60,874 nucleotides of DNA from Limosilactobacillus kribbianus (GTDB lineage: Bacteria > Bacillota > Bacilli > Lactobacillales > Lactobacillaceae): NCBI RefSeq assembly GCF_026413145.1, contig NZ_JAOVYZ010000006.1, positions 1 to 60,874 of the forward strand. Direction: 5' to 3'. The notes beneath the pieces are model-generated. The model was not told the origin of the DNA and did not search any database. It saw only the letters and a list, made by a program, of their open reading frames with translations. Positions 1-60,874 of the stretch are shown piece after piece. Both the position numbers and the translations under genes were made by a program. Every line of letters starts with the position of its first letter. Positions within the stretch are counted from its first letter, which is position 1.

Positions 1-99
1 GTTCAAATCAATTGGTATCTGAATTCCCGGCCACTTAAATGTCTTAACTGGCGCACACCAATCGAGATCTTCCTGCTTAATTTACGTCATTAAATTCGT

Positions 100-717
100 T
101 CAAGTTATTTCTTGCAATCTGCCTTTCTTTAAAGTATTTTTAGCATCATTAAGTGCTGTTGTTTTATTTTGCAAATTGTCATTTGCTTGGTTGAAAGCAG
201 CCTGTGCCTTTTCCTTTGTAACTTGCTTAGCTTTGAGATCGGCATTTGCTTGAGCCAAACTATTATTAGCAGTCTTTTGTGCTGCTTGATCGTTTTTAAC
301 GGCTTGAGCAGCAGAATCAATGTCCGCCTTAGAAGGAGCGGCCTGTTGTGCCTTCGTAGCACTGTCGAGGTTGCTCTGCGCACTCGTAACGGCTTGTTGG
401 GCCTGGGTGTTAGCAGCACTGGCCTGGTTAGCGACTTGTTGGGCATCGCTAACAGTCTTGTTTTGCGTCGTGACGGCTTGCTGGGCCTTGTCGGCGTTGG
501 CCTGGGCGCTCTGCAAGTTGGCCGTTTGGGTGGTAACTTCCTGTTGAGCATTCTGAATGTCAGTAGCGGTGTTAGCAGTCGTTGCCACTACCGGAGTCGC
601 ATTGGTCGTGTCGGCGTGGACGTTTTGCTGCGTTGCCACAATTCCCAGTGTTGTTACCGCGAGCGTTGCGACCAGCCAGTTTTTACCGGCCTTGTAAAGC
701 TTTTTATGTTCCTTCAT
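100..717 (-). pseudogene. Truncated KxYKxGKxW-signal surface protein with coiled coil
   Basis: The start is preceded by a strong GGGAGG ribosome site. Residues 1-36 form a long signal peptide with the K-x-Y-K-x-G-K-x-W motif (KLYKAGKNW) and a hydrophobic core, with likely cleavage after VHA. This signal class belongs to large secreted, usually LPXTG-anchored adhesins of lactobacilli. The rest is an Ala/Gln/Asn-rich heptad-like region, probably a coiled-coil stalk. After residue ~197 the composition changes and the frame stops within a few codons (GRLQEIT), with no ligand-binding domain or anchor. Such proteins usually have many hundreds of residues, so I read this as a gene broken near the window edge by rearrangement or insertion. 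A secreted short form remains possible. Confidence 0.7.
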
Positions 718-904
718 TACAAAATCCTCCCTAAATGTTTTTTCGTGCCCTGGAAAATTTACATCGGGCAGTCAGCTGCATTTTAACACTAAAAGAATTG
801 CTTGAGATGGCTTTTTCAGCGAAGAGTCTGCAACTTTCAGCTTCTGGTAATGAATTAAATAATAATTGGCTAGGGTGTATCCTTATAGATAAGGAAGTGA
901 TCGA

Positions 905-1414
905 ATGATTTTACTGAGTGCCTGCCTCGCGGGTTTTAATGTTCGCTACGACGGCGGCAACGCCAGAAACGATTTAGCGGCGCAATTAGTGGCCCTAGGT
1001 CAAGCCGTCACAATTTGTCCCGAGGTGATGGGTGGTATGAGGACGCCCCGTGAACCCGCCGAAATTCAGGATGGCAATGGTGGGGATGTTATCGTCGGTC
1101 GGGCCCGGGTGGTCAATCGCCGTGGCGTGGACGTGACCAAGCAATATCTCCAGGGCGCCCAGCTCGCCCTGGGGATTGCCCAGCGTTACCATGTCCAGGC
1201 AGCTTTCTTGAAGCAGAAGAGTCCGGCCTGTGGGACCCAGCTGATTTACGATGGGCATTTCTCCGGACACAAGATTGCCGGAATAGGAGTGGCGGCGGCC
1301 CTACTGCGGCAGCACGGTATCCAGGTCTTTGGCGATGAGGAGCTCAGCCGGGAGCGGGTCCGTCCATGGGTGGATTCGGCGGTTTGGCCATTGCTTCTGG
1401 AAAATGGTCGATAA
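905..1414 (+). CDS. DUF523 family protein (YbbK-like)
   Basis: A 169-residue protein of the DUF523 family. It shows the family signatures: N-terminal SACLAGFNVRYDGG, then CPEVMGGMRTPREPAEI, KQKSPACGTQLIYDG and a Gly/Ala-rich end (GIGVAAALL). Conserved cysteines in SACL, CPEV and PACG suggest a metal or Fe-S site, but the biochemical role of the family is not settled. The start follows the ribosome site AAGGAAG. It is a single gene in front of rapZ, separated from it by 64 bases that hold a promoter. Confidence 0.85.
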   Translation: MILLSACLAGFNVRYDGGNARNDLAAQLVALGQAVTICPEVMGGMRTPREPAEIQDGNGGDVIVGRARVVNRRGVDVTKQYLQGAQLALGIAQRYHVQAAFLKQKSPACGTQLIYDGHFSGHKIAGIGVAAALLRQHGIQVFGDEELSRERVRPWVDSAVWPLLLENGR

Positions 1415-1442
1415 AGACACACCCGGCTTGATGTGTTACAAT
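1414..1442 (+). promoter_or_regulatory. Putative promoter of the rapZ-yvcK-whiA operon
   Basis: AAGACA (1414-1419), 17-base spacer, TACAAT (1437-1442), placed 37 bases before the rapZ start. The -10 is good and the -35 weak. Confidence 0.4.
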
Positions 1443-1478
1443 ATTTGGGTAGTCCTGATAGAGAAGAGAGGAAAATAA

Positions 1479-2348
1479 ATGGCTGATTCTATGCAGGTAG
1501 TGATTATTACGGGGATGAGCGGGGCCGGCAAGACCGTGGCTGTCCACAGCTTTGAAGACCTCGGCTACTTCGTGATTGACAACATGCTACCAAACTTGGC
1601 GGAGAAATTCGTCGACGTAATTAAAGACTCGGGCGAATTCGACAAGGTCGCCATGGTGATGGATCTGCGTTCGCGAGGCTTCCACGAACAGGTTCTGCCG
1701 AGCCTATTGAAGCTGCGCCAGCGCAAAGACCTGAGCGTGCGGCTGCTGTTTTTAGACGCGGACAACGTCACCCTGATTTCCCGGTATAAGGAAACTCGGC
1801 GGGCGCACCCGTTGGCACCGCAGGGACGCTTGCTGGACGGGGTGGAGCTCGAACGCAAGCTGCTGACCGAATTAAAGAGCCGGGCCGACGTGATCATTGA
1901 CACCACCAAGTTGACGCCGCGCAACTTGAAGCTGCGGATCAACAAGCTCTTTGGCCACGGCGAGGGCAGCAATTTCTACATTGAAGTGATGTCCTTTGGC
2001 TTTAAGTATGGGTTGCCGCTGGACGCCGACATCGTGATGGACGTCCGTTTCTTGCCCAACCCGTTCTATATTCCAGAATTAAAGCACCAGACCGGTAATG
2101 ACAAGTCGGTCCAGGATTATGTGATGAAGAGCTCGATTGCCCAAGACTTTTACAAGCATCTGATCGCCCTGCTCAAGAGCGCCATGCCTGGCTATATTAA
2201 GGAAGGCAAAAGCAGCTTGACCGTTGCGATTGGTTGTACGGGGGGCCAGCACCGTTCCGTCACCATTGCCAACCGTTTGGCGGGGGATCTCAAGGGGGCC
2301 GGCTATCAGGTTAACCTGATTCACCGGGACGTGGACAAGGCAAAGTAG
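1479..2348 (+). CDS. rapZ: RNase adapter protein RapZ (YvcJ-type P-loop NTPase)
   Basis: A 289-residue nucleotide-binding protein of the RapZ/YvcJ family. A Walker A motif GMSGAGKT lies at residues 12-19, and the C-terminal domain carries the conserved IGCTGGQHRS signature. In E. coli RapZ controls GlmS synthesis through small RNAs and RNase E. In Gram-positive bacteria the homologue binds and hydrolyses nucleotides and is linked to cell-wall precursor and competence control. It is the first gene of the conserved rapZ-yvcK-whiA cluster, 15 bases ahead of yvcK. The ribosome site is AGAGAGGA; an internal Met at residue 5 is a possible alternative start. Confidence 0.96.
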   Translation: MADSMQVVIITGMSGAGKTVAVHSFEDLGYFVIDNMLPNLAEKFVDVIKDSGEFDKVAMVMDLRSRGFHEQVLPSLLKLRQRKDLSVRLLFLDADNVTLISRYKETRRAHPLAPQGRLLDGVELERKLLTELKSRADVIIDTTKLTPRNLKLRINKLFGHGEGSNFYIEVMSFGFKYGLPLDADIVMDVRFLPNPFYIPELKHQTGNDKSVQDYVMKSSIAQDFYKHLIALLKSAMPGYIKEGKSSLTVAIGCTGGQHRSVTIANRLAGDLKGAGYQVNLIHRDVDKAK

Positions 2349-2363
2349 GAAGGAAGAAGTTTA

Positions 2364-3350
2364 ATGTTTCGAAAACCAAAGATTGTTGTGATCGGCGGTG
2401 GAACCGGCCTGCCGGTCATCTTACGGGGCTTGCGTGACAAAGACGTTGACGTCACTGCCGTCGTCACGGTTGCCGATGACGGGGGATCTTCAGGAATTCT
2501 GCGTAACTACATCAACGTGGTGCCGCCTGGTGATATTCGAAACGGCCTGGTGGCCCTGTCCGAGCTGCCTAAGCTGGAGCTCGATGTCTTCCAGTACCGC
2601 TTTAACAGTAACGATCAATTCTTCGCGGGGCACGCGATCGGCAACCTAATCATCTCGGCCTTGTCGGAGATGCAGGGAGGAATTTTCACCGCCGTCCAGG
2701 ACCTCTCGGAGATGATGAAAATTCGCGGCCATATCTATCCGGTGGCCAACGAACCGCTGACGCTGAATGCCGAATTTATGGACGGGACCACCCTGAGCGG
2801 TGAGTCCGAGATCACGGCGGCCCACAAGCAGATTAAGCGGGTCTGGGTGACCCCAACCCACGATGGGGATGGGCACACCACCAAGCCGGTTCCAGAAGTG
2901 ATCCAGGCAATTAAGGAAGCCGACCAGATCGTCCTCGGGCCCGGAAGTCTCTTCACCAGCATCCTGCCGAACCTGATGATCAAGGAGGTCGGCCAGGCCG
3001 TCTGCGAGAGCAAGGCCGAGGTCGTCTACATCTGCAACATCATGACGCAGAAGGGCGAGACCGACCACTTTACCGACGCCGATCACGTCCGGGTGCTCAA
3101 CCAGCACCTCGGTCACAACTTTATCGATACGGTCCTGGTCAACATCCGACCGGTACCGAAAAACTACATTGATTTTCAGGAATGGAACGAAATTTCTCAG
3201 CCGGTTGGCCATGATTTCCAGGGCTTACGGGACCAAGGCTGCCGGGTGATTAGTTCCAACTTCCTGCGCCTCAAAGATAACGGGGCCTTTCACGATCGCG
3301 ATCTGGTGGTGGCGGAGCTGATTAACCGTCTGCATCAGGTCCATGACTAG
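2364..3350 (+). CDS. yvcK: YvcK/CofD-like gluconeogenesis factor
   Basis: A 328-residue member of the CofD-like family. The Rossmann start [18 protein letters not shown] is at residues 6-23, followed by VADDGGSSG, which binds UDP-sugars in characterised YvcK proteins. YvcK is needed for normal cell shape on gluconeogenic carbon sources and acts in peptidoglycan synthesis, not in F420 synthesis. It sits between rapZ and whiA with short spacers (15 and 11 bases), so all three are probably one transcript. The ribosome site is GGAAGGAAG. Full length for the family. Confidence 0.95.
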
Positions 3351-3361
3351 GAGGGATTTTT

Positions 3362-4300
3362 GTGTCGTACGCGAGTGATGTCAAAAAGGAATTAACCGCC
3401 ATCAAAGTTCACCAGGATAATGCCAAGGCGGAACTGATGGCTCTGATCCGGATGAACGGGAGCATTGGCCTGGGTCAGGGGGGGCTGGTCCTCAACATCC
3501 AAACCGAAAACCCGGCCATTGCCCGCCGGATCTATTCCCTGCTCAAGGAGTTCTACCACGTCGAGAGTGAAATCGTAGTGCGGCGCAAGATGAAGCTGAA
3601 GAAGAACAACCAGTACATCGTTCGGCTGCGTAATTCGGCCCAGCACGTCCTCGACGACCTGGGAATTTTGCAGAACCTTCAGATCAAGGAGCGGGTGCCG
3701 CTGGAACTGCTAAAAGATGAGTGGATGGTCCGCTCTTACCTGCGAGGGGCCTTCTTGGCCGGTGGTTCGGTTAACAATCCAGAAACGTCACGCTACCATC
3801 TCGAGATCTATTCCTTATACGAGGAACACAACGAGATGATTGCCCAGATGATGAATAAGTTCGGCCTCAACGCCCAGACGACGGCTCGGCGCAGCGGCTT
3901 CATCGTCTACTTGAAGGAGGCCGAGAAGATTGCTGACTTCATGTCGCTGATCGGGGCGACGAATTCGATGCTTCAGTTTGAAAACGTCCGAATCGTTCGC
4001 GACATGCGCAATTCGGTCAATCGGCTGGTCAACTGCGAGAACGCCAACATGAATAAGATCGCCAACGCCTCGACCCGGCAGATTGAAAACATCCGTCTGA
4101 TTGAATCACGGGTCGGCCTGCAAAGCCTGCCCGACAAGCTGCGGGAAATCGCCGAGACGCGGCTGGCCCACCAGGAGGTCAGTCTCAAGGAACTCGGTGA
4201 GCTGGTTCCGGGAGGGCCAATCTCAAAGTCGGGGGTTAACCACCGCCTGCGCAAGCTCAACGCCTATGCTGACGAGCTGCGGATGGGCAAAGCTGAATAA
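3362..4300 (+). CDS. whiA: WhiA DNA-binding protein
   Basis: A 312-residue WhiA protein, starting with GTG after an AGGAGGG ribosome site. The N-terminal two-thirds resembles a degenerate LAGLIDADG homing-endonuclease fold ([17 protein letters not shown] near residue 125). The C-terminal region (residues ~215-310) is the sporulation-regulator helix-turn-helix, with [16 protein letters not shown] and [17 protein letters not shown]. WhiA affects cell division and chromosome segregation in Firmicutes. Last gene of the rapZ operon, closed by a strong terminator. Confidence 0.96.
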
Positions 4301-4303
4301 ACT

Positions 4304-4339
4304 AAAAAAGGTGCAACCGTTGCTGGCTGCACCTTTTTT
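4304..4339 (+). terminator. Terminator of the rapZ-yvcK-whiA operon
   Basis: GGTGCA...TGCACC stem preceded by A residues and followed by a T run. Confidence 0.85.
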
Positions 4340-4344
4340 GATAG

Positions 4345-4384
4345 AAAAAAGCGTTTCGACCCAACGAGGAATTGAAACGCTTTT
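4345..4384 (-). terminator. Terminator of clpP
   Basis: Stem AAGCGTTTC / GAAACGCTT with A and T tracts on the two sides; it works on the minus strand for clpP and lies back to back with the whiA terminator. Confidence 0.8.
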
Positions 4385-4393
4385 CATTTATGA

Positions 4394-4987
4394 TTACTTC
4401 AGCTTGGAGTTGTTTTCCATTACTCCGTCAAGCAGGCCGTAATCAACGGCTTCTTGAGCGGTGAAGTAGTGGTCACGCTCCGTATCGTGCTGAATCTGCT
4501 CCAGGGATTGCCCAGAATTCTTGGCAAGGATGCCGTTCAGCATCTTCCGCGTCTTCAGGATTTCCGTGGCAGCAATTTCAATTTCGGTTTGCTGACCCTG
4601 AGCACCACCAGATGGCTGGTGAATCAGAACCTGAGAGTGTGGCAGACCGAACCGCTTGCCCTTGGTACCGGATGATACCAGGACACTGGCCATTGATGCT
4701 GCCATCCCGATCACGATCGTCTGCACGTCGGACTTGATGAAGTTCATCGTGTCGTAGATCGCCATCCCAGAGGTAACAACACCACCAGGAGAGTTAATGT
4801 ATAAGTAAATGTCTTTGGTTGAGTCTTGCGCATCCAAGAATAACAGTTGCGCAACAATGGAATTAGCCATGTCGTCATTGATCGGACCAGAAAGCATGAT
4901 GATCCGGTCCTTCAGAAGCCGTGAGTAAATGTCGTAAGCACGTTCGCCACGTGATGACTGCTCGACGACTGTTGGAACTAAGTTCAT
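4394..4987 (-). CDS. clpP: ATP-dependent Clp protease proteolytic subunit ClpP
   Basis: A 197-residue ClpP serine protease subunit. The catalytic Ser lies in GMAASMASV (Ser98), the His in [16 protein letters not shown] (His123), and the Asp in the C-terminal part. It forms double heptamer rings that degrade proteins unfolded by ClpX, ClpC or ClpE. It is transcribed alone, opposite to whiA. A sigma-A promoter overlapped by a perfect CtsR heptad repeat lies upstream, so it should be induced by heat and protein-folding stress. The ribosome site is AGGAGG. Confidence 0.98.
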
Positions 4988-5046
4988 AGTGTGGCCTCCT
5001 TACTTAAATTAGCACACGCTAGCTGGTATTGCTAACGGATATTAAT

Positions 5047-5076
5047 ACTATAACCGATTGGTCAAAAAAGGTCAAA
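5047..5076 (-). promoter_or_regulatory. clpP promoter with CtsR operator
   Basis: On the minus strand TTGACC (5070-5075), 17-base spacer and TATAGT (5047-5052) form the promoter. The CtsR box GGTCAAAAAAGGTCAAA (5060-5076, plus strand) matches the consensus RGTCAAANANRGTCAAA perfectly and covers the -35 and part of the spacer. Confidence 0.9.
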
Positions 5077-5099
5077 TGATTTATTCTTTTATTTTAGAT

Positions 5100-5217
5100 A
5101 AAAAGGGAGTGGGACAGAACTCGCCTGCGAGTTCGTCTTCCCACCCCCGCGAGGCTGGCTAGGCGTCCTGGACGTTGATTTATCAACGTTCAGGATCCAG
5201 CCAGCTACCGCGCTGTA
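5100..5217. repeat. Structured intergenic element with two hairpins
   Basis: The stretch holds two strong stem-loops: GGGACAGAACTCG with CGAGTTC and a following TTCCCAC (about 5110-5144), and GGCTGGCT...AGCCAGC (about 5153-5214), whose inner arms include AACGTTGATTTATCAACGTT. No coding frame is seen. It resembles the dispersed non-coding repeats that recur between genes in lactobacilli, but only one copy is in this window, so the repeat status is an inference. Confidence 0.45.
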
Positions 5218-5240
5218 GCATTTATAGCCATATAACAGCA

Positions 5241-5268
5241 AAGAGACTGGGTTAATTCCCAGCCTCTT
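5241..5268 (-). terminator. Terminator of the 38-residue gene
   Basis: AAGAGGCTGGG / CCCAGTCTCTT stem on the minus strand, 25 bases after the stop of the small gene; only a short T tract follows. Confidence 0.6.
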
Positions 5269-5293
5269 GAGTAAATGTTCTAATTAAATTAGT

Positions 5294-5410
5294 TTACTTT
5301 TCGTTCAGGTTTTCGGCGAGCATGTCAAGCTCAGCGGCAGCGCTTTGTTGGTCCAGTTCCTTCCAATCAGCAGCGGTCTTGAATACGTTTAACTTACTAG
5401 TGTCTTCCAT
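5294..5410 (-). CDS. Small acidic protein, 38 residues, unknown
   Basis: The frame begins ATGGAAGAC with a perfect GGAGG ribosome site seven bases before it, and ends TAA. The product (MEDTSKLNVFKTAADWKEL... ending LAENLNEK) is acidic and probably helical, with no membrane segment. I do not recognise the family. Support for a real gene is the strong ribosome site, a promoter with a 17-base spacer, and a terminator close behind. The -10 region overlaps a 16-base near-palindrome, so it may be under repressor control. Confidence 0.6.
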   Translation of the reverse strand: MEDTSKLNVFKTAADWKELDQQSAAAELDMLAENLNEK

Positions 5411-5479
5411 GATAAATACCTCCGATAAATTTTAGTTAGCTTTATTTGATAAATTAATTAATAGCCCCTTAAGAACACT

Positions 5480-5511
5480 TATACTGTACCGTATATTGGT
5501 CTGATTTGCAA
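5480..5511 (-). promoter_or_regulatory. Promoter and dyad operator of the 38-residue gene
   Basis: Minus strand: TTGCAA (5506-5511), 17 bases, TACAGT (5483-5488). The near-palindrome TATACTGTACCGTATA (5480-5495, one mismatch) covers the -10, as expected for a repressor operator. The regulator is not identified. Confidence 0.5.
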
Positions 5512-5691
5512 GCGCCGATTTAACAATCTTTGTAAAGGGTTTTCATAAATTGGTCTAGTCAAGCTTCCTGAAGATACGACTAGAGTGATTGGGAACGTTT
5601 ATCAATTTTAGTAAAAGAGTAAAAACTTTTTGATTTTTTATGTGCGTGAAGAATGGTCAATTAAAATCGGTAAGTGAAATTTGGCCAAGAC

Positions 5692-5720
5692 TTGCTTTTT
5701 GGGACGGGGCCCGGTATAAT
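5692..5720 (+). promoter_or_regulatory. Promoter of the 43-residue basic protein gene
   Basis: TTGCTT (5692-5697), 17-base spacer, perfect TATAAT (5715-5720), about 50 bases before the start codon. Confidence 0.75.
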
Positions 5721-5768
5721 TGGAACGTTAATTATTTTACGTTTGATATTAAAGGAGGCATATAACTC

Positions 5769-5900
5769 ATGCGTAAAGCACACCCATACGGCGTACAAGG
5801 CCGTCGCCCAGTTGCTCCTAAGTACAAGCGAGCATTAAAAGAAAAGAAGATCGAAGCTATTCGTAAGTGGGCTAAGGAAAAGCCAGCTGACGAAAAGTAA
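5769..5900 (+). CDS. Small basic protein, 43 residues, unknown
   Basis: The frame starts ATGCGTAAAGCACAC after an AAAGGAGG ribosome site and ends in TAA at 5898-5900. The product (MRKAHPYGVQGRRPVAPKYK...) is rich in Lys and Arg, with a flexible Pro/Gly start and a helical, strongly charged second half (EKKIEAIRKWAKEKPADEK). It could bind nucleic acid or ribosomes, but I do not recognise the family. It has its own good promoter, frequent-use codons and a terminator, which together point to a well-expressed gene. Confidence 0.7.
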   Translation: MRKAHPYGVQGRRPVAPKYKRALKEKKIEAIRKWAKEKPADEK

Positions 5901-5910
5901 TTCGTTAATA

Positions 5911-5948
5911 TGGAGAGCTATCAGCAATTGCTTGGTAGTTCTCTTTTT
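5911..5948 (+). terminator. Terminator of the 43-residue gene
   Basis: GAGAGCTATCA...TTGGTAGTTCTC stem followed by TTTTTT. Confidence 0.75.
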
Positions 5949-5979
5949 TCTTTCATTAAAATGGAATGGGGTGCGTGCA

Positions 5980-6525
5980 ATGGAAAGCTTGATGAAGCGG
6001 GCAACGATTTGGTCAGGAATTGGCCTACTCACGCTGACGATTCTCTACCTGATCTTTTTACAGAAGGTTTTGCTCGGGCTCACGCTTACCTTTTTGGTAA
6101 CCTTTTATCAGCTGGGGATGCGGCTCTTCGTGGGCAACGTGATCGAACCGCGGCTGAAGCTTGGCCAAGATTGGTGCTGGTTCAAGGTGAGCGCGGGCGA
6201 GCAGCGCCCTTACCGACTGCTGAAGGTAAAAAAGTGGAAAAACTATTTGCCAACCTATTCGCCAGAAAAGTATGACCTGCGCCGGCATTCGCTGTCCCAG
6301 CTTGTCCAGACGATGGTCGCCGCCGAGTTTGATCACGAATTGATGTTTGCCTTGACCTATCTGCCACTCGTCCTGATTGTGCCCTTTGGCGATCCGGCGA
6401 TTTTTGTCAGCACGTCCGTTATCGTGAGCCTGGTTGAGCTGCCGTTCATTATTCTCCAGCGCTATAATCGTACGCGCCTACAGAAGCTTCTTCGTCGGCG
6501 AGAGGGACGTCAGCGTATGAAATGA
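5980..6525 (+). CDS. CrtO-like membrane protein
   Basis: About 181 residues. It has two N-terminal membrane helices (residues ~8-50), the motif KVKKWKNYLP, a conserved E-F-D-H segment (VAAEFDHELM), a second hydrophobic block and the end LQRYNRTRLQKL. This arrangement resembles the glycosyl-diaponeurosporenoate acyltransferase (CrtO) family, whose true substrate outside staphylococci is unknown. No carotenoid genes are nearby, so I name only the family. I chose the ATG at 5980 because GGAATGGGG lies 8 bases before it; the upstream part of the frame overlaps a terminator. Confidence 0.65.
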   Translation: MESLMKRATIWSGIGLLTLTILYLIFLQKVLLGLTLTFLVTFYQLGMRLFVGNVIEPRLKLGQDWCWFKVSAGEQRPYRLLKVKKWKNYLPTYSPEKYDLRRHSLSQLVQTMVAAEFDHELMFALTYLPLVLIVPFGDPAIFVSTSVIVSLVELPFIILQRYNRTRLQKLLRRREGRQRMK

Positions 6526-6530
6526 AAATC

Positions 6531-6572
6531 AAAAAACGCAAAGGCCAAGTTCTCACCGGTCTTTGCGTTTTT
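6531..6572. terminator. Bidirectional terminator between CrtO-like gene and butA
   Basis: AAAAAACGCAAAG...CTTTGCGTTTTT; A and T tracts on both sides let it serve both convergent genes. Confidence 0.85.
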
Positions 6573-6581
6573 GAAATCTGA

Positions 6582-7346
6582 TTATTTGTAAATTAAGCCG
6601 CCATCAACCACAATCGCCTGACCATTTACGTAGTTGGCCTTGTCGCTGGTGAGGAATGAAACCACGTTAGCGATATCTTCCGGCTGGGCAGGACGCCGCA
6701 GAGCTACCTCGGCGCTCTTTTGCTTTGCTAACTCATCTGGCGAGATATGAAGCTGCTGGCTGTAGTTCTTTACGATCTGCTTCATCATCGGCGTCATTGT
6801 GTAACCTGGGCAATAGCAATTCGTGGTGATGCCGTACTTGCCGAATTCACGGGCCGCAGCTTGGGTCAGCGAACGGACAGCAAACTTGGTTGCGGAATAA
6901 CCGCCATGGTTTGGTGAAACTTTGTAGCCACCGACCGATGAGGCGTTGATGATCTTGCCGGGGGTCCCTTGCTTGATGTACTGCGTGGCAGCGGCTTGGA
7001 TGCCGAAGAGGACGCCCTTGATGTTAACGGCAATCAACTGGTCGAATTCTTCCTCTGTCATTTTAAGCAGCGGGTATTCTTTTGAAATCCCAGCGTTATT
7101 GATCATCACATCCAGTTGGCCAAACTCATTAACGGTTTGGCTAACCAGACTATCGACATCTTCCTTTTGTGAAACGTCTGCTTGAAAGGCCTTAACCTGG
7201 TTGTTAGCAAACTGGGCAGCGAATTGCTGGGCATTTGCCAAATTGTAGTCGCCAATTGCAACCTGGAAACCGTCTGCAACTAACTGATGAACGATCGAAG
7301 CTCCGATTCCCTTGGCACCACCGGTAACGATTGCAACTTTCTTCAT
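6582..7346 (-). CDS. butA: Diacetyl/acetoin reductase, short-chain dehydrogenase
   Basis: A 254-residue short-chain dehydrogenase. The NAD(P)-binding TGGAKGIG motif is at residues 8-15, NNAG follows near residue 87, and the catalytic pair is in YSATK near residue 152. The length, the start KKVAIVTGGAKGIG and the end NYVNGQAIVVDGGLIYK fit meso-2,3-butanediol/acetoin dehydrogenases, which reduce diacetyl and acetoin with NADH as an electron sink. It follows a TetR-family gene on the same strand by 87 bases, so that regulator may control it. Other SDR substrates cannot be excluded. Confidence 0.82.
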   Translation of the reverse strand: MKKVAIVTGGAKGIGASIVHQLVADGFQVAIGDYNLANAQQFAAQFANNQVKAFQADVSQKEDVDSLVSQTVNEFGQLDVMINNAGISKEYPLLKMTEEEFDQLIAVNIKGVLFGIQAAATQYIKQGTPGKIINASSVGGYKVSPNHGGYSATKFAVRSLTQAAAREFGKYGITTNCYCPGYTMTPMMKQIVKNYSQQLHISPDELAKQKSAEVALRRPAQPEDIANVVSFLTSDKANYVNGQAIVVDGGLIYK

Positions 7347-7433
7347 TATGAATCATCCCTTCATTCTTTGATGACTCAATCATAATGAAAGAATCCAAGG
7401 AAGGCGTTACAATGCAAAGCCTAACTGTAATCC

Positions 7434-8000
7434 TTAAAGAGCAGCAATGATCCTGCCGAGCTGGCGATCGTAGTGATCCGCCTGGTCAAGGGTAATTGGA
7501 ATATTGTTAGCAAGGGTATAGGTGAAGACCGTGATCAGATAACTGGCAATAATTTCGAGGTCCAAATCAGAAAAATAGTGTTCGCGGAAATAATGATACT
7601 TGATACTGACTTTGTACTTGTGAATAAAGGTGGGGGAGGGGTTAGTAACCAAAAACGCCTTAAAGGTTTCACGATTGGCCTGCAAGAAATTCCGCATTGC
7701 CTTTAAGTAGTGGGGATAGGAAGGATTAGCAAAGTCAAAGAATTTGAGTTGATAGCTTACGTGAAGCAAGTCGGCAACGAAATTACTCTCCAAGACCTCC
7801 TTAATCTCCCACGTGTTGCTAAAATAGCGATAGAAAGTCGGGCGGGAGATCTGTGCGTGCCGGCAAATTGCGGTAATCGAAATGTGTTCAAAATCCATTC
7901 GTTGGTATAAGTAAAGAAAAGCCTTGCTGATGGCCTGTTCAGTTGAGTTAAGGGAAACAGCATGACAGAGCTGGGATTGGTAAGGATTATTCATCGCCAT
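7434..8000 (-). CDS. TetR/AcrR family transcriptional regulator
   Basis: 188 residues. The N-terminal helix-turn-helix spans residues ~20-66 (ISITAICRHAQISRPTFYRYFSN), the usual TetR recognition pattern ending in TFYRYF. The C-terminal part is the variable ligand domain. The start follows a GGAGG site seven bases upstream; a Met at residue 3 is an alternative. It is directly upstream of butA on the same strand and is the obvious candidate regulator of it. Confidence 0.85.
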   Translation of the reverse strand: MAMNNPYQSQLCHAVSLNSTEQAISKAFLYLYQRMDFEHISITAICRHAQISRPTFYRYFSNTWEIKEVLESNFVADLLHVSYQLKFFDFANPSYPHYLKAMRNFLQANRETFKAFLVTNPSPTFIHKYKVSIKYHYFREHYFSDLDLEIIASYLITVFTYTLANNIPITLDQADHYDRQLGRIIAAL

Positions 8001-8034
8001 GAAATGCCTCCTAATGCTTAATACTTACAAAATA

Positions 8035-8072
8035 AAACAGGGTGCCGGACAAAAAGTCACAGCACCCTGTTA
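8035..8072 (-). terminator. Terminator after tRNA-Arg
   Basis: Perfect stem CAGGGTGC / GCACCCTG with a following T-rich stretch on the minus strand. Confidence 0.75.
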
Positions 8073-8081
8073 AATAAAAAA

Positions 8082-8153
8082 TGCGCCCCCCGGGAGTCGA
8101 ACCCGGATCTCGAGAACCGGAATCTCACGTGCGATCCATTACACTAAGGGCGC
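8082..8153 (-). tRNA. tRNA-Arg (anticodon CCG)
   Basis: A 72-base cloverleaf on the minus strand. The acceptor stem pairs GCGCCCT with GGGGCGC plus discriminator A. The anticodon loop TTCCGGT gives CCG, reading the Arg codon CGG. The T arm is CCGGG-TTCGACT-CCCGG. CCA is not encoded. A promoter (8194-8222) and a terminator bracket it as a single-gene transcript. Confidence 0.95.
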
Positions 8154-8193
8154 AAAGTTAAGTTGTATTGCGTTGAACCAATCAACGTCTATT

Positions 8194-8222
8194 ATAATAT
8201 CTCAATTCTTTTTCCAATGCAA
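8194..8222 (-). promoter_or_regulatory. Promoter of tRNA-Arg
   Basis: Minus strand TTGCAT (8217-8222), 17 bases, TATTAT (8194-8199), about 40 bases before the tRNA. Confidence 0.7.
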
Positions 8223-8245
8223 CCATTATTTGAACTTTTTAATCA

Positions 8246-8259
8246 AGATAACGTTTTCA
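8246..8259. promoter_or_regulatory. cre-like site upstream of gap
   Basis: AGATAACGTTTTCA matches 12 of 14 positions of the CcpA consensus TGWAARCGYTWNCW. It lies about 200 bases before gap and just upstream of the tRNA promoter; its target is uncertain. Confidence 0.35.
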
Positions 8260-8376
8260 CAAGAAAATGCGAAATTTCTAGGGCGATTGAATAGACTTTT
8301 GCTCGCAAGGTGAGTATTATAAGACTCGTAAGGTTTGTATCTTGCTTAGACTTATTACAATTTTCTCCCTTTTTAG

Positions 8377-8417
8377 AATCAATCCAATTGATTGGCGCCG
8401 AAAAGGGAATGTGATAA
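8377..8417 (+). promoter_or_regulatory. gap promoter with overlapping inverted repeat
   Basis: TTGATT (8388-8393), 18 bases, TGATAA (8412-8417). The -35 is one arm of the inverted repeat AATCAA-TCCAA-TTGATT (8377-8393). The cggR repressor gene that precedes gap in many Firmicutes is not present here. Confidence 0.5.
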
Positions 8418-8466
8418 ACTAAGCATGTGCACTAACTATGTTTTTCCTAAAGGAGGAAATTGCAGT

Positions 8467-9480
8467 ATGACTGTAAAGATTGGTATTAATGGTTTCGGCC
8501 GTATTGGTCGTTTGGCATTCCGTCGTATTCACGAACTCAACACTGATGACATCGAAGTTGTTGCTATCAACGACTTGACTTCACCAGAAATGTTGGCTTA
8601 CTTACTGAAGTACGACTCCACCCAGGGTCGTTTTGATGCTGAAGTTTCATCAAACGACAAGGGCATCGTCGTTGACGGTAAGGAATACCCTGTATACGCA
8701 GAACGTGACGCACGTAACATTCCTTGGGTAAAGAACGACGGTGTCGACTTTGTTCTTGAATGTACTGGTTTCTACACTTCTGCTGAAAAGTCACAAGCTC
8801 ACCTGGACGCTGGTGCAAAGCGTGTTCTGATTTCCGCACCTGCCGGCAACATCCCAACTGTTGTTCCTGGTGTTAACCTGGACACTCTGAAGGCTGACGA
8901 CAAGATCGTTTCTGCCGGTTCATGCACCACTAGCTGCCTGGCACCAATGGCATACTTCCTGAACAAGAACTTCGGTATCAAGGTTGGTACTATGACTACT
9001 GTTCACGCCTACACTGGTTCCCAAGCCGTTCTTGACCAACCACGTGGCAAGAAGTTCCGTAACAACCGTGCTGCCGCTGTGAACACTATTCCTCACTCTT
9101 CAGGTGCTGCTAAGGCTATTGGCCTGGTTATCCCTGAACTGAACGGTAAGCTTTCCGGTCACGCACAACGTGTTGCCGTTCCTACTGGTTCATTAACTGA
9201 ACTTGTTACTGTTATGAACAAGAAGGTTACGGTCGACGAAGTTAACGACGTTATGAAGAAGGCTGCTGAAAACAACCCAGCATACGGTTACACTGAAGAC
9301 CCAATCGTTTCATCCGACATCATCGGCTCAACCTTTGGTTCTGTCTTTGACCCATCCCAGACTGAAATCATGGAAGGCGAAGACGGTACTCAATTAGTTA
9401 AGACCGTTGCTTGGTACGACAACGAAAACGGCTTCACTTGCAACATGATTCGGACTCTGCTTCACTTTGCAAATCTGTAA
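8467..9480 (+). CDS. gap: Glyceraldehyde-3-phosphate dehydrogenase
   Basis: 337 residues. It has the NAD-binding start [12 protein letters not shown], the catalytic Cys153 in [12 protein letters not shown], and [10 protein letters not shown] with YDNEN near the end. It oxidises glyceraldehyde-3-phosphate to 1,3-bisphosphoglycerate in the cytoplasm, the shared lower branch of glycolysis and the phosphoketolase pathway. The start at 8467 follows AAAGGAGG; an upstream in-frame ATG at 8392 lies in the promoter. Codons are those of highly expressed genes. First gene of gap-pgk-tpiA-eno. Confidence 0.98.
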
Positions 9481-9506
9481 TCTGATTGCTTAAATAAGCT
9501 TTTTCA

Positions 9507-9541
9507 AAAGGTGGGAGGAGGAGACTCCAACCACCTTTTTT
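9507..9541 (+). terminator. Terminator or attenuator between gap and pgk
   Basis: AAGGTGG-GA-GGAG / CTCC-AA-CCACCTTTTTT stem with T run. Partial read-through would make gap mRNA more abundant than pgk mRNA. Confidence 0.75.
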
Positions 9542-9569
9542 CTTAACAGAGAAGGAGGAAACATAATTC

Positions 9570-10781
9570 ATGGCTAAGTTAACTGTTGAAGACCTGCCTT
9601 TAGAAGGTAAGAAGGTATTAATGCGGGTGGACTTCAATGTCCCGATTAGTGACGACGGTACGAAGGTTGAAGATGACAACCGGATCGTTGCTGCTCTGCC
9701 AACTATCAAGTACGTGATTGAGCACAACGGTAAGGCAATCCTGTTCTCTCACCTTGGCCGGATCAAGAAGGAAGAAGACAAGCCTGCGAAGTCATTGAAG
9801 GCCGTTGCAGAACGCCTGTCCAACCTGCTGAACAAGCCAGTTACCTTTGTTCCAGTAACGGAAGGCAAGCAGCTGGAAGATGCCATCAACGCAATGAACG
9901 ATGGTGATGTTCTGCTGGTTCAAAACACCCGTTACGAAGACGTTAAGGATGGCGAATACGTCAAGCGCGAATCCGGCAACGATCCTGAACTGGGCAAGTA
10001 CTGGGCTTCCCTTGGTGATGTCTTTATCAACGATGCCTTTGGTACTGCTCACCGGAAGCACGCTTCCAACGTCGGCATCGCTACTAACATGCCAGGCAAG
10101 GCTGCCGCTGGTTACCTGATGCAAAAGGAAATCAAGTTCTTGGGTAACGCCGTTGACAACCCAGAACGTCCATTCGTTGCCATCCTGGGTGGTGCGAAGG
10201 TTTCTGACAAGATCGGTGTGATTGACCACCTGCTGGAAAAGGCTGACAAGATCATCATCGGTGGTGGGATGGCTTACACCTTCTACGCTGCCAAGGGCAT
10301 CAAGACTGGTGACTCCCTGGTTGAAAAGGACAAGATCGACGTTGCTAAGCAAATCCTTGACAAGGCCGGCGATAAGCTGGTTCTGCCAATCGACAACGTG
10401 GTCGCTGACAAGTTCGACAACGACGCCAACACCAAGGTTGTGGAAGGCGACATTGACGATGGCTGGATGGCATTAGACATCGGTCCAAAGTCCATTGCCG
10501 AATTCGAAAACGTTCTGAAGGATGCCAAGACGGTTGTTTGGAACGGCCCAATGGGTGTCTTTGAAAAGCCAAACTTTGCCAAGGGAACCCTTGAAATTGG
10601 TAAGTTCCTTGGTACCCTGAAGGATGCAACTACGATCGTCGGTGGTGGTGACTCCACGGCCGCTGTTAAGCAATTAGGCGTTGCTGACAAGCTGACCCAC
10701 ATCTCCACTGGTGGTGGTGCTTCACTGACCTACCTTGAAGGGAAGACTTTGCCAGGAATTGCTGCAATTTCTGATAAGTAA
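9570..10781 (+). CDS. pgk: Phosphoglycerate kinase
   Basis: 403 residues, full length. N-terminal motif MRVDFNVPI near residue 21, SHLGR near residue 61, the nucleotide-binding [14 protein letters not shown] near residue 205, and WNGPMGVFE and GGGDSTAAV near the C terminus. It makes ATP from 1,3-bisphosphoglycerate. The start follows AGAAGGAGG. Codon use is strongly biased, as in gap. Followed by a terminator hairpin that ends just at the tpiA ribosome site. Confidence 0.98.
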
Positions 10782-10792
10782 TCTAAAATCAT

Positions 10793-10830
10793 TTTAAGCG
10801 GAACATGCCAATGGTATGATTCCGCTTTTT
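10793..10830 (+). terminator. Terminator or attenuator between pgk and tpiA
   Basis: AAGCGGAA...TTCCGCTTTTTT stem-loop. Its T run touches the tpiA ribosome site AAAGGAG, so tpiA must depend on read-through or a weak internal promoter. Confidence 0.8.
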
Positions 10831-10844
10831 TGAAAGGAGCGAGG

Positions 10845-11600
10845 ATGATGCGGGTTCCGATGATTGCCGGAAACTGGAAAATGAACAAGACGGTCGATGA
10901 GGCGGTCAGCTTTGTCAACCAGATTAAGGGCCAATTGCCACCTGCCAATCAGCAGGAGACGGCACTAGCGGCGCCGACCCTGTCGCTGGTGCCGATGGTG
11001 CAGGCAGCTGTGGGTTCGCCCCTGAAGGTGATGGCAGAGAACTGTTACTACCAAGATGCGGGGGCCTTCACCGGTGAGACCAGCCCCCGGGCTCTCTACG
11101 CCGCCGGAATCCACCACGTCATTCTCGGCCATTCGGAGCGGCGGACTTATTTTCACGAGACCGACGAGCTGATCAATAAGAAAGTCAAAGCAGCCCTGAA
11201 AAACGGCCTGTGCCCGATCGTCTGTTGTGATGATACGATGGGCCGGCGAGTGGCCAATGACCAGAAGATTCACTGGGTGGTTAACCGGATCCTGGAGGAC
11301 GTCAAGGACCTCAGCCAGGACGAGGTGGTCAAGGTAACGATCGCCTACGAACCGAGCTGGGCAATCGGCACCGGCCAGAGTGCCGATCCGAGCCAGGCGG
11401 AGGAGGGCTGCTAACTGATCCGCCAGACCATCGCCGACATGTACGGTGAGCAGATTGCCAACGAGGTCCGGATCCTTTACGGCGGCAGCGTGACGACCAA
11501 GAACGTCAACGCGTTGATGGCCAAGCCGGATATCGACGGGGCCCTCGTCGGGATCGCCAGCCTTGATCCGCAAACCTTTTTGCAAATCGTCAATCATTAG
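10845..11600 (+). pseudogene. tpiA: Triosephosphate isomerase gene with in-frame TAA
   Basis: The frame encodes a TIM of 251 positions, but codon 190 is TAA (11412-11414) and the same frame continues to TAG at 11598-11600 with perfect family similarity. Residues GNWKMN (Lys12), HSERR (catalytic His) and AYEPSWAIGTG (catalytic Glu) lie before the stop. The phosphate loop YGGSV and GALVGIASL lie after it. Most TIMs have Gly-Gly where this has Gly-Ile, a possible second lesion. The position normally holds Gln or similar, so a CAA to TAA change is likely. Codon use is much less biased than in gap, pgk and eno. The 189-residue product should be inactive. A sequencing error, read-through or a second tpiA elsewhere cannot be excluded. 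Confidence 0.85.
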
Positions 11601-11611
11601 TGGCGAAAAGC

Positions 11612-11640
11612 TTGTTTTTAGTTGTGCAAGATAATACAAT
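11612..11640 (+). promoter_or_regulatory. Promoter of eno
   Basis: TTGTTT (11612-11617), 17 bases, TACAAT (11635-11640), about 50 bases before the start. eno can thus be transcribed without the upstream genes. Confidence 0.65.
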
Positions 11641-11668
11641 ATTAAAGTGGAATGTATCCAAATAATAA

Positions 11669-13012
<1,344 letters not shown>

Positions 13013-13030
13013 TTTATTAGCGATTGACGA

Positions 13031-13063
13031 AAGAGCTGTGACAAATTGTCACGGCTCTTTTTG
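13031..13063 (+). terminator. Terminator of eno
   Basis: AAGAGCTGTGACA / TGTCACGGCTCTT stem and T run. Confidence 0.85.
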
Positions 13064-13074
13064 TTTCCCGAGTT

Positions 13075-13105
13075 TTGATAACGCTTGCGCTAAAGATGTT
13101 ATAAT
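13075..13105 (+). promoter_or_regulatory. ptsI promoter with cre-like site
   Basis: TTGATA (13075-13080), 19-base spacer, TATAAT (13100-13105). TGATAACGCTTGCG (13076-13089) matches 12 of 14 cre positions and overlaps the -35, which would suit CcpA repression. Confidence 0.5.
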
Positions 13106-13165
13106 ACCAAAAGAGTGCATTTGCCCAGCAGCACCAGCAGGTACACGGAATAAGGGGGAAATAAC

Positions 13166-14893
13166 ATGTCTCAAGACATTCAGGGAATTGCAGCCAGTGA
13201 CGGCATCGGCATCGCGCCGGTCTATCTACTGACCCCGCCTGATTTATCGTATCAAAAACGACAGATTGACGATCCAACGCAGGAGTACCAGCGGGTCAAG
13301 CAGGCCTTTGCGGATTCCATCGCCGATCTTCAGCAGATCAAGGAAAATGCCAAAGAACGGCTCAGCGACAAGGAGCTGGATGTTTTTGATGCCCACATCA
13401 CGATTCTGTCGGACCCAGAAATGCTTGGGCAAATCAGAAACGAAATCAATGATCTGCGGGTCAACGCGGAGGAGGCTGTGTCTAAGGTAACCGGTAACTT
13501 TGCGAACATGCTTGCGGCGATGCGGGATAATAAGTACATGCAGGAACGGGCGACCGACGTGCGGGACATCGCCCAGCGAACCCTCAGCCATCTGCTGGGC
13601 AAGGAATTGCCAAACTTGGCTGCAATTACCGAGCCGGTGATTATGGTGGCCCACGAATTGACCCCTTCGGATACCTCCCAGATGGATCCGCGGCTGATTA
13701 AGGGGATTGTTACCGACACCGGCGGCCGGACCAGCCACGCCGCCATCATGTCACGGACCCTGCGCATTCCGGCGGTGGTCGGCACCAACGTTATCACTGA
13801 GCAGGTCAGAAATGGTCAGCGGATGGTGGTTGACGGCTTGAGCGGCCACGTGATTGTTGATCCGTCGAATACCGAAATCAATGCGTACCGGCAAAAGGCG
13901 GCTGGTTACAGCGAACAGAGCGCGGAGTGGGCCCAGCTGGTCGATGCCCCATCCGTTTCCAAGGACGGCAAGCGATTCCACATCACCGCTAATATCGGCA
14001 CCCCGGATGATGTCAACGACGTGATCAAGCAGGGGGCCGAGGGGATTGGTCTCTTCCGCTCCGAGTTTCTCTACATGGGCAGTGATCATCTGCCGACCGA
14101 GGACGAGCAGTTCGAGGCCTACCGGCGGGTGATCGTCAACATGCAGGGCAAGTGGGTGGTCGTCCGGACCCTGGATATCGGTGGGGACAAACCCCTGCCG
14201 TTTTTACCCTTGCCGCGGGAAATGAACCCCTTCCTTGGCTACCGGGCCATCCGGATTTGTCTGGATCACCCCGAGATTTTCAAGCCCCAGCTGCGGGCCC
14301 TGATCCGGGCCTCCCAATACGGACCGCTGTCGATCATGTTCCCGATGATTGCCACGGTCCAGGAGCTACGCAAGGCCAAGCGGATCTTTAACGATTGCAA
14401 GGAGGAACTCCAGGCAAAGCAGCCTGGCATTGGGGACGACATCCGTCTCGGAATGATGATTGAGATCCCGCTGGCGGCGGTCAATGCCGAAAAGATGGCC
14501 CGGGAGGTCGACTTCTTCAGCATCGGTACCAATGATCTCATCCAGTACAGTTTCGCGGCCGATCGGGGCAGTGACGCCGTGTCCTACCTCTACCAGCCGC
14601 TGAATCCGGCCTTCTTGAACCTGGTGCGGCACATCATCCTGGCCGGACACAAGTATGACATTCCGGTGGCAATGTGCGGTGAGATGGCCGGCGACAAGTG
14701 GGCGCTGCCGCTTTTAATGGGGATGGACCTGGATAACTATTCGATGTCCTCATCCGGCGTGCTGCGGACCCGGAGCATGATGAAGCACCTCGATACAACG
14801 GAATGCCGCCACGTGGTCAACGACGCCATTACCAATTGCTCCACCAGCCAAGAGGTCAAGTCCTTGGTGCGCAACAGTCTGAATATTAAATGA
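13166..14893 (+). CDS. ptsI: PTS enzyme I (phosphoenolpyruvate-protein phosphotransferase)
   Basis: 575 residues. Phospho-His motif GGRTSHAAIMSR near residue 190, PEP-binding domain with GIGLFRSEFLYMG, DIGGDKPLP, IGTNDLIQYSFAADR and the catalytic Cys in VAMCGEMAGD. It passes phosphate from PEP to HPr. In most Firmicutes ptsH (HPr) is directly upstream; here the 153 bases between eno and ptsI hold only a promoter, so ptsI stands alone. The ribosome site is AAGGGGG. Heterofermenters use few PTS sugars, so the enzyme may act mainly in regulation. Confidence 0.96.
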   Translation: MSQDIQGIAASDGIGIAPVYLLTPPDLSYQKRQIDDPTQEYQRVKQAFADSIADLQQIKENAKERLSDKELDVFDAHITILSDPEMLGQIRNEINDLRVNAEEAVSKVTGNFANMLAAMRDNKYMQERATDVRDIAQRTLSHLLGKELPNLAAITEPVIMVAHELTPSDTSQMDPRLIKGIVTDTGGRTSHAAIMSRTLRIPAVVGTNVITEQVRNGQRMVVDGLSGHVIVDPSNTEINAYRQKAAGYSEQSAEWAQLVDAPSVSKDGKRFHITANIGTPDDVNDVIKQGAEGIGLFRSEFLYMGSDHLPTEDEQFEAYRRVIVNMQGKWVVVRTLDIGGDKPLPFLPLPREMNPFLGYRAIRICLDHPEIFKPQLRALIRASQYGPLSIMFPMIATVQELRKAKRIFNDCKEELQAKQPGIGDDIRLGMMIEIPLAAVNAEKMAREVDFFSIGTNDLIQYSFAADRGSDAVSYLYQPLNPAFLNLVRHIILAGHKYDIPVAMCGEMAGDKWALPLLMGMDLDNYSMSSSGVLRTRSMMKHLDTTECRHVVNDAITNCSTSQEVKSLVRNSLNIK

Positions 14894-14898
14894 GTAGA

Positions 14899-14935
14899 GA
14901 GAGCCAAGCCGGACGAAGGCTTGGCTCTATTTTTA
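14899..14935 (+). terminator. Terminator of ptsI
   Basis: AGAGCCAAGCC / GGCTTGGCTCT perfect stem, then ATTTTTA. Confidence 0.85.
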
Positions 14936-15018
14936 TCTCCTGATAAGAAAAAACATGGAATTTGTGTCAGAAATGTCCTATAATCTGAAAAGCAAATAGG
15001 GAAAGGAATCTGATAACA

Positions 15019-16404
15019 ATGAAAGATACTGCGCCAAAGCTCCGGCGGTCAATGACGGCGGGGCAGATGGAGATGATTTCTCTTGGTGGTGCGATCGGGG
15101 TCGGCCTCTTCATGGGGGCCACCTCGACAATCAAGTGGACCGGGCCGTCAGTGCTTTTGGCCTATGCCTTCGTCGGCCTGATCCTCTACATCGTGATGCG
15201 GGCACTCGGGGAGATGATTTATATCAACCCGGGAACGGGGTCCTTTGCGGATTATGCGACCGAATACGTCCATCCACTGGCCGGTTACCTCGCTAAGTGG
15301 GCCAACGTTTTTGAATACATTGTGGTCGGCATGTCCGAAGTGGTGGCAGCGACCGAGTATCTGAAGTACTGGTGGCCCCACATGCACACCTGGGTGGCCG
15401 GAATCGTAATCATCGTCTTCTTGGTCCTCGCTAACCTGGCGAGTGCCAAGGCCTATGGCTCCCTGGAGTTCTGGTTTGCGATGATCAAGGTGGTCACGAT
15501 CATCTTCATGATCTTGCTGGGCTTCATGGTGATCTTCTTCGGCTTTGGCAACGGCGGACGCCCGACCGGCTTCTCCAACCTCTGGGCTCACGGCGGCTTC
15601 TTTACTGGCGGGGTCTCCGGCTTCTTCTTCTCAATGTCGATCATTGTCGGCTCCTATGAGGGAATCGAGCTGCTCGGCATTTCCGCCGGGGAGGTGGCGG
15701 ATCCGCAAAAGGCGATCGTCAAGTCGGTCAAGTCGGTGCTTTTCCGGATCCTGATCTTTTACGTTGGGGCAATCTTTGTCATCGTCACGATCTACCCGTG
15801 GAACAAACTGAGCAGTGTTGGTTCACCCTTTGTTTCGACCTTTGCCAAAGTTGGGATCACGGCGGCCGCCTCGATCATAAACTTCGTGGTGCTGACCGCG
15901 GCCCTGTCCGGCGCCAACTCCGGAATTTACAGTTCCAGCCGGATGCTCTTCAAGTTGGCCCACGAGGGGGACGCGCCGAAGATCTTCGGCCGGCTCTCCA
16001 AGCGGGTGGTTCCCGACGCGGCGATCCTGGGAATCTCTGGCGGAATCCTGCTGGGCTTTATCATCGACATGGTGGCCTCAATTTACAGCAAGTCAACGGC
16101 CGACATGTTCGTGGTTGTCTTCTCGTCCTCCGTTTTGCCGGGGATGATCCCGTGGTTTGTGATTTTGTTGGCGGAAATGCGGTTCCGGCGCAACAATCCA
16201 GACCTGATGACCTACCACCCGTTTAAGCTGCCGCTTTACCCGTTCTCAAACTATTTTGCTTTCCTGATGCTGATCGTGATTGTGATCTTCATGTTCATCA
16301 ACCCGGACACCCGGGTTTCGGTCATCGTCGGGGCGGCCGTACTGATCGTGGCAACCCTGGTCTACCTGGTGCGGCATCACGGTCAATTACAAACTAAATC
16401 CTAA
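15019..16404 (+). CDS. Amino acid permease, APC superfamily (AAT family)
   Basis: 461 residues with about 12 membrane helices. The conserved start QMEMISLGGAIGVGLFMGATSTI (near residue 17) and the GEMIYINPGTGSFADYA segment are hallmarks of the AAT group of amino acid:proton symporters. The central ELLGISAGEVADPQKAI motif is also typical. The substrate cannot be read from sequence. Ribosome site GGGAAAGGAA. Single gene between two terminators. Confidence 0.88.
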   Translation: MKDTAPKLRRSMTAGQMEMISLGGAIGVGLFMGATSTIKWTGPSVLLAYAFVGLILYIVMRALGEMIYINPGTGSFADYATEYVHPLAGYLAKWANVFEYIVVGMSEVVAATEYLKYWWPHMHTWVAGIVIIVFLVLANLASAKAYGSLEFWFAMIKVVTIIFMILLGFMVIFFGFGNGGRPTGFSNLWAHGGFFTGGVSGFFFSMSIIVGSYEGIELLGISAGEVADPQKAIVKSVKSVLFRILIFYVGAIFVIVTIYPWNKLSSVGSPFVSTFAKVGITAAASIINFVVLTAALSGANSGIYSSSRMLFKLAHEGDAPKIFGRLSKRVVPDAAILGISGGILLGFIIDMVASIYSKSTADMFVVVFSSSVLPGMIPWFVILLAEMRFRRNNPDLMTYHPFKLPLYPFSNYFAFLMLIVIVIFMFINPDTRVSVIVGAAVLIVATLVYLVRHHGQLQTKS

Positions 16405-16408
16405 ACTT

Positions 16409-16456
16409 GCCTGTCCGGTCCGCGGAAATTTTTCGCGCGCCGGACAGTTTTGGTAT
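16409..16456 (+). terminator. Terminator of the amino acid permease gene
   Basis: CTGTCCGG...CCGGACAG stem followed by TTTTGG. Confidence 0.7.
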
Positions 16457-16492
16457 AGAATGGTTTGGTCAAGTAATTTGAGGGAGAACGAT

Positions 16493-18025
16493 ATGCAGAA
16501 AATTCAGCACGATAGTCAAACTAAACAGCTTTTCCGCGCCATTCTGATTGGCCTCCTAGCGGGAATCGTGGTCAGCCTTTTCCGCCTCGCAATCCAGCAC
16601 CTGCTGGAATTCGTTGGCTATAGCTTCCAGTACTTCCATACCCACCCAGTTTGGTTGATTCCCTGGGCGCTCGGCTCGATCATTCTGGCACTGGCTCTTG
16701 GAATCATGGCCCAGCGCAATCCCAATATCAAGGGTTCTGGGATTCCCCAGGTGGAAGGCCAGCTGACCAGCCAGTTCGATGAAAAATGGTGGCCGGTGCT
16801 CTGGCGCAAATTTGTTGGCGGGATCCTGGCAATCGGTTCCGGCCTCTACCTGGGACGGGAAGGCCCGTCAATCCAGCTCGGTGCCACCGTCGGCCAGGGG
16901 GTGGCGGAAACGATGCACGCCAACCAATTGGATCGGCAGGTCGGAATCGCCAGCGGGGCCGCGGCCGGGCTCTCAGCGGCCTTCAACGCGCCGATTGCCT
17001 CGACGATCTTCATCTTAGAGGAAGTCTACCATAACTTTTCGCCGGTGATCTGGTTGGCAACCTTTGTCTCGGCCCTCTGCTCCAACCTGGTCTCGATGGT
17101 TTTCTTCGGCCTGCACCCGGTCCTCGATGTGCCCTATAATCACATGCTGCCGACCAGGTACTACTGGCATTTGATCGTCCTCGGCCTTCTGCTCGGCCTC
17201 TTGGGGCGCTTCTACCAGCTGGTGATTTTGCGGCTGGGCAAGTGGACCGCTAAGCTGAAGTGGCTGCCACCGTTTGCCTACCCGGTCATCCCCTTCCTGT
17301 TGGTGATGCCGATTGCCTGGTACTGGCCGCAGACCCTTGGTGGGGGAAACCAGCTGATTGGACTGCTGCACCAGCTGCCGATTTCCCTCTGGCTCTTTGT
17401 CGGCCTCTTCGTGCTGCGCTTCGTCTTTTCAATGATTAGCTACGCCTCCCAGCTGCCCGGGGGGATCTTCCTGCCCATCCTGACTCTGGGGGCGGTCCTC
17501 GGGGCGGTTTATTGCGCCCTGATGGTTCAGTTGGGGCTCCTGCCGGCCCGCTATCTGCCGAACTTCGTCATTTACGCGATGGCCGGGTACTTTGCCTGCA
17601 TCAGCAAGGCCCCCTTTACCGCCATTTTGCTGATCACCGAGATGGTCGGCTCCCTGGCCCACCTGATGCCGCTGGCAACGGTTTCGGTCATCGCCTATCT
17701 GGTCGTGGACTCACTGCACGGGGAGCCGGTCTACACGGCGATGTTTAACGCCTTCATCGGCAAGCACCCGCAGCGCTGTGAGCACAGTGCGACCGTGCCG
17801 GTGACGATTTACAAGGGGGCCGCCCTCGATGGCCGCCTGATCAGGGACTTCGATTGGCCAGCCAATAGCATTGTGACCCTGGTTTACCGCGGGGAGGATA
17901 AGCTGATTCCCAACGGCCAAACAAAGCTGATGGCCGGGGACACGATCCTGGTTCGGGCTAACTTTGCGCCCGATAAGCGTGCCTATCGTCAGATTATGAA
18001 TGCGGCCCACCGAGCGGACGTATAG
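16493..18025 (+). CDS. ClC-family chloride channel or H+/Cl- antiporter
   Basis: About 510 residues. Selectivity-filter motifs are present: GSGIPQVEG near residue 82, GREGPSIQLGA (with the gating Glu) near residue 121, and GGIFLPILTLGA near residue 322. The last ~65 residues form a TrkA-C-type cytoplasmic domain (GRLIRDFDWPANSIVTLVYR...AGDTILVRA). I chose ATG 16493 because GAGGGAGAA precedes it; an upstream in-frame start lies in the promoter area. Likely role in acid tolerance or ion homeostasis. Confidence 0.9.
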   Translation: MQKIQHDSQTKQLFRAILIGLLAGIVVSLFRLAIQHLLEFVGYSFQYFHTHPVWLIPWALGSIILALALGIMAQRNPNIKGSGIPQVEGQLTSQFDEKWWPVLWRKFVGGILAIGSGLYLGREGPSIQLGATVGQGVAETMHANQLDRQVGIASGAAAGLSAAFNAPIASTIFILEEVYHNFSPVIWLATFVSALCSNLVSMVFFGLHPVLDVPYNHMLPTRYYWHLIVLGLLLGLLGRFYQLVILRLGKWTAKLKWLPPFAYPVIPFLLVMPIAWYWPQTLGGGNQLIGLLHQLPISLWLFVGLFVLRFVFSMISYASQLPGGIFLPILTLGAVLGAVYCALMVQLGLLPARYLPNFVIYAMAGYFACISKAPFTAILLITEMVGSLAHLMPLATVSVIAYLVVDSLHGEPVYTAMFNAFIGKHPQRCEHSATVPVTIYKGAALDGRLIRDFDWPANSIVTLVYRGEDKLIPNGQTKLMAGDTILVRANFAPDKRAYRQIMNAAHRADV

Positions 18026-18090
18026 CAATCGCTGCCTGGTTATGTTATGATATTAAAGATATAGTGGGTAAGTATTAGGAGGAAGATTCC

Positions 18091-18330
18091 TTGTATAACA
18101 CATTAATGACTTTATTTTTAATCGATTGCGTTGTGCTAATCGCCTGTGTCATGATGCAGCCAGCAAAGAACGATAACGATGCAATGTCTGCCCTGACCGG
18201 TGGTGCCGGTGACCTGTTCTCCCGGCGCAAGGCCCGGGGCTTTGAAGCGGTCATGCAAATTGTCACAACAATCTGTGGGGCGCTCTTCTTCATCCTGGCG
18301 TTGGCATTAGTTTACGTATCATCACATTAG
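18091..18330 (+). CDS. secG: Preprotein translocase subunit SecG
   Basis: 79 residues with two membrane helices and the SecG signature between them (VMMQPAKNDNDAMSALTGGAGDLFSRRKARG). It starts with TTG after AGGAGGAAGA. SecG assists SecYEG in protein export. It starts the block secG-est-rnr-smpB, the usual lactobacillus order. Confidence 0.93.
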   Translation: MYNTLMTLFLIDCVVLIACVMMQPAKNDNDAMSALTGGAGDLFSRRKARGFEAVMQIVTTICGALFFILALALVYVSSH

Positions 18331-18344
18331 ACTTTCAGTTGTGT

Positions 18345-18376
18345 GCCCCCTGACCAGTTCCAGGGGGCTTTTTTCG
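18345..18376 (+). terminator. Terminator after secG
   Basis: GCCCCCTG / CAGGGGGC stem, loop ACCAGTTC, T run. Confidence 0.85.
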
Positions 18377-18393
18377 TGAAGGGATGACTTAAG

Positions 18394-19161
18394 ATGGAAA
18401 ACTATGCGGGAGACTCTTTTTATTTCCGGGGCGGTCGGCAAGCCGTTGTATTGCTCCACGCCTATTCGGGCAATACCAACGATGTCCGGATGCTCGGCCG
18501 GGAACTGCAGCGCCACGGCTACACGGTACTGGGCCCGCTCTTTAGTGGTCACGGTGGCGATCCGGTGCGGATTTTGCAAAAGGGCAGTCCAGATGACTGG
18601 TGGGCAGACACGCAGCTGGCCATCCGGCGGTTGCGCGACAACGGCTTTACCCAAATTGCTGTTTTCGGCCTATCTTTGGGCGGATTGCTGGCGACGTGGG
18701 CATTGGAGGCCGACCCGGATTTAGCCGGTGGGGGTGTTTTTGCTTCGCCGATCACGACCTGGGGTGAATCCAACGTGCCGGAATACTTTCCGCGCTTAGC
18801 TGACAAATACTACCGACAGGTCAAAATGCCCGCGGACGAGGAAAAAGCCAAGTTGGCCTGGATTGACCAGCACCTGCCGGCCCAGCTAACGCAGATTCAG
18901 GAAATGGCCCATGATCTGGCCATCAACTTGGAAAAAATCAAGCAGCCGTTTTTCATCGGCCAGGGCGGCCAGGACGAAATGATTAACCCTGCTTCTGGTG
19001 AGCAGCTGGCGGAGCAATTGCGGGCGCAAGGTACTCCGGTCGACTACCATTTTTACCCGAAGGCCACGCACCTCTTAACGGTTAATTCGGCTCACCGTCA
19101 GCTCTTTGCGGACGTTACTAATTATCTACAAAATTTATTCGAGGTATCAAATGAACAATAA
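18394..19161 (+). CDS. Alpha/beta hydrolase, carboxylesterase (YvaK/Est type)
   Basis: 255 residues. Oxyanion motif LLHAYSGN near residue 28, nucleophile elbow GLSLGG near residue 95, acid residue in GGQDEMINP and catalytic His in KATHLLT near the end. This is the carboxylesterase family found beside secG and rnr in Firmicutes. The natural substrate is unknown. Its last 11 bases overlap the rnr start, implying coupled translation. Confidence 0.88.
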   Translation: MENYAGDSFYFRGGRQAVVLLHAYSGNTNDVRMLGRELQRHGYTVLGPLFSGHGGDPVRILQKGSPDDWWADTQLAIRRLRDNGFTQIAVFGLSLGGLLATWALEADPDLAGGGVFASPITTWGESNVPEYFPRLADKYYRQVKMPADEEKAKLAWIDQHLPAQLTQIQEMAHDLAINLEKIKQPFFIGQGGQDEMINPASGEQLAEQLRAQGTPVDYHFYPKATHLLTVNSAHRQLFADVTNYLQNLFEVSNEQ

Positions 19162-21520
19162 AGCAGATTTAGCAGAACAAATATTAAAATATTTACGCGA
19201 TAACGCGGGGGTGAGTTACTCCGCCGAGCGGATTGCCTACCACTTTGGAATGGACAATGGCGACCAGTTCACGCCGGTGGTTCAGACTCTGGCCAAACTA
19301 GAGCGGGAGAAGAAGGTCCAGGTTACTGATCGGGGCGAATTTGAGGCCATCATTAAGCAGGAGCCACTGGTCGGGACCTTCCACGGCAACGACAAGGGCT
19401 TCGGTTTTGTTGACTACGATCCAGACCTGCCGGATATGTACATCAATCCCGACCACACCATGCACGCCCTAAACGGTGATCAGGTGGCGGTCAAGGTCCT
19501 GCGACCGGGCAAGCCGGGCAGTGACCAGGGGCCCGAGGGTCAGGTCACTGAAATTGTCGAGCATAATTACGAACGGGTCGTCGGTGAATTCAAGCAGGAG
19601 ACCATCGGCAATTACATCGGTGAAATCCTGCTCAAGGACAAGAAGCTCAACACCTACCGCTTCTTCATTTCCGACCAGGGCCTCAAGCCACTCGATGGTC
19701 AGGTCGTTACGGCGACCGTCGCCACCTACCCGGACGACGAATCACCGAAGATCCTGACCGGGGCGGTTACCGAGGTCATCGGGGACAAGGACGAACCCGG
19801 CATCGACATTATGTCGGTCATCTACGCCCACGACGTTCCCCATGAATTCCCGCAAGAGGCAATCGACCAGGCTAACAAAATTCCAATGCACGTCCTGCCG
19901 GAAGAACGGGAAGGGCGCAAGGACATCACTGACCAGCCCTTGGTTACGATCGACGCCATCGAATCTAAGGACTTGGATGACGCTGTTGTTGCCTGGAAGC
20001 TGGGCAATGGTCACTACCACCTCGGGGTCCACATTGCCGACGTCAGCCACTACGTCAAGCCAGGAACGCCACTGGACAAGGAAGCCTTTAAACGGGGAAC
20101 CTCGGTCTACCTGACCGACCGGGTGGTCCCAATGCTGCCGAAGCGCCTGTCAAACGGGATTTGTTCCTTGAACCCGGGCGAGGATCGGCTGGCAATGAGC
20201 TGTGAGATGGAAATCGACGAAAACGGGAAGATTGTTAACCACAAGATCTTCCCAAGCGTGATGCGTTCCCACGCCCGGATGACCTACAAGGCGGTTAACC
20301 GAATCCTCGAGGCCCACGATCAGAAGACGATTGACGAATACAAGGACCTCGTGCCGATGTTTGAAACGATGGGTGAGCTTCACCGGATCCTGCTGAAGAA
20401 CCGGCACCGTCGCGGGGCGATCGACTTTGATGCACCGGAGGCTAAGATTATCGTTGACGACAAGGGGCACCCGATTGACATCCAATTGCGGGAACGGGGC
20501 CTGGCCGAGCGGATGATTGAGTCATTTATGTTGGCGGCCAATGAAACCGTTGCCGAGCACTACTTCAAGGAGAAGGTGCCCTTCCTCTACCGGATTCACG
20601 AAAAGCCGGATGAGGACCGGATCAAATCCTTTGTTGACTTCCTAAGCGTCTTTGGGATCACCGTCCACGGCGACGTTCACAACGTAAAGCCGAAGATGCT
20701 GCAGAACGTTCTGAAGCAAGTTGCCGGTAAGCCCGAAGAGCAGATGGTTCAGGTCATGATGCTGCGGAGTATGCAACAGGCCAAGTACTCTGACGAAGAG
20801 GTCGGGCACTTCGGCCTGGGTGCCCCATACTACACCCACTTCACCTCACCAATTCGGCGTTACCCTGACGACACGGTGCACCGCCTGATCAAGTGGTACC
20901 ACGAGCACGGCAAGGGTGAAAAGGCTAAGGCTCACTGGCGTGACAAGCTGCCGGTAATCGCCGAGCACACTTCGGTCACCGAGCGACGGGGCATTGACAC
21001 CGAGCGGGACGTCGACAGCATGAAGAAGGCAGAATACATGGAGGACCACATCGGCGAGACCTTTGACGCTGTGGTCAGCTCCGTGATGAAGTTCGGTCTC
21101 TTTGTCGAATTGCCGAACACCGTCGAGGGTCTGATTCACATCAGCGTGATGGATGACGACTACTACGAATACTCCGAAAAGCACATGGCCCTGATCGGCC
21201 GCAAGACACACCGGATTTTCCAGATCGGCCAGCCAATCCAGGTCAAACTGATCCGGGTAGATAAGGACCTGCGCGAGGTCGACTTTAAGCTGGTTCACCC
21301 GGAGAACACGCCAACCACCAAGATCCGGATCCCGCATGATGATCACCGCGGTGGTCGGCGGCGTGGTGGCAATAATAACCATGGTCGCAATAACAATCGT
21401 CGCGATGGCGGGGCCCACAATGGTCACGTCAACAATCGGCAGATCAACCGGGGCCAAAGTCGGCACCACAATAACTCCCGGGATCACCACCAGGAGGGAC
21501 GACGGAACCGGCGTCACTAA
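19151..21520 (+). CDS. rnr: Ribonuclease R
   Basis: 789 residues. N-terminal winged helix (residues ~1-65), cold-shock-like OB domains, the RNB catalytic domain with SKDLDDAV and HLGVHIADVSHYV, and a C-terminal S1 domain (ETFDAVVSSVMKFGLFVEL). The last ~60 residues are a basic Arg/Asn/His/Gly tail, probably for RNA binding. It is a 3'-5' exonuclease that degrades structured RNA and works with SmpB/tmRNA on mRNAs of stalled ribosomes. ATG 19151 follows CGAGGT and overlaps the esterase stop; smpB is 17 bases downstream and ssrA lies in this same window. Confidence 0.96.
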   Translation: MNNKADLAEQILKYLRDNAGVSYSAERIAYHFGMDNGDQFTPVVQTLAKLEREKKVQVTDRGEFEAIIKQEPLVGTFHGNDKGFGFVDYDPDLPDMYINPDHTMHALNGDQVAVKVLRPGKPGSDQGPEGQVTEIVEHNYERVVGEFKQETIGNYIGEILLKDKKLNTYRFFISDQGLKPLDGQVVTATVATYPDDESPKILTGAVTEVIGDKDEPGIDIMSVIYAHDVPHEFPQEAIDQANKIPMHVLPEEREGRKDITDQPLVTIDAIESKDLDDAVVAWKLGNGHYHLGVHIADVSHYVKPGTPLDKEAFKRGTSVYLTDRVVPMLPKRLSNGICSLNPGEDRLAMSCEMEIDENGKIVNHKIFPSVMRSHARMTYKAVNRILEAHDQKTIDEYKDLVPMFETMGELHRILLKNRHRRGAIDFDAPEAKIIVDDKGHPIDIQLRERGLAERMIESFMLAANETVAEHYFKEKVPFLYRIHEKPDEDRIKSFVDFLSVFGITVHGDVHNVKPKMLQNVLKQVAGKPEEQMVQVMMLRSMQQAKYSDEEVGHFGLGAPYYTHFTSPIRRYPDDTVHRLIKWYHEHGKGEKAKAHWRDKLPVIAEHTSVTERRGIDTERDVDSMKKAEYMEDHIGETFDAVVSSVMKFGLFVELPNTVEGLIHISVMDDDYYEYSEKHMALIGRKTHRIFQIGQPIQVKLIRVDKDLREVDFKLVHPENTPTTKIRIPHDDHRGGRRRGGNNNHGRNNNRRDGGAHNGHVNNRQINRGQSRHHNNSRDHHQEGRRNRRH

Positions 21521-21537
21521 AATAATGGAGGGATAAG

Positions 21538-22011
21538 ATGGCAAAGAAATCCCAACAAAAGAACAACGATAATTTAATTGCCCAAAATAAAAAGGCCCGC
21601 CACGATTACTTCGTGACGGACACCTACGAGGCGGGACTGGTGCTGACCGGGACCGAGATCAAGTCGGTCCGGGCGCACCGGGTCAACCTCAAGGATGGTT
21701 TTGCCCAGGTCAGAAATGGCGAGGCCTGGCTGATGAACGTTCACATCAGCGAGTACGACAACGGAACCTACTTCAACCAGGACCCATTGCGCAACCGCAA
21801 GCTGCTCCTGCATAAAAAGGAGATTCACAAGCTGACCGGCGAGCTGCAGAACAAGGGGGTCACCCTGGTTCCGCTGAAGATGTACATCAAGCACGGCTAT
21901 GCCAAGGTTCTGCTGGGGGTTGCCAAGGGGAAACACCAGTACGATAAGCGTGAAGACATTAAGCGCCGCGAGCAGAATCGCGAGATCGAGCGGGTAATGA
22001 AACATTATTAA
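21538..22011 (+). CDS. smpB: SsrA-binding protein SmpB
   Basis: 157 residues, full length. Motifs: [42 protein letters not shown]-like [11 protein letters not shown], and the basic C-terminal helix [26 protein letters not shown]. SmpB carries tmRNA to stalled ribosomes. Ribosome site GGAGGGATAAG. Follows rnr directly and is closed by a terminator. Confidence 0.97.
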
Positions 22012-22014
22012 TCA

Positions 22015-22051
22015 AAAAGGATCAAGCACGAGAAATGCTTGATCCTTTTGT
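22015..22051 (+). terminator. Terminator of the est-rnr-smpB operon
   Basis: AAAGGATCAAGCA / TGCTTGATCCTTTT stem; also usable by the convergent gene. Confidence 0.85.
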
Positions 22052-22052
22052 T

Positions 22053-22622
22053 TTAGTATAAAACGTCCGAGTGACTTCGGCGCAGGCTGATCCCCATGCC
22101 AAGGTCGCCGCATGTCTGTGGATTGCGGAAACGCAGGCGCCCGGGTTCGCGCTGACCGCGGCGGGCCCAGTGGTCAAGAACGCTGGCGATGAGAATTGCT
22201 AACGGCTCTTCTTCCTGGTGTTCAACGGTCAGTTCATGGTAGTAATTAGAAGTTAATTCGACGGGCTGGATGGAGAAGACCTTGTGGCTCCCCTGAAAGA
22301 CCCGGTAACGGCCGGCAAGGGGTGAGCCAACGATGATCCAGTTGAGGCCCCGGATATAGATCACCTGGCGGACAAAACCGAGGGATTTACCGACGGTGCC
22401 GACCTTTTCTCGGTTGACGTAAAGGGAAAACTTAGGTAAGAGCCCGAGCGATTGTTGCTTGACCTCGGCGAGCAGCTCCCCGCTGATGGCATAAAGGGAG
22501 AGGACGTCGAGACGCATTCCCCACTTGCCAACCAGCAGGTAGCACGACCGTCCCTGGTGGTCGCGGATGACGGTCGTGCCGTGAAGATCCGTGGCGTGGT
22601 CACGAAGATAGAGTTTGCGCAT
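22053..22622 (-). CDS. LURP-one/YxjI-like protein
   Basis: About 189 residues with a beta-rich pattern typical of YxjI/LURP-one proteins: DHQGRSCYLLVGKW, LYAISGELLAEVKQQSLGLLPKFSLYVN, GTVGKSLGFV, then a long beta repeat and a C-terminal helix (EPLAILIASVLDHWA). The family adopts a Tubby-like barrel; its role in bacteria is unclear. I chose the Met nine codons inside the longest frame, next to GGTGGTGAAAT. The last 35 residues are Arg-rich. Single gene, convergent to smpB. Confidence 0.6.
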   Translation of the reverse strand: MRKLYLRDHATDLHGTTVIRDHQGRSCYLLVGKWGMRLDVLSLYAISGELLAEVKQQSLGLLPKFSLYVNREKVGTVGKSLGFVRQVIYIRGLNWIIVGSPLAGRYRVFQGSHKVFSIQPVELTSNYYHELTVEHQEEEPLAILIASVLDHWARRGQREPGRLRFRNPQTCGDLGMGISLRRSHSDVLY

Positions 22623-22757
22623 AATTTCACCACCATTCTGCCTATTCAATAATATTTTACCAGTTTATTGTAAAATTGCCTACCGACAAAGCGTTTTCAT
22701 TTTGGCGAGCAGAGCGGGGACAGATATGCTAAAATAAGGAACGAGGTGCTGATAGTC

Positions 22758-23462
22758 ATGAAACAATTAATTCATAATGACTGGTGGGGTGTTCTAGAAC
22801 CACAGTTTGAAAGTGCATATTATGCGCAGCTACGCCGGTTTTTAAAGGAAGAATATTCGCATTACACGGTTTATCCGGAGATGCACCATATTTTTGAGGC
22901 CTTCGAGTGGACGCCATTCCATAAGGTCAAGGTCGTCATTCTCGGCCAGGATCCTTACCATGGCCCACATCAGGCCCACGGCTGCAGCTTTTCAGTGCTG
23001 CCCGGGGTGCCGGTGCCGCCATCCTTGCAGAATATTTACAAGGAACTACAAAACGACGTCGGCTGCACGCCCGTTAATCACGGCTACCTGAAAAAGTGGG
23101 CCGACCAGGGTGTGTTGCTTTTGAATTCGGTTCTGACGGTCCGCGATGGCCAGGCCTTTTCCCACAAGGGGCACGGTTGGGAACAGCTGACGGATGCGGC
23201 AATCCATGCTTTATCCGAGCGTCCCAAGCCGGTAATCTTTATCCTGTGGGGACGGGCTGCGCGGGACAAGAAGAAGCTGATCAACCTGAATACCAATATT
23301 GTTCTCGAATCGGCCCACCCGAGTCCGCTTTCGGCTAATCGGGGATTCTTTGGCTCCCGGCCATTTTCTAAGACCAATGAGGCACTTCAGGCAATGGGAG
23401 AAGAGCCGATTGATTGGCAATTACCGGCCCAGCCGGTGGTTGACGAGCTAGTAGCAAACTAG
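22758..23462 (+). CDS. ung: Uracil-DNA glycosylase (family 1)
   Basis: 234 residues. Catalytic motif GQDPYHG (Asp water-activating residue) near residue 65, LLLNSVLTV, and the DNA-binding loop [19 protein letters not shown]. It removes uracil from DNA in base excision repair. ATG 22758 is preceded by CGAGGTG. It lies 40 bases ahead of pta. Confidence 0.97.
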
Positions 23463-23502
23463 GATTGTAGATACTTAATAATCACTAGAGGAGGTACGCA
23501 TA

Positions 23503-24483
23503 ATGGATTTATTTGATGAAATTGCGACAAAGATCAAGGGACAAAACAAGACGATTGTGTTCCCAGAAGGTGAAGATAAGCGGGTCATGGGTGCTGCCAT
23601 CCGGCTGCAAAATGACGGCATGTTAAAGCCAATTCTGCTGGGACCTCGTGCTGAGATCGACAAGACCGCTAGTGATAACGGCTTTGATATCAGCGGCTTG
23701 GAAGTTATTGATCCAGCCGAATACCCAGAAGCCGACAAGAAGGCCATGTTCGATGCCCTCCTGGAGCGGCGGAAGAACAAGAACACGCCAGAACAAGTCA
23801 AGAAGATGCTTGAGGACGTTTCTTACTTCGGAACGATGCTGGTTTACATGGGCAAGGCTGACGGGATGGTTTCCGGGGCTGTTCACTCTACTGGTGCAAC
23901 GGTTCGTCCAGCCCTTCAGATCGTAAAGACCAAGCCGAATGCTCACCTGATCAGTGGCTACTTCCTGCTGCTGAAGGGTGATCAGCGGTACATCTTTGCC
24001 GACAGTGCCATCAATATCGAAGTTGATTCCTCAATGATGGCTGAAATCGCCGTTCAAAGTGCGCACACTGCCAAGATGTTTGGAATTGATCCAAAGGTTG
24101 CCCTGCTGAGCTTCTCCACGAAGGGCTCCGCAAAGGCCGAAACGGTAACCAAGGTGGCTGATGCAACTGCTAAAGTTCACGAATTGGCACCGGATCTGCC
24201 AGCCGATGGTGAGCTTCAGTTTGACGCCGCCTTTGTTCCAAAGGTCGCTGCTGCCAAGGCTCCAGGTTCGAAGGTTGCCGGGCACGCCAATGTCTTTATC
24301 TTCCCGAACCTGGATGCTGGTAACATTGGTTACAAGATTGCCCAATACTTCGGTGGCTTCACCGCGATCGGCCCATTGATGCAAGGCCTGAACGCCCCAA
24401 TTTCTGACCTGTCACGGGGCTGCAATGAAGACGACGTTTACAAGGCTGCGATGATCATGGCCCTGGAAGCATCAGAAAAATAA
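23503..24483 (+). CDS. pta: Phosphate acetyltransferase
   Basis: 326 residues, the short (EutD-like) form common in lactobacilli. Motifs include FPEGEDKRVMGAA, GMVSGAVHSTGATVRPALQI, LSFSTKGSA and the end PISDLSRGCNEDDVYKAA. It interconverts acetyl-CoA and acetyl phosphate. In heterofermenters, with phosphoketolase as the source of acetyl phosphate, it feeds the ethanol branch. Codon use suggests high expression. Ribosome site GAGGAGG. Confidence 0.96.
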   Translation: MDLFDEIATKIKGQNKTIVFPEGEDKRVMGAAIRLQNDGMLKPILLGPRAEIDKTASDNGFDISGLEVIDPAEYPEADKKAMFDALLERRKNKNTPEQVKKMLEDVSYFGTMLVYMGKADGMVSGAVHSTGATVRPALQIVKTKPNAHLISGYFLLLKGDQRYIFADSAINIEVDSSMMAEIAVQSAHTAKMFGIDPKVALLSFSTKGSAKAETVTKVADATAKVHELAPDLPADGELQFDAAFVPKVAAAKAPGSKVAGHANVFIFPNLDAGNIGYKIAQYFGGFTAIGPLMQGLNAPISDLSRGCNEDDVYKAAMIMALEASEK

Positions 24484-24498
24484 CTTAATCACTTAAGC

Positions 24499-24541
24499 AA
24501 AGGGTAGTCCTCACCTGACTTGGAGGGGGACGACCCTTTTA
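24499..24541 (+). terminator. Terminator of pta
   Basis: AAAGGGT-A-GTCC / GGAC-G-ACCCTTTT stem and T run. Confidence 0.75.
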
Positions 24542-24571
24542 ATTTTGCTAAAATGGGGACGGGTGGAAATA

Positions 24572-25006
24572 GTGAGACGAAAGGATTGGCAAATCCTGTT
24601 AACGGTATTGATTAGTCTAGGAACTGTGGTGACGGGAAACGGTGTCCAGGCAGCAAGTAGGCGAGCGGTCGCCACCGCCTTGCAGCAGAACGTGGTCCAA
24701 GTGCGGACCTATGCCGACAGCGATCCGGGTAATTATGGCTATGCGAAATACCTGCGACGGATCAATTATGATGGGGGCAACCAATGCACGATTCAGGTCC
24801 GATCAACGTTTGAGGGCCTGTCCGCGGCGGCTCGTACCAGCGTCATCAACCAGACTCAGGCGCTGGCCAAGATGGTTTTAGTCGACCAAGGAGTGCGGAC
24901 GAAAAAGCAGGTAGCTCCGGGACTGGTGGTGACGATCCGGGCTGGTCACCAGGTGCTGGGGCAATCGCGCTCCGGCAATTATTACCGCTACACTTGGCAC
25001 CACTGA
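24572..25006 (+). CDS. Secreted hypothetical protein
   Basis: About 144 residues from GTG 24572, after GGGTGGAAAT; upstream in-frame codons overlap a likely -10 (TAAAAT). A signal peptide covers residues 1-27 (RRKDW, hydrophobic core, VQA cleavage). The mature part holds YGYAKYLRRINYDGGNQCTIQV, one Cys only, and a basic, Tyr-rich end. I do not recognise a family. Probably exported small protein of unknown function. Confidence 0.6.
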   Translation: MRRKDWQILLTVLISLGTVVTGNGVQAASRRAVATALQQNVVQVRTYADSDPGNYGYAKYLRRINYDGGNQCTIQVRSTFEGLSAAARTSVINQTQALAKMVLVDQGVRTKKQVAPGLVVTIRAGHQVLGQSRSGNYYRYTWHH

Positions 25007-25076
25007 GCGGTCGGCTTTGTCATCTCGGGCCGGTTAAGTTAAAATAGGGGCAGATTGATTATTCGAGGTGCACATA

Positions 25077-25535
25077 ATGCAAAAATTAACCTTAGAGAGC
25101 CGGGACGAGACGATCGCCCTGGGTGAAAAAATTGGCCGCCTGCTGAAGGCCGGGGATGTTTTAGTCCTAGATGGTGATCTCGGTGCCGGCAAGACGACCT
25201 TTACCAAGGGCCTGGCAAAGGGGTTGGATATTCCGGACCTGATCAAGAGTCCGACCTTTACGATTATTCGAGAGTACCAAGACGGGCGCCTACCGCTCTA
25301 CCATATGGATGCCTACCGCCTGGAAAACGGCGGGGCCGAGGATCTGGGATTGGAAGAATATTTTGACAGCGACGGGGTCAGCGTCGTTGAGTGGGCTCAG
25401 TTCGTGGAAGACGAGCTGCCAAGTGACTTTTTAGCTATTCATTTCAAGCGGACGGACGACGAAAATACCCGGGTACTGGAATTCGAACCTCACGGCGAAC
25501 ACTTCACGACCCTGGTCGCTCAGGTGACAAACTGA
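25077..25535 (+). CDS. tsaE: tRNA threonylcarbamoyladenosine biosynthesis ATPase TsaE
   Basis: 152 residues. Walker A motif DGDLGAGKTTF near residue 36, then SPTFTIIREY and HMDAYRLE, all typical of TsaE. It acts with TsaB and TsaD to make t6A37 in tRNAs reading ANN codons. Ribosome site CGAGGTG before ATG 25077. Stop and start overlap with the next gene (TGATG), so the two are translationally coupled. Confidence 0.95.
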   Translation: MQKLTLESRDETIALGEKIGRLLKAGDVLVLDGDLGAGKTTFTKGLAKGLDIPDLIKSPTFTIIREYQDGRLPLYHMDAYRLENGGAEDLGLEEYFDSDGVSVVEWAQFVEDELPSDFLAIHFKRTDDENTRVLEFEPHGEHFTTLVAQVTN

Positions 25536-26026
25536 TGGCGGATGAGGTAGAAATCAAACTGGCAACGGCCGATGACGCGGCACGGGTGCTGGCATTCTTG
25601 CGCCAAGCGGCGACCGAGAGCGATGCCGTGACGGTGCCCCACCTCGCTCAGGTAACCGTTGATCAGGAAAAACAAAACATCGACCTGATCAACCAGTTCG
25701 ACGATTGCGTAATCATGCTTGCAATGTTGGGAGAGGAGATTCTGGGAATTGTCACGGTGATGGTGCTGGAGTCCCAACCCACGGCGGGTGAACTCGGCGT
25801 GGTGGTGGCCAAAAAATACTGGCGCAATGGGATCGGCTGCTTGCTGGTTGAGGAAGCCGAATACTGGTTTGACAATTACAGCAGCCTTGAGTCGCTGGTG
25901 CTGACGGTCTTCACCACCAACACGCCGGCAATTAAGCTCTACCAGCGCTGCCACTTTGTCCAGACGGGCACGACGACTGAGGAGGGTCGACCAGCTCTGG
26001 TGATGGAGTATCGGCCGACTAAGTAG
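25535..26026 (+). CDS. GNAT family N-acetyltransferase
   Basis: 163 residues. The acetyl-CoA-binding region A is ELGVVVAKKYWRNGIGCLLVEEAE (near residue 90), a variant of Q/R-x-x-G-x-G/A, followed by NTPAIKLYQRCHFVQTG. It overlaps tsaE by one base. In many Firmicutes tsaE is followed by tsaB and rimI; here a general GNAT protein stands in that place. Substrate unknown. Confidence 0.82.
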   Translation: MADEVEIKLATADDAARVLAFLRQAATESDAVTVPHLAQVTVDQEKQNIDLINQFDDCVIMLAMLGEEILGIVTVMVLESQPTAGELGVVVAKKYWRNGIGCLLVEEAEYWFDNYSSLESLVLTVFTTNTPAIKLYQRCHFVQTGTTTEEGRPALVMEYRPTK

Positions 26027-26064
26027 AAAAAGCTTCGGGAAGCGAATTCCGGAAGCTTTTTTTC
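26027..26064. terminator. Bidirectional terminator
   Basis: AAAAAGCTTCGGGAA / TTCCGGAAGCTTTTTTT stem between convergent genes. Confidence 0.85.
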
Positions 26065-26601
26065 TTAGCCAAACATCTTGATGAAGGGCTTAATTTTTTG
26101 ATCGCCGAAATGCTGATCCTGGTAGAGCAGGATGTTGGCGCAGGCCTGGGCATCGTCAAGGGCGTTGTGGTGGTGGTGAAGGTCAATGTTGAGAGCGTCG
26201 CAAACCGTGTTAAGCTTGTAGTTGGTGAGACCAGGGAGCAATTGGCGACTTGAGCGTAGCGTGTCCAGAGTTTGGTAGGCCGGGGGCTCAATTCCGTAGT
26301 GTTCCAGGGTACTCTTTAAGACACTGTTGTCGAAGCGGTTGTTGTGGGCAATAACCAGCTTGTCGGGCGTGTAAAAAGACTTGATGTGTTCCCAGACCGC
26401 CGGGAAATCGGGCGCATCCTGGACGTCTCTTTCGTGGATTCCGTGAATCTGGACGTTGCGCCAGAAGAAGTCGGTGTGGGGGTTGATCAGGGTGTAGAAC
26501 TCGTCGGCAATTTGGCTGTTACGGACGATCGTCAGGGCCAACGAACAGGCGCTGTAGCGTTTGCCGCTGGCGGTTTCAAAGTCCATCGCGATGAAGTTCA
26601 T
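26065..26601 (-). CDS. DEDDh 3'-5' exonuclease (DnaQ-like)
   Basis: About 178 residues with the three exonuclease motifs: DFETA near residue 7 (Exo I), HNNRFDNSVL (Exo II) and HNALDDAQA with the catalytic His (Exo IIIe). It resembles the stand-alone epsilon-like exonucleases of Gram-positive bacteria. I chose the Met preceded by AAAGGTGG. Likely role in DNA repair or proofreading. Confidence 0.88.
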   Translation of the reverse strand: MNFIAMDFETASGKRYSACSLALTIVRNSQIADEFYTLINPHTDFFWRNVQIHGIHERDVQDAPDFPAVWEHIKSFYTPDKLVIAHNNRFDNSVLKSTLEHYGIEPPAYQTLDTLRSSRQLLPGLTNYKLNTVCDALNIDLHHHHNALDDAQACANILLYQDQHFGDQKIKPFIKMFG

Positions 26602-26738
26602 GAATCTGCCACCTTTCATCTTATGATTACCATATTATTCTAGCGGGCTTGAGGCGTTTTCGCAAAAGTTCTGCAAAAATCATGATACAATTAGGAGCAG
26701 AGTCAAAATTAAAGGATAAGAAAAGGAAGGCTTATTGA

Positions 26739-27632
26739 ATGGCTAACTTAATGAATGAATTTCCGGAGATTGATATCAAGCAGGACGAACCCTTAATGAA
26801 CTATACTTATACGCACACGGGGGGACCAGCGGATTGGCTGGCCTTCCCGGAAAGCGTCGACCAGGTCAAGCAATTGGTTGACTACGTGCGGGAACACGAA
26901 ATGCCGCTGACGGTCTTGGGAAACGCCAGCAACCTGATTGTTCGTGATGGGGGGATCGATGGTTTGACGATCATCCTGACCCGGTTGAACAAGATCACGG
27001 TCAAGGACAACCAGGTGATCGCCCAGGCCGGAGCCTCCTACATCGATACGACGATTGTCGCCCGGGACCACAGCCTGACGGGACTGGAGTTTGCGGCTGG
27101 CATTCCTGGCAGCATCGGTGGGGCAGTCTTCATGAACGCCGGAGCCTACGGTGGTGAGACCCAATTTGTGGTTACCGACGCGACGGTGCTGCTGCCGGAC
27201 GGAACGATCAAGCATTTTGACAACCAGGGCTTGGACTTTGGCTACCGGCACAGCAGCGTTCAGGATAACCACGGGATTGTGCTGGACGCCACCTTTACCT
27301 TGAAGCCGGGGAAGCACGACGAAATCAAGGCTAAAATGGACGACCTCAACGAACGCCGGGCCGCCAAGCAACCGCTGGATCTGCCATCCTGCGGAAGCGT
27401 CTTTAAGCGGCCAAAGGGCTACTTCGCGGGAAAACTGATTCATGATGCCGGCCTACAGGGCTACACGCATGGTGGAGCCCAGGTTTCCACCAAGCACGCA
27501 GGCTTCATCGTCAATATTGACCACGGGACGGCTAACGACTATCTGGCGGTGATTCACCACGTCCAGGAGACGGTTAAAGCCAAGTTTGGCGTTGACCTGG
27601 AAACTGAGGTGCGGATTATCGGTCGGGATTAA
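26739..27632 (+). CDS. murB: UDP-N-acetylenolpyruvoylglucosamine reductase MurB
   Basis: 297 residues. FAD-binding domain with [14 protein letters not shown] and [33 protein letters not shown], and the catalytic region [25 protein letters not shown], as in type IIb MurB. It makes UDP-N-acetylmuramate for peptidoglycan. Ribosome site AAAGGAAGG. Single gene closed by a strong terminator. Confidence 0.96.
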
Positions 27633-27633
27633 A

Positions 27634-27684
27634 AAAGAACAAGTGGGGCTTGGGCTAGTTAGGCCGGGCCCCACTTGTTCTTTA
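27634..27684 (+). terminator. Terminator of murB
   Basis: AAGAACAAGTGGGGC / GCCCCACTTGTTCTT perfect 15-base stem. Confidence 0.85.
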
Positions 27685-27689
27685 CTTTA

Positions 27690-27749
27690 TAAAACGTTTT
27701 ACGTTTTGTCCTCTTAGGCTTTGTAATCGTTTTATGGGTATGCTAGAAT
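27690..27749 (+). promoter_or_regulatory. rbsK promoter and LacI-type operator
   Basis: TTGTAA (27721-27726), 17 bases, TAGAAT (27744-27749). The perfect palindrome TAAAACGTTTTA (27690-27701) upstream resembles LacI/CcpA-family operators centred on CG. Confidence 0.55.
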
Positions 27750-27790
27750 AAATACTGTTAGGAATTCGGAAAAATAAGGAGGCTCAAAAC

Positions 27791-28717
27791 ATGAGCAAAA
27801 AAGTAGTTGTATTAGGTAGCATCAATGTTGACACGACGTACCACGTTGAACGTTTCCCACAACCAGGTGAAACGATCTCTGCTAAGAGCAAGAGCTCGGC
27901 TCCTGGTGGAAAGGGTGCTAACCAGGCCGTTGCGGCAGCTCGGTCTGGTGCCAAGACTTTCTTCATCGGTGCGGTCGGCTCCGACAGCGAAGGTGAGTAC
28001 ATGCTGGAGGCCTTAAAGGATAACGGTGTTGACGTTCACCACATCACAGTTGACAAGTACCACGGGACCGGCTCCGCAGCCGTTACTTTGGACGCTGAAG
28101 GGCAAAACGACATCATGATTTATGGTGGTGCCAACCAGGCAATGACTCCTGACTTGGTCGACGACATTGGCGATGTCTTAGATGGTGCAGATTTCCTGAT
28201 CAGCCAGTTTGAAACTCCTCAGGATGTGGCCCTGGCGGCATTTAAGAAGGCTAAGGAGCACAACGTTACCACGATTTTGAACCCGGCACCGGCGCACGAC
28301 ATTCTGCCGGAACTGCTGAAGTACACCGACGTGATCGCACCAAACGAAAGTGAATGTGCCCTCTTGACGGGGATTGCAATCACCGACGAGGATTCGATGC
28401 TTAAGAGCGCCGACTACTTCCGCAAGCAAGGAGTTAAGCACCTCCTGATCACCCTGGGTTCCAAGGGGGTCTTCTACTCCTGCCCAGGCGATAAGTACGG
28501 CCTGGTTCCAGCATTCAAGGTCCATGCCGTTGATACCACGGCAGCCGGTGATACCTTCATCGGGGCCCTTTCGTCCCAGTTGGAAGACGACCTGTCCAAC
28601 GTGGCGGACGCCTTGGTTTACGCCCAGCGTGCTTCCAGCCTGACCGTTCAGGGAATGGGTGCAATGCCATCGATCCCAACGGCTGACAAGGTCAAGGCAG
28701 CCCTGGCGGAAAAGTAA
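27791..28717 (+). CDS. rbsK: Ribokinase
   Basis: 308 residues of the PfkB family. N-terminal GSINVDTTYHVERFPQPGET, GGKGANQAVAAARSGA near residue 38, and C-terminal signature DTTAAGDTFIGAL with the catalytic Asp. It phosphorylates ribose, which enters the phosphoketolase pathway. No transporter or rbsD is adjacent. Codon use points to good expression. Ribosome site AGGAGG. Confidence 0.93.
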   Translation: MSKKVVVLGSINVDTTYHVERFPQPGETISAKSKSSAPGGKGANQAVAAARSGAKTFFIGAVGSDSEGEYMLEALKDNGVDVHHITVDKYHGTGSAAVTLDAEGQNDIMIYGGANQAMTPDLVDDIGDVLDGADFLISQFETPQDVALAAFKKAKEHNVTTILNPAPAHDILPELLKYTDVIAPNESECALLTGIAITDEDSMLKSADYFRKQGVKHLLITLGSKGVFYSCPGDKYGLVPAFKVHAVDTTAAGDTFIGALSSQLEDDLSNVADALVYAQRASSLTVQGMGAMPSIPTADKVKAALAEK

Positions 28718-28734
28718 TTAAAAATTTGGTCAAA

Positions 28735-28773
28735 AAAAGCCCAATTTCCATTTCAGGAAGTTGGGTTTTTATT
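28735..28773. terminator. Terminator after rbsK, shared with the DUF1361 gene
   Basis: AAAGCCCAATTTCC / GGAAGTTGGGTTTTT stem between convergent genes. Confidence 0.8.
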
Positions 28774-29422
28774 TATAGGCTTGGCAAATTTTGATAAACC
28801 AGTAGACAATCAGCTGAAGGGCGGTCATGATCGCGGCAAAGGCCAGCATCTTGGGCTGCCAGATTCCCCAGAGATGGCGGAAGAACCAGGACGGGGTGAA
28901 GAGCAGGTAGATAGAATGCAGGCGCAGAAAACGACCGATGTAGATGCCGACACTGGCCAAGAAGGTGAAAGCCCCGATCCAGACAAAGCGCAGCCAAGAA
29001 TGGTGCGGTGTCGTTAGCTCCGTCAGCTGGCGGGCGACCCGTTCCATGGTGATGGTACCGACCAAAAGACAGCTAAGCGCGCAGATCATCATGATGGCAA
29101 AGACTAACCAGATATACGGATCAGAACGCAGGATCCCATTGATGCTGGTGTGGGGATGGAGCCAGGAAAGGTGGAAGAGGTCGGTCATCACGTAGGGGGC
29201 GTTGGGGTAAAAGGCTATCCAGATAAGGAGCAGGAGCCAAAAGGCCAGCGCGCGCCGATCGTTGAAACGCCGCATTTGGAAACTGAGCTCGATTGGAACA
29301 TAACCGAGAAAAGTATTTAATGCCATGAAGTCGTAGGGGGCTTTCATGAACAGTTTTAACAAGATGATTAAGACCCAGAAAAAGAGCCGGATCTGCCAAG
29401 TCGGTGAAAGACGTTTAACCAT
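28769..29422 (-). CDS. DUF1361 membrane protein
   Basis: 217 residues with six or seven membrane helices and the DUF1361 signature FLGYVPIELSF and FYPNAPYVMTDLFHL. Function of the family is unknown. Convergent to rbsK, and its gene ends inside their shared terminator. Ribosome site GGGGGGATTCG. Confidence 0.82.
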   Translation of the reverse strand: MVKRLSPTWQIRLFFWVLIILLKLFMKAPYDFMALNTFLGYVPIELSFQMRRFNDRRALAFWLLLLIWIAFYPNAPYVMTDLFHLSWLHPHTSINGILRSDPYIWLVFAIMMICALSCLLVGTITMERVARQLTELTTPHHSWLRFVWIGAFTFLASVGIYIGRFLRLHSIYLLFTPSWFFRHLWGIWQPKMLAFAAIMTALQLIVYWFIKICQAYK

Positions 29423-29551
29423 CGAATCCCCCCTTATAAATCAGAAATAATTATGACAATCATACCAAATATTTATGAATTTAGTGTGCTCCTTTCGCCA
29501 ATTGTAAAAAATGATATAATATGATCGTGAATTTAGAGGATGGTGAATGCG

Positions 29552-30400
29552 ATGCAGTCTATAACTTCGCTTTTGACATGGCAAAATCTGATTCACCTCA
29601 TTGATATTCTGGTCATTTGGTTTTTGATCTATGAACTGCTGATTCTGATTCGCGGGACACGGGCTGTTCAGCTCTTTCGCGGAATTCTGATCATCATCTT
29701 GGTCAAGATTATTTCCTGGTATGCGGGTCTCAGTACCGTTTCCTGGGTGATGGATCAGATCCTCAATTGGGGTGTCATTGCCATCGTGGTCATCTTCCAA
29801 CCCGAAATTCGCCGGGGACTGGAGCATTTGGGGCGCGGGACCTTCCTGAGCCACAACCAGTCGACCAACGAGACCGAGGAGGAAATGATCAAACAGCTTG
29901 ATAGTGCGATCCAGTACATGTCGAAGCGGCGAATTGGTGCCCTGATCAGTATTCAGATGAAGACGGGGCTGGAGGAATATATTGAAACGGGGATTCCGCT
30001 TGATGCGGATATTTCCGGGGCACTGCTGATTAACACGTTTATTCCGAACACGCCGCTCCATGATGGGGCCGTGATTATCAAGAATAACCGGATCGCGGTG
30101 GCGGCGGCCTACTTGCCCCTGTCGGATAGTAAGCTGATCCCCAAGGAACTGGGGACCCGGCACCGGGCGGCGGTTGGCATTAGTGAGGTCACGGATGCCG
30201 TCACGATTGTGATTTCCGAGGAGACGGGCGAGGTCTCGATTACCAAGGATAATGAATTGATCCGTAACATGTCACAGAACGATTATCTAAAGTTCTTGCG
30301 GTCCCAATTGTGCACACACGAACCAGCTCACGAGAGCATTCTGGCGCGAATCTTCTCGCTTTTTGTAGGACATGGAGGTGGCCGGCATGGACAACAATAA
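29552..30400 (+). CDS. cdaA: Diadenylate cyclase CdaA
   Basis: About 282 residues. Three N-terminal membrane helices (residues ~10-80), then the DAC domain with RRIGALISIQ, the catalytic LHDGAVII and GTRHRAAVG. It makes c-di-AMP, which controls potassium, turgor and cell-wall state. First of the conserved cdaA-cdaR-glmM operon. I prefer ATG 29552, five bases after GGTGA; ATG 29540 is the alternative. Confidence 0.96.
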   Translation: MQSITSLLTWQNLIHLIDILVIWFLIYELLILIRGTRAVQLFRGILIIILVKIISWYAGLSTVSWVMDQILNWGVIAIVVIFQPEIRRGLEHLGRGTFLSHNQSTNETEEEMIKQLDSAIQYMSKRRIGALISIQMKTGLEEYIETGIPLDADISGALLINTFIPNTPLHDGAVIIKNNRIAVAAAYLPLSDSKLIPKELGTRHRAAVGISEVTDAVTIVISEETGEVSITKDNELIRNMSQNDYLKFLRSQLCTHEPAHESILARIFSLFVGHGGGRHGQQ

Positions 30401-31268
30401 GGGCTTTTTTAGCCGAAAATGGGTGCTGCGGCTCTCTTCACTGATTCTGGCAATCATGCTCTTTGCCTATGTTAACGGTAGTAAGAGCGGCTTCTTACGT
30501 CAGACGACCCGGGGCAGCAACGGTAACAGTGCTTTAATGTCGAATAAGTTGGCCACGATCAGGATGCCCTTAGACATCACGATCGACAATTCCAAGTACG
30601 TGGTGACGGGTTATCCGCAGTACGTCAAGGTTAAGATTACCGGACCGTCCGCGCTAGTGACGACCACTACCAACACGCAGAACTTCAAGGTTTATGTTAA
30701 CCTCGGTAAGCTGGGACCCGGGAAGCACCAGGTGCCGATTAAGACCAGCGGTTTAAACTCGGAGCTCAAAGCAACCGTGGTACCGAAGAACATCAATGTC
30801 CGGATCCAGCAACGGCGGACGGTCAACATGAAGGTTACGGTCCGGGTCAATTCGCGGAACCTGGCCGACGATTACCAGGTTGGTCGGGCCCGCGCGGACG
30901 TCAGCAACGTTCAGGTCACCGGTGCTCAGGACCAAGTCTCGCGGGTTAACCGGGTGGTGGCCTACGTCGTTGTGCCACGGGATGCGAAGAGCACCCTGGA
31001 GCGGCAGGTGACCCTCCAGGCCCTTGATAAGAACGGCCAGATCCTGAACGTCTCAATTGTTCCGACGACTACTAACGTCACCGTACCGATCAGCTCCAAG
31101 AATAACGACGATGAGAGTTCAAGCAGCAGTTCGGCGGATGCGGATGAGCGGTCTTCGACGAGCTCTTCTAGCGAGAAAAAGGTGCAAAGCGGTTCGTCAA
31201 GTAGTAGCATAGGTAATAATACGAATGACAATACGAGCTCGACCGAATCGAGCAGTAGTCAGTCTTAA
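30387..31268 (+). CDS. cdaR: YbbR-domain regulator CdaR
   Basis: About 293 residues. One N-terminal membrane helix ([18 protein letters not shown]), then extracellular YbbR repeats ([20 protein letters not shown]..., [17 protein letters not shown]...), and a Ser/Asp-rich low-complexity tail of ~50 residues. CdaR binds CdaA at the membrane and tunes c-di-AMP synthesis. ATG 30387 follows GGAGGTGG and overlaps cdaA by 14 bases. Confidence 0.93.
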
Positions 31269-31285
31269 TGAATAAGGAGTATATG

Positions 31286-32641
31286 ATGAAACTGAAATAT
31301 TTTGGTACCGACGGTGTTCGGGGAGTTGCAAATCAAGATTTGAGTCCAGAATTGGCCTTTCGGGTTGGCCGTGCGGGTGGGTACGTTTTGACGCGCCACT
31401 CGGAACGCAAGCAGCCACAGGTATTGGTGGCCCGGGATACACGGATTTCCGGTCAAATGCTGGAGAACGCCCTGATTGCTGGGCTGCTTTCCGTCGGCAT
31501 TGAGGTGCTGCGCTTAGGTGTTGTGACGACCCCCGGGGTTGCCTATCTGGTTCGGGCTCAAGAAGCCGACGCCGGGGTGATGATCACGGCGAGCCACAAC
31601 CCAATCAAGTACAACGGAATTAAGTACTTCGGGGGCAACGGCTTTAAATTATCCGACGACCTGGAATACGAAATCGAGCAGCTCTTGGACGCTGAGACAG
31701 ACGAATTGCCGCGGCCGTCGGATGAAGGCCTCGGAACGGTTGCTGACTACCACGAAGGAGCACTGAAGTACACTTCCTTCCTTGAGCAGACGGTTTCAAC
31801 CGACCTGTCTGGTTTGAAGATCGTGGTGGATGCCGCTAATGGTGCCACCAGTGCCTTTGTTTCCAACCTCTTTGCCGATATGAACGTCGACTTTACCGCC
31901 ATCAATGCCAAGCCAGATGGCCTGAACACTAATCTTAACTGTGGTTCCACTCACCCAGAAGGACTGCAGAAGGCGGTTGTTGAAAATGGCGCTGATCTTG
32001 GGGTGGCCTTTGACGGTGACGGTGACCGGTGCATCGCCGTCGACAGCGAAGGAAACATTGTTGATGGTGACAAGATCATGTACATCTGTGGTAAGTACCT
32101 GGACGCCAAGGGAATGCTGAAGAAGGACACGGTGGTAACGACCGTGATGAGCAACCTGGGGATGTACAAGGCCTTAGAAGCTCACGGCATGAAGAGCGTC
32201 AAAACCAAGGTCGGTGACCGTTACGTTGTCGAAGAAATGCTGAAGAACGGCTACAACCTGGGTGGTGAGCAGTCCGGTCACATCATTTTTCTCGACCACA
32301 ACACGACCGGGGATGGAATGCTGACCTCCCTGCAGCTGTTGTCGGTAGTGAAGGAAAGCGGCAAGAGTCTGAAGGAATTGGCCAGAGATGTGCAGACTTA
32401 TCCACAGGAATTGCTGAATATCAAGGTGGCAGACAAGGCTGCCGCAATGGAAAATCCAAAGCTGAAGCAGGTAATTGCGGCGGTTGAGGACAAGATGCAC
32501 GGTGACGGTCGGGTCCTGGTTCGGCCAAGCGGGACGGAACCATTATTGCGGATTATGGCCGAGGCCCCAACACCGGAGCTCGTTCACCAATATGTTGAAG
32601 AAATTGGTGATGTTGCCCGCGCCGAGCTGGAAGTTAAGTAG
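31286..32641 (+). CDS. glmM: Phosphoglucosamine mutase GlmM
   Basis: 451 residues. N-terminal [13 protein letters not shown], catalytic phosphoserine in [15 protein letters not shown], metal site DGDGDRC and C-terminal [12 protein letters not shown]. It converts glucosamine-6-P to glucosamine-1-P for UDP-GlcNAc. ATG 31286 is six bases after AAGGAG; ATG 31283 is equally possible. Third gene of the c-di-AMP operon; glmS follows. Confidence 0.97.
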
Positions 32642-32650
32642 TAAAAAGAA

Positions 32651-32693
32651 GTTAAAACTGGTTTGCTTCGAATTGAAGTGGACCAGTTTTTCT
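32651..32693 (+). terminator. Terminator of cdaA-cdaR-glmM
   Basis: AAAACTGGT-TTG-CTTC / GAAG-TGG-ACCAGTTTTT stem with T run. Confidence 0.8.
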
Positions 32694-32734
32694 TTTTACC
32701 TCAAATTTGACCTAGACCAATTTGGTGCCTTTAA

Positions 32735-32763
32735 TTGACATGGACTGCCGAAGCTTGTATTAT
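32735..32763 (+). promoter_or_regulatory. Promoter of glmS
   Basis: Consensus TTGACA (32735-32740), 17-base spacer, TATTAT (32758-32763). The leader is only ~70 bases, so there is no room for a glmS ribozyme. Confidence 0.85.
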
Positions 32764-32837
32764 ACTTATGTGTTGCAGCAGACCATTAGGTTATCCTATT
32801 GATCTATACCAATTAAAATTAAAAGGATGGAAAAATT

Positions 32838-34658
32838 ATGTGTGGAATTGTAGGTGTAACGGGGACCGATAAGACCCTGTCAATTTTAATCGATGGTTTA
32901 AAGAAGTTGGAATACCGTGGTTACGATTCTGCCGGGGTCTACGTTAATGATAATGATGGCCACGACTACCTGGTTAAGCGGCCAGGCCGGATCAGCAACC
33001 TGGAAGCAGCCCTGACGGATGATGTTCACGGACTCTCCGGGATTGGCCACACCCGTTGGGCTACTCATGGTGCCCCAACTGAGGCAAACGCACACCCGCA
33101 GTACTCCCAGGATGATCGTTTCTACCTGGTTCACAACGGTGTGATTGAAAACTACGCGCAATTAAAGAAGGAATACCTGGCGGACGTTCACTTTAACAGC
33201 CAGACCGACACTGAGGTCATTGTTCAACTGGTGGACCACTTTGTTGTGGAGGACCACATGGACACCGAGGCGGCAATGCTGAAAGTCCTGCGTCTGATCA
33301 GTGCGGACTCCTCCTACGCCTTCGTGATGATCGACCGGGAAGATCCAGAGACGCTGTACGTGGCGAAGAACAAGAGTCCACTGTTGGTCGGCCTGGGCGA
33401 CGGCTACAACATGGTTGGTTCTGATGCCATGTCAATGATCAAGGAGACGAACCAATTTATGGAAATCGCCGATCACGAATTGGTCATTGTTAAGCCAGAT
33501 CACGTCACGATCAAGGACTTTGACGGCAATGAGAAGAGCCGTGACAGCTTCACGGTTGACATGGACCCAAGTGCTGCCGACAAGGGGACCTACCCATTCT
33601 ACATGCTGAAGGAAATTGACGAACAACCAGCTGTCATGCGGAAGCTGGTTCGGGAATACTTTGGGGACAGCGACGATCCGCAGATTGACCCGAACCTGAT
33701 CCAAAAGCTGGCCGAAGCCGATCACCTGTACATCATTGGTGCCGGGACCAGTTACCACGCTGGTCTGGTCGGTGCCCGGCTCTTCGAACGGCTCTGTGGC
33801 ATCCCAACCACGGCTCACATTTCCTCCGAGTTTGCCTACGAACAACCACTGCTGTCCAAGAAGCCATTCTTCATCTTCCTGAGTCAGAGTGGTGAAACGG
33901 CCGACAGTCGACAGGTTCTGGTTGGAGTCAACGAACACAAGTGGCCAAGTTTGACCATCACCAACGTCGACAAGTCCACCCTGTCCCGTGAAGCAACCTT
34001 TACGGAATTGCTTTACGCCGGTCCGGAAATTGCTGTTGCTTCTACCAAGGCCTACACCGCTCAGATTGCCGTAGAAGCAATCCTGGCCAAGGCCCTGGGC
34101 GAATACATGGGCAAGGAAGCCGCCAAGAACTTCGACGTTAAGCACCAGCTCGGCCTGGTTGCCAACAGCATGCAGTCAATCACCGACAGCAAGAAGGAAA
34201 TTGAAGAAGTGGCTTCTCGCTACCTGTCCAAGCCACGGAATGCCTTCTACATCGGTCGGGGAATCGACTGGAGCGTTTCTCTGGAAGCAGCCCTGAAGCT
34301 GAAGGAAATTTCCTACGTTCAAGCAGAAGGATTTGCTTCTGGTGAACTGAAGCATGGAACGATTGCTTTAATTGAGAAGGGAACACCTGTCTTGGGCATC
34401 ATTACCCAGGACCGGACTGCCGGCTTGACCCGGAGCAACCTTGATGAGACCCGGGCGCGGGGTGCTAACACGATTACGATCGTTGCTCGTCACCTGGCTC
34501 AGGAAGACGACACGATTATTCTGCCAGACGTCGATCAATACTTGACGCCACTGCTGTCCGTGGTACCGGCACAACTGCTGGCATACTACACCAGCCTCGG
34601 CAAGGGCCTGGATGTTGATAAGCCGCGGAACCTGGCTAAGTCTGTTACTGTTCAATAA
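32838..34658 (+). CDS. glmS: Glutamine-fructose-6-phosphate aminotransferase GlmS
   Basis: 606 residues. The N-terminal Cys2 nucleophile of the glutaminase domain follows Met (MCGIVGVTG), with GHTRWATHG. Two SIS isomerase domains follow (GAGTSYHAG, SQSGETADS, IGRGIDWSVSLEAALKLKEISY), ending DKPRNLAKSVTVQ as in all GlmS. First step of UDP-GlcNAc synthesis. High-expression codons, ribosome site AAAAGGATGG. Own promoter, separate from glmM. Confidence 0.98.
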   Translation: MCGIVGVTGTDKTLSILIDGLKKLEYRGYDSAGVYVNDNDGHDYLVKRPGRISNLEAALTDDVHGLSGIGHTRWATHGAPTEANAHPQYSQDDRFYLVHNGVIENYAQLKKEYLADVHFNSQTDTEVIVQLVDHFVVEDHMDTEAAMLKVLRLISADSSYAFVMIDREDPETLYVAKNKSPLLVGLGDGYNMVGSDAMSMIKETNQFMEIADHELVIVKPDHVTIKDFDGNEKSRDSFTVDMDPSAADKGTYPFYMLKEIDEQPAVMRKLVREYFGDSDDPQIDPNLIQKLAEADHLYIIGAGTSYHAGLVGARLFERLCGIPTTAHISSEFAYEQPLLSKKPFFIFLSQSGETADSRQVLVGVNEHKWPSLTITNVDKSTLSREATFTELLYAGPEIAVASTKAYTAQIAVEAILAKALGEYMGKEAAKNFDVKHQLGLVANSMQSITDSKKEIEEVASRYLSKPRNAFYIGRGIDWSVSLEAALKLKEISYVQAEGFASGELKHGTIALIEKGTPVLGIITQDRTAGLTRSNLDETRARGANTITIVARHLAQEDDTIILPDVDQYLTPLLSVVPAQLLAYYTSLGKGLDVDKPRNLAKSVTVQ

Positions 34659-34661
34659 AAT

Positions 34662-34716
34662 AAAATGTCAAAGAGGCTGCGGGGCGCTTGCCCTGGGGCC
34701 TCTTTGACATTTTTTA
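34662..34716 (+). terminator. Terminator of glmS
   Basis: AAAATGTCAAAGAGG / CCTCTTTGACATTTTTT perfect long stem. Confidence 0.9.
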
Positions 34717-34746
34717 GTAAAAAGTTAAAGAGTTTCTTAATTAATA

Positions 34747-34775
34747 TTGACATTCCGTCCTGAAACCGCTATCAT
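34747..34775 (+). promoter_or_regulatory. Promoter of the candidate small RNA
   Basis: TTGACA (34747-34752), 17 bases, TATCAT (34770-34775). Near-consensus, with no coding start before the terminator 60 bases on. Confidence 0.75.
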
Positions 34776-34781
34776 AATAGT

Positions 34782-34862
34782 CGCAAGGTATTAAGTATTT
34801 ACCTTCTAATCAATTCTCTTTCTCTCTTATGCCAATCATCGTCGTCCAGACGATGATTTTTT
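34782..34862 (+). ncRNA. Candidate ~80-nt small RNA or terminated leader
   Basis: Starts about seven bases after a strong promoter and ends in a perfect terminator (AATCATCGTC / GACGATGATTTTTT, 34834-34862). Between them is an unstructured CU-rich stretch (CTCTTTCTCTCTTATG) and no start codon with a ribosome site. It could be a trans-acting small RNA or an attenuated leader of the next gene. No known family recognised. Confidence 0.55.
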
Positions 34863-34907
34863 GGTTTAAAGTCGCTATAATATTTAATGTTGAAAGGGAT
34901 GAGTTGC

Positions 34908-35219
34908 GTGGAAAAACAACATCAAGTGCTGACCCTCATTGAGGAAATCACCCGCAATGACGGCAGCAAGTATTTTGAAATTGGGAATATGGTTCATAAT
35001 GGCCGGGCCGAATTGGCGGCCGAACGCGGCTTCATCAAAGAAGTGCGGATCCTGCAGTTAAATATTCCCCATTCTAAAAACGTGATTCGCTACGAGGACT
35101 TCATCAACTCGCATTATGTGATGCAGGATGAATCGATGGATCACTGGGAAGAATGGAAACGGACGCCCGAGATGGACCAGGTCGTCAACGATATTTTGAA
35201 AGAAAATCATATTGGTTAG
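34908..35219 (+). CDS. Hypothetical protein, about 103 residues
   Basis: Start chosen at GTG 34908, behind GAAAGGGATGAG. The ATG 21 bases upstream lies directly after a TATAAT-like element and would be leaderless. Acidic protein with IEEITRNDGSKYFEIGNMVHNGRAELAAERGFIKEVRILQL and a Trp-rich end (HWEEWKRTPEMDQVV). No membrane segment and no family recognised. Single gene between the candidate small RNA and oatA. Confidence 0.6.
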   Translation: MEKQHQVLTLIEEITRNDGSKYFEIGNMVHNGRAELAAERGFIKEVRILQLNIPHSKNVIRYEDFINSHYVMQDESMDHWEEWKRTPEMDQVVNDILKENHIG

Positions 35220-35300
35220 ACGTGGCGGTAGCATTTTAAGGCTGCCCCTTTATTTAAGGATCCTTTTTTGAAAAATTGTTGTGGAGGAATTTGCTAGAAA

Positions 35301-37130
35301 ATGAAGCCAGTTGGGGAAAAGCGTCAATACATTACAGGAATCGACGGGCTCCGGACGCTCGCCGTTTTAGGGGTAATCATTTACCACCTGTTGCCAAACG
35401 TGTTGCAGGGGGGCTATTTGGGGGTCCCCCTTTTTCTGTTGATTTCGGGCTATTTTGTCACCTATCAATTCAGTCGCCGGCTGGACGACCAGCAGCATAT
35501 TGATATCTGGCACTTTTACCGCAAACGCTTCCGGCGCCTCTATCCGGTGTTGGTGGCCATGCTTTTCCTGACAACGGCCTACATCACGCTTTTTGCCCAC
35601 GAGCTTTTGCATAACATTCGGATGATTGTGACGACCAACTTGCTCTGGGTATACAACTGGTGGGAGATTCGCCATGGACAATCCTATTTTGATCAGTTTG
35701 GCGGGGCTTCTCCTTTTACCCACCTGTGGACCTTAGGAGTGGAAGCACAGTTCTACCTGCTCTGGCCCCTGATTATCACCCTGCTTTTTATGATCCTGCG
35801 CAAGAAAAAGACGGTGCGGCGGGTGATCTTGCTGCTGACGATTGCCTCGGCGGTCGAGATGGCAATCTTGTATGACCCGGCAAATGTTAACCGGGTCTAC
35901 TACGGAACCGACACCCGGGCCTTTTCTCTTTTGCTGGGATCCTGGCTGGGACTGGCTTGGCCACTGAATCGGCTGAATGCACATCCGGCTAAGAGCCTGC
36001 AGCATGGCTTAAACGCGATCGGGATCCTGATGACCCTGATTACCGTCGTGGGCTTTTTCACCCTCAATGGGCAGGCGGCGCTAACCTATCACGGGGGGAT
36101 GTTCTTCTACAGCCTGGTTGGGACGATCCTGATTGGGACGATTTTGCACCCTGGCTCACGGATGAACGCCTGGTTTTCTAATCCAATCTTTCACTGGGTC
36201 GGTCAGCGTTCTTACGGTATTTATGTCTACCAGTACCCGGTAATGGTCTTTTATGAACGCTTGGTGAAGGTCGGCTTGCACCCGGTTCTTAACTCAATTA
36301 TTGAAGTAGCCATTATTCTGCTGATCAGTGAACTTTCCTATCGCTTTTGGGAACGGCCGCTGGCGGATTGGCATTGGTCAGAACTATTTACTAGTAAACG
36401 GACCTGGCAGCAGTGGACGCGGCTGGGAGCAAGCGTTGTTGTGCTGGCGATTGCCGGCTTTGGGATGGCCCAACCAGATCACGCCCCCCAAAAGACGGCT
36501 GTCCAGCAGCGGATTGAAAAGAGTCACAAGAAGGCTAGCAAACACAATCAGGCGATTGCGTCTGGAAAGAAAGTCCAGACTGACACCGCCGCCAATGTGA
36601 AACAGTATGCCTTGACGTCAAGTGAGGCTCGGGCAGCCCAAAAGCTGAAGATCACGGCGATTGGGGATTCAGTCATGGCCGATGCGGCGGATAGCATCCA
36701 GAAACTGATGCCCCAAGCCTATGTCGATGCCCAGGTGGGCCGGCAAGGATCGGCTGCTCCGGCGGTAATTAAACAGTTGGCAAAACAGGGACACTTGAAC
36801 CAGATCGTGGTGCTGAATCTCGGAACCAACGGCTCAATGAGTCAGCAGACGATCGATGATATTGTGCAGGCAGTGGGGCCGAAGCGGCAAATTTACTGGC
36901 TGACGGCTCACGTCCCGACGAAGCCTTGGCAGCAGACCGTCAATGACGAGATCAAGGCTGCGGGTAAAAAGTATTCCAATGTTCATGTAGTAGATTGGTA
37001 CAGCGTCAGTGAAAATCACAGCGATTGGTTTGGCAAGGATAATGTGCACATGGGCGAGCAGGGCAACATTAACTACGCCCGCCTGATTGCCAAGTCGATC
37101 CTAGCCGACCAGAAGGGGAATCAAAAATGA
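35301..37130 (+). CDS. oatA: Peptidoglycan O-acetyltransferase, OatA-like
   Basis: 609 residues in two parts. Residues ~10-375 form the acyltransferase-3 membrane domain (ITGIDGLRTLAVLGVIIYHL at residues 13-32, about 10 helices). Residues ~430-605 form an extracellular SGNH/GDSL domain with IGDSVMADA (Ser), GTNG (Asn) and DNVHM (Asp-His). This is the layout of OatA, which O-acetylates MurNAc and gives lysozyme resistance. GGAGG lies 14 bases before the ATG, an unusually long spacing, but TAG just upstream rules out an earlier start in frame. It overlaps the MarR gene by four bases. Confidence 0.88.
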   Translation: MKPVGEKRQYITGIDGLRTLAVLGVIIYHLLPNVLQGGYLGVPLFLLISGYFVTYQFSRRLDDQQHIDIWHFYRKRFRRLYPVLVAMLFLTTAYITLFAHELLHNIRMIVTTNLLWVYNWWEIRHGQSYFDQFGGASPFTHLWTLGVEAQFYLLWPLIITLLFMILRKKKTVRRVILLLTIASAVEMAILYDPANVNRVYYGTDTRAFSLLLGSWLGLAWPLNRLNAHPAKSLQHGLNAIGILMTLITVVGFFTLNGQAALTYHGGMFFYSLVGTILIGTILHPGSRMNAWFSNPIFHWVGQRSYGIYVYQYPVMVFYERLVKVGLHPVLNSIIEVAIILLISELSYRFWERPLADWHWSELFTSKRTWQQWTRLGASVVVLAIAGFGMAQPDHAPQKTAVQQRIEKSHKKASKHNQAIASGKKVQTDTAANVKQYALTSSEARAAQKLKITAIGDSVMADAADSIQKLMPQAYVDAQVGRQGSAAPAVIKQLAKQGHLNQIVVLNLGTNGSMSQQTIDDIVQAVGPKRQIYWLTAHVPTKPWQQTVNDEIKAAGKKYSNVHVVDWYSVSENHSDWFGKDNVHMGEQGNINYARLIAKSILADQKGNQK

Positions 37131-37603
37131 CCGCAAATGATGACCTGTTGAACCAGGCAATTAATATTTACCTGTCGGCATTAAAGCGCCTAGAACATGT
37201 TGTTTCCCAGCCGGCGGCGCAGTATTCGCTGTCTTTTGAGCAATACCTGATTCTCCAGGAGATCGTAACGAATCCGGGAACGAAGCTGATGGATATTGCG
37301 GCCCAGCGCCAGGTGACGCGCAGTGCCGTTTCGCGCCAGCTCCGGGTGTTAATCAAGCATGACTATGTTCGCCAGGAACAGGATCAGGATGATCGCCGCA
37401 AGGTTTCCTTGGTGGCGACACCGGCCGGCCGCCAGGTGGCCCATACCATTGAGTCACGGATCAGCCACCGCTTTGCGAAGTGGGTCCAGATTTATGGTGA
37501 AGACCGGGGACGAAAATTATTGCAGCTGCTGGACGAATTTAACCATCAGGTAATTCAGCCAGAAAATGACTTGAACCGAAAGGATGAAGAGAAGAATGAT
37601 TAA
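37127..37603 (+). CDS. MarR family transcriptional regulator
   Basis: 158 residues. Winged helix at residues ~45-105: LMDIAAQRQVTRSAVSRQLRVLIKHDYV and the wing DQDDRRKVSLVATPAG. Start overlaps the oatA stop (ATGA) and its own 3' end overlaps the HAD gene, so oatA, marR and the hydrolase form one operon. It probably regulates that operon. Confidence 0.88.
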   Translation: MTANDDLLNQAINIYLSALKRLEHVVSQPAAQYSLSFEQYLILQEIVTNPGTKLMDIAAQRQVTRSAVSRQLRVLIKHDYVRQEQDQDDRRKVSLVATPAGRQVAHTIESRISHRFAKWVQIYGEDRGRKLLQLLDEFNHQVIQPENDLNRKDEEKND

Positions 37604-38405
37604 GATGATTGCTTTGGACCTTGACAATACGCTGCTCAACAGCGAGAAGGAGATTTCCAAGCGCAACGAAGCAGTGCTTAGAAGGCTGCACGAAAAGGGC
37701 ATTCACGTTGTCCTGTGCACCGGTCGGCCAATCAACGCCATCTGGCCGATGATTGAGCAGCTGGGACTGACCCAGCCTGACGACTACACGATCACCTTCA
37801 ATGGGGGCTTGGTGGTCAACAACGTCACCAAGGAACACCTCTTTGAACTGGGAATGCAAAAAGCGGACTTGCAGCCGCTGTTTGACTTTGTCCAAGAGAA
37901 AAAGATCCCGTTGGACGTTTTGGACCTTGAGCGGGTGTACGAGTTGACTGATCATCCGGGCTCCATCTACCGGACGGTTCTAAAGAATATTGAATTCCGC
38001 AATACGAAAATGGCTGATCTGCCAACGACGACCTTTAGCAAGGCCGTCATGGCGATCCCGGCTGAACGACTGGCCCCGATCATTGCCAGTCTGCCGGAAG
38101 AATTGAAACAGCGGTACCATGCGGTTCAGTCCCAGGCGATGATTATGGAATTCCTGCCTCGGCGTGTCAACAAGAGTGTCGGCTTGCAGGCATTGCTTGA
38201 TCACTTTGGCGACGATTTTAGCAACCTGATGAGCTTCGGGGATGCGGATAGCGACCTGGAGATGATTCAGGATGCGGCCCAGGGAATCGTCATGGCTAAC
38301 GGGTTGCCCGAAGTGAAAGCGGCAGTAACGGCGCTGACCGACTCTAATGACGACGACGGGGTGGCGACGTATTGTGAGCGTTATTTTGCCGATCTGTTAA
38401 AATAA
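37596..38405 (+). CDS. Cof-type HAD hydrolase (YidA-like)
   Basis: 269 residues. Motif I DLDNTLLNSEKEIS with the nucleophile Asp, motif II CTGRP, motif III/IV FGDADSDLEMIQDA. Cof-type HAD phosphatases hydrolyse sugar phosphates or flavin phosphates; the substrate here is unknown. ATG 37596 is preceded by GAAGAGAAG; ATG 37584 is possible. Last gene of the oatA operon. Confidence 0.9.
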   Translation: MIKMIALDLDNTLLNSEKEISKRNEAVLRRLHEKGIHVVLCTGRPINAIWPMIEQLGLTQPDDYTITFNGGLVVNNVTKEHLFELGMQKADLQPLFDFVQEKKIPLDVLDLERVYELTDHPGSIYRTVLKNIEFRNTKMADLPTTTFSKAVMAIPAERLAPIIASLPEELKQRYHAVQSQAMIMEFLPRRVNKSVGLQALLDHFGDDFSNLMSFGDADSDLEMIQDAAQGIVMANGLPEVKAAVTALTDSNDDDGVATYCERYFADLLK

Positions 38406-38449
38406 ATAAAAGCCACTGCTGCCTAGTTTGCGAGCGGTGGCTTTTATTT
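38403..38449 (+). terminator. Terminator of the oatA operon
   Basis: AATAAAAGCCAC-T-GCT / AGC-G-GTGGCTTTTATT stem. Confidence 0.8.
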
Positions 38450-38586
38450 CGCTGTGTGAAGATTTTGTTACATTTCGTTGAAGAATGTAATTCATTTGCG
38501 ACGGTTTTGTTACTGTCCGGTAATGTTGATTGTGTATTATAGAGATAATTAATCAGAAACGAATAAAAAAGGACGGTTGTTAATTT

Positions 38587-39180
38587 ATGATTTCTAAGAA
38601 AAACTTTGTAAAAGCAGCAACGACTCTTGGCGCCATGGCCTTAGGTGTTACGGCAGTGACGACGGTTGCCAACGCCGACTCCGTTTACACTGTTAAGAGT
38701 GGCGACACGCTTTCAAGCATTTCTTACAAGTTCGCTAAGAACAACAGTCTTGTTAACTCCATTGCGCGTGACAACCACATTTCCAACATTAACCAAATCT
38801 TTGTTGGCCAGCGTCTGGTAATCAAGGGTGTTGCCAATCAACAGACGGGTCAGAGCACGAGTACTGCCACCCCAGCATCAACTAATACCACTGCAAGCAC
38901 GACGGCAACGACTACTAGCAGTACGAACAGCAGCAGCACGACTTCGACCGTTAGTGGCAGTGAAGCGGCTGCCAAGGCGTGGATTGCGAACCGCGAATCT
39001 GGCGGCAGCTACAGCGCAATGAACGGCCAATATGTTGGTAAGTACCAGCTGTCCGCTTCCTACCTGGGCGGCGACTACTCCGCCGCTAACCAGGAACGGG
39101 TTGCTGACCAATATGTTGCTAGTCGTTATGGTTCTTGGACTGCTGCTCAGCAGTTCTGGCAGGCCAATGGTTGGTACTAA
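38587..39180 (+). CDS. LysM peptidoglycan-binding protein, aggregation-promoting-factor-like
   Basis: 197 residues. Signal peptide 1-30 (NADS cleavage), LysM domain at ~33-80 (YTVKSGDTLSSISYKFAKNN...), a Ser/Thr/Gln linker, and a C-terminal domain WIANRESGGSYSAMNGQYVGKYQLSASYL...FWQANGWY. This C-terminal domain is the one shared by Apf proteins and related lysozyme-like surface proteins of lactobacilli. Likely secreted and bound to the wall non-covalently, with a role in cell shape or wall turnover. Strong ribosome site AAAAGGACGG and frequent codons. Confidence 0.85.
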   Translation: MISKKNFVKAATTLGAMALGVTAVTTVANADSVYTVKSGDTLSSISYKFAKNNSLVNSIARDNHISNINQIFVGQRLVIKGVANQQTGQSTSTATPASTNTTASTTATTTSSTNSSSTTSTVSGSEAAAKAWIANRESGGSYSAMNGQYVGKYQLSASYLGGDYSAANQERVADQYVASRYGSWTAAQQFWQANGWY

Positions 39181-39198
39181 TTAATAATTTGATAACAA

Positions 39199-39231
39199 AT
39201 AAAAGCACTTCCGGTGGGGAGTGCTTTTTGC
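39199..39231 (+). terminator. Terminator of the LysM gene
   Basis: AAAAGCACT / AGTGCTTTTTG stem and T tract. Confidence 0.8.
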
Positions 39232-39273
39232 TATCTAAATGGGACTGGTTATGGTAAACTATTAATTGTACCT

Positions 39274-39646
39274 GGGGATGTTTTTTGGATTCGACAGGTA
39301 TAGGTCGAGTTTCGACTGCGTTTCGAAGGTTGCGTCTTCGTAAAAACGCTCAGTTTTCAAATTATAACTGCAAACAATAATTCAAACTCTTACGCTCTTG
39401 CTGCCTAACAAGTAGCATCCGTAAATCCGTTCCGGGTTCGTCCATGATGCGGTAACGGGTTTCATATTGAGTGGACTACGCTGACCGTCGCCGTTTGAGA
39501 TTGTCAGAAGAGTTTTTTCAAGCTAGCTAGCCATGGTTGCCCTGATCAGCGGCGTTTTGACTGGTGAAAATTAAATAGCTGAGATACGAACGTAGAGGTC
39601 GAAATGGCGATATGCTTGGACACGGGTTCGACTCCCGTCATCTCCA
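39274..39646 (+). ncRNA. ssrA: Transfer-messenger RNA (tmRNA)
   Basis: The tRNA-like ends pair GGGGATG (39274) with CATCTCC plus discriminator A (39646); the T arm is ACGGG-TTCGACT-CCCGT and CCA is not encoded. The tag frame reads ANNNSNSYALAA-stop (GCAAACAAT...GCTGCCTAA, about 39371-39410), with the YALAA end seen in lactobacilli. It rescues stalled ribosomes with SmpB and RNase R, both in this window. The 3' end is the integration site of two mobile elements. Confidence 0.97.
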
Positions 39647-39648
39647 TT
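39636..39648 (+). other. attL inside ssrA
   Basis: Core CGTCATCTCCATT at the end of the tmRNA acceptor stem. Sequence to its left is tmRNA; sequence to its right is element arm. Confidence 0.85.
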
Positions 39649-39660
39649 TTTAGCATTTTG

Positions 39661-39710
39661 AGTGTCTTTATATCATCGCAAAACGTTGATATAAAGGCAT
39701 TTTTGTTTTT
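39661..39710 (+). terminator. Terminator now serving ssrA, supplied by element 1
   Basis: TGTCTTTATATCA / TGATATAAAGGCA stem and TTTTTGTTTTT. A close copy follows the second att core. Confidence 0.75.
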
Positions 39711-39845
39711 ACGGAAACGCTGAAAAACGGATTTATTTTAACTTTGACGGCAAAATCATCCCTGCTTGCTGCCGGGCCCTTTTAGGGTGGCAGCAATGTC
39801 GGGTATAGTATAATGAATTTTGAGAATGTTTGACTGATAAACAAA

Positions 39846-39876
39846 AAGACAACCAACATAATAGTCGGCTGTCTAG
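39846..39876 (-). terminator. Terminator of the element 1 small-gene pair
   Basis: Minus strand AGACAGCC...GGTTGTCTTTTTG, overlapping the stop codon of the 60-residue gene. Confidence 0.6.
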
Positions 39877-40055
39877 TTGCTTAATTCATGTTGTCGTTGC
39901 TTGATACAGTTTAATAGCATTGTTAAGTCGTTTGCTGTGGCGTCCTTTAGAATAAAGTTTTTAGCTACTGACTTGCGGTTGATGTACTGAGTACGGGCTC
40001 TGTTCTTTCGGCGATACTTATTGATTGCCAGGTGTTGGGCTTCGGTCATTGCCAT
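39873..40055 (-). CDS. Small basic phage-type protein, 60 residues
   Basis: Strong ribosome site AAAGGAAG before the ATG. Basic, Arg/Asn-rich N-terminal half (NKYRRKNRARTQYINRKSVAKNFI) followed by a helix (ATANDLTMLLNCIKQRQHEL). It looks like the small proteins of unknown function found in lactobacillus prophages and plasmids. It starts four bases after the 58-residue gene, and both lie in the 1.0-kb remnant element. Confidence 0.6.
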   Translation of the reverse strand: MAMTEAQHLAINKYRRKNRARTQYINRKSVAKNFILKDATANDLTMLLNCIKQRQHELSN

Positions 40056-40059
40056 GCTG

Positions 40060-40236
40060 CTACTTCCTTTCGATTTTGAATTCTATTAGCTTGCGGCGCT
40101 TGCTCTTAGGGGTGTGCCGCCACTCATTGAATTTATGAACGTCTTGTTTAATCATCCCCATAATCTCACGGGGATTATACACGTCTAGTGCAATAGTAAC
40201 GTGTTTATTCTTTGACTGGTATTTGAAGCGTCTCAT
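40060..40236 (-). CDS. Small basic phage-type protein, 58 residues
   Basis: Start at the Met preceded by GAGGTTGAG, inside a longer frame. Basic protein MRRFKYQSKNKHVTIALDV... ending KRRKLIEFKIERK. Its stop is four bases before the next gene, which uses the end of this gene as its ribosome site (AAAGGAAGTAG). Family not recognised. Confidence 0.55.
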   Translation of the reverse strand: MRRFKYQSKNKHVTIALDVYNPREIMGMIKQDVHKFNEWRHTPKSKRRKLIEFKIERK

Positions 40237-40274
40237 ATTCTCAACCTCGGTTTTAAATGCTATAATATACACAT

Positions 40275-40320
40275 AAAAAGCCCCAAAGGTTGTTGACTTT
40301 GGCGAGTCAACCTTTGGGCG
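40275..40320 (-). terminator. Terminator of the 33-residue ORF
   Basis: Minus strand CCCAAAGGTTGACT / GTCAACAACCTTTGGGG stem and CTTTTTATG. Confidence 0.75.
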
Positions 40321-40332
40321 GTGTGTTAACCA

Positions 40333-40434
40333 CTAATCAAAAATAACTACTAACTTAAAGCGTAAGGGGACCAAGCTAAACTCAATTGAGTATGCTTTGA
40401 CCGAGCGCTTTTTGTTTTTGCTTTTTCCATTCAT
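40333..40434 (-). CDS. Putative 33-residue peptide
   Basis: ATG follows AAGGGGGTGG at a good distance and the frame ends in TAG. The product has a basic N terminus (MNGKSKNKKRS) and a hydrophobic C terminus (FSLVPLRFKLVVIFD). A promoter (TTGCTT-17-TATGAT) and a strong terminator frame it exactly, so a short transcript of this ORF is likely. A toxin, signal or leader peptide would fit, but no family is recognised. Confidence 0.45.
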   Translation of the reverse strand: MNGKSKNKKRSVKAYSIEFSLVPLRFKLVVIFD

Positions 40435-40467
40435 GGTAACCACCCCCTTTCCTTAGGGGCTAACTAC

Positions 40468-40496
40468 ATCATATACATATGTAGGGATAGAAGCAA
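40468..40496 (-). promoter_or_regulatory. Promoter of the 33-residue ORF
   Basis: Minus strand TTGCTT (40491-40496), 17 bases, TATGAT (40468-40473). Confidence 0.6.
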
Positions 40497-40646
40497 TAGC
40501 TATTTTGATTAGTATGAAATTATTGAGACAAAATCAGAAGGGGATGGACGCTGGTTGGTCCATTCACCTGTTAGTGCTTGTTCAATCTGCCTGGATCATT
40601 AGCGCAAATAATTGACTATCGATGCAATTAGGTTAGATTTTGTGCC

Positions 40647-40679
40647 ACGGGTTCGACTCCCGTCATCTCCATTTTTAGG
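40647..40679 (+). repeat. Second copy of the ssrA 3' end (att between elements)
   Basis: A 33-base exact copy of the tmRNA T arm, acceptor end and first arm bases, matching about 39621-39654. The core is 40661-40673. It marks the junction of the two elements. Lacking the 5' half, it is not a functional tmRNA. Confidence 0.85.
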
Positions 40680-40686
40680 GTTTTCA

Positions 40687-40735
40687 GTGCTTTTATACCA
40701 GCTCAAAACGTTGATATAAAGGCATTTTTATTTTT
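40687..40735 (+). terminator. Terminator copy in the arm of element 2
   Basis: GTGCTTTTATACCA / TGATATAAAGGCA stem and T-rich tail; diverged copy of the hairpin at 39661-39710. Confidence 0.65.
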
Positions 40736-40770
40736 GGAAAAACATTGAAAAACGTATTTTTTGCCACGAT

Positions 40771-40791
40771 TGCGGAAAAAGTGCGGAAAAA
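40771..40791. repeat. Left copy of a 21-base arm repeat
   Basis: Two TGCGGAAAAA units in tandem. The same 21 bases recur exactly at 53306-53326, near the other end of element 2. Probably integrase arm-binding sites. Confidence 0.6.
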
Positions 40792-40896
40792 TAATGAGCT
40801 TCTCCCCAGCGTGGTGTCGCCTGTTTAGGCGGCTTTTTATTTTGTTCTGCGGAAAAATCATCTTTTTAGTGTGTTAGGTATGTGAGCATAGACAAA

Positions 40897-40934
40897 AGGG
40901 GATGAGCCTGTTTGTTGGTTCATCCCCATTTAAC
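40897..40934 (-). terminator. Terminator of the lipoprotein gene
   Basis: Minus strand ATGGGGATGA / TCATCCCCTTTT stem. Confidence 0.75.
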
Positions 40935-40944
40935 TTAGTAATTA

Positions 40945-41484
40945 TTAGTAATTGTCGTCTAAATGATAATAGGCTTTCCCGGCGTCGTTAAATCTACCGT
41001 CTGGCCCTATGAAGCCATGTGACTGGTCAAATTGTTCTTCTTGATCTTGTGCCTGTACCCAAGCGTCCGGGCTGCCGTCCGGGTTTGAACCTGCGGCGTG
41101 ATCTTGTCCTGGTAGAAGTGGGGCGCCGTTTGGGTCATATCCACGTTCACGGTTAATCTCACCTTGTGACTTTCCCTGCGCCTGCTGCTGGCCACCATTA
41201 CCGCCGCTGTTAGATTGAGCGGTTGCCTGTTGAGTATTGCCGCTCTGCTGATTAGAAGCGCTGCTAGTGGCCACCTGGCTGCTGTCATTGCTGCTAGGCG
41301 AGGACTGTTTATCCTTGTGGTTCTTATTAGCTGCTTTCTTATGTGACTTATGGTGCTTAACTACTTTGGTAGACGTAGTAGACGAACTGCTGGCCGCCTT
41401 GTGTGATTGCGACGCCAGATTATTGCACCCGGCTAAACTAAGCCCGGCCAATATCGTGACACAAGCTAAACCTAATCTTTTCAT
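40945..41484 (-). CDS. Element-borne lipoprotein
   Basis: About 179 residues from ATG 41484, behind GGGGGTATT; the longer frame upstream is not needed. The signal peptide ends in a clear lipobox (LAGLSLAGC, Cys near 21). After it come a Ser/Thr/Lys/His and Gln/Asn/Ser low-complexity spacer and an acidic C-terminal part with GYDPNGAPLLPGQDHAAGSNPDGSPDAWVQAQDQEEQFDQ. This end resembles the short C-terminal modules of lactobacillus lipoproteins. Last gene before the left att, so a typical cargo position. Function unknown; superinfection exclusion would be one possibility. Confidence 0.75.
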   Translation of the reverse strand: MKRLGLACVTILAGLSLAGCNNLASQSHKAASSSSTTSTKVVKHHKSHKKAANKNHKDKQSSPSSNDSSQVATSSASNQQSGNTQQATAQSNSGGNGGQQQAQGKSQGEINRERGYDPNGAPLLPGQDHAAGSNPDGSPDAWVQAQDQEEQFDQSHGFIGPDGRFNDAGKAYYHLDDNY

Positions 41485-41948
41485 TCTGAAATACCCCCAA
41501 TAGTAAACATTTACAACTCTATTATGCTCCAGTTTCGGGAAAGTGACTGCTTCAACGTTAAAAACATTGATTTTTCTAGTAATGATGGTTGCTCTGCGTA
41601 AATAAGATGGTCGATTGTATAGCTGCGGCGCTTTCATGTTGTCTGAATGACCAATGGAACTGTAGAAAACACTAAAATGGGCAAAATAATGGACTTGTTG
41701 AACGTGCTAAATACTGATTTTTCAATAATTGGCGAATGATACCCCCCGCACCCTAAAATTTCAAAAATTATCCCTTGTGTGTAAGACGACGGCAATGTGT
41801 GCTGCTCTCTTCGTGGCATGATAAAATATGAGTGTGTATGGTAATTTGTGTAAAGGCGGCTATGTGAGGGTTGCCTTTTCTTTTTTAAGGGGGCCGAAAG
41901 TGTCAGAAATACCTTTTAGGGTGTCGGAAATGTCGGAATCATCCCCAG
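41485..41948. other. 464 bases without a supported gene
   Basis: Only a short minus-strand frame without ribosome site (41634-41819) is present. The stretch holds a plus-strand hairpin with T run (GGCGGC...GTTGCCTTTTCTTTTTT, about 41857-41887) and direct repeats of TGTCGGAA near 41895-41940. It may contain the promoter of the lipoprotein gene. Confidence 0.4.
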
Positions 41949-42314
41949 CTAGTGCATAAGCTTGTAAGCCATCAACAATGCTTTACGTTGTCGATGATAG
42001 AAGCTGCCCTCTGTAATCTGGTAATGGTTCGCCGCCAACTCTGCCAGTGTCGTTTTGGTGCGGTGCCGCTTGATAAATCGTTGTTCTAAGATTATTCCAC
42101 TGGCCTGGTCAACCTTGCCAACTACGGTAACGATATGCTGCCGGGTTTTTAGTTCAGATATGGCCCTCGTGTGCTCCAGTTGTTCCTGGTCGGTCACTCT
42201 GGGGTTGCTGTCGTCCACTCTAAGCGATATTAGTTGCCAGTCCTTGAATTGTCTTAGGTAGTTCTTGGCTGCGGTGGCGGCTGTCTTTTCTCCAGTTGTG
42301 GGGATGGTTGACAT
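41949..42314 (-). CDS. ArpU/RinA-like phage transcriptional regulator
   Basis: 121 residues. The C-terminal half has a sigma-region-4-like helix-turn-helix pattern (LEQRFIKRHRTKTTLAELAANHYQITEGSFYHRQRKALLMAYKL), as in ArpU-type late regulators of Gram-positive phages. The N-terminal half is helical with charged residues. In phages this family activates packaging and lysis genes; here no such genes follow, only the lipoprotein gene. Assignment rests on pattern only. Confidence 0.55.
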   Translation of the reverse strand: MSTIPTTGEKTAATAAKNYLRQFKDWQLISLRVDDSNPRVTDQEQLEHTRAISELKTRQHIVTVVGKVDQASGIILEQRFIKRHRTKTTLAELAANHYQITEGSFYHRQRKALLMAYKLMH

Positions 42315-42423
42315 GAGACAATCACTCCAATTACAATAAATTTGGTTTCTTTTTATATCGAAGGGCGTGCCACCTGGTGCGATCTTTAGTCCGTTGTTAA
42401 TTCAACGGGCTTTTTTATTGCTA

Positions 42424-42570
42424 TCATTCAATCAAACATATCAAAACAATAGCAATCATTATCCCGGCCGTAATCGTGTTGGTGGTCCAGTAGGCCGTTG
42501 TCATTGAAACATGAAAGATATGCGCCACTAGACTGTAAAACATATAATCATCAAACGAATTAAGCAGCAT
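42424..42570 (-). CDS. Small membrane protein, 48 residues
   Basis: ATG 42570 is preceded by GGGGGATGA. One hydrophobic helix at residues ~31-47 (TITAGIMIAIVLICLIE) after a Phe/Tyr/His-rich segment. No family recognised. It sits in the leftward gene series between ArpU-like and replication genes. Confidence 0.5.
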   Translation of the reverse strand: MLLNSFDDYMFYSLVAHIFHVSMTTAYWTTNTITAGIMIAIVLICLIE

Positions 42571-42594
42571 TTGTTGTCATCCCCCTATTTGAGT

Positions 42595-42635
42595 AAAGGC
42601 CGTTGCTCTGGAATTTCAATGAGCAGCGGCCTTTA
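42595..42635 (-). terminator. Terminator after the 26-residue ORF
   Basis: TAAAGGCCG-C-TGCTC / GAGCA-A-CGGCCTTTA stem directly behind the stop codon. Confidence 0.6.
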
Positions 42636-42636
42636 T

Positions 42637-42717
42637 TTACTGTAATAAATCATCAATTGATTTATCAATTTCTTTTTGTTGCTTTTCAATTTCCTTATCT
42701 AAATTGAGATTATCCAT
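42637..42717 (-). CDS. Putative 26-residue peptide
   Basis: ATG follows AAGGGGGGTGATC, a very strong ribosome site. The product (MDNLNLDKEIEKQQKEIDKS... ending LLQ) is a charged amphipathic helix. It ends immediately before a hairpin. Possibly a real microprotein or a leader peptide. Confidence 0.4.
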   Translation of the reverse strand: MDNLNLDKEIEKQQKEIDKSIDDLLQ

Positions 42718-43145
42718 AACGATCACCCCCCTTAACTACGCAATCAACGTCAATATAGGCTTTAATGTCAGGTTTTGTAAGGCTCTAGCCCCAGCTAAAG
42801 GATGAGCCGGGAAGCTTAATAGTCCTATCATTTACTATCACTTTTCATCATCAATTTAACTACGATCATCCCCATAAGCGGAACTTTTGGGCAATCGTTG
42901 GGGATGATAATTACTGTTAAATCAACGATTGCGGCAATTGCCAGCGTTTCACATTTCATGGAATAATTTCACATTATCACCACCAATCTAACTACGAAAC
43001 TATAAGCAATGTTAACTTTTGTTAAGCTTCGATTAACTACAAATATTCCCGGCAATGTCCAGTTTTGACCAGTCCATTTTTGAGTAGATATACCGTTATA
43101 TCAACAATTATCGAACATTGGTAAGTTGTGAAGTTGGTGGAACAT
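42718..43145. repeat. Non-coding stretch with repeat modules A and B
   Basis: No gene is supported. It contains TTAACTAC(G/A)A boxes near 42732, 42857, 42989 and 43033. Two copies of a 19-base repeat, in minus orientation, lie at 42912-42930 and 43091-43109. A stem ATCATCCCC / GGGGATGAT lies at about 42865-42909. Confidence 0.6.
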
Positions 43146-43526
43146 TCAGTCGCTCACTAAACCGATATTTTTGTATGCTGTCGTAACCTTATTACTGTAA
43201 TATCCAGCATAAAAGCGATGGTGCTTCTGGTATACGAACCCCAATAACTCCATGTTGCGTTTGAACTGCCGGGAACTTAGCGGCTCCAGTCCTTGCTGCT
43301 TGCAATATTCCTTGTAGCGATCATAGACGACACGACAAGCACTATAAAAGCGTCTGTCTTTCTTCACCTGGTCCGAATACACGAAACTAATTACTGTTTT
43401 GTCTGCCTGGTCCTTGTTGCGAACTCTGAAATGATAGTCTGTTTTACTTTCTGCCATCATCCGTGCCAGGCTGCGTCTACTAAAAATATAACGTCCACGA
43501 TACCAACCCAATATCATCAACTCCAT
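43146..43526 (-). CDS. Stand-alone D5/P4-primase-type C-terminal winged-helix protein
   Basis: 126 residues. The core YDRYKEYCKQQGLEPLSSRQFKRNMELLGFVYQKHHRFYAGYYSNKV matches the pattern of the C-terminal DNA-binding winged helix of P4/D5-type primase-helicases. In phages it is normally fused to the helicase; here it is a separate gene 1.2 kb away from the helicase. Weak ribosome site, so the start is unsure. It could help recognise the origin. Confidence 0.55.
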   Translation of the reverse strand: MELMILGWYRGRYIFSRRSLARMMAESKTDYHFRVRNKDQADKTVISFVYSDQVKKDRRFYSACRVVYDRYKEYCKQQGLEPLSSRQFKRNMELLGFVYQKHHRFYAGYYSNKVTTAYKNIGLVSD

Positions 43527-43957
43527 TTCTGAATATATTCTTATTTAGCTCTGTAAGCTCTTCTAAGCGCTTTTAGGTGATAAACGATAAATTATATTAC
43601 TCACCACTTAGCTACCTCAAAACTGCCCGAATATTTAGAATAATTAAGCATATCGAACACACGGTCTATCCTTTGCTCTGACCACTCACTAAATTAACTA
43701 CAATTCAGATCCTTTTCCAACAAATAACAAGCTCATTACCCTTGCAATTGTTGATTTAACAGTATTCTTAGGATGTTGGTTCTCGTAGGTCAAAAAAAGG
43801 TAGTCCCACTATATAGACCAACTTTATTTATTAGTTAGTGTCATTGTCTATCCTTGCTCTCCAGATTGACTACAATTCTGTTCCTTTTCCGCCGAATAAA
43901 TTAAATCATCCCCCGATTATCGTTGATATAACAGTAATTGGGGGATGCTTCTTTTTA
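43527..43957. repeat. Non-coding stretch with repeat modules C and D
   Basis: No gene is supported in 431 bases. Two related ~95-base modules (about 43670-43766 and 43842-43940) share GTCTATCC, TTGCTCT, ACTACAATTC, TCCTTTTCC and the 19-base repeat in plus orientation (43746-43764 and 43918-43936). The second lies in the loop of a stem ATCCCCC / GGGGGAT. Confidence 0.6.
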
Positions 43958-44380
43958 TCACTCTAGTCGATCATATTCGTACAATTTTTCATTAATTGAG
44001 TAGTTACTGAAATAGCTATCAATTACCCTCTTCTTAGTTTCCCTATTCTTACCTGTACTGTGTGAGTAATCATCAATAACGGCTTTAAGGTGATTAATTA
44101 TCTGCCCCTCGATTTGTTGCGCTTCTTTGAGTGTTTTATTGTATTTGGCAACAAGCTGCCTGTTTTGCTCTAGCAGGGTAGGAACATGGTGTTTAATTAT
44201 ACCCATGTCGTCCAGTACTTTTTTATGAACGAACGGTATTTTGATTAGGCTTCTATTCAATTGTGCTTCATTCTCTGCGATTTGCTTGTCTAGCTTCTTA
44301 ATCTGAACCAGTTTGATCTTATTAGTATTAAGCCCCAGAACGACGCTAGATAAATGATCTTCAATTTCTTCACGGTTCAT
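43958..44380 (-). CDS. Coiled-coil hypothetical protein, 140 residues
   Basis: Starts after AGAGGTAATT. Long charged helices with heptad character (KLDKQIAENEAQLN..., LLEQNRQLVAKYNKTLKEAQQIEGQIINHL). No membrane segment or known domain recognised. First gene after the putative origin on the leftward side. Confidence 0.6.
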   Translation of the reverse strand: MNREEIEDHLSSVVLGLNTNKIKLVQIKKLDKQIAENEAQLNRSLIKIPFVHKKVLDDMGIIKHHVPTLLEQNRQLVAKYNKTLKEAQQIEGQIINHLKAVIDDYSHSTGKNRETKKRVIDSYFSNYSINEKLYEYDRLE

Positions 44381-44484
44381 GGTAATTACCTCTTTTTATA
44401 GTCCGACTAATCTGTCATTACTTTTAAGGGTGCAAAATCTGAACATGGTACCTGGCCATTCCTTTTATAGGGTGCCCAATGTGC

Positions 44485-44790
44485 CTATGGCAACAAGCAA
44501 CAAGCTAGAAAGGAATGTTGCCAGGTTTTGTTACCTTACTAACCCCTTGATATATCTGACTTTTTAAGCCACTGGCAACAAGGCAACGATTTTATAGTAG
44601 AAAATCTCTTTTAAGGAAAAAAGCTTAATTTTAGTGTTTTTTCTTTTATATGTAATATTTCTATGTTGCTTTGTTGCTTTGTTGCTTTTTAGTGTGTAAA
44701 TGTGGTTGTATCAATGGATGGCGAAAAGCAACAATTTATAAACTTGTGAGTCAGTTTGTTGCTTTTCTACCATTTTTGTTGCTTTTGACA
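44485..44790. other. Putative replication origin with iterons
   Basis: AT-rich, gene-free stretch directly behind the helicase gene. Three exact tandem 8-mers GTTGCTTT lie at 44665-44688. More copies of GTTGC/GCAAC occur at 44489-44505, 44516-44522, 44573-44587, 44724-44732, 44757-44765 and 44776-44784. Satellites and plasmids of this replication type often carry such sites beside the helicase gene. Confidence 0.5.
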
Positions 44791-46346
44791 AAAAGCGGCT
44801 GTTTTTTACTAGGGTTAACCTTTACGCCGTACTTGTAGTGAATATCTAATTCATTCAGCCTATTCATATCATCATTTTCCCAATCAAGAAGTGGCGCTAA
44901 ATTGTTTCTGGAATATTCCCATCCCTTATCTGCCATTAGTGGCTTGGCTCTACGGGTAAAGGTGGGCTGTTTGATTTTCTGTGGGTTGTTCTCGTAGTCC
45001 ATAGCAGCTAGGAAAAGCTTAAACAAGAATGCAACGGGAATACGGGTACTCTCCAGCTCTGGTAAGTAGTTCTCAATGAAGTGATCTACGCTGTCGTTGT
45101 CTTCTTTGATGTCCTTGATGATCTCCTGGCTTTCTGCGGTGTCTTGTAACACGTCTGGGGTCATACTAAGGGCTTTTTTTAGTACGAACTCTAGCAGCCG
45201 TTGGTCCTTGATGTATTCATCTTTGATACGCTTGTTGGCTGCGGTGGCCTTGTATTGATGGTCGAATACGATTACCCGGAATCGTCTGAACAGGGCGTCG
45301 GAAGTGTCGCTAAAACGTGGAATACCATTCATCGACTGAACAATGAAGTTATTAAAGCGATAGTTAAATGGTGTAAGTCCTTTAGGGTTGATGAGGATGT
45401 TTTCTCCAGTTGCTACGCTCTTAAAATTCTCACTGGTCCGGTTATAGTCGTTTGGGTTATTATCATCCCCAATTAATAGGGCCTTGCCAGTGGCGCTTGC
45501 TAACTTAAAATCATCTTCAAACTCTTTTAGTTTCAATGAGCCGTAATTACCAGCGCCCACTAGGTTTTCCAGTAATCGCTCAAATGTACTTTTACCAGTG
45601 CGTCCTTGTCCGTTGTCCACTAGGAAAATGGCAACGTCGGTGGTCAGATTAGGATTAACCACTGCCGATATGGTTTGCCATAACAGTAGCAGCTTGTCAC
45701 GGTCGCCACCTGCGATCTGCTGAAACCATTCCGACAACTGCCAGCCATTGAATGATGGTTCCGTAGCATTGGCGTTGTAATTGGTCATGATCTTGTGTCT
45801 GAACACGTATTTAGACGAGAACGGCTCCAGCTTGTGGGTGTGCTGATTGTAAATACCGTTGTTAACGGGGATGAGCCATTTAGTCCGGGTTTCTGTAAGA
45901 CGGTGGCTATCTAAAAACAGATAATGTCTTATTTCTGCTAGCTGCCGGGTGGTTAAGGAACGCTCAATACAAGTGGCAAGCTTTTCCAATGTTCGTTGAC
46001 TAGCCTTATATGTCCCACTGTCCAGGTCATAAAACGAAACCTGGCCCCGTTCCATTTCTTCATCATCATCGGCAATAATTCCGTAGTGTAAGTATTTCTC
46101 TAGAATATCTGCTACTGTGCGTGGTGAGGGATGAAAGATTTTGGTATTCCCGTTTTTAAGCTCTTTTTTATGCTTATCTCGCCACCGCTCACCATCTTGC
46201 TGTAACTGCGCTTCTAACTCTTTCATTGTTTTTGGCGGCGTAGTTTGTTGACTGCGGCGCTGGTCCAGGTCATTAAATAAAGCGTTAAGCCCTAATGCCT
46301 TAACTACGGGGTTATTAGTGTCTAACGCCTGTCTTTTTTTGCTCAC
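44751..46346 (-). CDS. SF3 (D5/P4-type) replicative helicase
   Basis: 531 residues, starting with GTG. Residues ~60-200 form a D5_N-like region (PRTVADILEKYLHYGIIADDDEEM). The SF3 ATPase core has Walker A GQGRTGKSTF near residue 250, Walker B-like LIGDDNN and motif C VQSMNG. It should unwind the element's origin. It overlaps the prim-pol gene by four bases (GTGA), so the two chains are made together. The last ~20 codons, encoding KSNKNGRKATN, contain iteron-like repeats. Confidence 0.85.
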   Translation of the reverse strand: MSKKRQALDTNNPVVKALGLNALFNDLDQRRSQQTTPPKTMKELEAQLQQDGERWRDKHKKELKNGNTKIFHPSPRTVADILEKYLHYGIIADDDEEMERGQVSFYDLDSGTYKASQRTLEKLATCIERSLTTRQLAEIRHYLFLDSHRLTETRTKWLIPVNNGIYNQHTHKLEPFSSKYVFRHKIMTNYNANATEPSFNGWQLSEWFQQIAGGDRDKLLLLWQTISAVVNPNLTTDVAIFLVDNGQGRTGKSTFERLLENLVGAGNYGSLKLKEFEDDFKLASATGKALLIGDDNNPNDYNRTSENFKSVATGENILINPKGLTPFNYRFNNFIVQSMNGIPRFSDTSDALFRRFRVIVFDHQYKATAANKRIKDEYIKDQRLLEFVLKKALSMTPDVLQDTAESQEIIKDIKEDNDSVDHFIENYLPELESTRIPVAFLFKLFLAAMDYENNPQKIKQPTFTRRAKPLMADKGWEYSRNNLAPLLDWENDDMNRLNELDIHYKYGVKVNPSKKQPLFVKSNKNGRKATN

Positions 46347-47113
46347 TTTCTCAACTCCTCTTTTAATACACTAGCAACGATTTTTCCGACTTCCCGGTCC
46401 TCTAGTGGTGGTGTATTGAATTGGTTAGCATAGTTAATCAACGTCCAGACGGTGTCGTTTTCCGCTCCAGCGTAAATCATCTGACCACATAGCCGGGTCA
46501 AATAATCGTTTCGCTGGCCCTCTGGTGCGCCCTTAACTATGTTGTCTAGCACTCTGCCCGTCCATTTCTTTCCGGGATGATAGCTGCCATGCTGCTTCCT
46601 GGTCGACTGTGGTTGATAGTTTGCTATCATTTCTAAGAGTAGGGCGCTGGGGTGTTTCATTTGTGCCCCATCATTGAGCCAACGATAGTAACCTTTTTCC
46701 GTTGTCGATGGTGGTACTAACACGTAATTGTTAGGATGAGCCTTAATATCAACGCCGGGAAGTAGGCCAATCACTTGCTTTAAGTGGCTGCCTTGAGGTT
46801 TCGTGTAAAACATTTGATAGCCACCACTTGCGGTCTTTTGTGTCCTAGTAGGTAAGATAACGCCGGGTGGTAGTTGCTTTATAGAAGCCATTCCGTCCTT
46901 GCCGTGTGCTTGTTTCGTATCAATATCCACTACAAAGAAGTCAGTGGTGCGTAAAGCAACGTTAGCGTTTGGGTACTTACTCCAGCATTTCTCTATTTGA
47001 TCTGTGGTAAGTGCCGGGCGGTTTGCGAACTTGATTAGGGGATGTTTACCGTTCATTGGTAAAACTGAATAGCCAAATCTTGCGTATTTGAGTGCGCTCT
47101 GTAACTTATCCAT
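46343..47113 (-). CDS. Prim-pol (AEP) DNA primase/polymerase
   Basis: 256 residues. N-terminal bifunctional primase-polymerase domain: LPMNGKHPLIKF, catalytic DxD in FFVVDIDTKQAHG near residue 61, ASGGYQMFYTKP and GVDIKAHPNNYVLVPPS. The C-terminal end is a small helical domain. It is normally fused to the SF3 helicase in phages and satellites; here it is a separate gene. Overlaps the preceding gene by eight bases. Confidence 0.85.
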   Translation of the reverse strand: MDKLQSALKYARFGYSVLPMNGKHPLIKFANRPALTTDQIEKCWSKYPNANVALRTTDFFVVDIDTKQAHGKDGMASIKQLPPGVILPTRTQKTASGGYQMFYTKPQGSHLKQVIGLLPGVDIKAHPNNYVLVPPSTTEKGYYRWLNDGAQMKHPSALLLEMIANYQPQSTRKQHGSYHPGKKWTGRVLDNIVKGAPEGQRNDYLTRLCGQMIYAGAENDTVWTLINYANQFNTPPLEDREVGKIVASVLKEELRK

Positions 47114-47582
47114 TGCTGGCCATTTCCAAACTGGGGTAGCTTAATTCACCATCCATGAAAAGCTTGACGAGTGCTTCTAATTCCTTGATAATCTGCTGGT
47201 CCCGGTTGGTTGCTTGTTGAATTGCGGTAAATAGGTCCTGGTTCGCTGCCAGCCGTCTGGAATTATTCCGCTTGATAGGGGATGTTTGGTCCATTTCTCT
47301 TAGCATGATATAAACTCGTGGCAACTGTGTTTCATCGTTAGTGATTAGTTGTAATTTGTAGAAAAGATTATGTTTAATTGCCAGTGCATAAGTTAAGCAA
47401 TTAGTGACACGTGTTAAGTCAGTCCCGGTAAAGGCTTCAACTTGTTTGGCTAGGGGATTGATAGCGTGTCCGCCGTCTGCGTCCTCCAGGTACCTTTTTA
47501 GCAACCGCAAGGCGTGGGTGGTTAAGTTAATGTCCCACTGCTCCCGGTGGCCGTCTGGCGCTGTGAGGGTAATTAGTTGCAT
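47106..47582 (-). CDS. Replication-operon hypothetical protein, 158 residues
   Basis: Unrecognised protein. N-terminal beta-like segment (LITLTAPDGHREQWDINLTTHALRLLKRYLEDA), then mostly helical; the Tyr/Leu/Arg-rich middle has no known motif. It overlaps both neighbours, which suggests a role in replication of the element. Confidence 0.65.
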   Translation of the reverse strand: MQLITLTAPDGHREQWDINLTTHALRLLKRYLEDADGGHAINPLAKQVEAFTGTDLTRVTNCLTYALAIKHNLFYKLQLITNDETQLPRVYIMLREMDQTSPIKRNNSRRLAANQDLFTAIQQATNRDQQIIKELEALVKLFMDGELSYPSLEMASNG

Positions 47583-47782
47583 GAGTTGTCACCATCCTTT
47601 TCTTTAACACTGGAAGCGTCGATAATGCGCTTGAGCTGTTCTGCGGTGTCTTTGAAACGGCTGTCGTCGATGATCTTAGCTTGGCTAACTAGGCTAGATG
47701 AGAACTCACCTTTAATAACCGCGAGTACCTTATTGCCCTTGTGGTCGTCTGCTAACATGAATTTGTAATTACTTTTTTTCAT
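47573..47782 (-). CDS. Hypothetical protein, 69 residues
   Basis: Start at the Met behind AAAGGAATAC. Basic beta-like N terminus (KKSNYKFMLADDHKGNKVLAVIKGEF) and a helical charged end. Overlaps the next gene by ten bases. No family recognised. Confidence 0.6.
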   Translation of the reverse strand: MKKSNYKFMLADDHKGNKVLAVIKGEFSSSLVSQAKIIDDSRFKDTAEQLKRIIDASSVKEKDGDNSCN

Positions 47783-47845
47783 TGTCGTATTCCTTTCTGT
47801 GTTGGGGATGTCCCCACTGAATCGCTTCATGATAGAATAGACAAG

Positions 47846-47862
47846 GCGGCACATATTGCCGC
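47846..47862. promoter_or_regulatory. Dyad upstream of the replication operon
   Basis: GCGGCA-CATAT-TGCCGC perfect inverted repeat, about 64 bases before the 69-residue gene, in a 178-base gap that may hold its promoter. Possible operator. Confidence 0.35.
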
Positions 47863-47960
47863 TATGCCTATATTTGTGAGCCTGTTAATGCTGTGTGATG
47901 TGGTAGTTATCCAGCGTTAACGGCTTTTTTATTTCATGAAGCATAATCATCATTTACTTT

Positions 47961-48263
47961 CTAAAACTCAATGTCTCTGATTATTTGTGTCCGTTTCTTT
48001 AGTTCAGCGATCTGTGAGGCCAGTGGTTCCAATGCCAGCTGTCGTTCCTCGTCATTAGTGATAATGAAGTAACCATTATTGGGCTTCCGGTACACTGCGC
48101 CGATTGGCTTGTGATGAAGTATGATTAAGCGACTAATGGTCATCCGAACCTTACGACTGCTCCAGCCTGTGATCTTCATAATCTCTTTTTGCGGTCGGGG
48201 CCGTTCCATCCCTTTAGGTAGTAGCTCCATAATTCGCTGCTCGTCCTTGTCTAAATGTTCCAT
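47961..48263 (-). CDS. Winged-helix-like DNA-binding protein, 100 residues
   Basis: LDKDEQRIMELLPKGMERPRPQKEIMKITGWSSRKVRMTISRLIILHHKPIGAVYRKPNNGYFIIT reads as a winged helix with a recognition helix near SSRKVRMTISRL. The C-terminal tail is a helix. Similar small proteins occur in phage replication modules. Starts directly behind the preceding gene. Confidence 0.65.
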   Translation of the reverse strand: MEHLDKDEQRIMELLPKGMERPRPQKEIMKITGWSSRKVRMTISRLIILHHKPIGAVYRKPNNGYFIITNDEERQLALEPLASQIAELKKRTQIIRDIEF

Positions 48264-48452
48264 CTATTTGGCCCCCTTCAATAGGTCTTTAAGCTCTGCT
48301 AGTTCCTGGATACTTTCATCAATCAAGGTGAGGGCGCTAACCTCTTGGCCGTCGGTGTATGTTTTGGCGGTGCCGTTTAGCGTCTTGACATTGCCTTCAA
48401 TGTCAGAAAGAAGCGAACTCTTTAATAACTTGGCGTCCTTACTTAGCTTCAT
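48264..48452 (-). CDS. Hypothetical protein, 62 residues
   Basis: Start at the Met behind GGGGGAAC. Mostly helical, charged (KLSKDAKLLKSSLLSDIEGNVKTLNG...ELAELKDLLKGAK). No family recognised. Adjoins the winged-helix gene. Confidence 0.6.
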   Translation of the reverse strand: MKLSKDAKLLKSSLLSDIEGNVKTLNGTAKTYTDGQEVSALTLIDESIQELAELKDLLKGAK

Positions 48453-48462
48453 ATTGTTCCCC

Positions 48463-48606
48463 CTAATTGGTAAATTGAGTAACTGTGCCAATAATAAAGG
48501 CTGCTACTGGTACAAATGTTGCCAGGTAAGCCCACAAGCGGTCACTTGGCGCCGTATACCAGAATGCCAGTATTCGATTATCAATAGTGCGTAATGCTTT
48601 CATCAT
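48463..48606 (-). CDS. Small membrane protein, 47 residues
   Basis: AGAGGTAATC precedes ATGATG. One membrane helix near residues 24-41 (WAYLATFVPVAAFIIGTV) after a charged, aromatic N terminus. Ten bases ahead of the 62-residue gene. Unknown function; holin-like small proteins look similar but the evidence is thin. Confidence 0.5.
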   Translation of the reverse strand: MMKALRTIDNRILAFWYTAPSDRLWAYLATFVPVAAFIIGTVTQFTN

Positions 48607-48624
48607 GATTACCTCTGTTCTGCT

Positions 48625-48685
48625 GCCGAACGCAAAATTGCGCTCGGCTATTCTTTACTCTGCTCAACGCAAAATTGCGTTGAGC
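48625..48685. repeat. Twin 24-base palindromes
   Basis: Two palindromes at 48625-48648 (one mismatch pair) and 48662-48685 (perfect) share the centre CGCAAAATTGCG. They lie 37 bases apart centre to centre, before the 47-residue gene. Likely protein-binding sites or hairpins in the leader. Confidence 0.5.
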
Positions 48686-48759
48686 CATACTTTTACTGGC
48701 CAGTCCAGAATTGGACCCGTCCTGTTTTCCCTACTCATTGCACGCTGGGGAGCCATGCT

Positions 48760-49044
48760 TTAGTTATTTTGCTGTTGTTGTGACTTCATCCACTTATCAA
48801 GGGATGATTTACAGTAATGCTTGCTACCCTCGATTGTGATGGTAGGAAAGCCAATATCTGCTCTTTCCCACTTGATGAGGGTACCTGGTGAAGTCCCCAG
48901 ATACTTAGCAGCCTGTCGTTGGTTCATATACTCTGGCCAGTGGTTCGTTGTCTTTGTGTCTGCCACCACCTGTTCAATAGCAGCCTTGACCATTGAAAGG
49001 GTGGCCTGCTCTAATTCCGGCGGTAGCTTTACTCCAATATCCAT
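48760..49044 (-). CDS. Excisionase-like helix-turn-helix protein
   Basis: 94 residues. The C-terminal half has the MerR/Xis-type HTH (YMNQRQAAKYLGTSPGTLIKWERADIGFPTITIEGSKHYCKSSLDKWM). An N-terminal helix precedes it. Proteins of this type act as excisionases or as AlpA-like regulators in satellites. Ribosome site AGGGGGATGATT. Confidence 0.7.
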   Translation of the reverse strand: MDIGVKLPPELEQATLSMVKAAIEQVVADTKTTNHWPEYMNQRQAAKYLGTSPGTLIKWERADIGFPTITIEGSKHYCKSSLDKWMKSQQQQNN

Positions 49045-49058
49045 GCTGAATCATCCCC

Positions 49059-49448
49059 CTAAATGCGGTCTAGCAAGGCTTTAGCTGCGTCTTTTAAGCT
49101 GTCTAGGGCGATCAAAGTATATCCATTTCTGAATCCCATTTGTTGTAGGCAAACAACCATGTAGGAAACGTCTGCGTATTTGATGATGTCATGTTCCTTA
49201 ATGAAAGTCCGATCTTCTAACGGCGTGCTTTCCGTCGGCTGGTTTCCACCGTAGTAAATCTCACCAATAAAAGGGATGTCTGCGGTGTGATCTTCAACGG
49301 TCATATCAAAGCCCATTCCGTCTTCATATTCTCCAGCGGTGAAAATACCATTCTCCAGGCGAACTTGGTCGCCGTCTTGTAGTTCAAACGTTTCTGCCTT
49401 GCGGTTGTTCAATTCATCTAAAATCTTTTGAGTGTCAACATTCTTCAT
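49059..49448 (-). CDS. Hypothetical protein, 129 residues
   Basis: Acidic protein with a beta-rich centre (LQDGDQVRLENGIFTAGEYEDGMGFDMTVEDHTADIPFIGEIYYGG). No known domain recognised. Ribosome site AAAGAGGTA. Second gene of the leftward early operon, behind the Cro-like gene. Confidence 0.6.
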   Translation of the reverse strand: MKNVDTQKILDELNNRKAETFELQDGDQVRLENGIFTAGEYEDGMGFDMTVEDHTADIPFIGEIYYGGNQPTESTPLEDRTFIKEHDIIKYADVSYMVVCLQQMGFRNGYTLIALDSLKDAAKALLDRI

Positions 49449-49472
49449 TCTGAAATACCTCTTTCTTTGTTG

Positions 49473-49718
49473 TTACTTGCTCTGTGCTGCTACCGTCCGA
49501 CTGTCGTTAATATCAGCCGTTGCGTATTCATCAATGAGCCAATCGCTTAGCTTTTTGTATGTAGCTGGTGTTACCTTACGATGGTTACGCTTGAAAATGT
49601 TGTCCAGCGTCCAACGGCTCAAACCAAGCTGGCGGCCAAGCGCTACTGTGGATAAGTTAAGCTCTCCACGTTTGCGCTTGATAGCCGTTACCTGCTTATC
49701 AGATAAGTACATAGACAT
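49473..49718 (-). CDS. Cro-like helix-turn-helix regulator
   Basis: 81 residues with an XRE-type HTH (KRGELNLSTVALGRQLGLSRWTLDNIFKRNHRKVTPATYKKLSDWL). Transcribed divergently from the repressor gene across a region with four operators, the standard Cro position. Ribosome site AAAGGAGATG. Confidence 0.75.
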   Translation of the reverse strand: MSMYLSDKQVTAIKRKRGELNLSTVALGRQLGLSRWTLDNIFKRNHRKVTPATYKKLSDWLIDEYATADINDSRTVAAQSK

Positions 49719-49742
49719 TTAGGTATCATCTCCTTTGCTTTA

Positions 49743-49870
49743 CCAACAAATTGTTGGGTTAGCGTCTAAAAATACAGCCCAACTACTTGTTGAGCTTACA
49801 AGTTAAATATATACCCAACAAATTGTTAGGTCAACTATTTGTTGATAAAAGTGTTAAATAGTCATATTAT
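49743..49870. promoter_or_regulatory. Genetic switch: four operators and two divergent promoters
   Basis: Four 15-base dyads of type CCAACAAATTGTTGG: 49743-49757 (perfect), 49779-49793, 49815-49829 and 49831-49845. Leftward promoter: TTGACC (49829-49834), 17 bases, TATATT (49806-49811). Rightward promoter: TTGATA (49842-49847), 17 bases, TATTAT (49865-49870). The third dyad fills the leftward spacer; the fourth overlaps both -35 boxes. Confidence 0.85.
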
Positions 49871-49896
49871 GGTTTAATGAAAGAGTGGTGAGTATT

Positions 49897-50718
49897 GTGT
49901 CACAAAATAAAAAAGCGCCTATGAACAATAATCGAATCAAAGAAGTTCGATTAGCGCAGCATAAAACGCAAAAAGATTTAGCAAAATTATTGGGTGTATC
50001 TGAACAGGCAATTGCTTATTATGAAAAAGCACAACGTGAGCCATCATTAAAGAGCTGGATTAAATTAGCTGATTATTTAGACGTTTCTACCCCTTATTTA
50101 CAAGGAATATCCAAAAATTCCAGAAATGAGATTAACAAGCAGCACTACACCATTAGCGATATTATTTCTCTAACTTATTCTTCTATCAAATTAATGTATG
50201 CATTCGCTGGTAGAAACAAGTATGACGTTATCCCAAACATACCAAGACTTCGGCCAAAATATGGTAATCCATTTAACTATACTGAAAGAGCTTGCCTTTT
50301 TGACACCACCGATACGTTACGAAAGTTTTCGGATACTGTGAAGCTCGGTGAGTTCATGAATGAGATTAAGAATGGAATCCTTACTAAATATTCCCAGAAA
50401 GGTTCTCTAGAGCAGATTGCAACTAGAAAAGACATAGATAAAATAATCATTCAGTTTTATGAAGCTGTTAGAGAAAAGTATTTGCAATGTATGGATAACA
50501 AGTCTTTTATCGATATGGTTAGCGATGATTTGTCGTATTTTGTTATAAATCAGGCAAAAGCGGACGTTTTTGGGACAACGACTTCATTTAGTGAAGGGAA
50601 ACGTTTTATCAATTCTGAGGACTTAACTAAGTTGCCAGAAGGGCTTAGCGCTGACGTTTATCAAAGGGTAATGGATGTGCTAAATCAAACTAAGGAAAAA
50701 CTAAATAAATTGAAATGA
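49897..50718 (+). CDS. XRE-family repressor (CI-like) of the element
   Basis: About 273 residues; start GTG 49897 with GGTGAG before it (GTG 49885 and ATG 49921 are alternatives). The HTH is at residues ~9-63 (RIKEVRLAQHKTQKDLAKLLGVSEQAIAYYEKAQREPSLKSWIKLADYL). The C-terminal 200 residues show no S24 LexA-like protease motif that I can see, so derepression by RecA cleavage is unlikely. In PICIs the master repressor is released by a helper-phage protein instead. Confidence 0.78.
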   Translation: MSQNKKAPMNNNRIKEVRLAQHKTQKDLAKLLGVSEQAIAYYEKAQREPSLKSWIKLADYLDVSTPYLQGISKNSRNEINKQHYTISDIISLTYSSIKLMYAFAGRNKYDVIPNIPRLRPKYGNPFNYTERACLFDTTDTLRKFSDTVKLGEFMNEIKNGILTKYSQKGSLEQIATRKDIDKIIIQFYEAVREKYLQCMDNKSFIDMVSDDLSYFVINQAKADVFGTTTSFSEGKRFINSEDLTKLPEGLSADVYQRVMDVLNQTKEKLNKLK

Positions 50719-50852
50719 TTAATTCTTATGAAACACTTTCACCGTATGTTTTTGTACGTTCTGTCTTTATTGAAACAAATTATTCTCAATTTTATTTACT
50801 GTGAAGTTACGTCCAAACGTGATCGACGTTAAAAGCTACTGGGAGGATTATT

Positions 50853-51236
50853 TTGGCTAAAAAGATCAAAGACGACGAGGGGAACGTCTATAAACAAGTA
50901 ACCCCAAGCAATTCTGATCGCAAGCGTACACTCGAAATTGTTATCGGAATTATTGCTATTGTTCTGTCTGTTGTGTGCATCGGTGGCAGTTTTGGGGCTG
51001 CCAGCGTTGCTGATGCCTTTGGTGGCGGCGGATACTATACCGCTAAAATGATGTTAGGGCTAGTTCTCGCCATAGCCGCTTTTGTTCTCGTGTTCTTTAT
51101 CAATAAAAAGCGGACATTAATTGGATGGCTCATTCTCGTATTTGGGCTAATCATTCTTTTTATGTGTGGGGAATATGGCATCATTCCTGGAATAGTCTAC
51201 GCAATTGATGGTGTTTTAATTTTAGTTAGAAAGTAG
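50853..51236 (+). CDS. Element membrane protein, 127 residues
   Basis: Starts with TTG behind GGGAGGATTA. The N-terminal motif MAKKIKDDEGNVYKQV is followed by four hydrophobic helices with a Gly-rich loop (GGSFGAASVADAFGGGGYY). The N-terminal motif is shared with the next gene. Function unknown; part of the lysogenic-side module next to the repressor. Confidence 0.6.
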   Translation: MAKKIKDDEGNVYKQVTPSNSDRKRTLEIVIGIIAIVLSVVCIGGSFGAASVADAFGGGGYYTAKMMLGLVLAIAAFVLVFFINKKRTLIGWLILVFGLIILFMCGEYGIIPGIVYAIDGVLILVRK

Positions 51237-51244
51237 GTTTTATT

Positions 51245-51925
51245 ATGGCTAAAAAGATGGTTGATAAAGATGGAAATACATATGTACAAGTAAAGCCCTG
51301 GTATAAGCGCTGGTGGGTTTGGGTACTCGTTGTAATTTTAATATTTGTTATTGGATCAGCAGCTGGTAGTGATGATTCTTCAAGTTCATCCAGTAGTTCA
51401 AGTGCCACAAGCAAACCAGTAAAGAATACAGCCAAAGAGGTAACGCTAGGTGCAGGAACCTATAAAGTAGGTCAAGACATCAAGCCTGGTCGATATGTTG
51501 TTACGGCAACAAACGGTAGCGGTAATTTTACTAACAAGTCTGGAAGTATCAACGTAATCTTAGGTACTTCAGAAGATGATGACGCTGGGCAGATTACCTC
51601 ATATACTGCCGACCTTCACAAGGGCGAAACCATTAAGCTAGAAGGTATCCAGTCAACTGATTTCAAGCCAACGCCAAAGCCTAAATATCAAACTACTTTG
51701 TCTGCTGGTTCATGGAAGGTTGGCCAAGATATTAAGCCTGGCCGATATGAAATCAAAGCTATGCAAGGTAGCGGTAATTTAACAACTTCTGATGGTGATG
51801 TTAACGAAATTCTTGGTACTGAATCTGATTCAGACTCTGGACAAGTTACTCATGTTACCGCTAATCTCTCAAACGGCCAGACGTTAAATACCGACCTTCA
51901 ACAAATTAAACTCATTAAGAAATAA
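51245..51925 (+). CDS. Membrane-anchored protein with two repeats, 226 residues
   Basis: N-terminal motif MAKKMVDKDGNTYVQV, one membrane helix (VWVLVVILIFVIGSAAG), a Ser run, then two copies of an extracellular repeat of ~70 residues. Each starts GTYKVGQDIKPGRY or GSWKVGQDIKPGRY and contains GSGN and ILGT. Both repeats end in a THVTANL-like strand. Only 8 bases separate it from the previous gene. It probably changes the host surface; function unknown. Confidence 0.65.
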   Translation: MAKKMVDKDGNTYVQVKPWYKRWWVWVLVVILIFVIGSAAGSDDSSSSSSSSSATSKPVKNTAKEVTLGAGTYKVGQDIKPGRYVVTATNGSGNFTNKSGSINVILGTSEDDDAGQITSYTADLHKGETIKLEGIQSTDFKPTPKPKYQTTLSAGSWKVGQDIKPGRYEIKAMQGSGNLTTSDGDVNEILGTESDSDSGQVTHVTANLSNGQTLNTDLQQIKLIKK

Positions 51926-52215
51926 GGTTCGGAAATTGCCCCAAATAAATTACCAATCGCTGATAAATATAAAGTGTCGATAGTTTGACCAACCGTCGCA
52001 ATTCACGACGGTATTATATGGGAACCCATCTCCGCCTTTGAGATGCTGCCGGGAATTTCAACCAGCTCAAAATTGCGCCCGTTAATTTTCCACACTTCTG
52101 GGGATGTTATTCGTATCATGGACTGGACCGGGTACACGTCCAGCCTGGTCCACTCATAAAAATACCCCTCTCATTGCCACGCTGGGGAGCTGTGCGAATG
52201 AAAAGGGGTTATCTT
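51926..52215. other. 290-base gap before the integrase gene
   Basis: No gene supported. It holds an inverted repeat with GGACTGGACC and GGTCC arms (about 52122-52153), a segment CTCAAAATTGCGCC like the centre of the twin palindromes, and one copy of CACGCTGGGGAG (52178-52189). Confidence 0.5.
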
Positions 52216-53301
52216 ATGAGTTATGTAAGGAAAGCTAAAAAAGGATACTACGGCGTTGCGGTATATCGTGACGAGAACGGGAAACGGCGGCAAAGATCTG
52301 CCGGGTGCTTTAAGTTAAAACGTGAAGCGGTATCTGCTGCCGTTGCATTGGAAAAGAAGCTTAATGCAATCAATCAACCGTTAAAGGATATATCACTAGC
52401 TGATTATTACCAGCGCTGGTATGAAACCTACAAACAGAATGGACTTTCCGGTATTTCTAAAAGTAGATATGAGATTTTCCATAAGGTAATCAGTAACTAT
52501 TTTGGTGATAAGAAGCTGCGGGCCATTCGTCGTTCTGATTACCAGCAATTTATTAATGAGTACGGGGCCAAGCACGCAATGTCCAGTGTTTCTAAGTTAA
52601 ACGGTGCCATTCGTTCCTGTGTGGGCTATGCAATTGATGATGATGTAATAACGAAAGACTTTACCCACAACGTCAAGCTAGTTAATAACAAGGAACGGGA
52701 ATACAAAGTAGAGTACCTAACCAATGATGAGTTGGTAACTCTTAAAAATGCTGTAATTGGCAAGCTTAACCGTTACAACACCAGCCGCTATATGATCTTG
52801 ACTGCTATTTACACGGGAATGCGAAAGAGTGAGATACAAGCGCTCACCTGGAAAGACATAGACTTTCTCCATGCAACGATCAGCATAAGTAAATCGTGGG
52901 ACGAAAAGAAAAAAGCTTTCAAATCAACTAAAACTAAATCAAGTAAACGGACGATCAAAGTTAATCGTGAGTTACTCAATCACTTAGCTGATCTAAAAGC
53001 TAATCAATCGGTTATGGTATTTCAGAATGTACTGGGGACCATCCCCACAAGTAACGCTCTGAATAAATGTTTACGTTCTATTATGGCGTCATGTAAGTTA
53101 AAAAAGCAAGGTTTCCACTTTCACTCACTGCGACACGTTCATGTTGCTTATCTATTGGGCAAGGGCGTAGACATTTACGCCATATCGAAAAGGCTGGGAC
53201 ATTCAAATATCACGGTAACGTTGAAAACTTATTCCTACTTAATAGAAGAATACAAAGCGAAAAACGATACGCTGATTATCGATAAGTTAGCGGAATTATG
53301 A
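52216..53301 (+). CDS. int: Tyrosine recombinase integrase
   Basis: About 361 residues. N-terminal AP2-like arm-binding domain (YVRKAKKGYYGVAVYRDENGKRRQRSAG), SAM-like core-binding domain (ISLADYYQRWYETYKQNG), and catalytic domain with Arg in TGMRKSEIQALTW, HSLRH, and Tyr in TLKTYSYL. Start ATG 52216 follows AAAAGGGG. It lies 64 bases from the right att core and should integrate the element into the ssrA 3' end. Confidence 0.93.
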   Translation: MSYVRKAKKGYYGVAVYRDENGKRRQRSAGCFKLKREAVSAAVALEKKLNAINQPLKDISLADYYQRWYETYKQNGLSGISKSRYEIFHKVISNYFGDKKLRAIRRSDYQQFINEYGAKHAMSSVSKLNGAIRSCVGYAIDDDVITKDFTHNVKLVNNKEREYKVEYLTNDELVTLKNAVIGKLNRYNTSRYMILTAIYTGMRKSEIQALTWKDIDFLHATISISKSWDEKKKAFKSTKTKSSKRTIKVNRELLNHLADLKANQSVMVFQNVLGTIPTSNALNKCLRSIMASCKLKKQGFHFHSLRHVHVAYLLGKGVDIYAISKRLGHSNITVTLKTYSYLIEEYKAKNDTLIIDKLAEL

Positions 53302-53305
53302 GTAA

Positions 53306-53326
53306 TGCGGAAAAAGTGCGGAAAAA
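53306..53326. repeat. Right copy of the 21-base arm repeat
   Basis: Exact copy of 40771-40791, directly behind the integrase stop and 39 bases before the att core. Confidence 0.6.
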
Positions 53327-53364
53327 AGTACCATAAAGCCCGGTATATAAGGGTCGTGTATGGT

Positions 53365-53377
53365 CGTCATCTCCATT
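53365..53377 (+). other. attR
   Basis: Core CGTCATCTCCATT. To its right lies what should be the original ssrA terminator. Confidence 0.85.
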
Positions 53378-53381
53378 GTAG

Positions 53382-53425
53382 GGTTGCTTAAACGCTGTCA
53401 TAGCAGTGCTTAGCAACTTTTTTAT
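53382..53425 (+). terminator. Displaced original ssrA terminator
   Basis: GGTTGCTTA...TTAGCAAC stem and TTTTTT, just right of attR. Confidence 0.65.
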
Positions 53426-53433
53426 TTTGGCAC

Positions 53434-53469
53434 AAAAAAGGAGCCATGTCCTGAGACACAGCTCCTTAA
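53434..53469 (-). terminator. Terminator of the alcohol dehydrogenase gene
   Basis: Minus strand AAGGAGC-T-GTGTC / GACATGGCTCCTTTTTT stem. Confidence 0.8.
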
Positions 53470-53484
53470 GCAAATCGTATTTAA

Positions 53485-54528
53485 TTAGTCGGCAACGACC
53501 ACGTAAGATTTGATAACCTGACGCTCATCCATCCCCTTGTAGGCAGCGTCAATGTTGTCCAAGCTAAAGCTCTTGGTGAAGACCTTGCCGGGGTTGATTT
53601 CACCGTCCAGAACGGCCTTGAGCAGGACTTCCTTGTCGTAGGTGGTGACGGATGCGGGACCACCGGCAACAATCGTGTTCTTGTAGAATGGGGTGGTCAT
53701 GTCCTGTTTTGGTGTGTGTGGCAGACCGACCCGGCCCACAATAGCACCTGGACGACCAACCTTCATGGCGGTGTCGGTTGACTGCTCCGTCCCGACACAC
53801 TCCAGGACTGCATCGGCACCGTCGCCGTTGGTCAATTCCATGATCTGCTTGACGGCCTCGTCACCACGCTCGGCAACGTTGTCGGTGGCACCGAATTCCT
53901 TAGCCAGCTCCTGACGATCGGCGTGCCGGCTAGTAGAAATGATCTTCTTGGCGCCCCGCAGCTTAGCGGCAATAATGGCACAGAGGCCAACGGCACCGTC
54001 ACCCATGACGACGACCGTGTCGCCCGCGCTGACGTTGGCAACCCGGGCGGCGTGGTAACCAGTGGCCATGACGTCGGCCAGCGTCAGCAGGGACTTGAGC
54101 ATCCCTTCGCTGTAGTCGCTTGGCTTGCCGGGGATTTTAACCAGGGCCCACTGACCATGCTGGAAACGAATATATTCGGCCTGGACGCCATTGCTGAAGT
54201 TGTCACTGTGACTCAGGCAGGAACCGTCAAAGCCTGCCCGGCAAGCGGAACAGTGGCCACAACCATGGGTGAATGGGGCAATTACAAAGTCCCCTGGCTT
54301 GGCCGTGGTGATGTCTGCTCCAACTTCTTCGACAATTCCAATGGCCTCGTGACCAGAATTTTCTTCATTCGGTTCTAGCGGATTGATTCCCCGAAAGTTC
54401 CAGAGGTCAGAACCACAGACGCAGGTCCGGACGACCTTGATAATGACGTCATCCGGAGCTTGAACGGTTGGCTTCTCAATGTCAACCAGCTTCATTTCAC
54501 CTTTCTTCGCAAATACAGCAGATTTCAT
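53485..54528 (-). CDS. Zinc-dependent alcohol dehydrogenase
   Basis: 347 residues of the medium-chain dehydrogenase family. Catalytic zinc ligands in CVCGSDLW and GHEAIGIVEEVG; structural zinc site C-G-H-C-x-x-C near residue 90 (HGCGHCSACRAGFDGSC); NAD-binding VMGDGAVGLCAI near 175. The substrate is uncertain (secondary alcohols, diols or aldehydes). First chromosomal gene right of the element. Ribosome site AAAGGGGACC. Confidence 0.85.
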   Translation of the reverse strand: MKSAVFAKKGEMKLVDIEKPTVQAPDDVIIKVVRTCVCGSDLWNFRGINPLEPNEENSGHEAIGIVEEVGADITTAKPGDFVIAPFTHGCGHCSACRAGFDGSCLSHSDNFSNGVQAEYIRFQHGQWALVKIPGKPSDYSEGMLKSLLTLADVMATGYHAARVANVSAGDTVVVMGDGAVGLCAIIAAKLRGAKKIISTSRHADRQELAKEFGATDNVAERGDEAVKQIMELTNGDGADAVLECVGTEQSTDTAMKVGRPGAIVGRVGLPHTPKQDMTTPFYKNTIVAGGPASVTTYDKEVLLKAVLDGEINPGKVFTKSFSLDNIDAAYKGMDERQVIKSYVVVAD

Positions 54529-54557
54529 AAAAAGGTCCCCTTTCTGTAATCACTTTC

Positions 54558-54563
54558 ATTATA
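54558..54563 (-). promoter_or_regulatory. -10 box of the alcohol dehydrogenase gene
   Basis: Perfect TATAAT on the minus strand; a weak TACAAC lies 17 bases upstream. Two direct GTATTA repeats further upstream may bind a regulator. Confidence 0.5.
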
Positions 54564-54608
54564 GCCGATTGCTTCACAAAGTTGTAATACTTAAACCTAA
54601 TACCTGAC

Positions 54609-54625
54609 CATGCATCTGCTGCATG
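54609..54625. promoter_or_regulatory. Dyad upstream of the two-component system
   Basis: CATGCA-TCTGC-TGCATG, perfect inverted repeat, 114 bases before the response regulator start. Possible operator. Confidence 0.35.
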
Positions 54626-54738
54626 ATGGTAAATGTGAAAGAATAATGACTTCTCGATCGGAAGACGGGCGCCGGGGCCTGGAGAATGTTAAACTAAAGA
54701 AAATGCGCAGTTTTTTAAAAGTTAGGAAGTGCGATGAC

Positions 54739-55452
54739 ATGAATATTCTTATGATTGAGGACAACCACTCTGTCTGTGAGATGATGGCGATGTTCTTTAA
54801 GAAGAACAATTGGGACTATGAATTCGCCTATGATGGAGTCGCGGCCGAGGAAAAATTTGCGGCCGCTCCCGACAAATGGGACATCATTTTGCTGGACCTC
54901 AACCTGCCGAAGAAGGATGGGATGCAGGTAGCGGCCGATATTCGTCGGATTTCGCCAACGGTGCCGCTGATTATGCTGACGGCCCGGGACACCGAAAGCG
55001 ACCAGGTCTTGGGACTCGAGATCGGGGCCGATGATTATGTTACCAAGCCCTTCAGTCCGATTACGCTGATTGCCCGGATGAAGGCCCTCTATCGCCGGAC
55101 TCAGCTGGCTAAACTTAGTCAGCAGCAGACGGCGACGACCAGCGACTTTGACATTGAAACCGAACACTTCAAGATGAATACCAAGACGCGGGAAGTCTAC
55201 CTCTTCGACCAACCGGTCAGCGATCTGACGCCCAAGGAATTCGATCTGCTGAAGACCTTGGCTTCCAAACCGCGCCAGGTCTTTACCCGTTCGCAGCTGC
55301 TCCAACTGGTTTGGGACTATGAGTACTACGGGGATGAGCGAACGGTGGACGCCCACATCAAGAAGCTGCGGCAAAAGCTGGAGAAGGTCGGCCCCCAGGT
55401 GATCAAGACGGTCTGGGGTGTTGGCTACAAGTTCGATGATGAAGAGGAATAG
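54739..55452 (+). CDS. OmpR-family response regulator
   Basis: 237 residues. Receiver domain with acidic pocket MIEDNHS, phospho-acceptor Asp in IILLDLNLPKKDG (near 54) and Lys in VTKPFSP. A winged-helix DNA-binding domain follows (LTPKEFDLLKTLASKPRQVFTRSQLL...DERTVDAHIKKLRQKL). ATG 54739 follows AGGAAGTG; the longer frame upstream lacks a ribosome site. Partner of the kinase ten bases downstream. Confidence 0.95.
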   Translation: MNILMIEDNHSVCEMMAMFFKKNNWDYEFAYDGVAAEEKFAAAPDKWDIILLDLNLPKKDGMQVAADIRRISPTVPLIMLTARDTESDQVLGLEIGADDYVTKPFSPITLIARMKALYRRTQLAKLSQQQTATTSDFDIETEHFKMNTKTREVYLFDQPVSDLTPKEFDLLKTLASKPRQVFTRSQLLQLVWDYEYYGDERTVDAHIKKLRQKLEKVGPQVIKTVWGVGYKFDDEEE

Positions 55453-55462
55453 GAACTAAGCC

Positions 55463-56953
55463 ATGAAACTAATGTATCGGTTGATGCTGACTTTTTTTAC
55501 GATCATTATTGTTTTACTCGCAATTCTCAGCATTTCGTTTGTTCAAGTAACCAACAAAACGCTCTACCATAATACCTGGAACCAGATGAAAAGTTATGCG
55601 GATAGCCTGGTTCAAGACTCGATCCGCTACGACCCGGCAAATAAACAGTTTATTGGTTTTGCCACCCAGTCGCTTCAGAGCAATGCCAATCTTTTGACGC
55701 GTCAGCACGTCCACTTTGCCCTCTATGATGCTACCCGCCAGCAGGTCTATGCTAGCAACGGTTTTACGCCCACCATTACTAAGGAACAGTGGCACAAATT
55801 AAAGGACGGCAAGATCATTTGTACCCGGGAGACCATGGCTAAGATGAATCACCAGGTTGCCAACACGAATAAACCGCAAATTACCGAAGTCCTAAAGCCT
55901 TATTTCTACAAGGGCAAGCTGGTGGCGGTGGTTTCAATTGCCACCTTCATCTCGACGATTAAGGAAAATATGCACCAGATCATCCTAAACTTGCTGGTAG
56001 CTTTTGTGATCGCCGCGCTGCTGACGCTGATCGTCAGCTATTTCCTGGCCCGCTCGATTACCAAACGGATTGAACACCTGCGGGCCGCCACCCACGAGGT
56101 CGCCAAGGGGAACTATGACGTTCAGGTCGCCACTAGCGGAAAGGATGAGGTTGCCGATCTGGCGCAGAGCTTTAACACGATGACCCGGTCACTAAATGCC
56201 TCGCAAAAGGAAATTCGCCACCAGGAGGAACGGCGGCGACAGTTCATGGCCAACGCGGCTCACGAGATGCGGACCCCGCTGACAACGATCAACGGGATCC
56301 TCGAGGGGCTGGAGTATGATGTCATTCCGGAAGAGGACAAGAAGCACAGTATCAAGCTGATGCAAAACGAAACTAAGCGCTTAATTCGCCTGGTAAACGA
56401 CAATCTAGACTACGAGAAGATTCGAACCAATCAAATCTCAATGGAACGCAAGGTCTTCGATGCCGCGGCTGTTTTGACGAATCTCAGGGAACAACTAGAA
56501 AAGAAAGCTACCGCTCAGGGCGATCAGTTGAAACTGGATGTGCCGAGCGACCTGCGGGTTTACGCCGATTATGATCGCTTCGTCCAGATCATGTTTAACA
56601 TCATCCAAAACGCGATTCAGTTTACCCAAAACGGGACCATCAAAATTAGCGGGCGCCTGGAAGAAACGGGGAGCCGTTTTCAGGTTGCCGATAATGGGAT
56701 CGGGATGACTGAAGACCAATTGGCTAATATTTGGGAACGCTACTACAAGGCCGACCGCTCCCGGATGAACACCAAATATGGCGAGTCCGGACTGGGGCTG
56801 GCGATTGTCCACCAGTTGGTTCGCCTGCATGGCGGTAAGATCGATGTGCAGAGTACTCAGGGAAAGGGAACTACCTTTACAATCTTCTTCCCGGACCGTG
56901 ACCATGCACCGCATACTGGGAGTGCTGACCACCAGCCCCAGCAAAAAAATTAA
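55463..56953 (+). CDS. Sensor histidine kinase
   Basis: 496 residues. Membrane helix 1 (8-27), an extracellular sensor domain (~30-170), membrane helix 2 (~172-195), HAMP (~195-250), HisKA with the phosphorylated His in ANAAHEMRTPLTTINGI, and HATPase_c with NIIQNAIQFTQNG, DNGIGM and GESGLGLAIV. The signal is not readable from sequence. Forms a two-gene operon with the response regulator. Confidence 0.94.
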   Translation: MKLMYRLMLTFFTIIIVLLAILSISFVQVTNKTLYHNTWNQMKSYADSLVQDSIRYDPANKQFIGFATQSLQSNANLLTRQHVHFALYDATRQQVYASNGFTPTITKEQWHKLKDGKIICTRETMAKMNHQVANTNKPQITEVLKPYFYKGKLVAVVSIATFISTIKENMHQIILNLLVAFVIAALLTLIVSYFLARSITKRIEHLRAATHEVAKGNYDVQVATSGKDEVADLAQSFNTMTRSLNASQKEIRHQEERRRQFMANAAHEMRTPLTTINGILEGLEYDVIPEEDKKHSIKLMQNETKRLIRLVNDNLDYEKIRTNQISMERKVFDAAAVLTNLREQLEKKATAQGDQLKLDVPSDLRVYADYDRFVQIMFNIIQNAIQFTQNGTIKISGRLEETGSRFQVADNGIGMTEDQLANIWERYYKADRSRMNTKYGESGLGLAIVHQLVRLHGGKIDVQSTQGKGTTFTIFFPDRDHAPHTGSADHQPQQKN

Positions 56954-57012
56954 AATGTCCTGAGAACGCTATCTTAAAGTAACTATAATACTTTGCTCAA
57001 TGATTAACGAAT

Positions 57013-57050
57013 AGAAAGCGCTTGCGTAAACGTTTGCATTGTGCTAAATT
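57013..57050 (+). promoter_or_regulatory. Promoter of glcU-like gene with two overlapping cre sites
   Basis: TTGCGT (57022-57027), 17 bases, TAAATT (57045-57050). cre-like AGAAAGCGCTTGCG (57013-57026, 12 of 14) overlaps the -35; CGTAAACGTTTGCA (57025-57038, 13 of 14) fills the spacer. Strong sign of CcpA repression. Confidence 0.75.
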
Positions 57051-57089
57051 ACTTTCTTGTAGTATTGATTGATAGGAGAGAATTGTATT

Positions 57090-57950
57090 ATGGTTTATTT
57101 ACTTGCGCTGGTCCCTGCCCTTGGCTGGGGGATCATGCCGCTGATCACCGGTAAGATCGGTGGTTCGACAATTAATCAGATGTTTGGAATTGGTGCCGGG
57201 GCCTCAATTGTGGGGATCGTGGCCTTTCTGGTTGGTCACCCGAGCGTCAGCACGACTGGCTTCTGGTTCTCGGTCCTTTGTGGGGCCCTGTGGACGATTG
57301 GTCAGATCGGGCAGTTCGTGTCCTTCAAGCGGATGGGGGTTTCCAACACGATTCCGCTGTCGACGGTCTTTCAGCTGGTTGGTAACTCCCTGATCGGGGT
57401 CATCATCTTCGGCGAATGGCGCGGTGCCCGGGCCCTGACGATTGGGTTCATCGCCCTGCTGATTGTGATCATCGGTGCGCTGATGACTTCCGTTTCCGAC
57501 GGCAAGACTGGCAAGAAGGTGACGATGCAGAACTTCCTCTTCCTGCTGGTCACGACGATTGGTTACTGGGTTTACTCGGCCTTTCCAAAAATGCCGGTTG
57601 TTAGCCATGAAGATGCGTTGGGGGTCTTACTGCCAGAGATGCTGGGGATCCTGCTGGGCTCCGTGATCTACACGATCGCTTCCGGCCATGCTTACGCCTT
57701 CAAACAGAAGGAGCAGTACCTAAACATCCTCGGTGGTCTGTCATGGGGGATTGCGGCGCTGGCTTACATCTTCGCCGGTCGGGCCCTCGGGGTGACCGGC
57801 GCTTTCGTCTTCACCCAGATGAACGTCATCATCGCGACGCTCGGTGGTGTTCTCGTTTTGCATGAACAAAAGACGCGGCGCGAGATGGGCTTTACCGTTG
57901 GCGGAATCATCTTGATTGTGCTCGGCAGCATTGGAACCATTTTTGCCTAG
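57090..57950 (+). CDS. glcU: GRP-family sugar transporter, glucose uptake protein GlcU-like
   Basis: 286 residues, ten membrane helices. Signatures ALVPALGWGIMPLITGKIGG at the start, FVSFKRMGVSNTIPLSTVFQLVGNSLIGVIIFGEW in the middle and a second GLSWGIAALAYIFAGRALGVTGAF half-repeat. These proteins take up glucose or ribose by proton symport without PTS. ATG 57090 follows TAGGAGAG. Fits a heterofermenter that depends on non-PTS uptake. Confidence 0.88.
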   Translation: MVYLLALVPALGWGIMPLITGKIGGSTINQMFGIGAGASIVGIVAFLVGHPSVSTTGFWFSVLCGALWTIGQIGQFVSFKRMGVSNTIPLSTVFQLVGNSLIGVIIFGEWRGARALTIGFIALLIVIIGALMTSVSDGKTGKKVTMQNFLFLLVTTIGYWVYSAFPKMPVVSHEDALGVLLPEMLGILLGSVIYTIASGHAYAFKQKEQYLNILGGLSWGIAALAYIFAGRALGVTGAFVFTQMNVIIATLGGVLVLHEQKTRREMGFTVGGIILIVLGSIGTIFA

Positions 57951-57968
57951 AATTGATAATTAAGTGAC

Positions 57969-58010
57969 CAACGGGGTCCGATATTCAATTGTGAATATCG
58001 GACCCCGTTG
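57969..58010. repeat. Perfect 18-base inverted repeat after glcU
   Basis: Arms 57969-57986 and 57993-58010 with loop AATTGT. No T run follows, so it is not a standard terminator, though it may still end or stabilise the glcU transcript. Confidence 0.6.
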
Positions 58011-58050
58011 ATGTTATACTTGCTTTAATAAGCAATAGGGGAACTAAACG

Positions 58051-58761
58051 ATGAAGATTTGTCCGAAGTGCAATACAGAAAATGCTGACGCTAACATTTT
58101 TTGTCAAAACTGCGGGGCCAAGCTGCCGGGAACGTTGGCACTGGTCTGCCCCAAGTGTGGCAAAGTCTGTGCGTTGGGGACCAAGGAATGTCCGGTCTGC
58201 CATACCAGGTTAAACGAGCAGCCGCGGCGGGTGGCACCGGAAATCAAAACGAAAAAGTCTAATCAAAAACTGATGATAATTTTAAGCGTTTTGATTGTTG
58301 GTGTTTTCCTAGTTGCGATGATCTATTGCGCCCAGCGGACCCAACAGTCAAATCACTATATCGGGGCAAGGGTGGTCTGCTACGATCAAGGTCATCATTA
58401 CCAGTCCACTGAGTACTTTGTGGTGAATGAGCATATTGATCCTCAAGATGATGAATTTCGGGCGGCCTACGTTGGCAGCAATCAGACGGGAGCGGCAAAC
58501 TTAAAGAATATTGAGATTGGGCACATTGATAAACTTTATCGGACGCACCGTCACTACCTCATCAAGACGGGGCACGGAAGGGTTGTTTTTACCGGTCCCC
58601 GGAAAGTAAGTATTCAAATGCGGCTGAAGCGGAAGACTATTGCGCTGAATGATAGTTTCATTCCTGATGCTAAGCTTCACCCTGCTAAATTTACCGGGGC
58701 GGGCAAGCCAAGGCAGGTCGGCTACGCCAAGGTCATCTCAATTGGGACCAGTACAGACTAA
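58051..58761 (+). CDS. Zinc-ribbon membrane protein
   Basis: 236 residues. Two zinc-ribbon pairs at the N terminus (CPKC...CQNC and CPKC...CPVC, residues 4-51), a basic linker, one membrane helix (LMIILSVLIVGVFLVAMIYCA, ~75-95) and an extracellular beta-like domain. This is the TcaA/YvbJ-like layout of zinc ribbon inside, sensor domain outside. Function unknown. Ribosome site AGGGGAAC. Confidence 0.75.
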   Translation: MKICPKCNTENADANIFCQNCGAKLPGTLALVCPKCGKVCALGTKECPVCHTRLNEQPRRVAPEIKTKKSNQKLMIILSVLIVGVFLVAMIYCAQRTQQSNHYIGARVVCYDQGHHYQSTEYFVVNEHIDPQDDEFRAAYVGSNQTGAANLKNIEIGHIDKLYRTHRHYLIKTGHGRVVFTGPRKVSIQMRLKRKTIALNDSFIPDAKLHPAKFTGAGKPRQVGYAKVISIGTSTD

Positions 58762-58762
58762 T

Positions 58763-58812
58763 AAAAAAGCCGAGAAGGCGGGAAAATTTTCCTGCGCTTT
58801 TCGGCTTTTTTT
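58763..58812. terminator. Terminator shared by zinc-ribbon and GHKL kinase genes
   Basis: AAAAAAGCCGA-G-AAG...CTTTTCGGCTTTTTTT stem between convergent genes. Confidence 0.85.
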
Positions 58813-60166
58813 AGCGATGAATAATCAGTACTTGTTCGAGCCAGTGGTTGGCGGACTTGGTATTGTGGGCGATCAACGGGTATTTATTCAAGATCATCCG
58901 CAGGTTTCGCAGGCCAAGTGAATGCCGATTGGTGGTGAGACCAGTGAAGTGACCATTTAACTGGTTGAGATCGACGTGCTCGTCCTTCGTTGAGTTGCCA
59001 ATTACAATCAGTTGCTCCTGCTCCTTGTTAAAGTAGCTAAAGCTAATCTTCTTTTCTTCGGACTGGGCGGCCGCATTGATGGCGTTGTCGAAGAGAATCG
59101 AGATCATCCGTAGAGCATCGGTAATGTTGATGGCCTTTACCAGCGTGATCGGTTCGACAACCTCGATAGTGACGTCAATCTGCTTATCCATGGCCGCCAT
59201 CACCTTACTGTAGGCCAGACTCTTGATCTCCAGGTCCTTGATGTTGGCGAGGTGGCCAAGCACTGCTGTCCAGATTTCGACGTTGGAATTGGTCGGCAAA
59301 ACAACGTGGTCAAAGATCTGCCGGACTTCCTCGATGGTGCCGTCGTGAACGGCATCATTTAAGCTGAGAAGGAGATTCTTGTAGTCGTGACGGAAACGCC
59401 GCAGGTCATCATACATTTCTTCAATATGGCTGGTGTAGGTCTGCAGGTTAGTCAGTTCCGTGGCTTGACTAAGCGCGAGCCCACAGTAGTAGAAATAGTT
59501 TGCCGCGAGTTTGACAAAAGCAACGGTCAAGAGGTAGTAGAGGATTCCAATACAGACAAACATGAATGTATTGATGTGGAGAAACTGATTATGGAAAGCA
59601 AAGCGAAAAACATTAAACGAAAGCAAAAAGAGGTTGAATAACCAGGCGAGCAAGGGGCGCTGTCGAATGACCATGGTCGAATAGCGGTCAAAGCTGCCCT
59701 TGAATTTTTTGATAAAGAGGTAGGCCAGGAGCAGTTCAATGATGATAATCACGTCCGCACCATAATTGTTGAAGGCAATCACAGTACTCGGCGAGAAAGT
59801 ACCATAGATGGCCGTAACGGTTGGGCCGAGGATTGCCATCGTAAATTCATAAATTGCCATAACAAAAATGAAGTTGCTGGCGATATAGGTAAAGCTGATG
59901 TGGCACCTGGCAACGATAAAGTAGATGAGTAGTGCGATGATGAAGGTTGCCAGGATGACGAGTGCTAGTGAAACCGGGACAAATAAATAGAAAAACGAGG
60001 TCAGGATCAAGAACCACCAGGGGATTCGGATGTTGGTCAGAAAATTGAAAATCTTATAAGTCCCAAAGGCCGCGATGAGCGGTTGGAGAATGAAGGATAA
60101 AAAGATACCGACATAGTTACCGTTAAAGGATGCCAGAATTGTTGATAAAGTATTTATAAGAGACAT
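58811..60166 (-). CDS. GHKL-type sensor histidine kinase (AgrC-like), orphan
   Basis: 451 residues from ATG 60166, behind AGGTGG. Six or seven membrane helices (residues 1-220), a linker helix, the H box RRFRHDYKNLLLSLND near residue 265, and a C-terminal ATPase with ILFDNAINAAAQ (N box) and HSLGLRNLRMIL (G box). This is the HPK10 class that senses peptides, but no peptide gene or LytTR regulator is adjacent. Its upstream neighbour is a transposase. Confidence 0.82.
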   Translation of the reverse strand: MSLINTLSTILASFNGNYVGIFLSFILQPLIAAFGTYKIFNFLTNIRIPWWFLILTSFFYLFVPVSLALVILATFIIALLIYFIVARCHISFTYIASNFIFVMAIYEFTMAILGPTVTAIYGTFSPSTVIAFNNYGADVIIIIELLLAYLFIKKFKGSFDRYSTMVIRQRPLLAWLFNLFLLSFNVFRFAFHNQFLHINTFMFVCIGILYYLLTVAFVKLAANYFYYCGLALSQATELTNLQTYTSHIEEMYDDLRRFRHDYKNLLLSLNDAVHDGTIEEVRQIFDHVVLPTNSNVEIWTAVLGHLANIKDLEIKSLAYSKVMAAMDKQIDVTIEVVEPITLVKAINITDALRMISILFDNAINAAAQSEEKKISFSYFNKEQEQLIVIGNSTKDEHVDLNQLNGHFTGLTTNRHSLGLRNLRMILNKYPLIAHNTKSANHWLEQVLIIHR

Positions 60167-60327
60167 TGCTAAACCACCTATCAAGATAAAAAATAGTCAA
60201 CGTCCCATCTTACCATGCCAATCAAAAAAAGTGGTCAGGATTTTCAGTCCAATGTCATTAAGTTAAGAGCTTGACAATTAGTGGTCGGTTCTTACAGGAT
60301 GTCGTTTGAAAAGTAATTCGTTAATTT

Positions 60328-60373
60328 TAAGGCCACCTAAGTAGTAATCGCGGTTACTAATTAGGTGGCCTTA
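60328..60373. terminator. Terminator between transposase and sensor kinase
   Basis: TAAGGCCACCTAA...TTAGGTGGCCTTA, a 13-base perfect outer stem, with AGTAA/TTACT inside. Confidence 0.65.
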
Positions 60374-60423
60374 GTTAATTTAAAGCATACTAAAATAAGG
60401 GTTATTTCGGGTTCCCTGCTGAT

Positions 60424-60874
60424 TTAAGCCACGCGATAAACAAAGCTGATGGCTCTTTTAGCTTTTAACTTCCGTTTGTCCTGACGACCAGGACGAATTG
60501 GAATCAGGTAAGCTTGAATCTGAATTAATAACTCTGAAAATTTGGCCTGCAGATTGCGCTGATAATAATATCGAACAATTTTGGTCGCCATCTTGAAATT
60601 AATGGCATACCAGTGGCGATGATTAGTTTGCTGGACATAAGCTTGACTGATCGTTGCACTAACAACATTAAACATAATTAAGTTGGCATAAAGCTCCATT
60701 TCGATGAATTGATCTTTCTTAGAGTGAAATTGAATGGCGCCTAGCGCGTACTTTAGTTTAGAAAAGGCCGTTTCAATTCCCCACCGTAAATGGTATAACT
60801 TCTTCATTCGTGATAACGGAAACTGATCCTTTGGAAGATTAGTAATTAGTACTTCCCACTCTGGTTCCCCTTCA
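60424..60874 (-). mobile_element. IS4-family transposase, C-terminal part (runs off the window)
   Basis: The frame is open to the window edge; about 150 C-terminal residues are visible. The catalytic region LYHLRWGIETAFSKLKYALGA shows the IS4 signature Y-x2-R-x3-E-x6-K with the DDE Glu. The preceding segment EWEVLITNLPKDQFPLSRM is also typical. The IS end must lie between 60373 and 60424; I cannot place the terminal repeat. The N-terminal part and other end are outside the window. Confidence 0.85.

Follow-up and report, generated by a model that had tools for sequence, protein, structure and literature searches.

A 12.7-kb satellite-type element with a cos-like packaging site at the ssrA gene of Limosilactobacillus kribbianus

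Boundaries and gene content of the element

The window, by which we mean the whole 60,874-nt stretch of Limosilactobacillus kribbianus DNA analyzed here, contains a satellite-type element of 12.7 kb (40661-53377) at the 3' end of ssrA. The tmRNA gene lies on the plus strand at 39274-39648 (39274-39646 as called by ARAGORN), and its 3' end, the attachment site, carries the 13-bp core CGTCATCTCCATT at 39636-39648. The same plus-strand core forms the two ends of the element, attL (40661-40673) and attR (53365-53377), and the ssrA copy is the one further occurrence in the window. The initial annotation had placed the element at 40674-53364, which was right to about 13 bp; its ends are now refined to the two cores, and the size between them is 12,704 bp. 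The 1.0-kb stretch between the ssrA core and attL (39649-40660) holds two genes, r60 (39873-40055) and r70 (40060-40272), and is probably the leftover end of an earlier element. A prophage end was considered, since r60 is 42% identical to a phiadh gene adjoining the att of that phage. This was given up for a satellite end because satellite L148 has both genes (r60, 73%; r70, 68%) in the same order beside its tRNA-Leu att end, and the remnant most likely derives from another satellite.

Three sets of genes on the plus strand occupy the attR side of the element: a tyrosine integrase at 52213-53301 (PF00589, E 4.9e-23; phrog_1, E 1.5e-74), two membrane or surface genes resembling superinfection exclusion genes at 50853-51925 (second gene, phrog_32160, 6.5e-31, and phrog_4980, 2.8e-10), and a CI-like repressor at 49909-50718. 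The sole match of the repressor was HTH_3 (E 3.2e-16), with no match to the peptidase S24 self-cleavage domain in the Pfam scan, which bears out the initial observation that such a domain is lacking. A Cro-like regulator (49473-49718; HTH_3, E 1.6e-4; phrog_11187) is encoded on the minus strand, and the operator-like repeat pair CCAACAAATTGTTGGGT / CCAACAAATTGTTAGGT lies between these divergent regulators at 49743-49831. The remaining genes are all on the minus strand. They begin with u129 (49059-49448), which has no Pfam or PHROGs match and whose place is taken by a Rha/antirepressor-type gene in relatives, and an HTH_17 excisionase/AlpA-like protein (48760-49044; PF12728, E 3.4e-5; phrog_668, 1.9e-16; phrog_66, 2e-7). 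Several small early genes follow, namely, u75 and u47 (48264-48606) and u93 (47573-47854), which are kept in relatives; u100 (47961-48263), a small HTH-like member of the phage protein family phrog_2113 (E 1.3e-19); and u158 (47106-47582), which is 49 to 90% identical in relatives L009 and L010 and 38% identical in a circular relative from L. reuteri. Beyond the replication genes lie cc140 (43958-44380), a conserved coiled-coil-like protein of unknown function, and wh126 (43146-43526), a stand-alone Pox_D5 C-terminal protein of the winged-helix type (PF03288, E 2.1e-5) adjoined by a conserved non-coding block (43033-43105) that blastn found in common with relatives. The wh126 gene was present in 6 of 397 family genomes, all 6 within Limosilactobacillus, and had no match among phage records, though an IMG/VR contig bearing a tape-measure gene (L166) also encodes it; its predicted structure was poor (mean pLDDT, 49) and was left out of the evidence. 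An ArpU-like late regulator (41949-42314) was recognized weakly (phrog_248, E 2.7e-4), with no match in NCBIfam or among phage records. Its relatives are 87% identical in L010, 48% in L149, and 37% in L146, and the L149 protein matches TIGR01637 weakly (E 3.7e-4). Nearest attL is a cargo gene for a lipoprotein-like, low-complexity secreted protein (40945-41637; phrog_31882, E 1.3e-21, a family of unknown function), the N terminus of which is 41% identical to a gene of the resident prophage on contig C10. The open reading frames of the element are intact.

The initial annotation had listed an integrase, a repressor/Cro switch, an excisionase-like gene, a primase-polymerase, an SF3 helicase, and an ArpU-like regulator, and the HMM search that it proposed, run with Pfam and PHROGs on 17 element proteins, all but the 47- and 48-residue frames, recovered the full set, the ArpU-like gene weakly. 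No virion, lysis, or relaxase family came up in the same scan, and terminase, portal, capsid, and HNH queries had no tblastn match anywhere in the window, in agreement with the earlier statement that capsid, portal, tail, terminase, and lysis genes are missing. Genes of its own for terminase, portal, and capsid, as in a capsid-forming PICI, were thus absent from the window, and the relaxase or conjugation genes of an IME or ICE were absent among the 17 proteins. Homologues known only from conjugative plasmids, which together with virion and conjugation genes had been named as evidence against a satellite, were likewise looked for and not found; by megablast, the element DNA had no match in 72,556 plasmid records and none in phage records. 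PADLOC gave no defense-family match for the 6 window proteins scanned, and no known capsid-resizing or helper-interference gene was recognized in the element.

Replication module and relatives

The primase-polymerase (46343-47113, minus strand; PF09250, E 8.8e-28; PF08708, giving Prim-Pol plus PriCT_1) is followed by an SF3 helicase of the D5/P4 type (44751-46346, minus strand; PF19263, PF03288, and PF08706, or DUF5906/Pox_D5). Among phage records, the helicase matched Streptococcus satellite phages best, at 36%. The primase-polymerase had no match in a search of viral contigs and was dropped as a satellite marker on its own because its relatives (40 to 47%) also occur in prophages, with TerL 5 to 12 kb downstream at 15 of 67 places. 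A PICI-type candidate origin is located behind the helicase gene (44488-44790), in which 8 GCAACAA iterons flank an AT-rich core (about 44600-44661) on either side. The iterons suspected at the outset proved to be real: none of 500 shuffles equaled the 8 copies of GCAACAA in 460 nt, and the window contains 12 copies of AAGCAACA, where 2.63 are expected, with 7 of the 12 lying within 44495-44784. Iteron arrays were also found in L009, L010, and L012 (0/500 shuffles each), L072 (1/500), and L011 (11/500); L073 had no array (365/500 shuffles reached its count), and that of L010 is split by an IS-like transposase gene. The iteron sequences differ among relatives whose helicases are 84 to 85% identical, the window, L009, and L010 having the three arrays GCAACAA, ACCAACA, and AAACCGA.

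The close relatives come from two other species, L009 from L. secaliphilus and L010 from genome G030, with SF3 helicases 85 and 84% identical, respectively. Compared with L010, the stretch from the integrase to the superinfection exclusion-like genes is 94% identical whereas the chromosomal flanks are 74 to 79% identical, which argues for transfer between species. Other members of the genus have the same integrase clade with different replication genes, and the virion-free layout with the same kind of ends repeats in other species. Integrases at least 64% identical occupy 18 places, spread over 15 of the 47 genomes of the genus, and none of these places has a TerL within 30 kb as judged by phrog_2 and a search with the TerL of L068. 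Absence of TerL by phrog_2 alone is not sufficient, because it missed the PF03354-type TerL of L013, a capsid-forming element that we rejected as a satellite; the tblastn search is incomplete as well, given that four prophages recognized by phrog_2 (L053, L054, L056, and L059) gave no match. An excised relative is represented by NZ_CP104439, a closed circle of 10,428 bp recorded as an L. reuteri "plasmid." Its junction matches both ends of the integrated element L152 (ring 3240-3430 to L152 2938-2750 and ring 3416-3500 to L152 16101-16017, each at 95%), with a 15-nt overlap at tRNA-Glu.

A cos-like packaging site in common with prophages

A cos-like packaging site lies at 41742-41818 on the plus strand, where positions 2 to 77 of a 94-position nhmmer profile built from three prophage sites matched at 39.5 bits (E 5.8e-10), a score that is not fully independent because it was their resemblance to window DNA (41638-41948) that first drew attention to those three sites. 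This copy retains the invariant block ATGTGTGC, the counterpart of the annotated COS of phiAT3 in the alignment. The G-rich right arm (profile positions 78 to 94) is not recognizable in the window, whereas the other aligned copies keep it in some form and the site is complete in relatives; right of the invariant core, the window is about 23 nt shorter than L010 (window 41812-41817 versus L010 5002-5031). With this profile, sites were found in 15 of 41 loci, the window and 14 others at 19 to 67 bits, whereas 3.65 Mb of Markov control sequence scored no higher than 10.2 bits; the 41 loci include three that are not satellites of this kind (L013, L014, and L060). The other 26 had no site at 19 bits or above, among them the same-genus satellites L146, L147, L149, L150, and L151.

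A profile trained on satellites found the site in 9 of 9 prophages with an intact TerL of at least 66% identity (3 of them the training prophages above, so that 6 are new; three further TerL places without loci are not counted) and in 0 of 19 loci with a TerL of at most 34%. L185, with a 39% TerL, gave a marginal 13.0 bits, under the control-range top of 14.3, and L186, with a broken 230-residue TerL fragment at 82%, had no site. All 20 IMG/VR matches to the cos pattern fell between HNH and TerS genes. The site of about 94 bp is thus common to satellites and to HK97-like prophages with HNH, TerS, and TerL genes, in which TerL (PF03354/PF20441) is followed by the portal gene. At greater distance, the annotated COS of phiAT3 falls in a profile match at 8.3 to 13.1 bits, within the control range; phage A2 had no credible match, and a search with the cos of the G027 prophage gave a chance-level match only. 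A cos site common to the element and the resident prophage was sought in the window and contig C10 and was absent from that prophage. Neither the genome that contains the window nor the L. secaliphilus genome with L009 yielded a cognate TerL. In each of G030, G007, and G036, a satellite occurs together with a prophage bearing the cos site.

Interpretation and significance

We consider it very probable, from comparative sequence evidence, that the element is a cos-type, PICI-like phage satellite. The initial reading of a PICI-like satellite is supported by the lineage, the excised circle, the PICI-type origin, and the cos site in common with HNH-TerS-TerL prophages. The claim of a new system was too strong on the side of novelty, because cos-type PICIs are known from staphylococci (PMC5052747). 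According to PMC6092414, PICIs are marked by the absence of structural and lytic genes, a size around 15 kb, an att site never used by prophages, packaging by their own TerS or a helper pac or cos site, a non-SOS repressor that a helper protein relieves, interference with helper reproduction, and genes exclusive to satellites. The 12,704 bp between the cores is in line with that size, the repressor without S24 is consistent with a non-SOS switch, and for packaging there is no TerS and a cos-like site without its G-rich arm.

A helper phage of the HNH-TerS-TerL type would lift repression through the non-cleavable repressor, after which the integrase and excisionase-like protein would excise the element and the primase-polymerase and SF3 helicase would copy it from the iteron origin. 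The helper HNH, TerS, and TerL proteins would then cut at cos and pack the element into helper particles as one or several units, and upon entry it would reintegrate at ssrA. For the ArpU-like protein, a role in late transcription, either of the element or of the helper, is probable but speculative. Both helper induction and packaging are inferred here, and the cos site points to HNH-TerS-TerL lactobacillus phages as the source of shells for this family.

The missing G-rich arm, with some 23 nt fewer than in L010, and the lack of a cognate TerL in the genome would also suit a sub-case of the satellite reading in which the lineage is right and this copy is grounded, unpackageable with part of cos gone and its helper absent. 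We regard this as possible but somewhat doubtful, as the invariant block aligned with the phiAT3 COS is kept, the reading frames are intact, and a helper need not be resident, the L. secaliphilus genome having none either. Decay of a prophage with loss of its late genes would account for a gene order that, as far as the ArpU-like gene, matches the early region of a temperate phage, and for the relatives of the primase-polymerase in prophages. However, the virion-free layout with the same kind of ends repeats in other species, the prophage maps examined pair the primase-polymerase with other helicase genes (downstream frames of 411 to 435 residues) and not with an SF3 of about 530 residues, and a circular relative exists, making this origin very unlikely. 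Movement by conjugation, as an integrative mobilizable or plasmid-like element, is likewise very unlikely: SF3/primase-polymerase genes do occur in 34 plasmid records and the more distant SF3 element L014 bears a relaxase, but none was found among the 17 proteins scanned from the element, the L. reuteri circle is typed as non-mobilizable, and a phage cos site is present.

Among known satellites, the cos-type SaPIs SaPIbov4 and SaPIbov5 (PMC5052747) are alike in layout, with an integrase, a repressor switch, their own replicon, and a copy of the helper cos in 10 to 14 kb without a full virion gene set. They differ in that no ccm or other capsid homologue was found in the element, in that its primase-polymerase and helicase are separate genes, and in host and helper. 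The Streptococcus "Javan" satellites (MK448663 and others; PMC6813308) provide the best phage-record SF3 matches, at only about 36% identity, and have the same order of integrase, regulators, small genes, and primase pair. The StCI satellites of S. thermophilus (PMC13376191) resemble the element in belonging to lactic acid bacteria and having putative cos-like sites. They are unlike it in their reported cos (CCAC.ACAAGGTG), in being induced by virulent phages, and in being moved by competence. The G030 prophage (L068/L069) and other lactobacillus HNH-cos-TerS-TerL phages have the cos site in common with the element and, unlike it, head, tape-measure, and tail genes.

Limosilactobacillus comprises bacteria of the gut and of foods. 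Pairs of satellite and helper have been characterized in depth in staphylococci and enterobacteria, and a literature search of partial coverage found no paper describing satellites of this sort in Limosilactobacillus. It is conceivable, though unlikely, that the genus harbors a large guild of cos satellites with a common integrase clade and swapped replication modules (primase-polymerase and SF3 with switching iterons, VapE type, or a DnaD-like loader), in which wh126, as a stand-alone DNA-binding protein of the D5 type, and the conserved non-coding DNA form a dedicated module that steers packaging or blocks the helper. The switching of iterons among relatives whose helicases share 84 to 85% identity offers a natural series for studies of origin recognition, and the circular relative is already public, mislabelled as a plasmid. 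Through the cos site, a guess about the helper becomes a named, testable helper, and three genomes that hold both partners make the helper hypothesis testable.

Boundaries and gene content

The window spans the whole of contig G000:C62, from a draft genome of 2.1 Mb. Within it, two 13-bp cores, CGTCATCTCCATT, bound the element (40661-40673 and 53365-53377), with a predicted excised length of 12,704 bp. A third copy of the core forms the ssrA 3' end (39636-39648), and no further copy occurs within the window. A 1.0-kb leftover flanked by att cores separates ssrA from the element. It contains two small genes, which are found in the same order adjoining the att end of another satellite, L148 (68% and 73% identity).

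Read from its right end, the element carries an integrase, two superinfection-exclusion-like genes, and a repressor that has an HTH and lacks an S24 domain. Leftward of these come Cro, one gene that matched nothing, a xis-like gene of the HTH_17 type, small early genes, prim-pol, and an SF3 (D5/P4-type) helicase gene (44751-46346). The left end holds a coiled-coil-like protein, wh126 (43146-43526, minus strand), an ArpU-like gene, and a cos-like site; the cargo gene that follows is lipoprotein-like. The initial annotation had listed the integrase, repressor/Cro switch, excisionase-like gene, prim-pol, and SF3 helicase, and a repressor without a self-cleavage domain, all of which were recovered here. 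Its ArpU-like regulator was supported through relatives, on which the assignment leans; by profile alone it is weak. The annotation had also described an element devoid of virion and lysis genes, and had named conjugation genes as evidence against its satellite reading. Profile search of 17 element proteins found no virion, lysis, or relaxase family, and virion-protein queries had no match in the window.

A 38-44-bp leader at 50806-50850, upstream of the exclusion-like genes, also precedes surface genes in L009, a close relative from L. secaliphilus, and in the resident prophage G000:C10 (88% over 44 bp).

Candidate replication origin and cos-like site

The candidate iterons of the initial annotation were borne out by eight copies of GCAACAA that follow the SF3 stop codon and flank an AT-rich stretch on either side (0/500 shuffles), an array that is the top-scoring of all 460-nt tiles across the contig. 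Relatives have arrays at the equivalent place, each of a different sequence: ACCAACA in L009, AAACCGA in L010 (from genome G030), and ACCCGTC in L012 (0/500 shuffles each), CGGTTTA in L072 (1/500), and CCGGTTA in L011 (11/500). No array was found at this place in L073 (365/500). In L010, the closest relative, an IS-like transposase gene (287 aa; 8068-8931) interrupts the iteron/AT-rich origin, and the SF3 match in our search of genus genomes runs over one stop codon.

The DNA at 41638-41948 resembles that of other satellites and of prophages L057 and L058, where it sits directly upstream of a 151-aa gene encoding TerS (PF05119, L058). In the G030 prophage, whose gene set includes those for head, tape measure, and tail, the matching DNA lies between HNH and TerS-TerL-portal. 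A profile trained on the three prophage sites found 15 of the 41 loci examined: the window scored 39.5 bits and the other 14 scored 19 to 67 bits, and none of 60 Markov control windows exceeded 10.2 bits. The orientation of the site to the replication genes is that to terS in the prophages in 14 of these 15 loci, the exception being L118. A profile trained on 12 satellite sites matched all nine prophages with an intact TerL match of at least 66% (three being seeds), was marginal (13.0 bits) for one locus with a 39% TerL, and had no match at a broken 82% TerL fragment or at 19 loci with TerL at or below 34%. When 2.9 million viral contigs were scanned for an exact pattern, 20 stretches matched, all 20 with the site between HNH and TerS genes. 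The annotated COS of phiAT3 aligns with the invariant TGTGTG block, its score alone being within the control range. We conclude that the site represents the cos region of HNH-TerS-TerL phages, of which the satellites carry a copy, in the manner of cos SaPIs (PMC5052747).

Both the AT-rich part and the invariant block are present in the window's copy; just right of this block the copy is ~23 nt shorter than that of L010, and it has no G-rich arm. No cognate-type TerL was found in the window's genome, nor was a cos site found in prophage C10 by profile search. We propose that derepression of the element would depend on a helper, that replication would follow excision, and that a helper terminase could package the DNA.

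wh126, a circular relative, and the SF3 gene

The wh126 protein is a stand-alone D5-type C-terminal domain confined to this genus among 397 family genomes. Across eight relatives whose replication genes differ, the protein shows 64-76% identity; its gene adjoins conserved non-coding DNA in the window and in relatives. Phage records held no match; plasmid records held one, NZ_CP104439.1 (L165, 1-10428), a circular, 10,428-bp L. reuteri AM_LB1 'plasmid unnamed1' typed as non-mobilizable. Its integrase (74%), Cro (90%), u100 (63%; a small early gene at 47961-48263 in the window), and wh126 (69%) are related to those of the element. Positions 3240-3430 match the tRNA-Glu side of an integrated relative, L152, and positions 3416-3500 match its integrase side (95% each), the two matches overlapping by 15 nt. 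The overlap, at ~3416-3430, is an attP junction, and NZ_CP104439.1 is thus an excised satellite and no ordinary plasmid. On a satellite-like contig, IMGVR_UViG_2937153597_000002 (L166), a 767-aa tape-measure protein (PF20155; 11194-13497) is encoded downstream of wh126.

The SF3 profile found 31 places in 29 of the 397 family genomes. A phrog_2 TerL lay within 30 kb of one (G407, 627-aa type), which is a lower bound given that phrog_2 missed the TerL of L013. We rejected the SF3 gene alone as the definition of a satellite because L013 (G041) is a capsid-forming, TerL-bearing element carrying it, and L014 (G032), a more distant SF3-bearing integrative element, has a MobA-type relaxase (11869-13326); the family is thus not confined to satellites. 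The L013 element (G041:C1:158000-177900, ~5700-19600) is compact, with HNH, TerS, TerL, portal, and an S78 protease-capsid fusion beside the SF3 gene, ends near tRNA-Ser, and has no tape-measure-sized gene within the stretch; it looks like a cfPICI in Limosilactobacillus. Relatives of its TerL occur in L060 (G001; 98%) and in L167 from IMG/VR (86%). The 24-kb viral contig IMGVR_UViG_2937174130_000006 (L167/L175) holds two adjacent elements, one having TerL.

A lineage of related elements

The literature searched, with partial coverage, yielded no description of Limosilactobacillus satellites. Across 50 genus genomes, the SF3 gene had seven matches, two of them at 84-85%. L010 occupies the identical ssrA site, and its stretch of integrase and exclusion-like genes is 94% identical to the window's, whereas the chromosome on both flanks is 74-79% identical; the element has therefore passed from one species to another. 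The two are unlike in the switch region, and the far-end gene varies, being lipoprotein-like in the window, a 526-aa membrane protein in L010, and a relative of an XrtG-associated glycosyltransferase in L009. In L117 (G381), a 1091-aa SNF2/type III restriction-like gene (11682-14957), possibly defence cargo, adjoins a satellite-type replication module.

Of 47 genomes, 15 carry integrase relatives of at least 64%, at 18 places in all; the TerL searches run found none within 30 kb of these places, several of which are on short contigs. The relatives examined, with att ends at tRNA-Leu, tRNA-Glu/Gln, or tRNA-Thr, repeat the layout with different replication genes, including a DnaD-like loader in L148 and a VapE-type protein in L147. 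The element belongs to a lineage and is not a one-off ruin.
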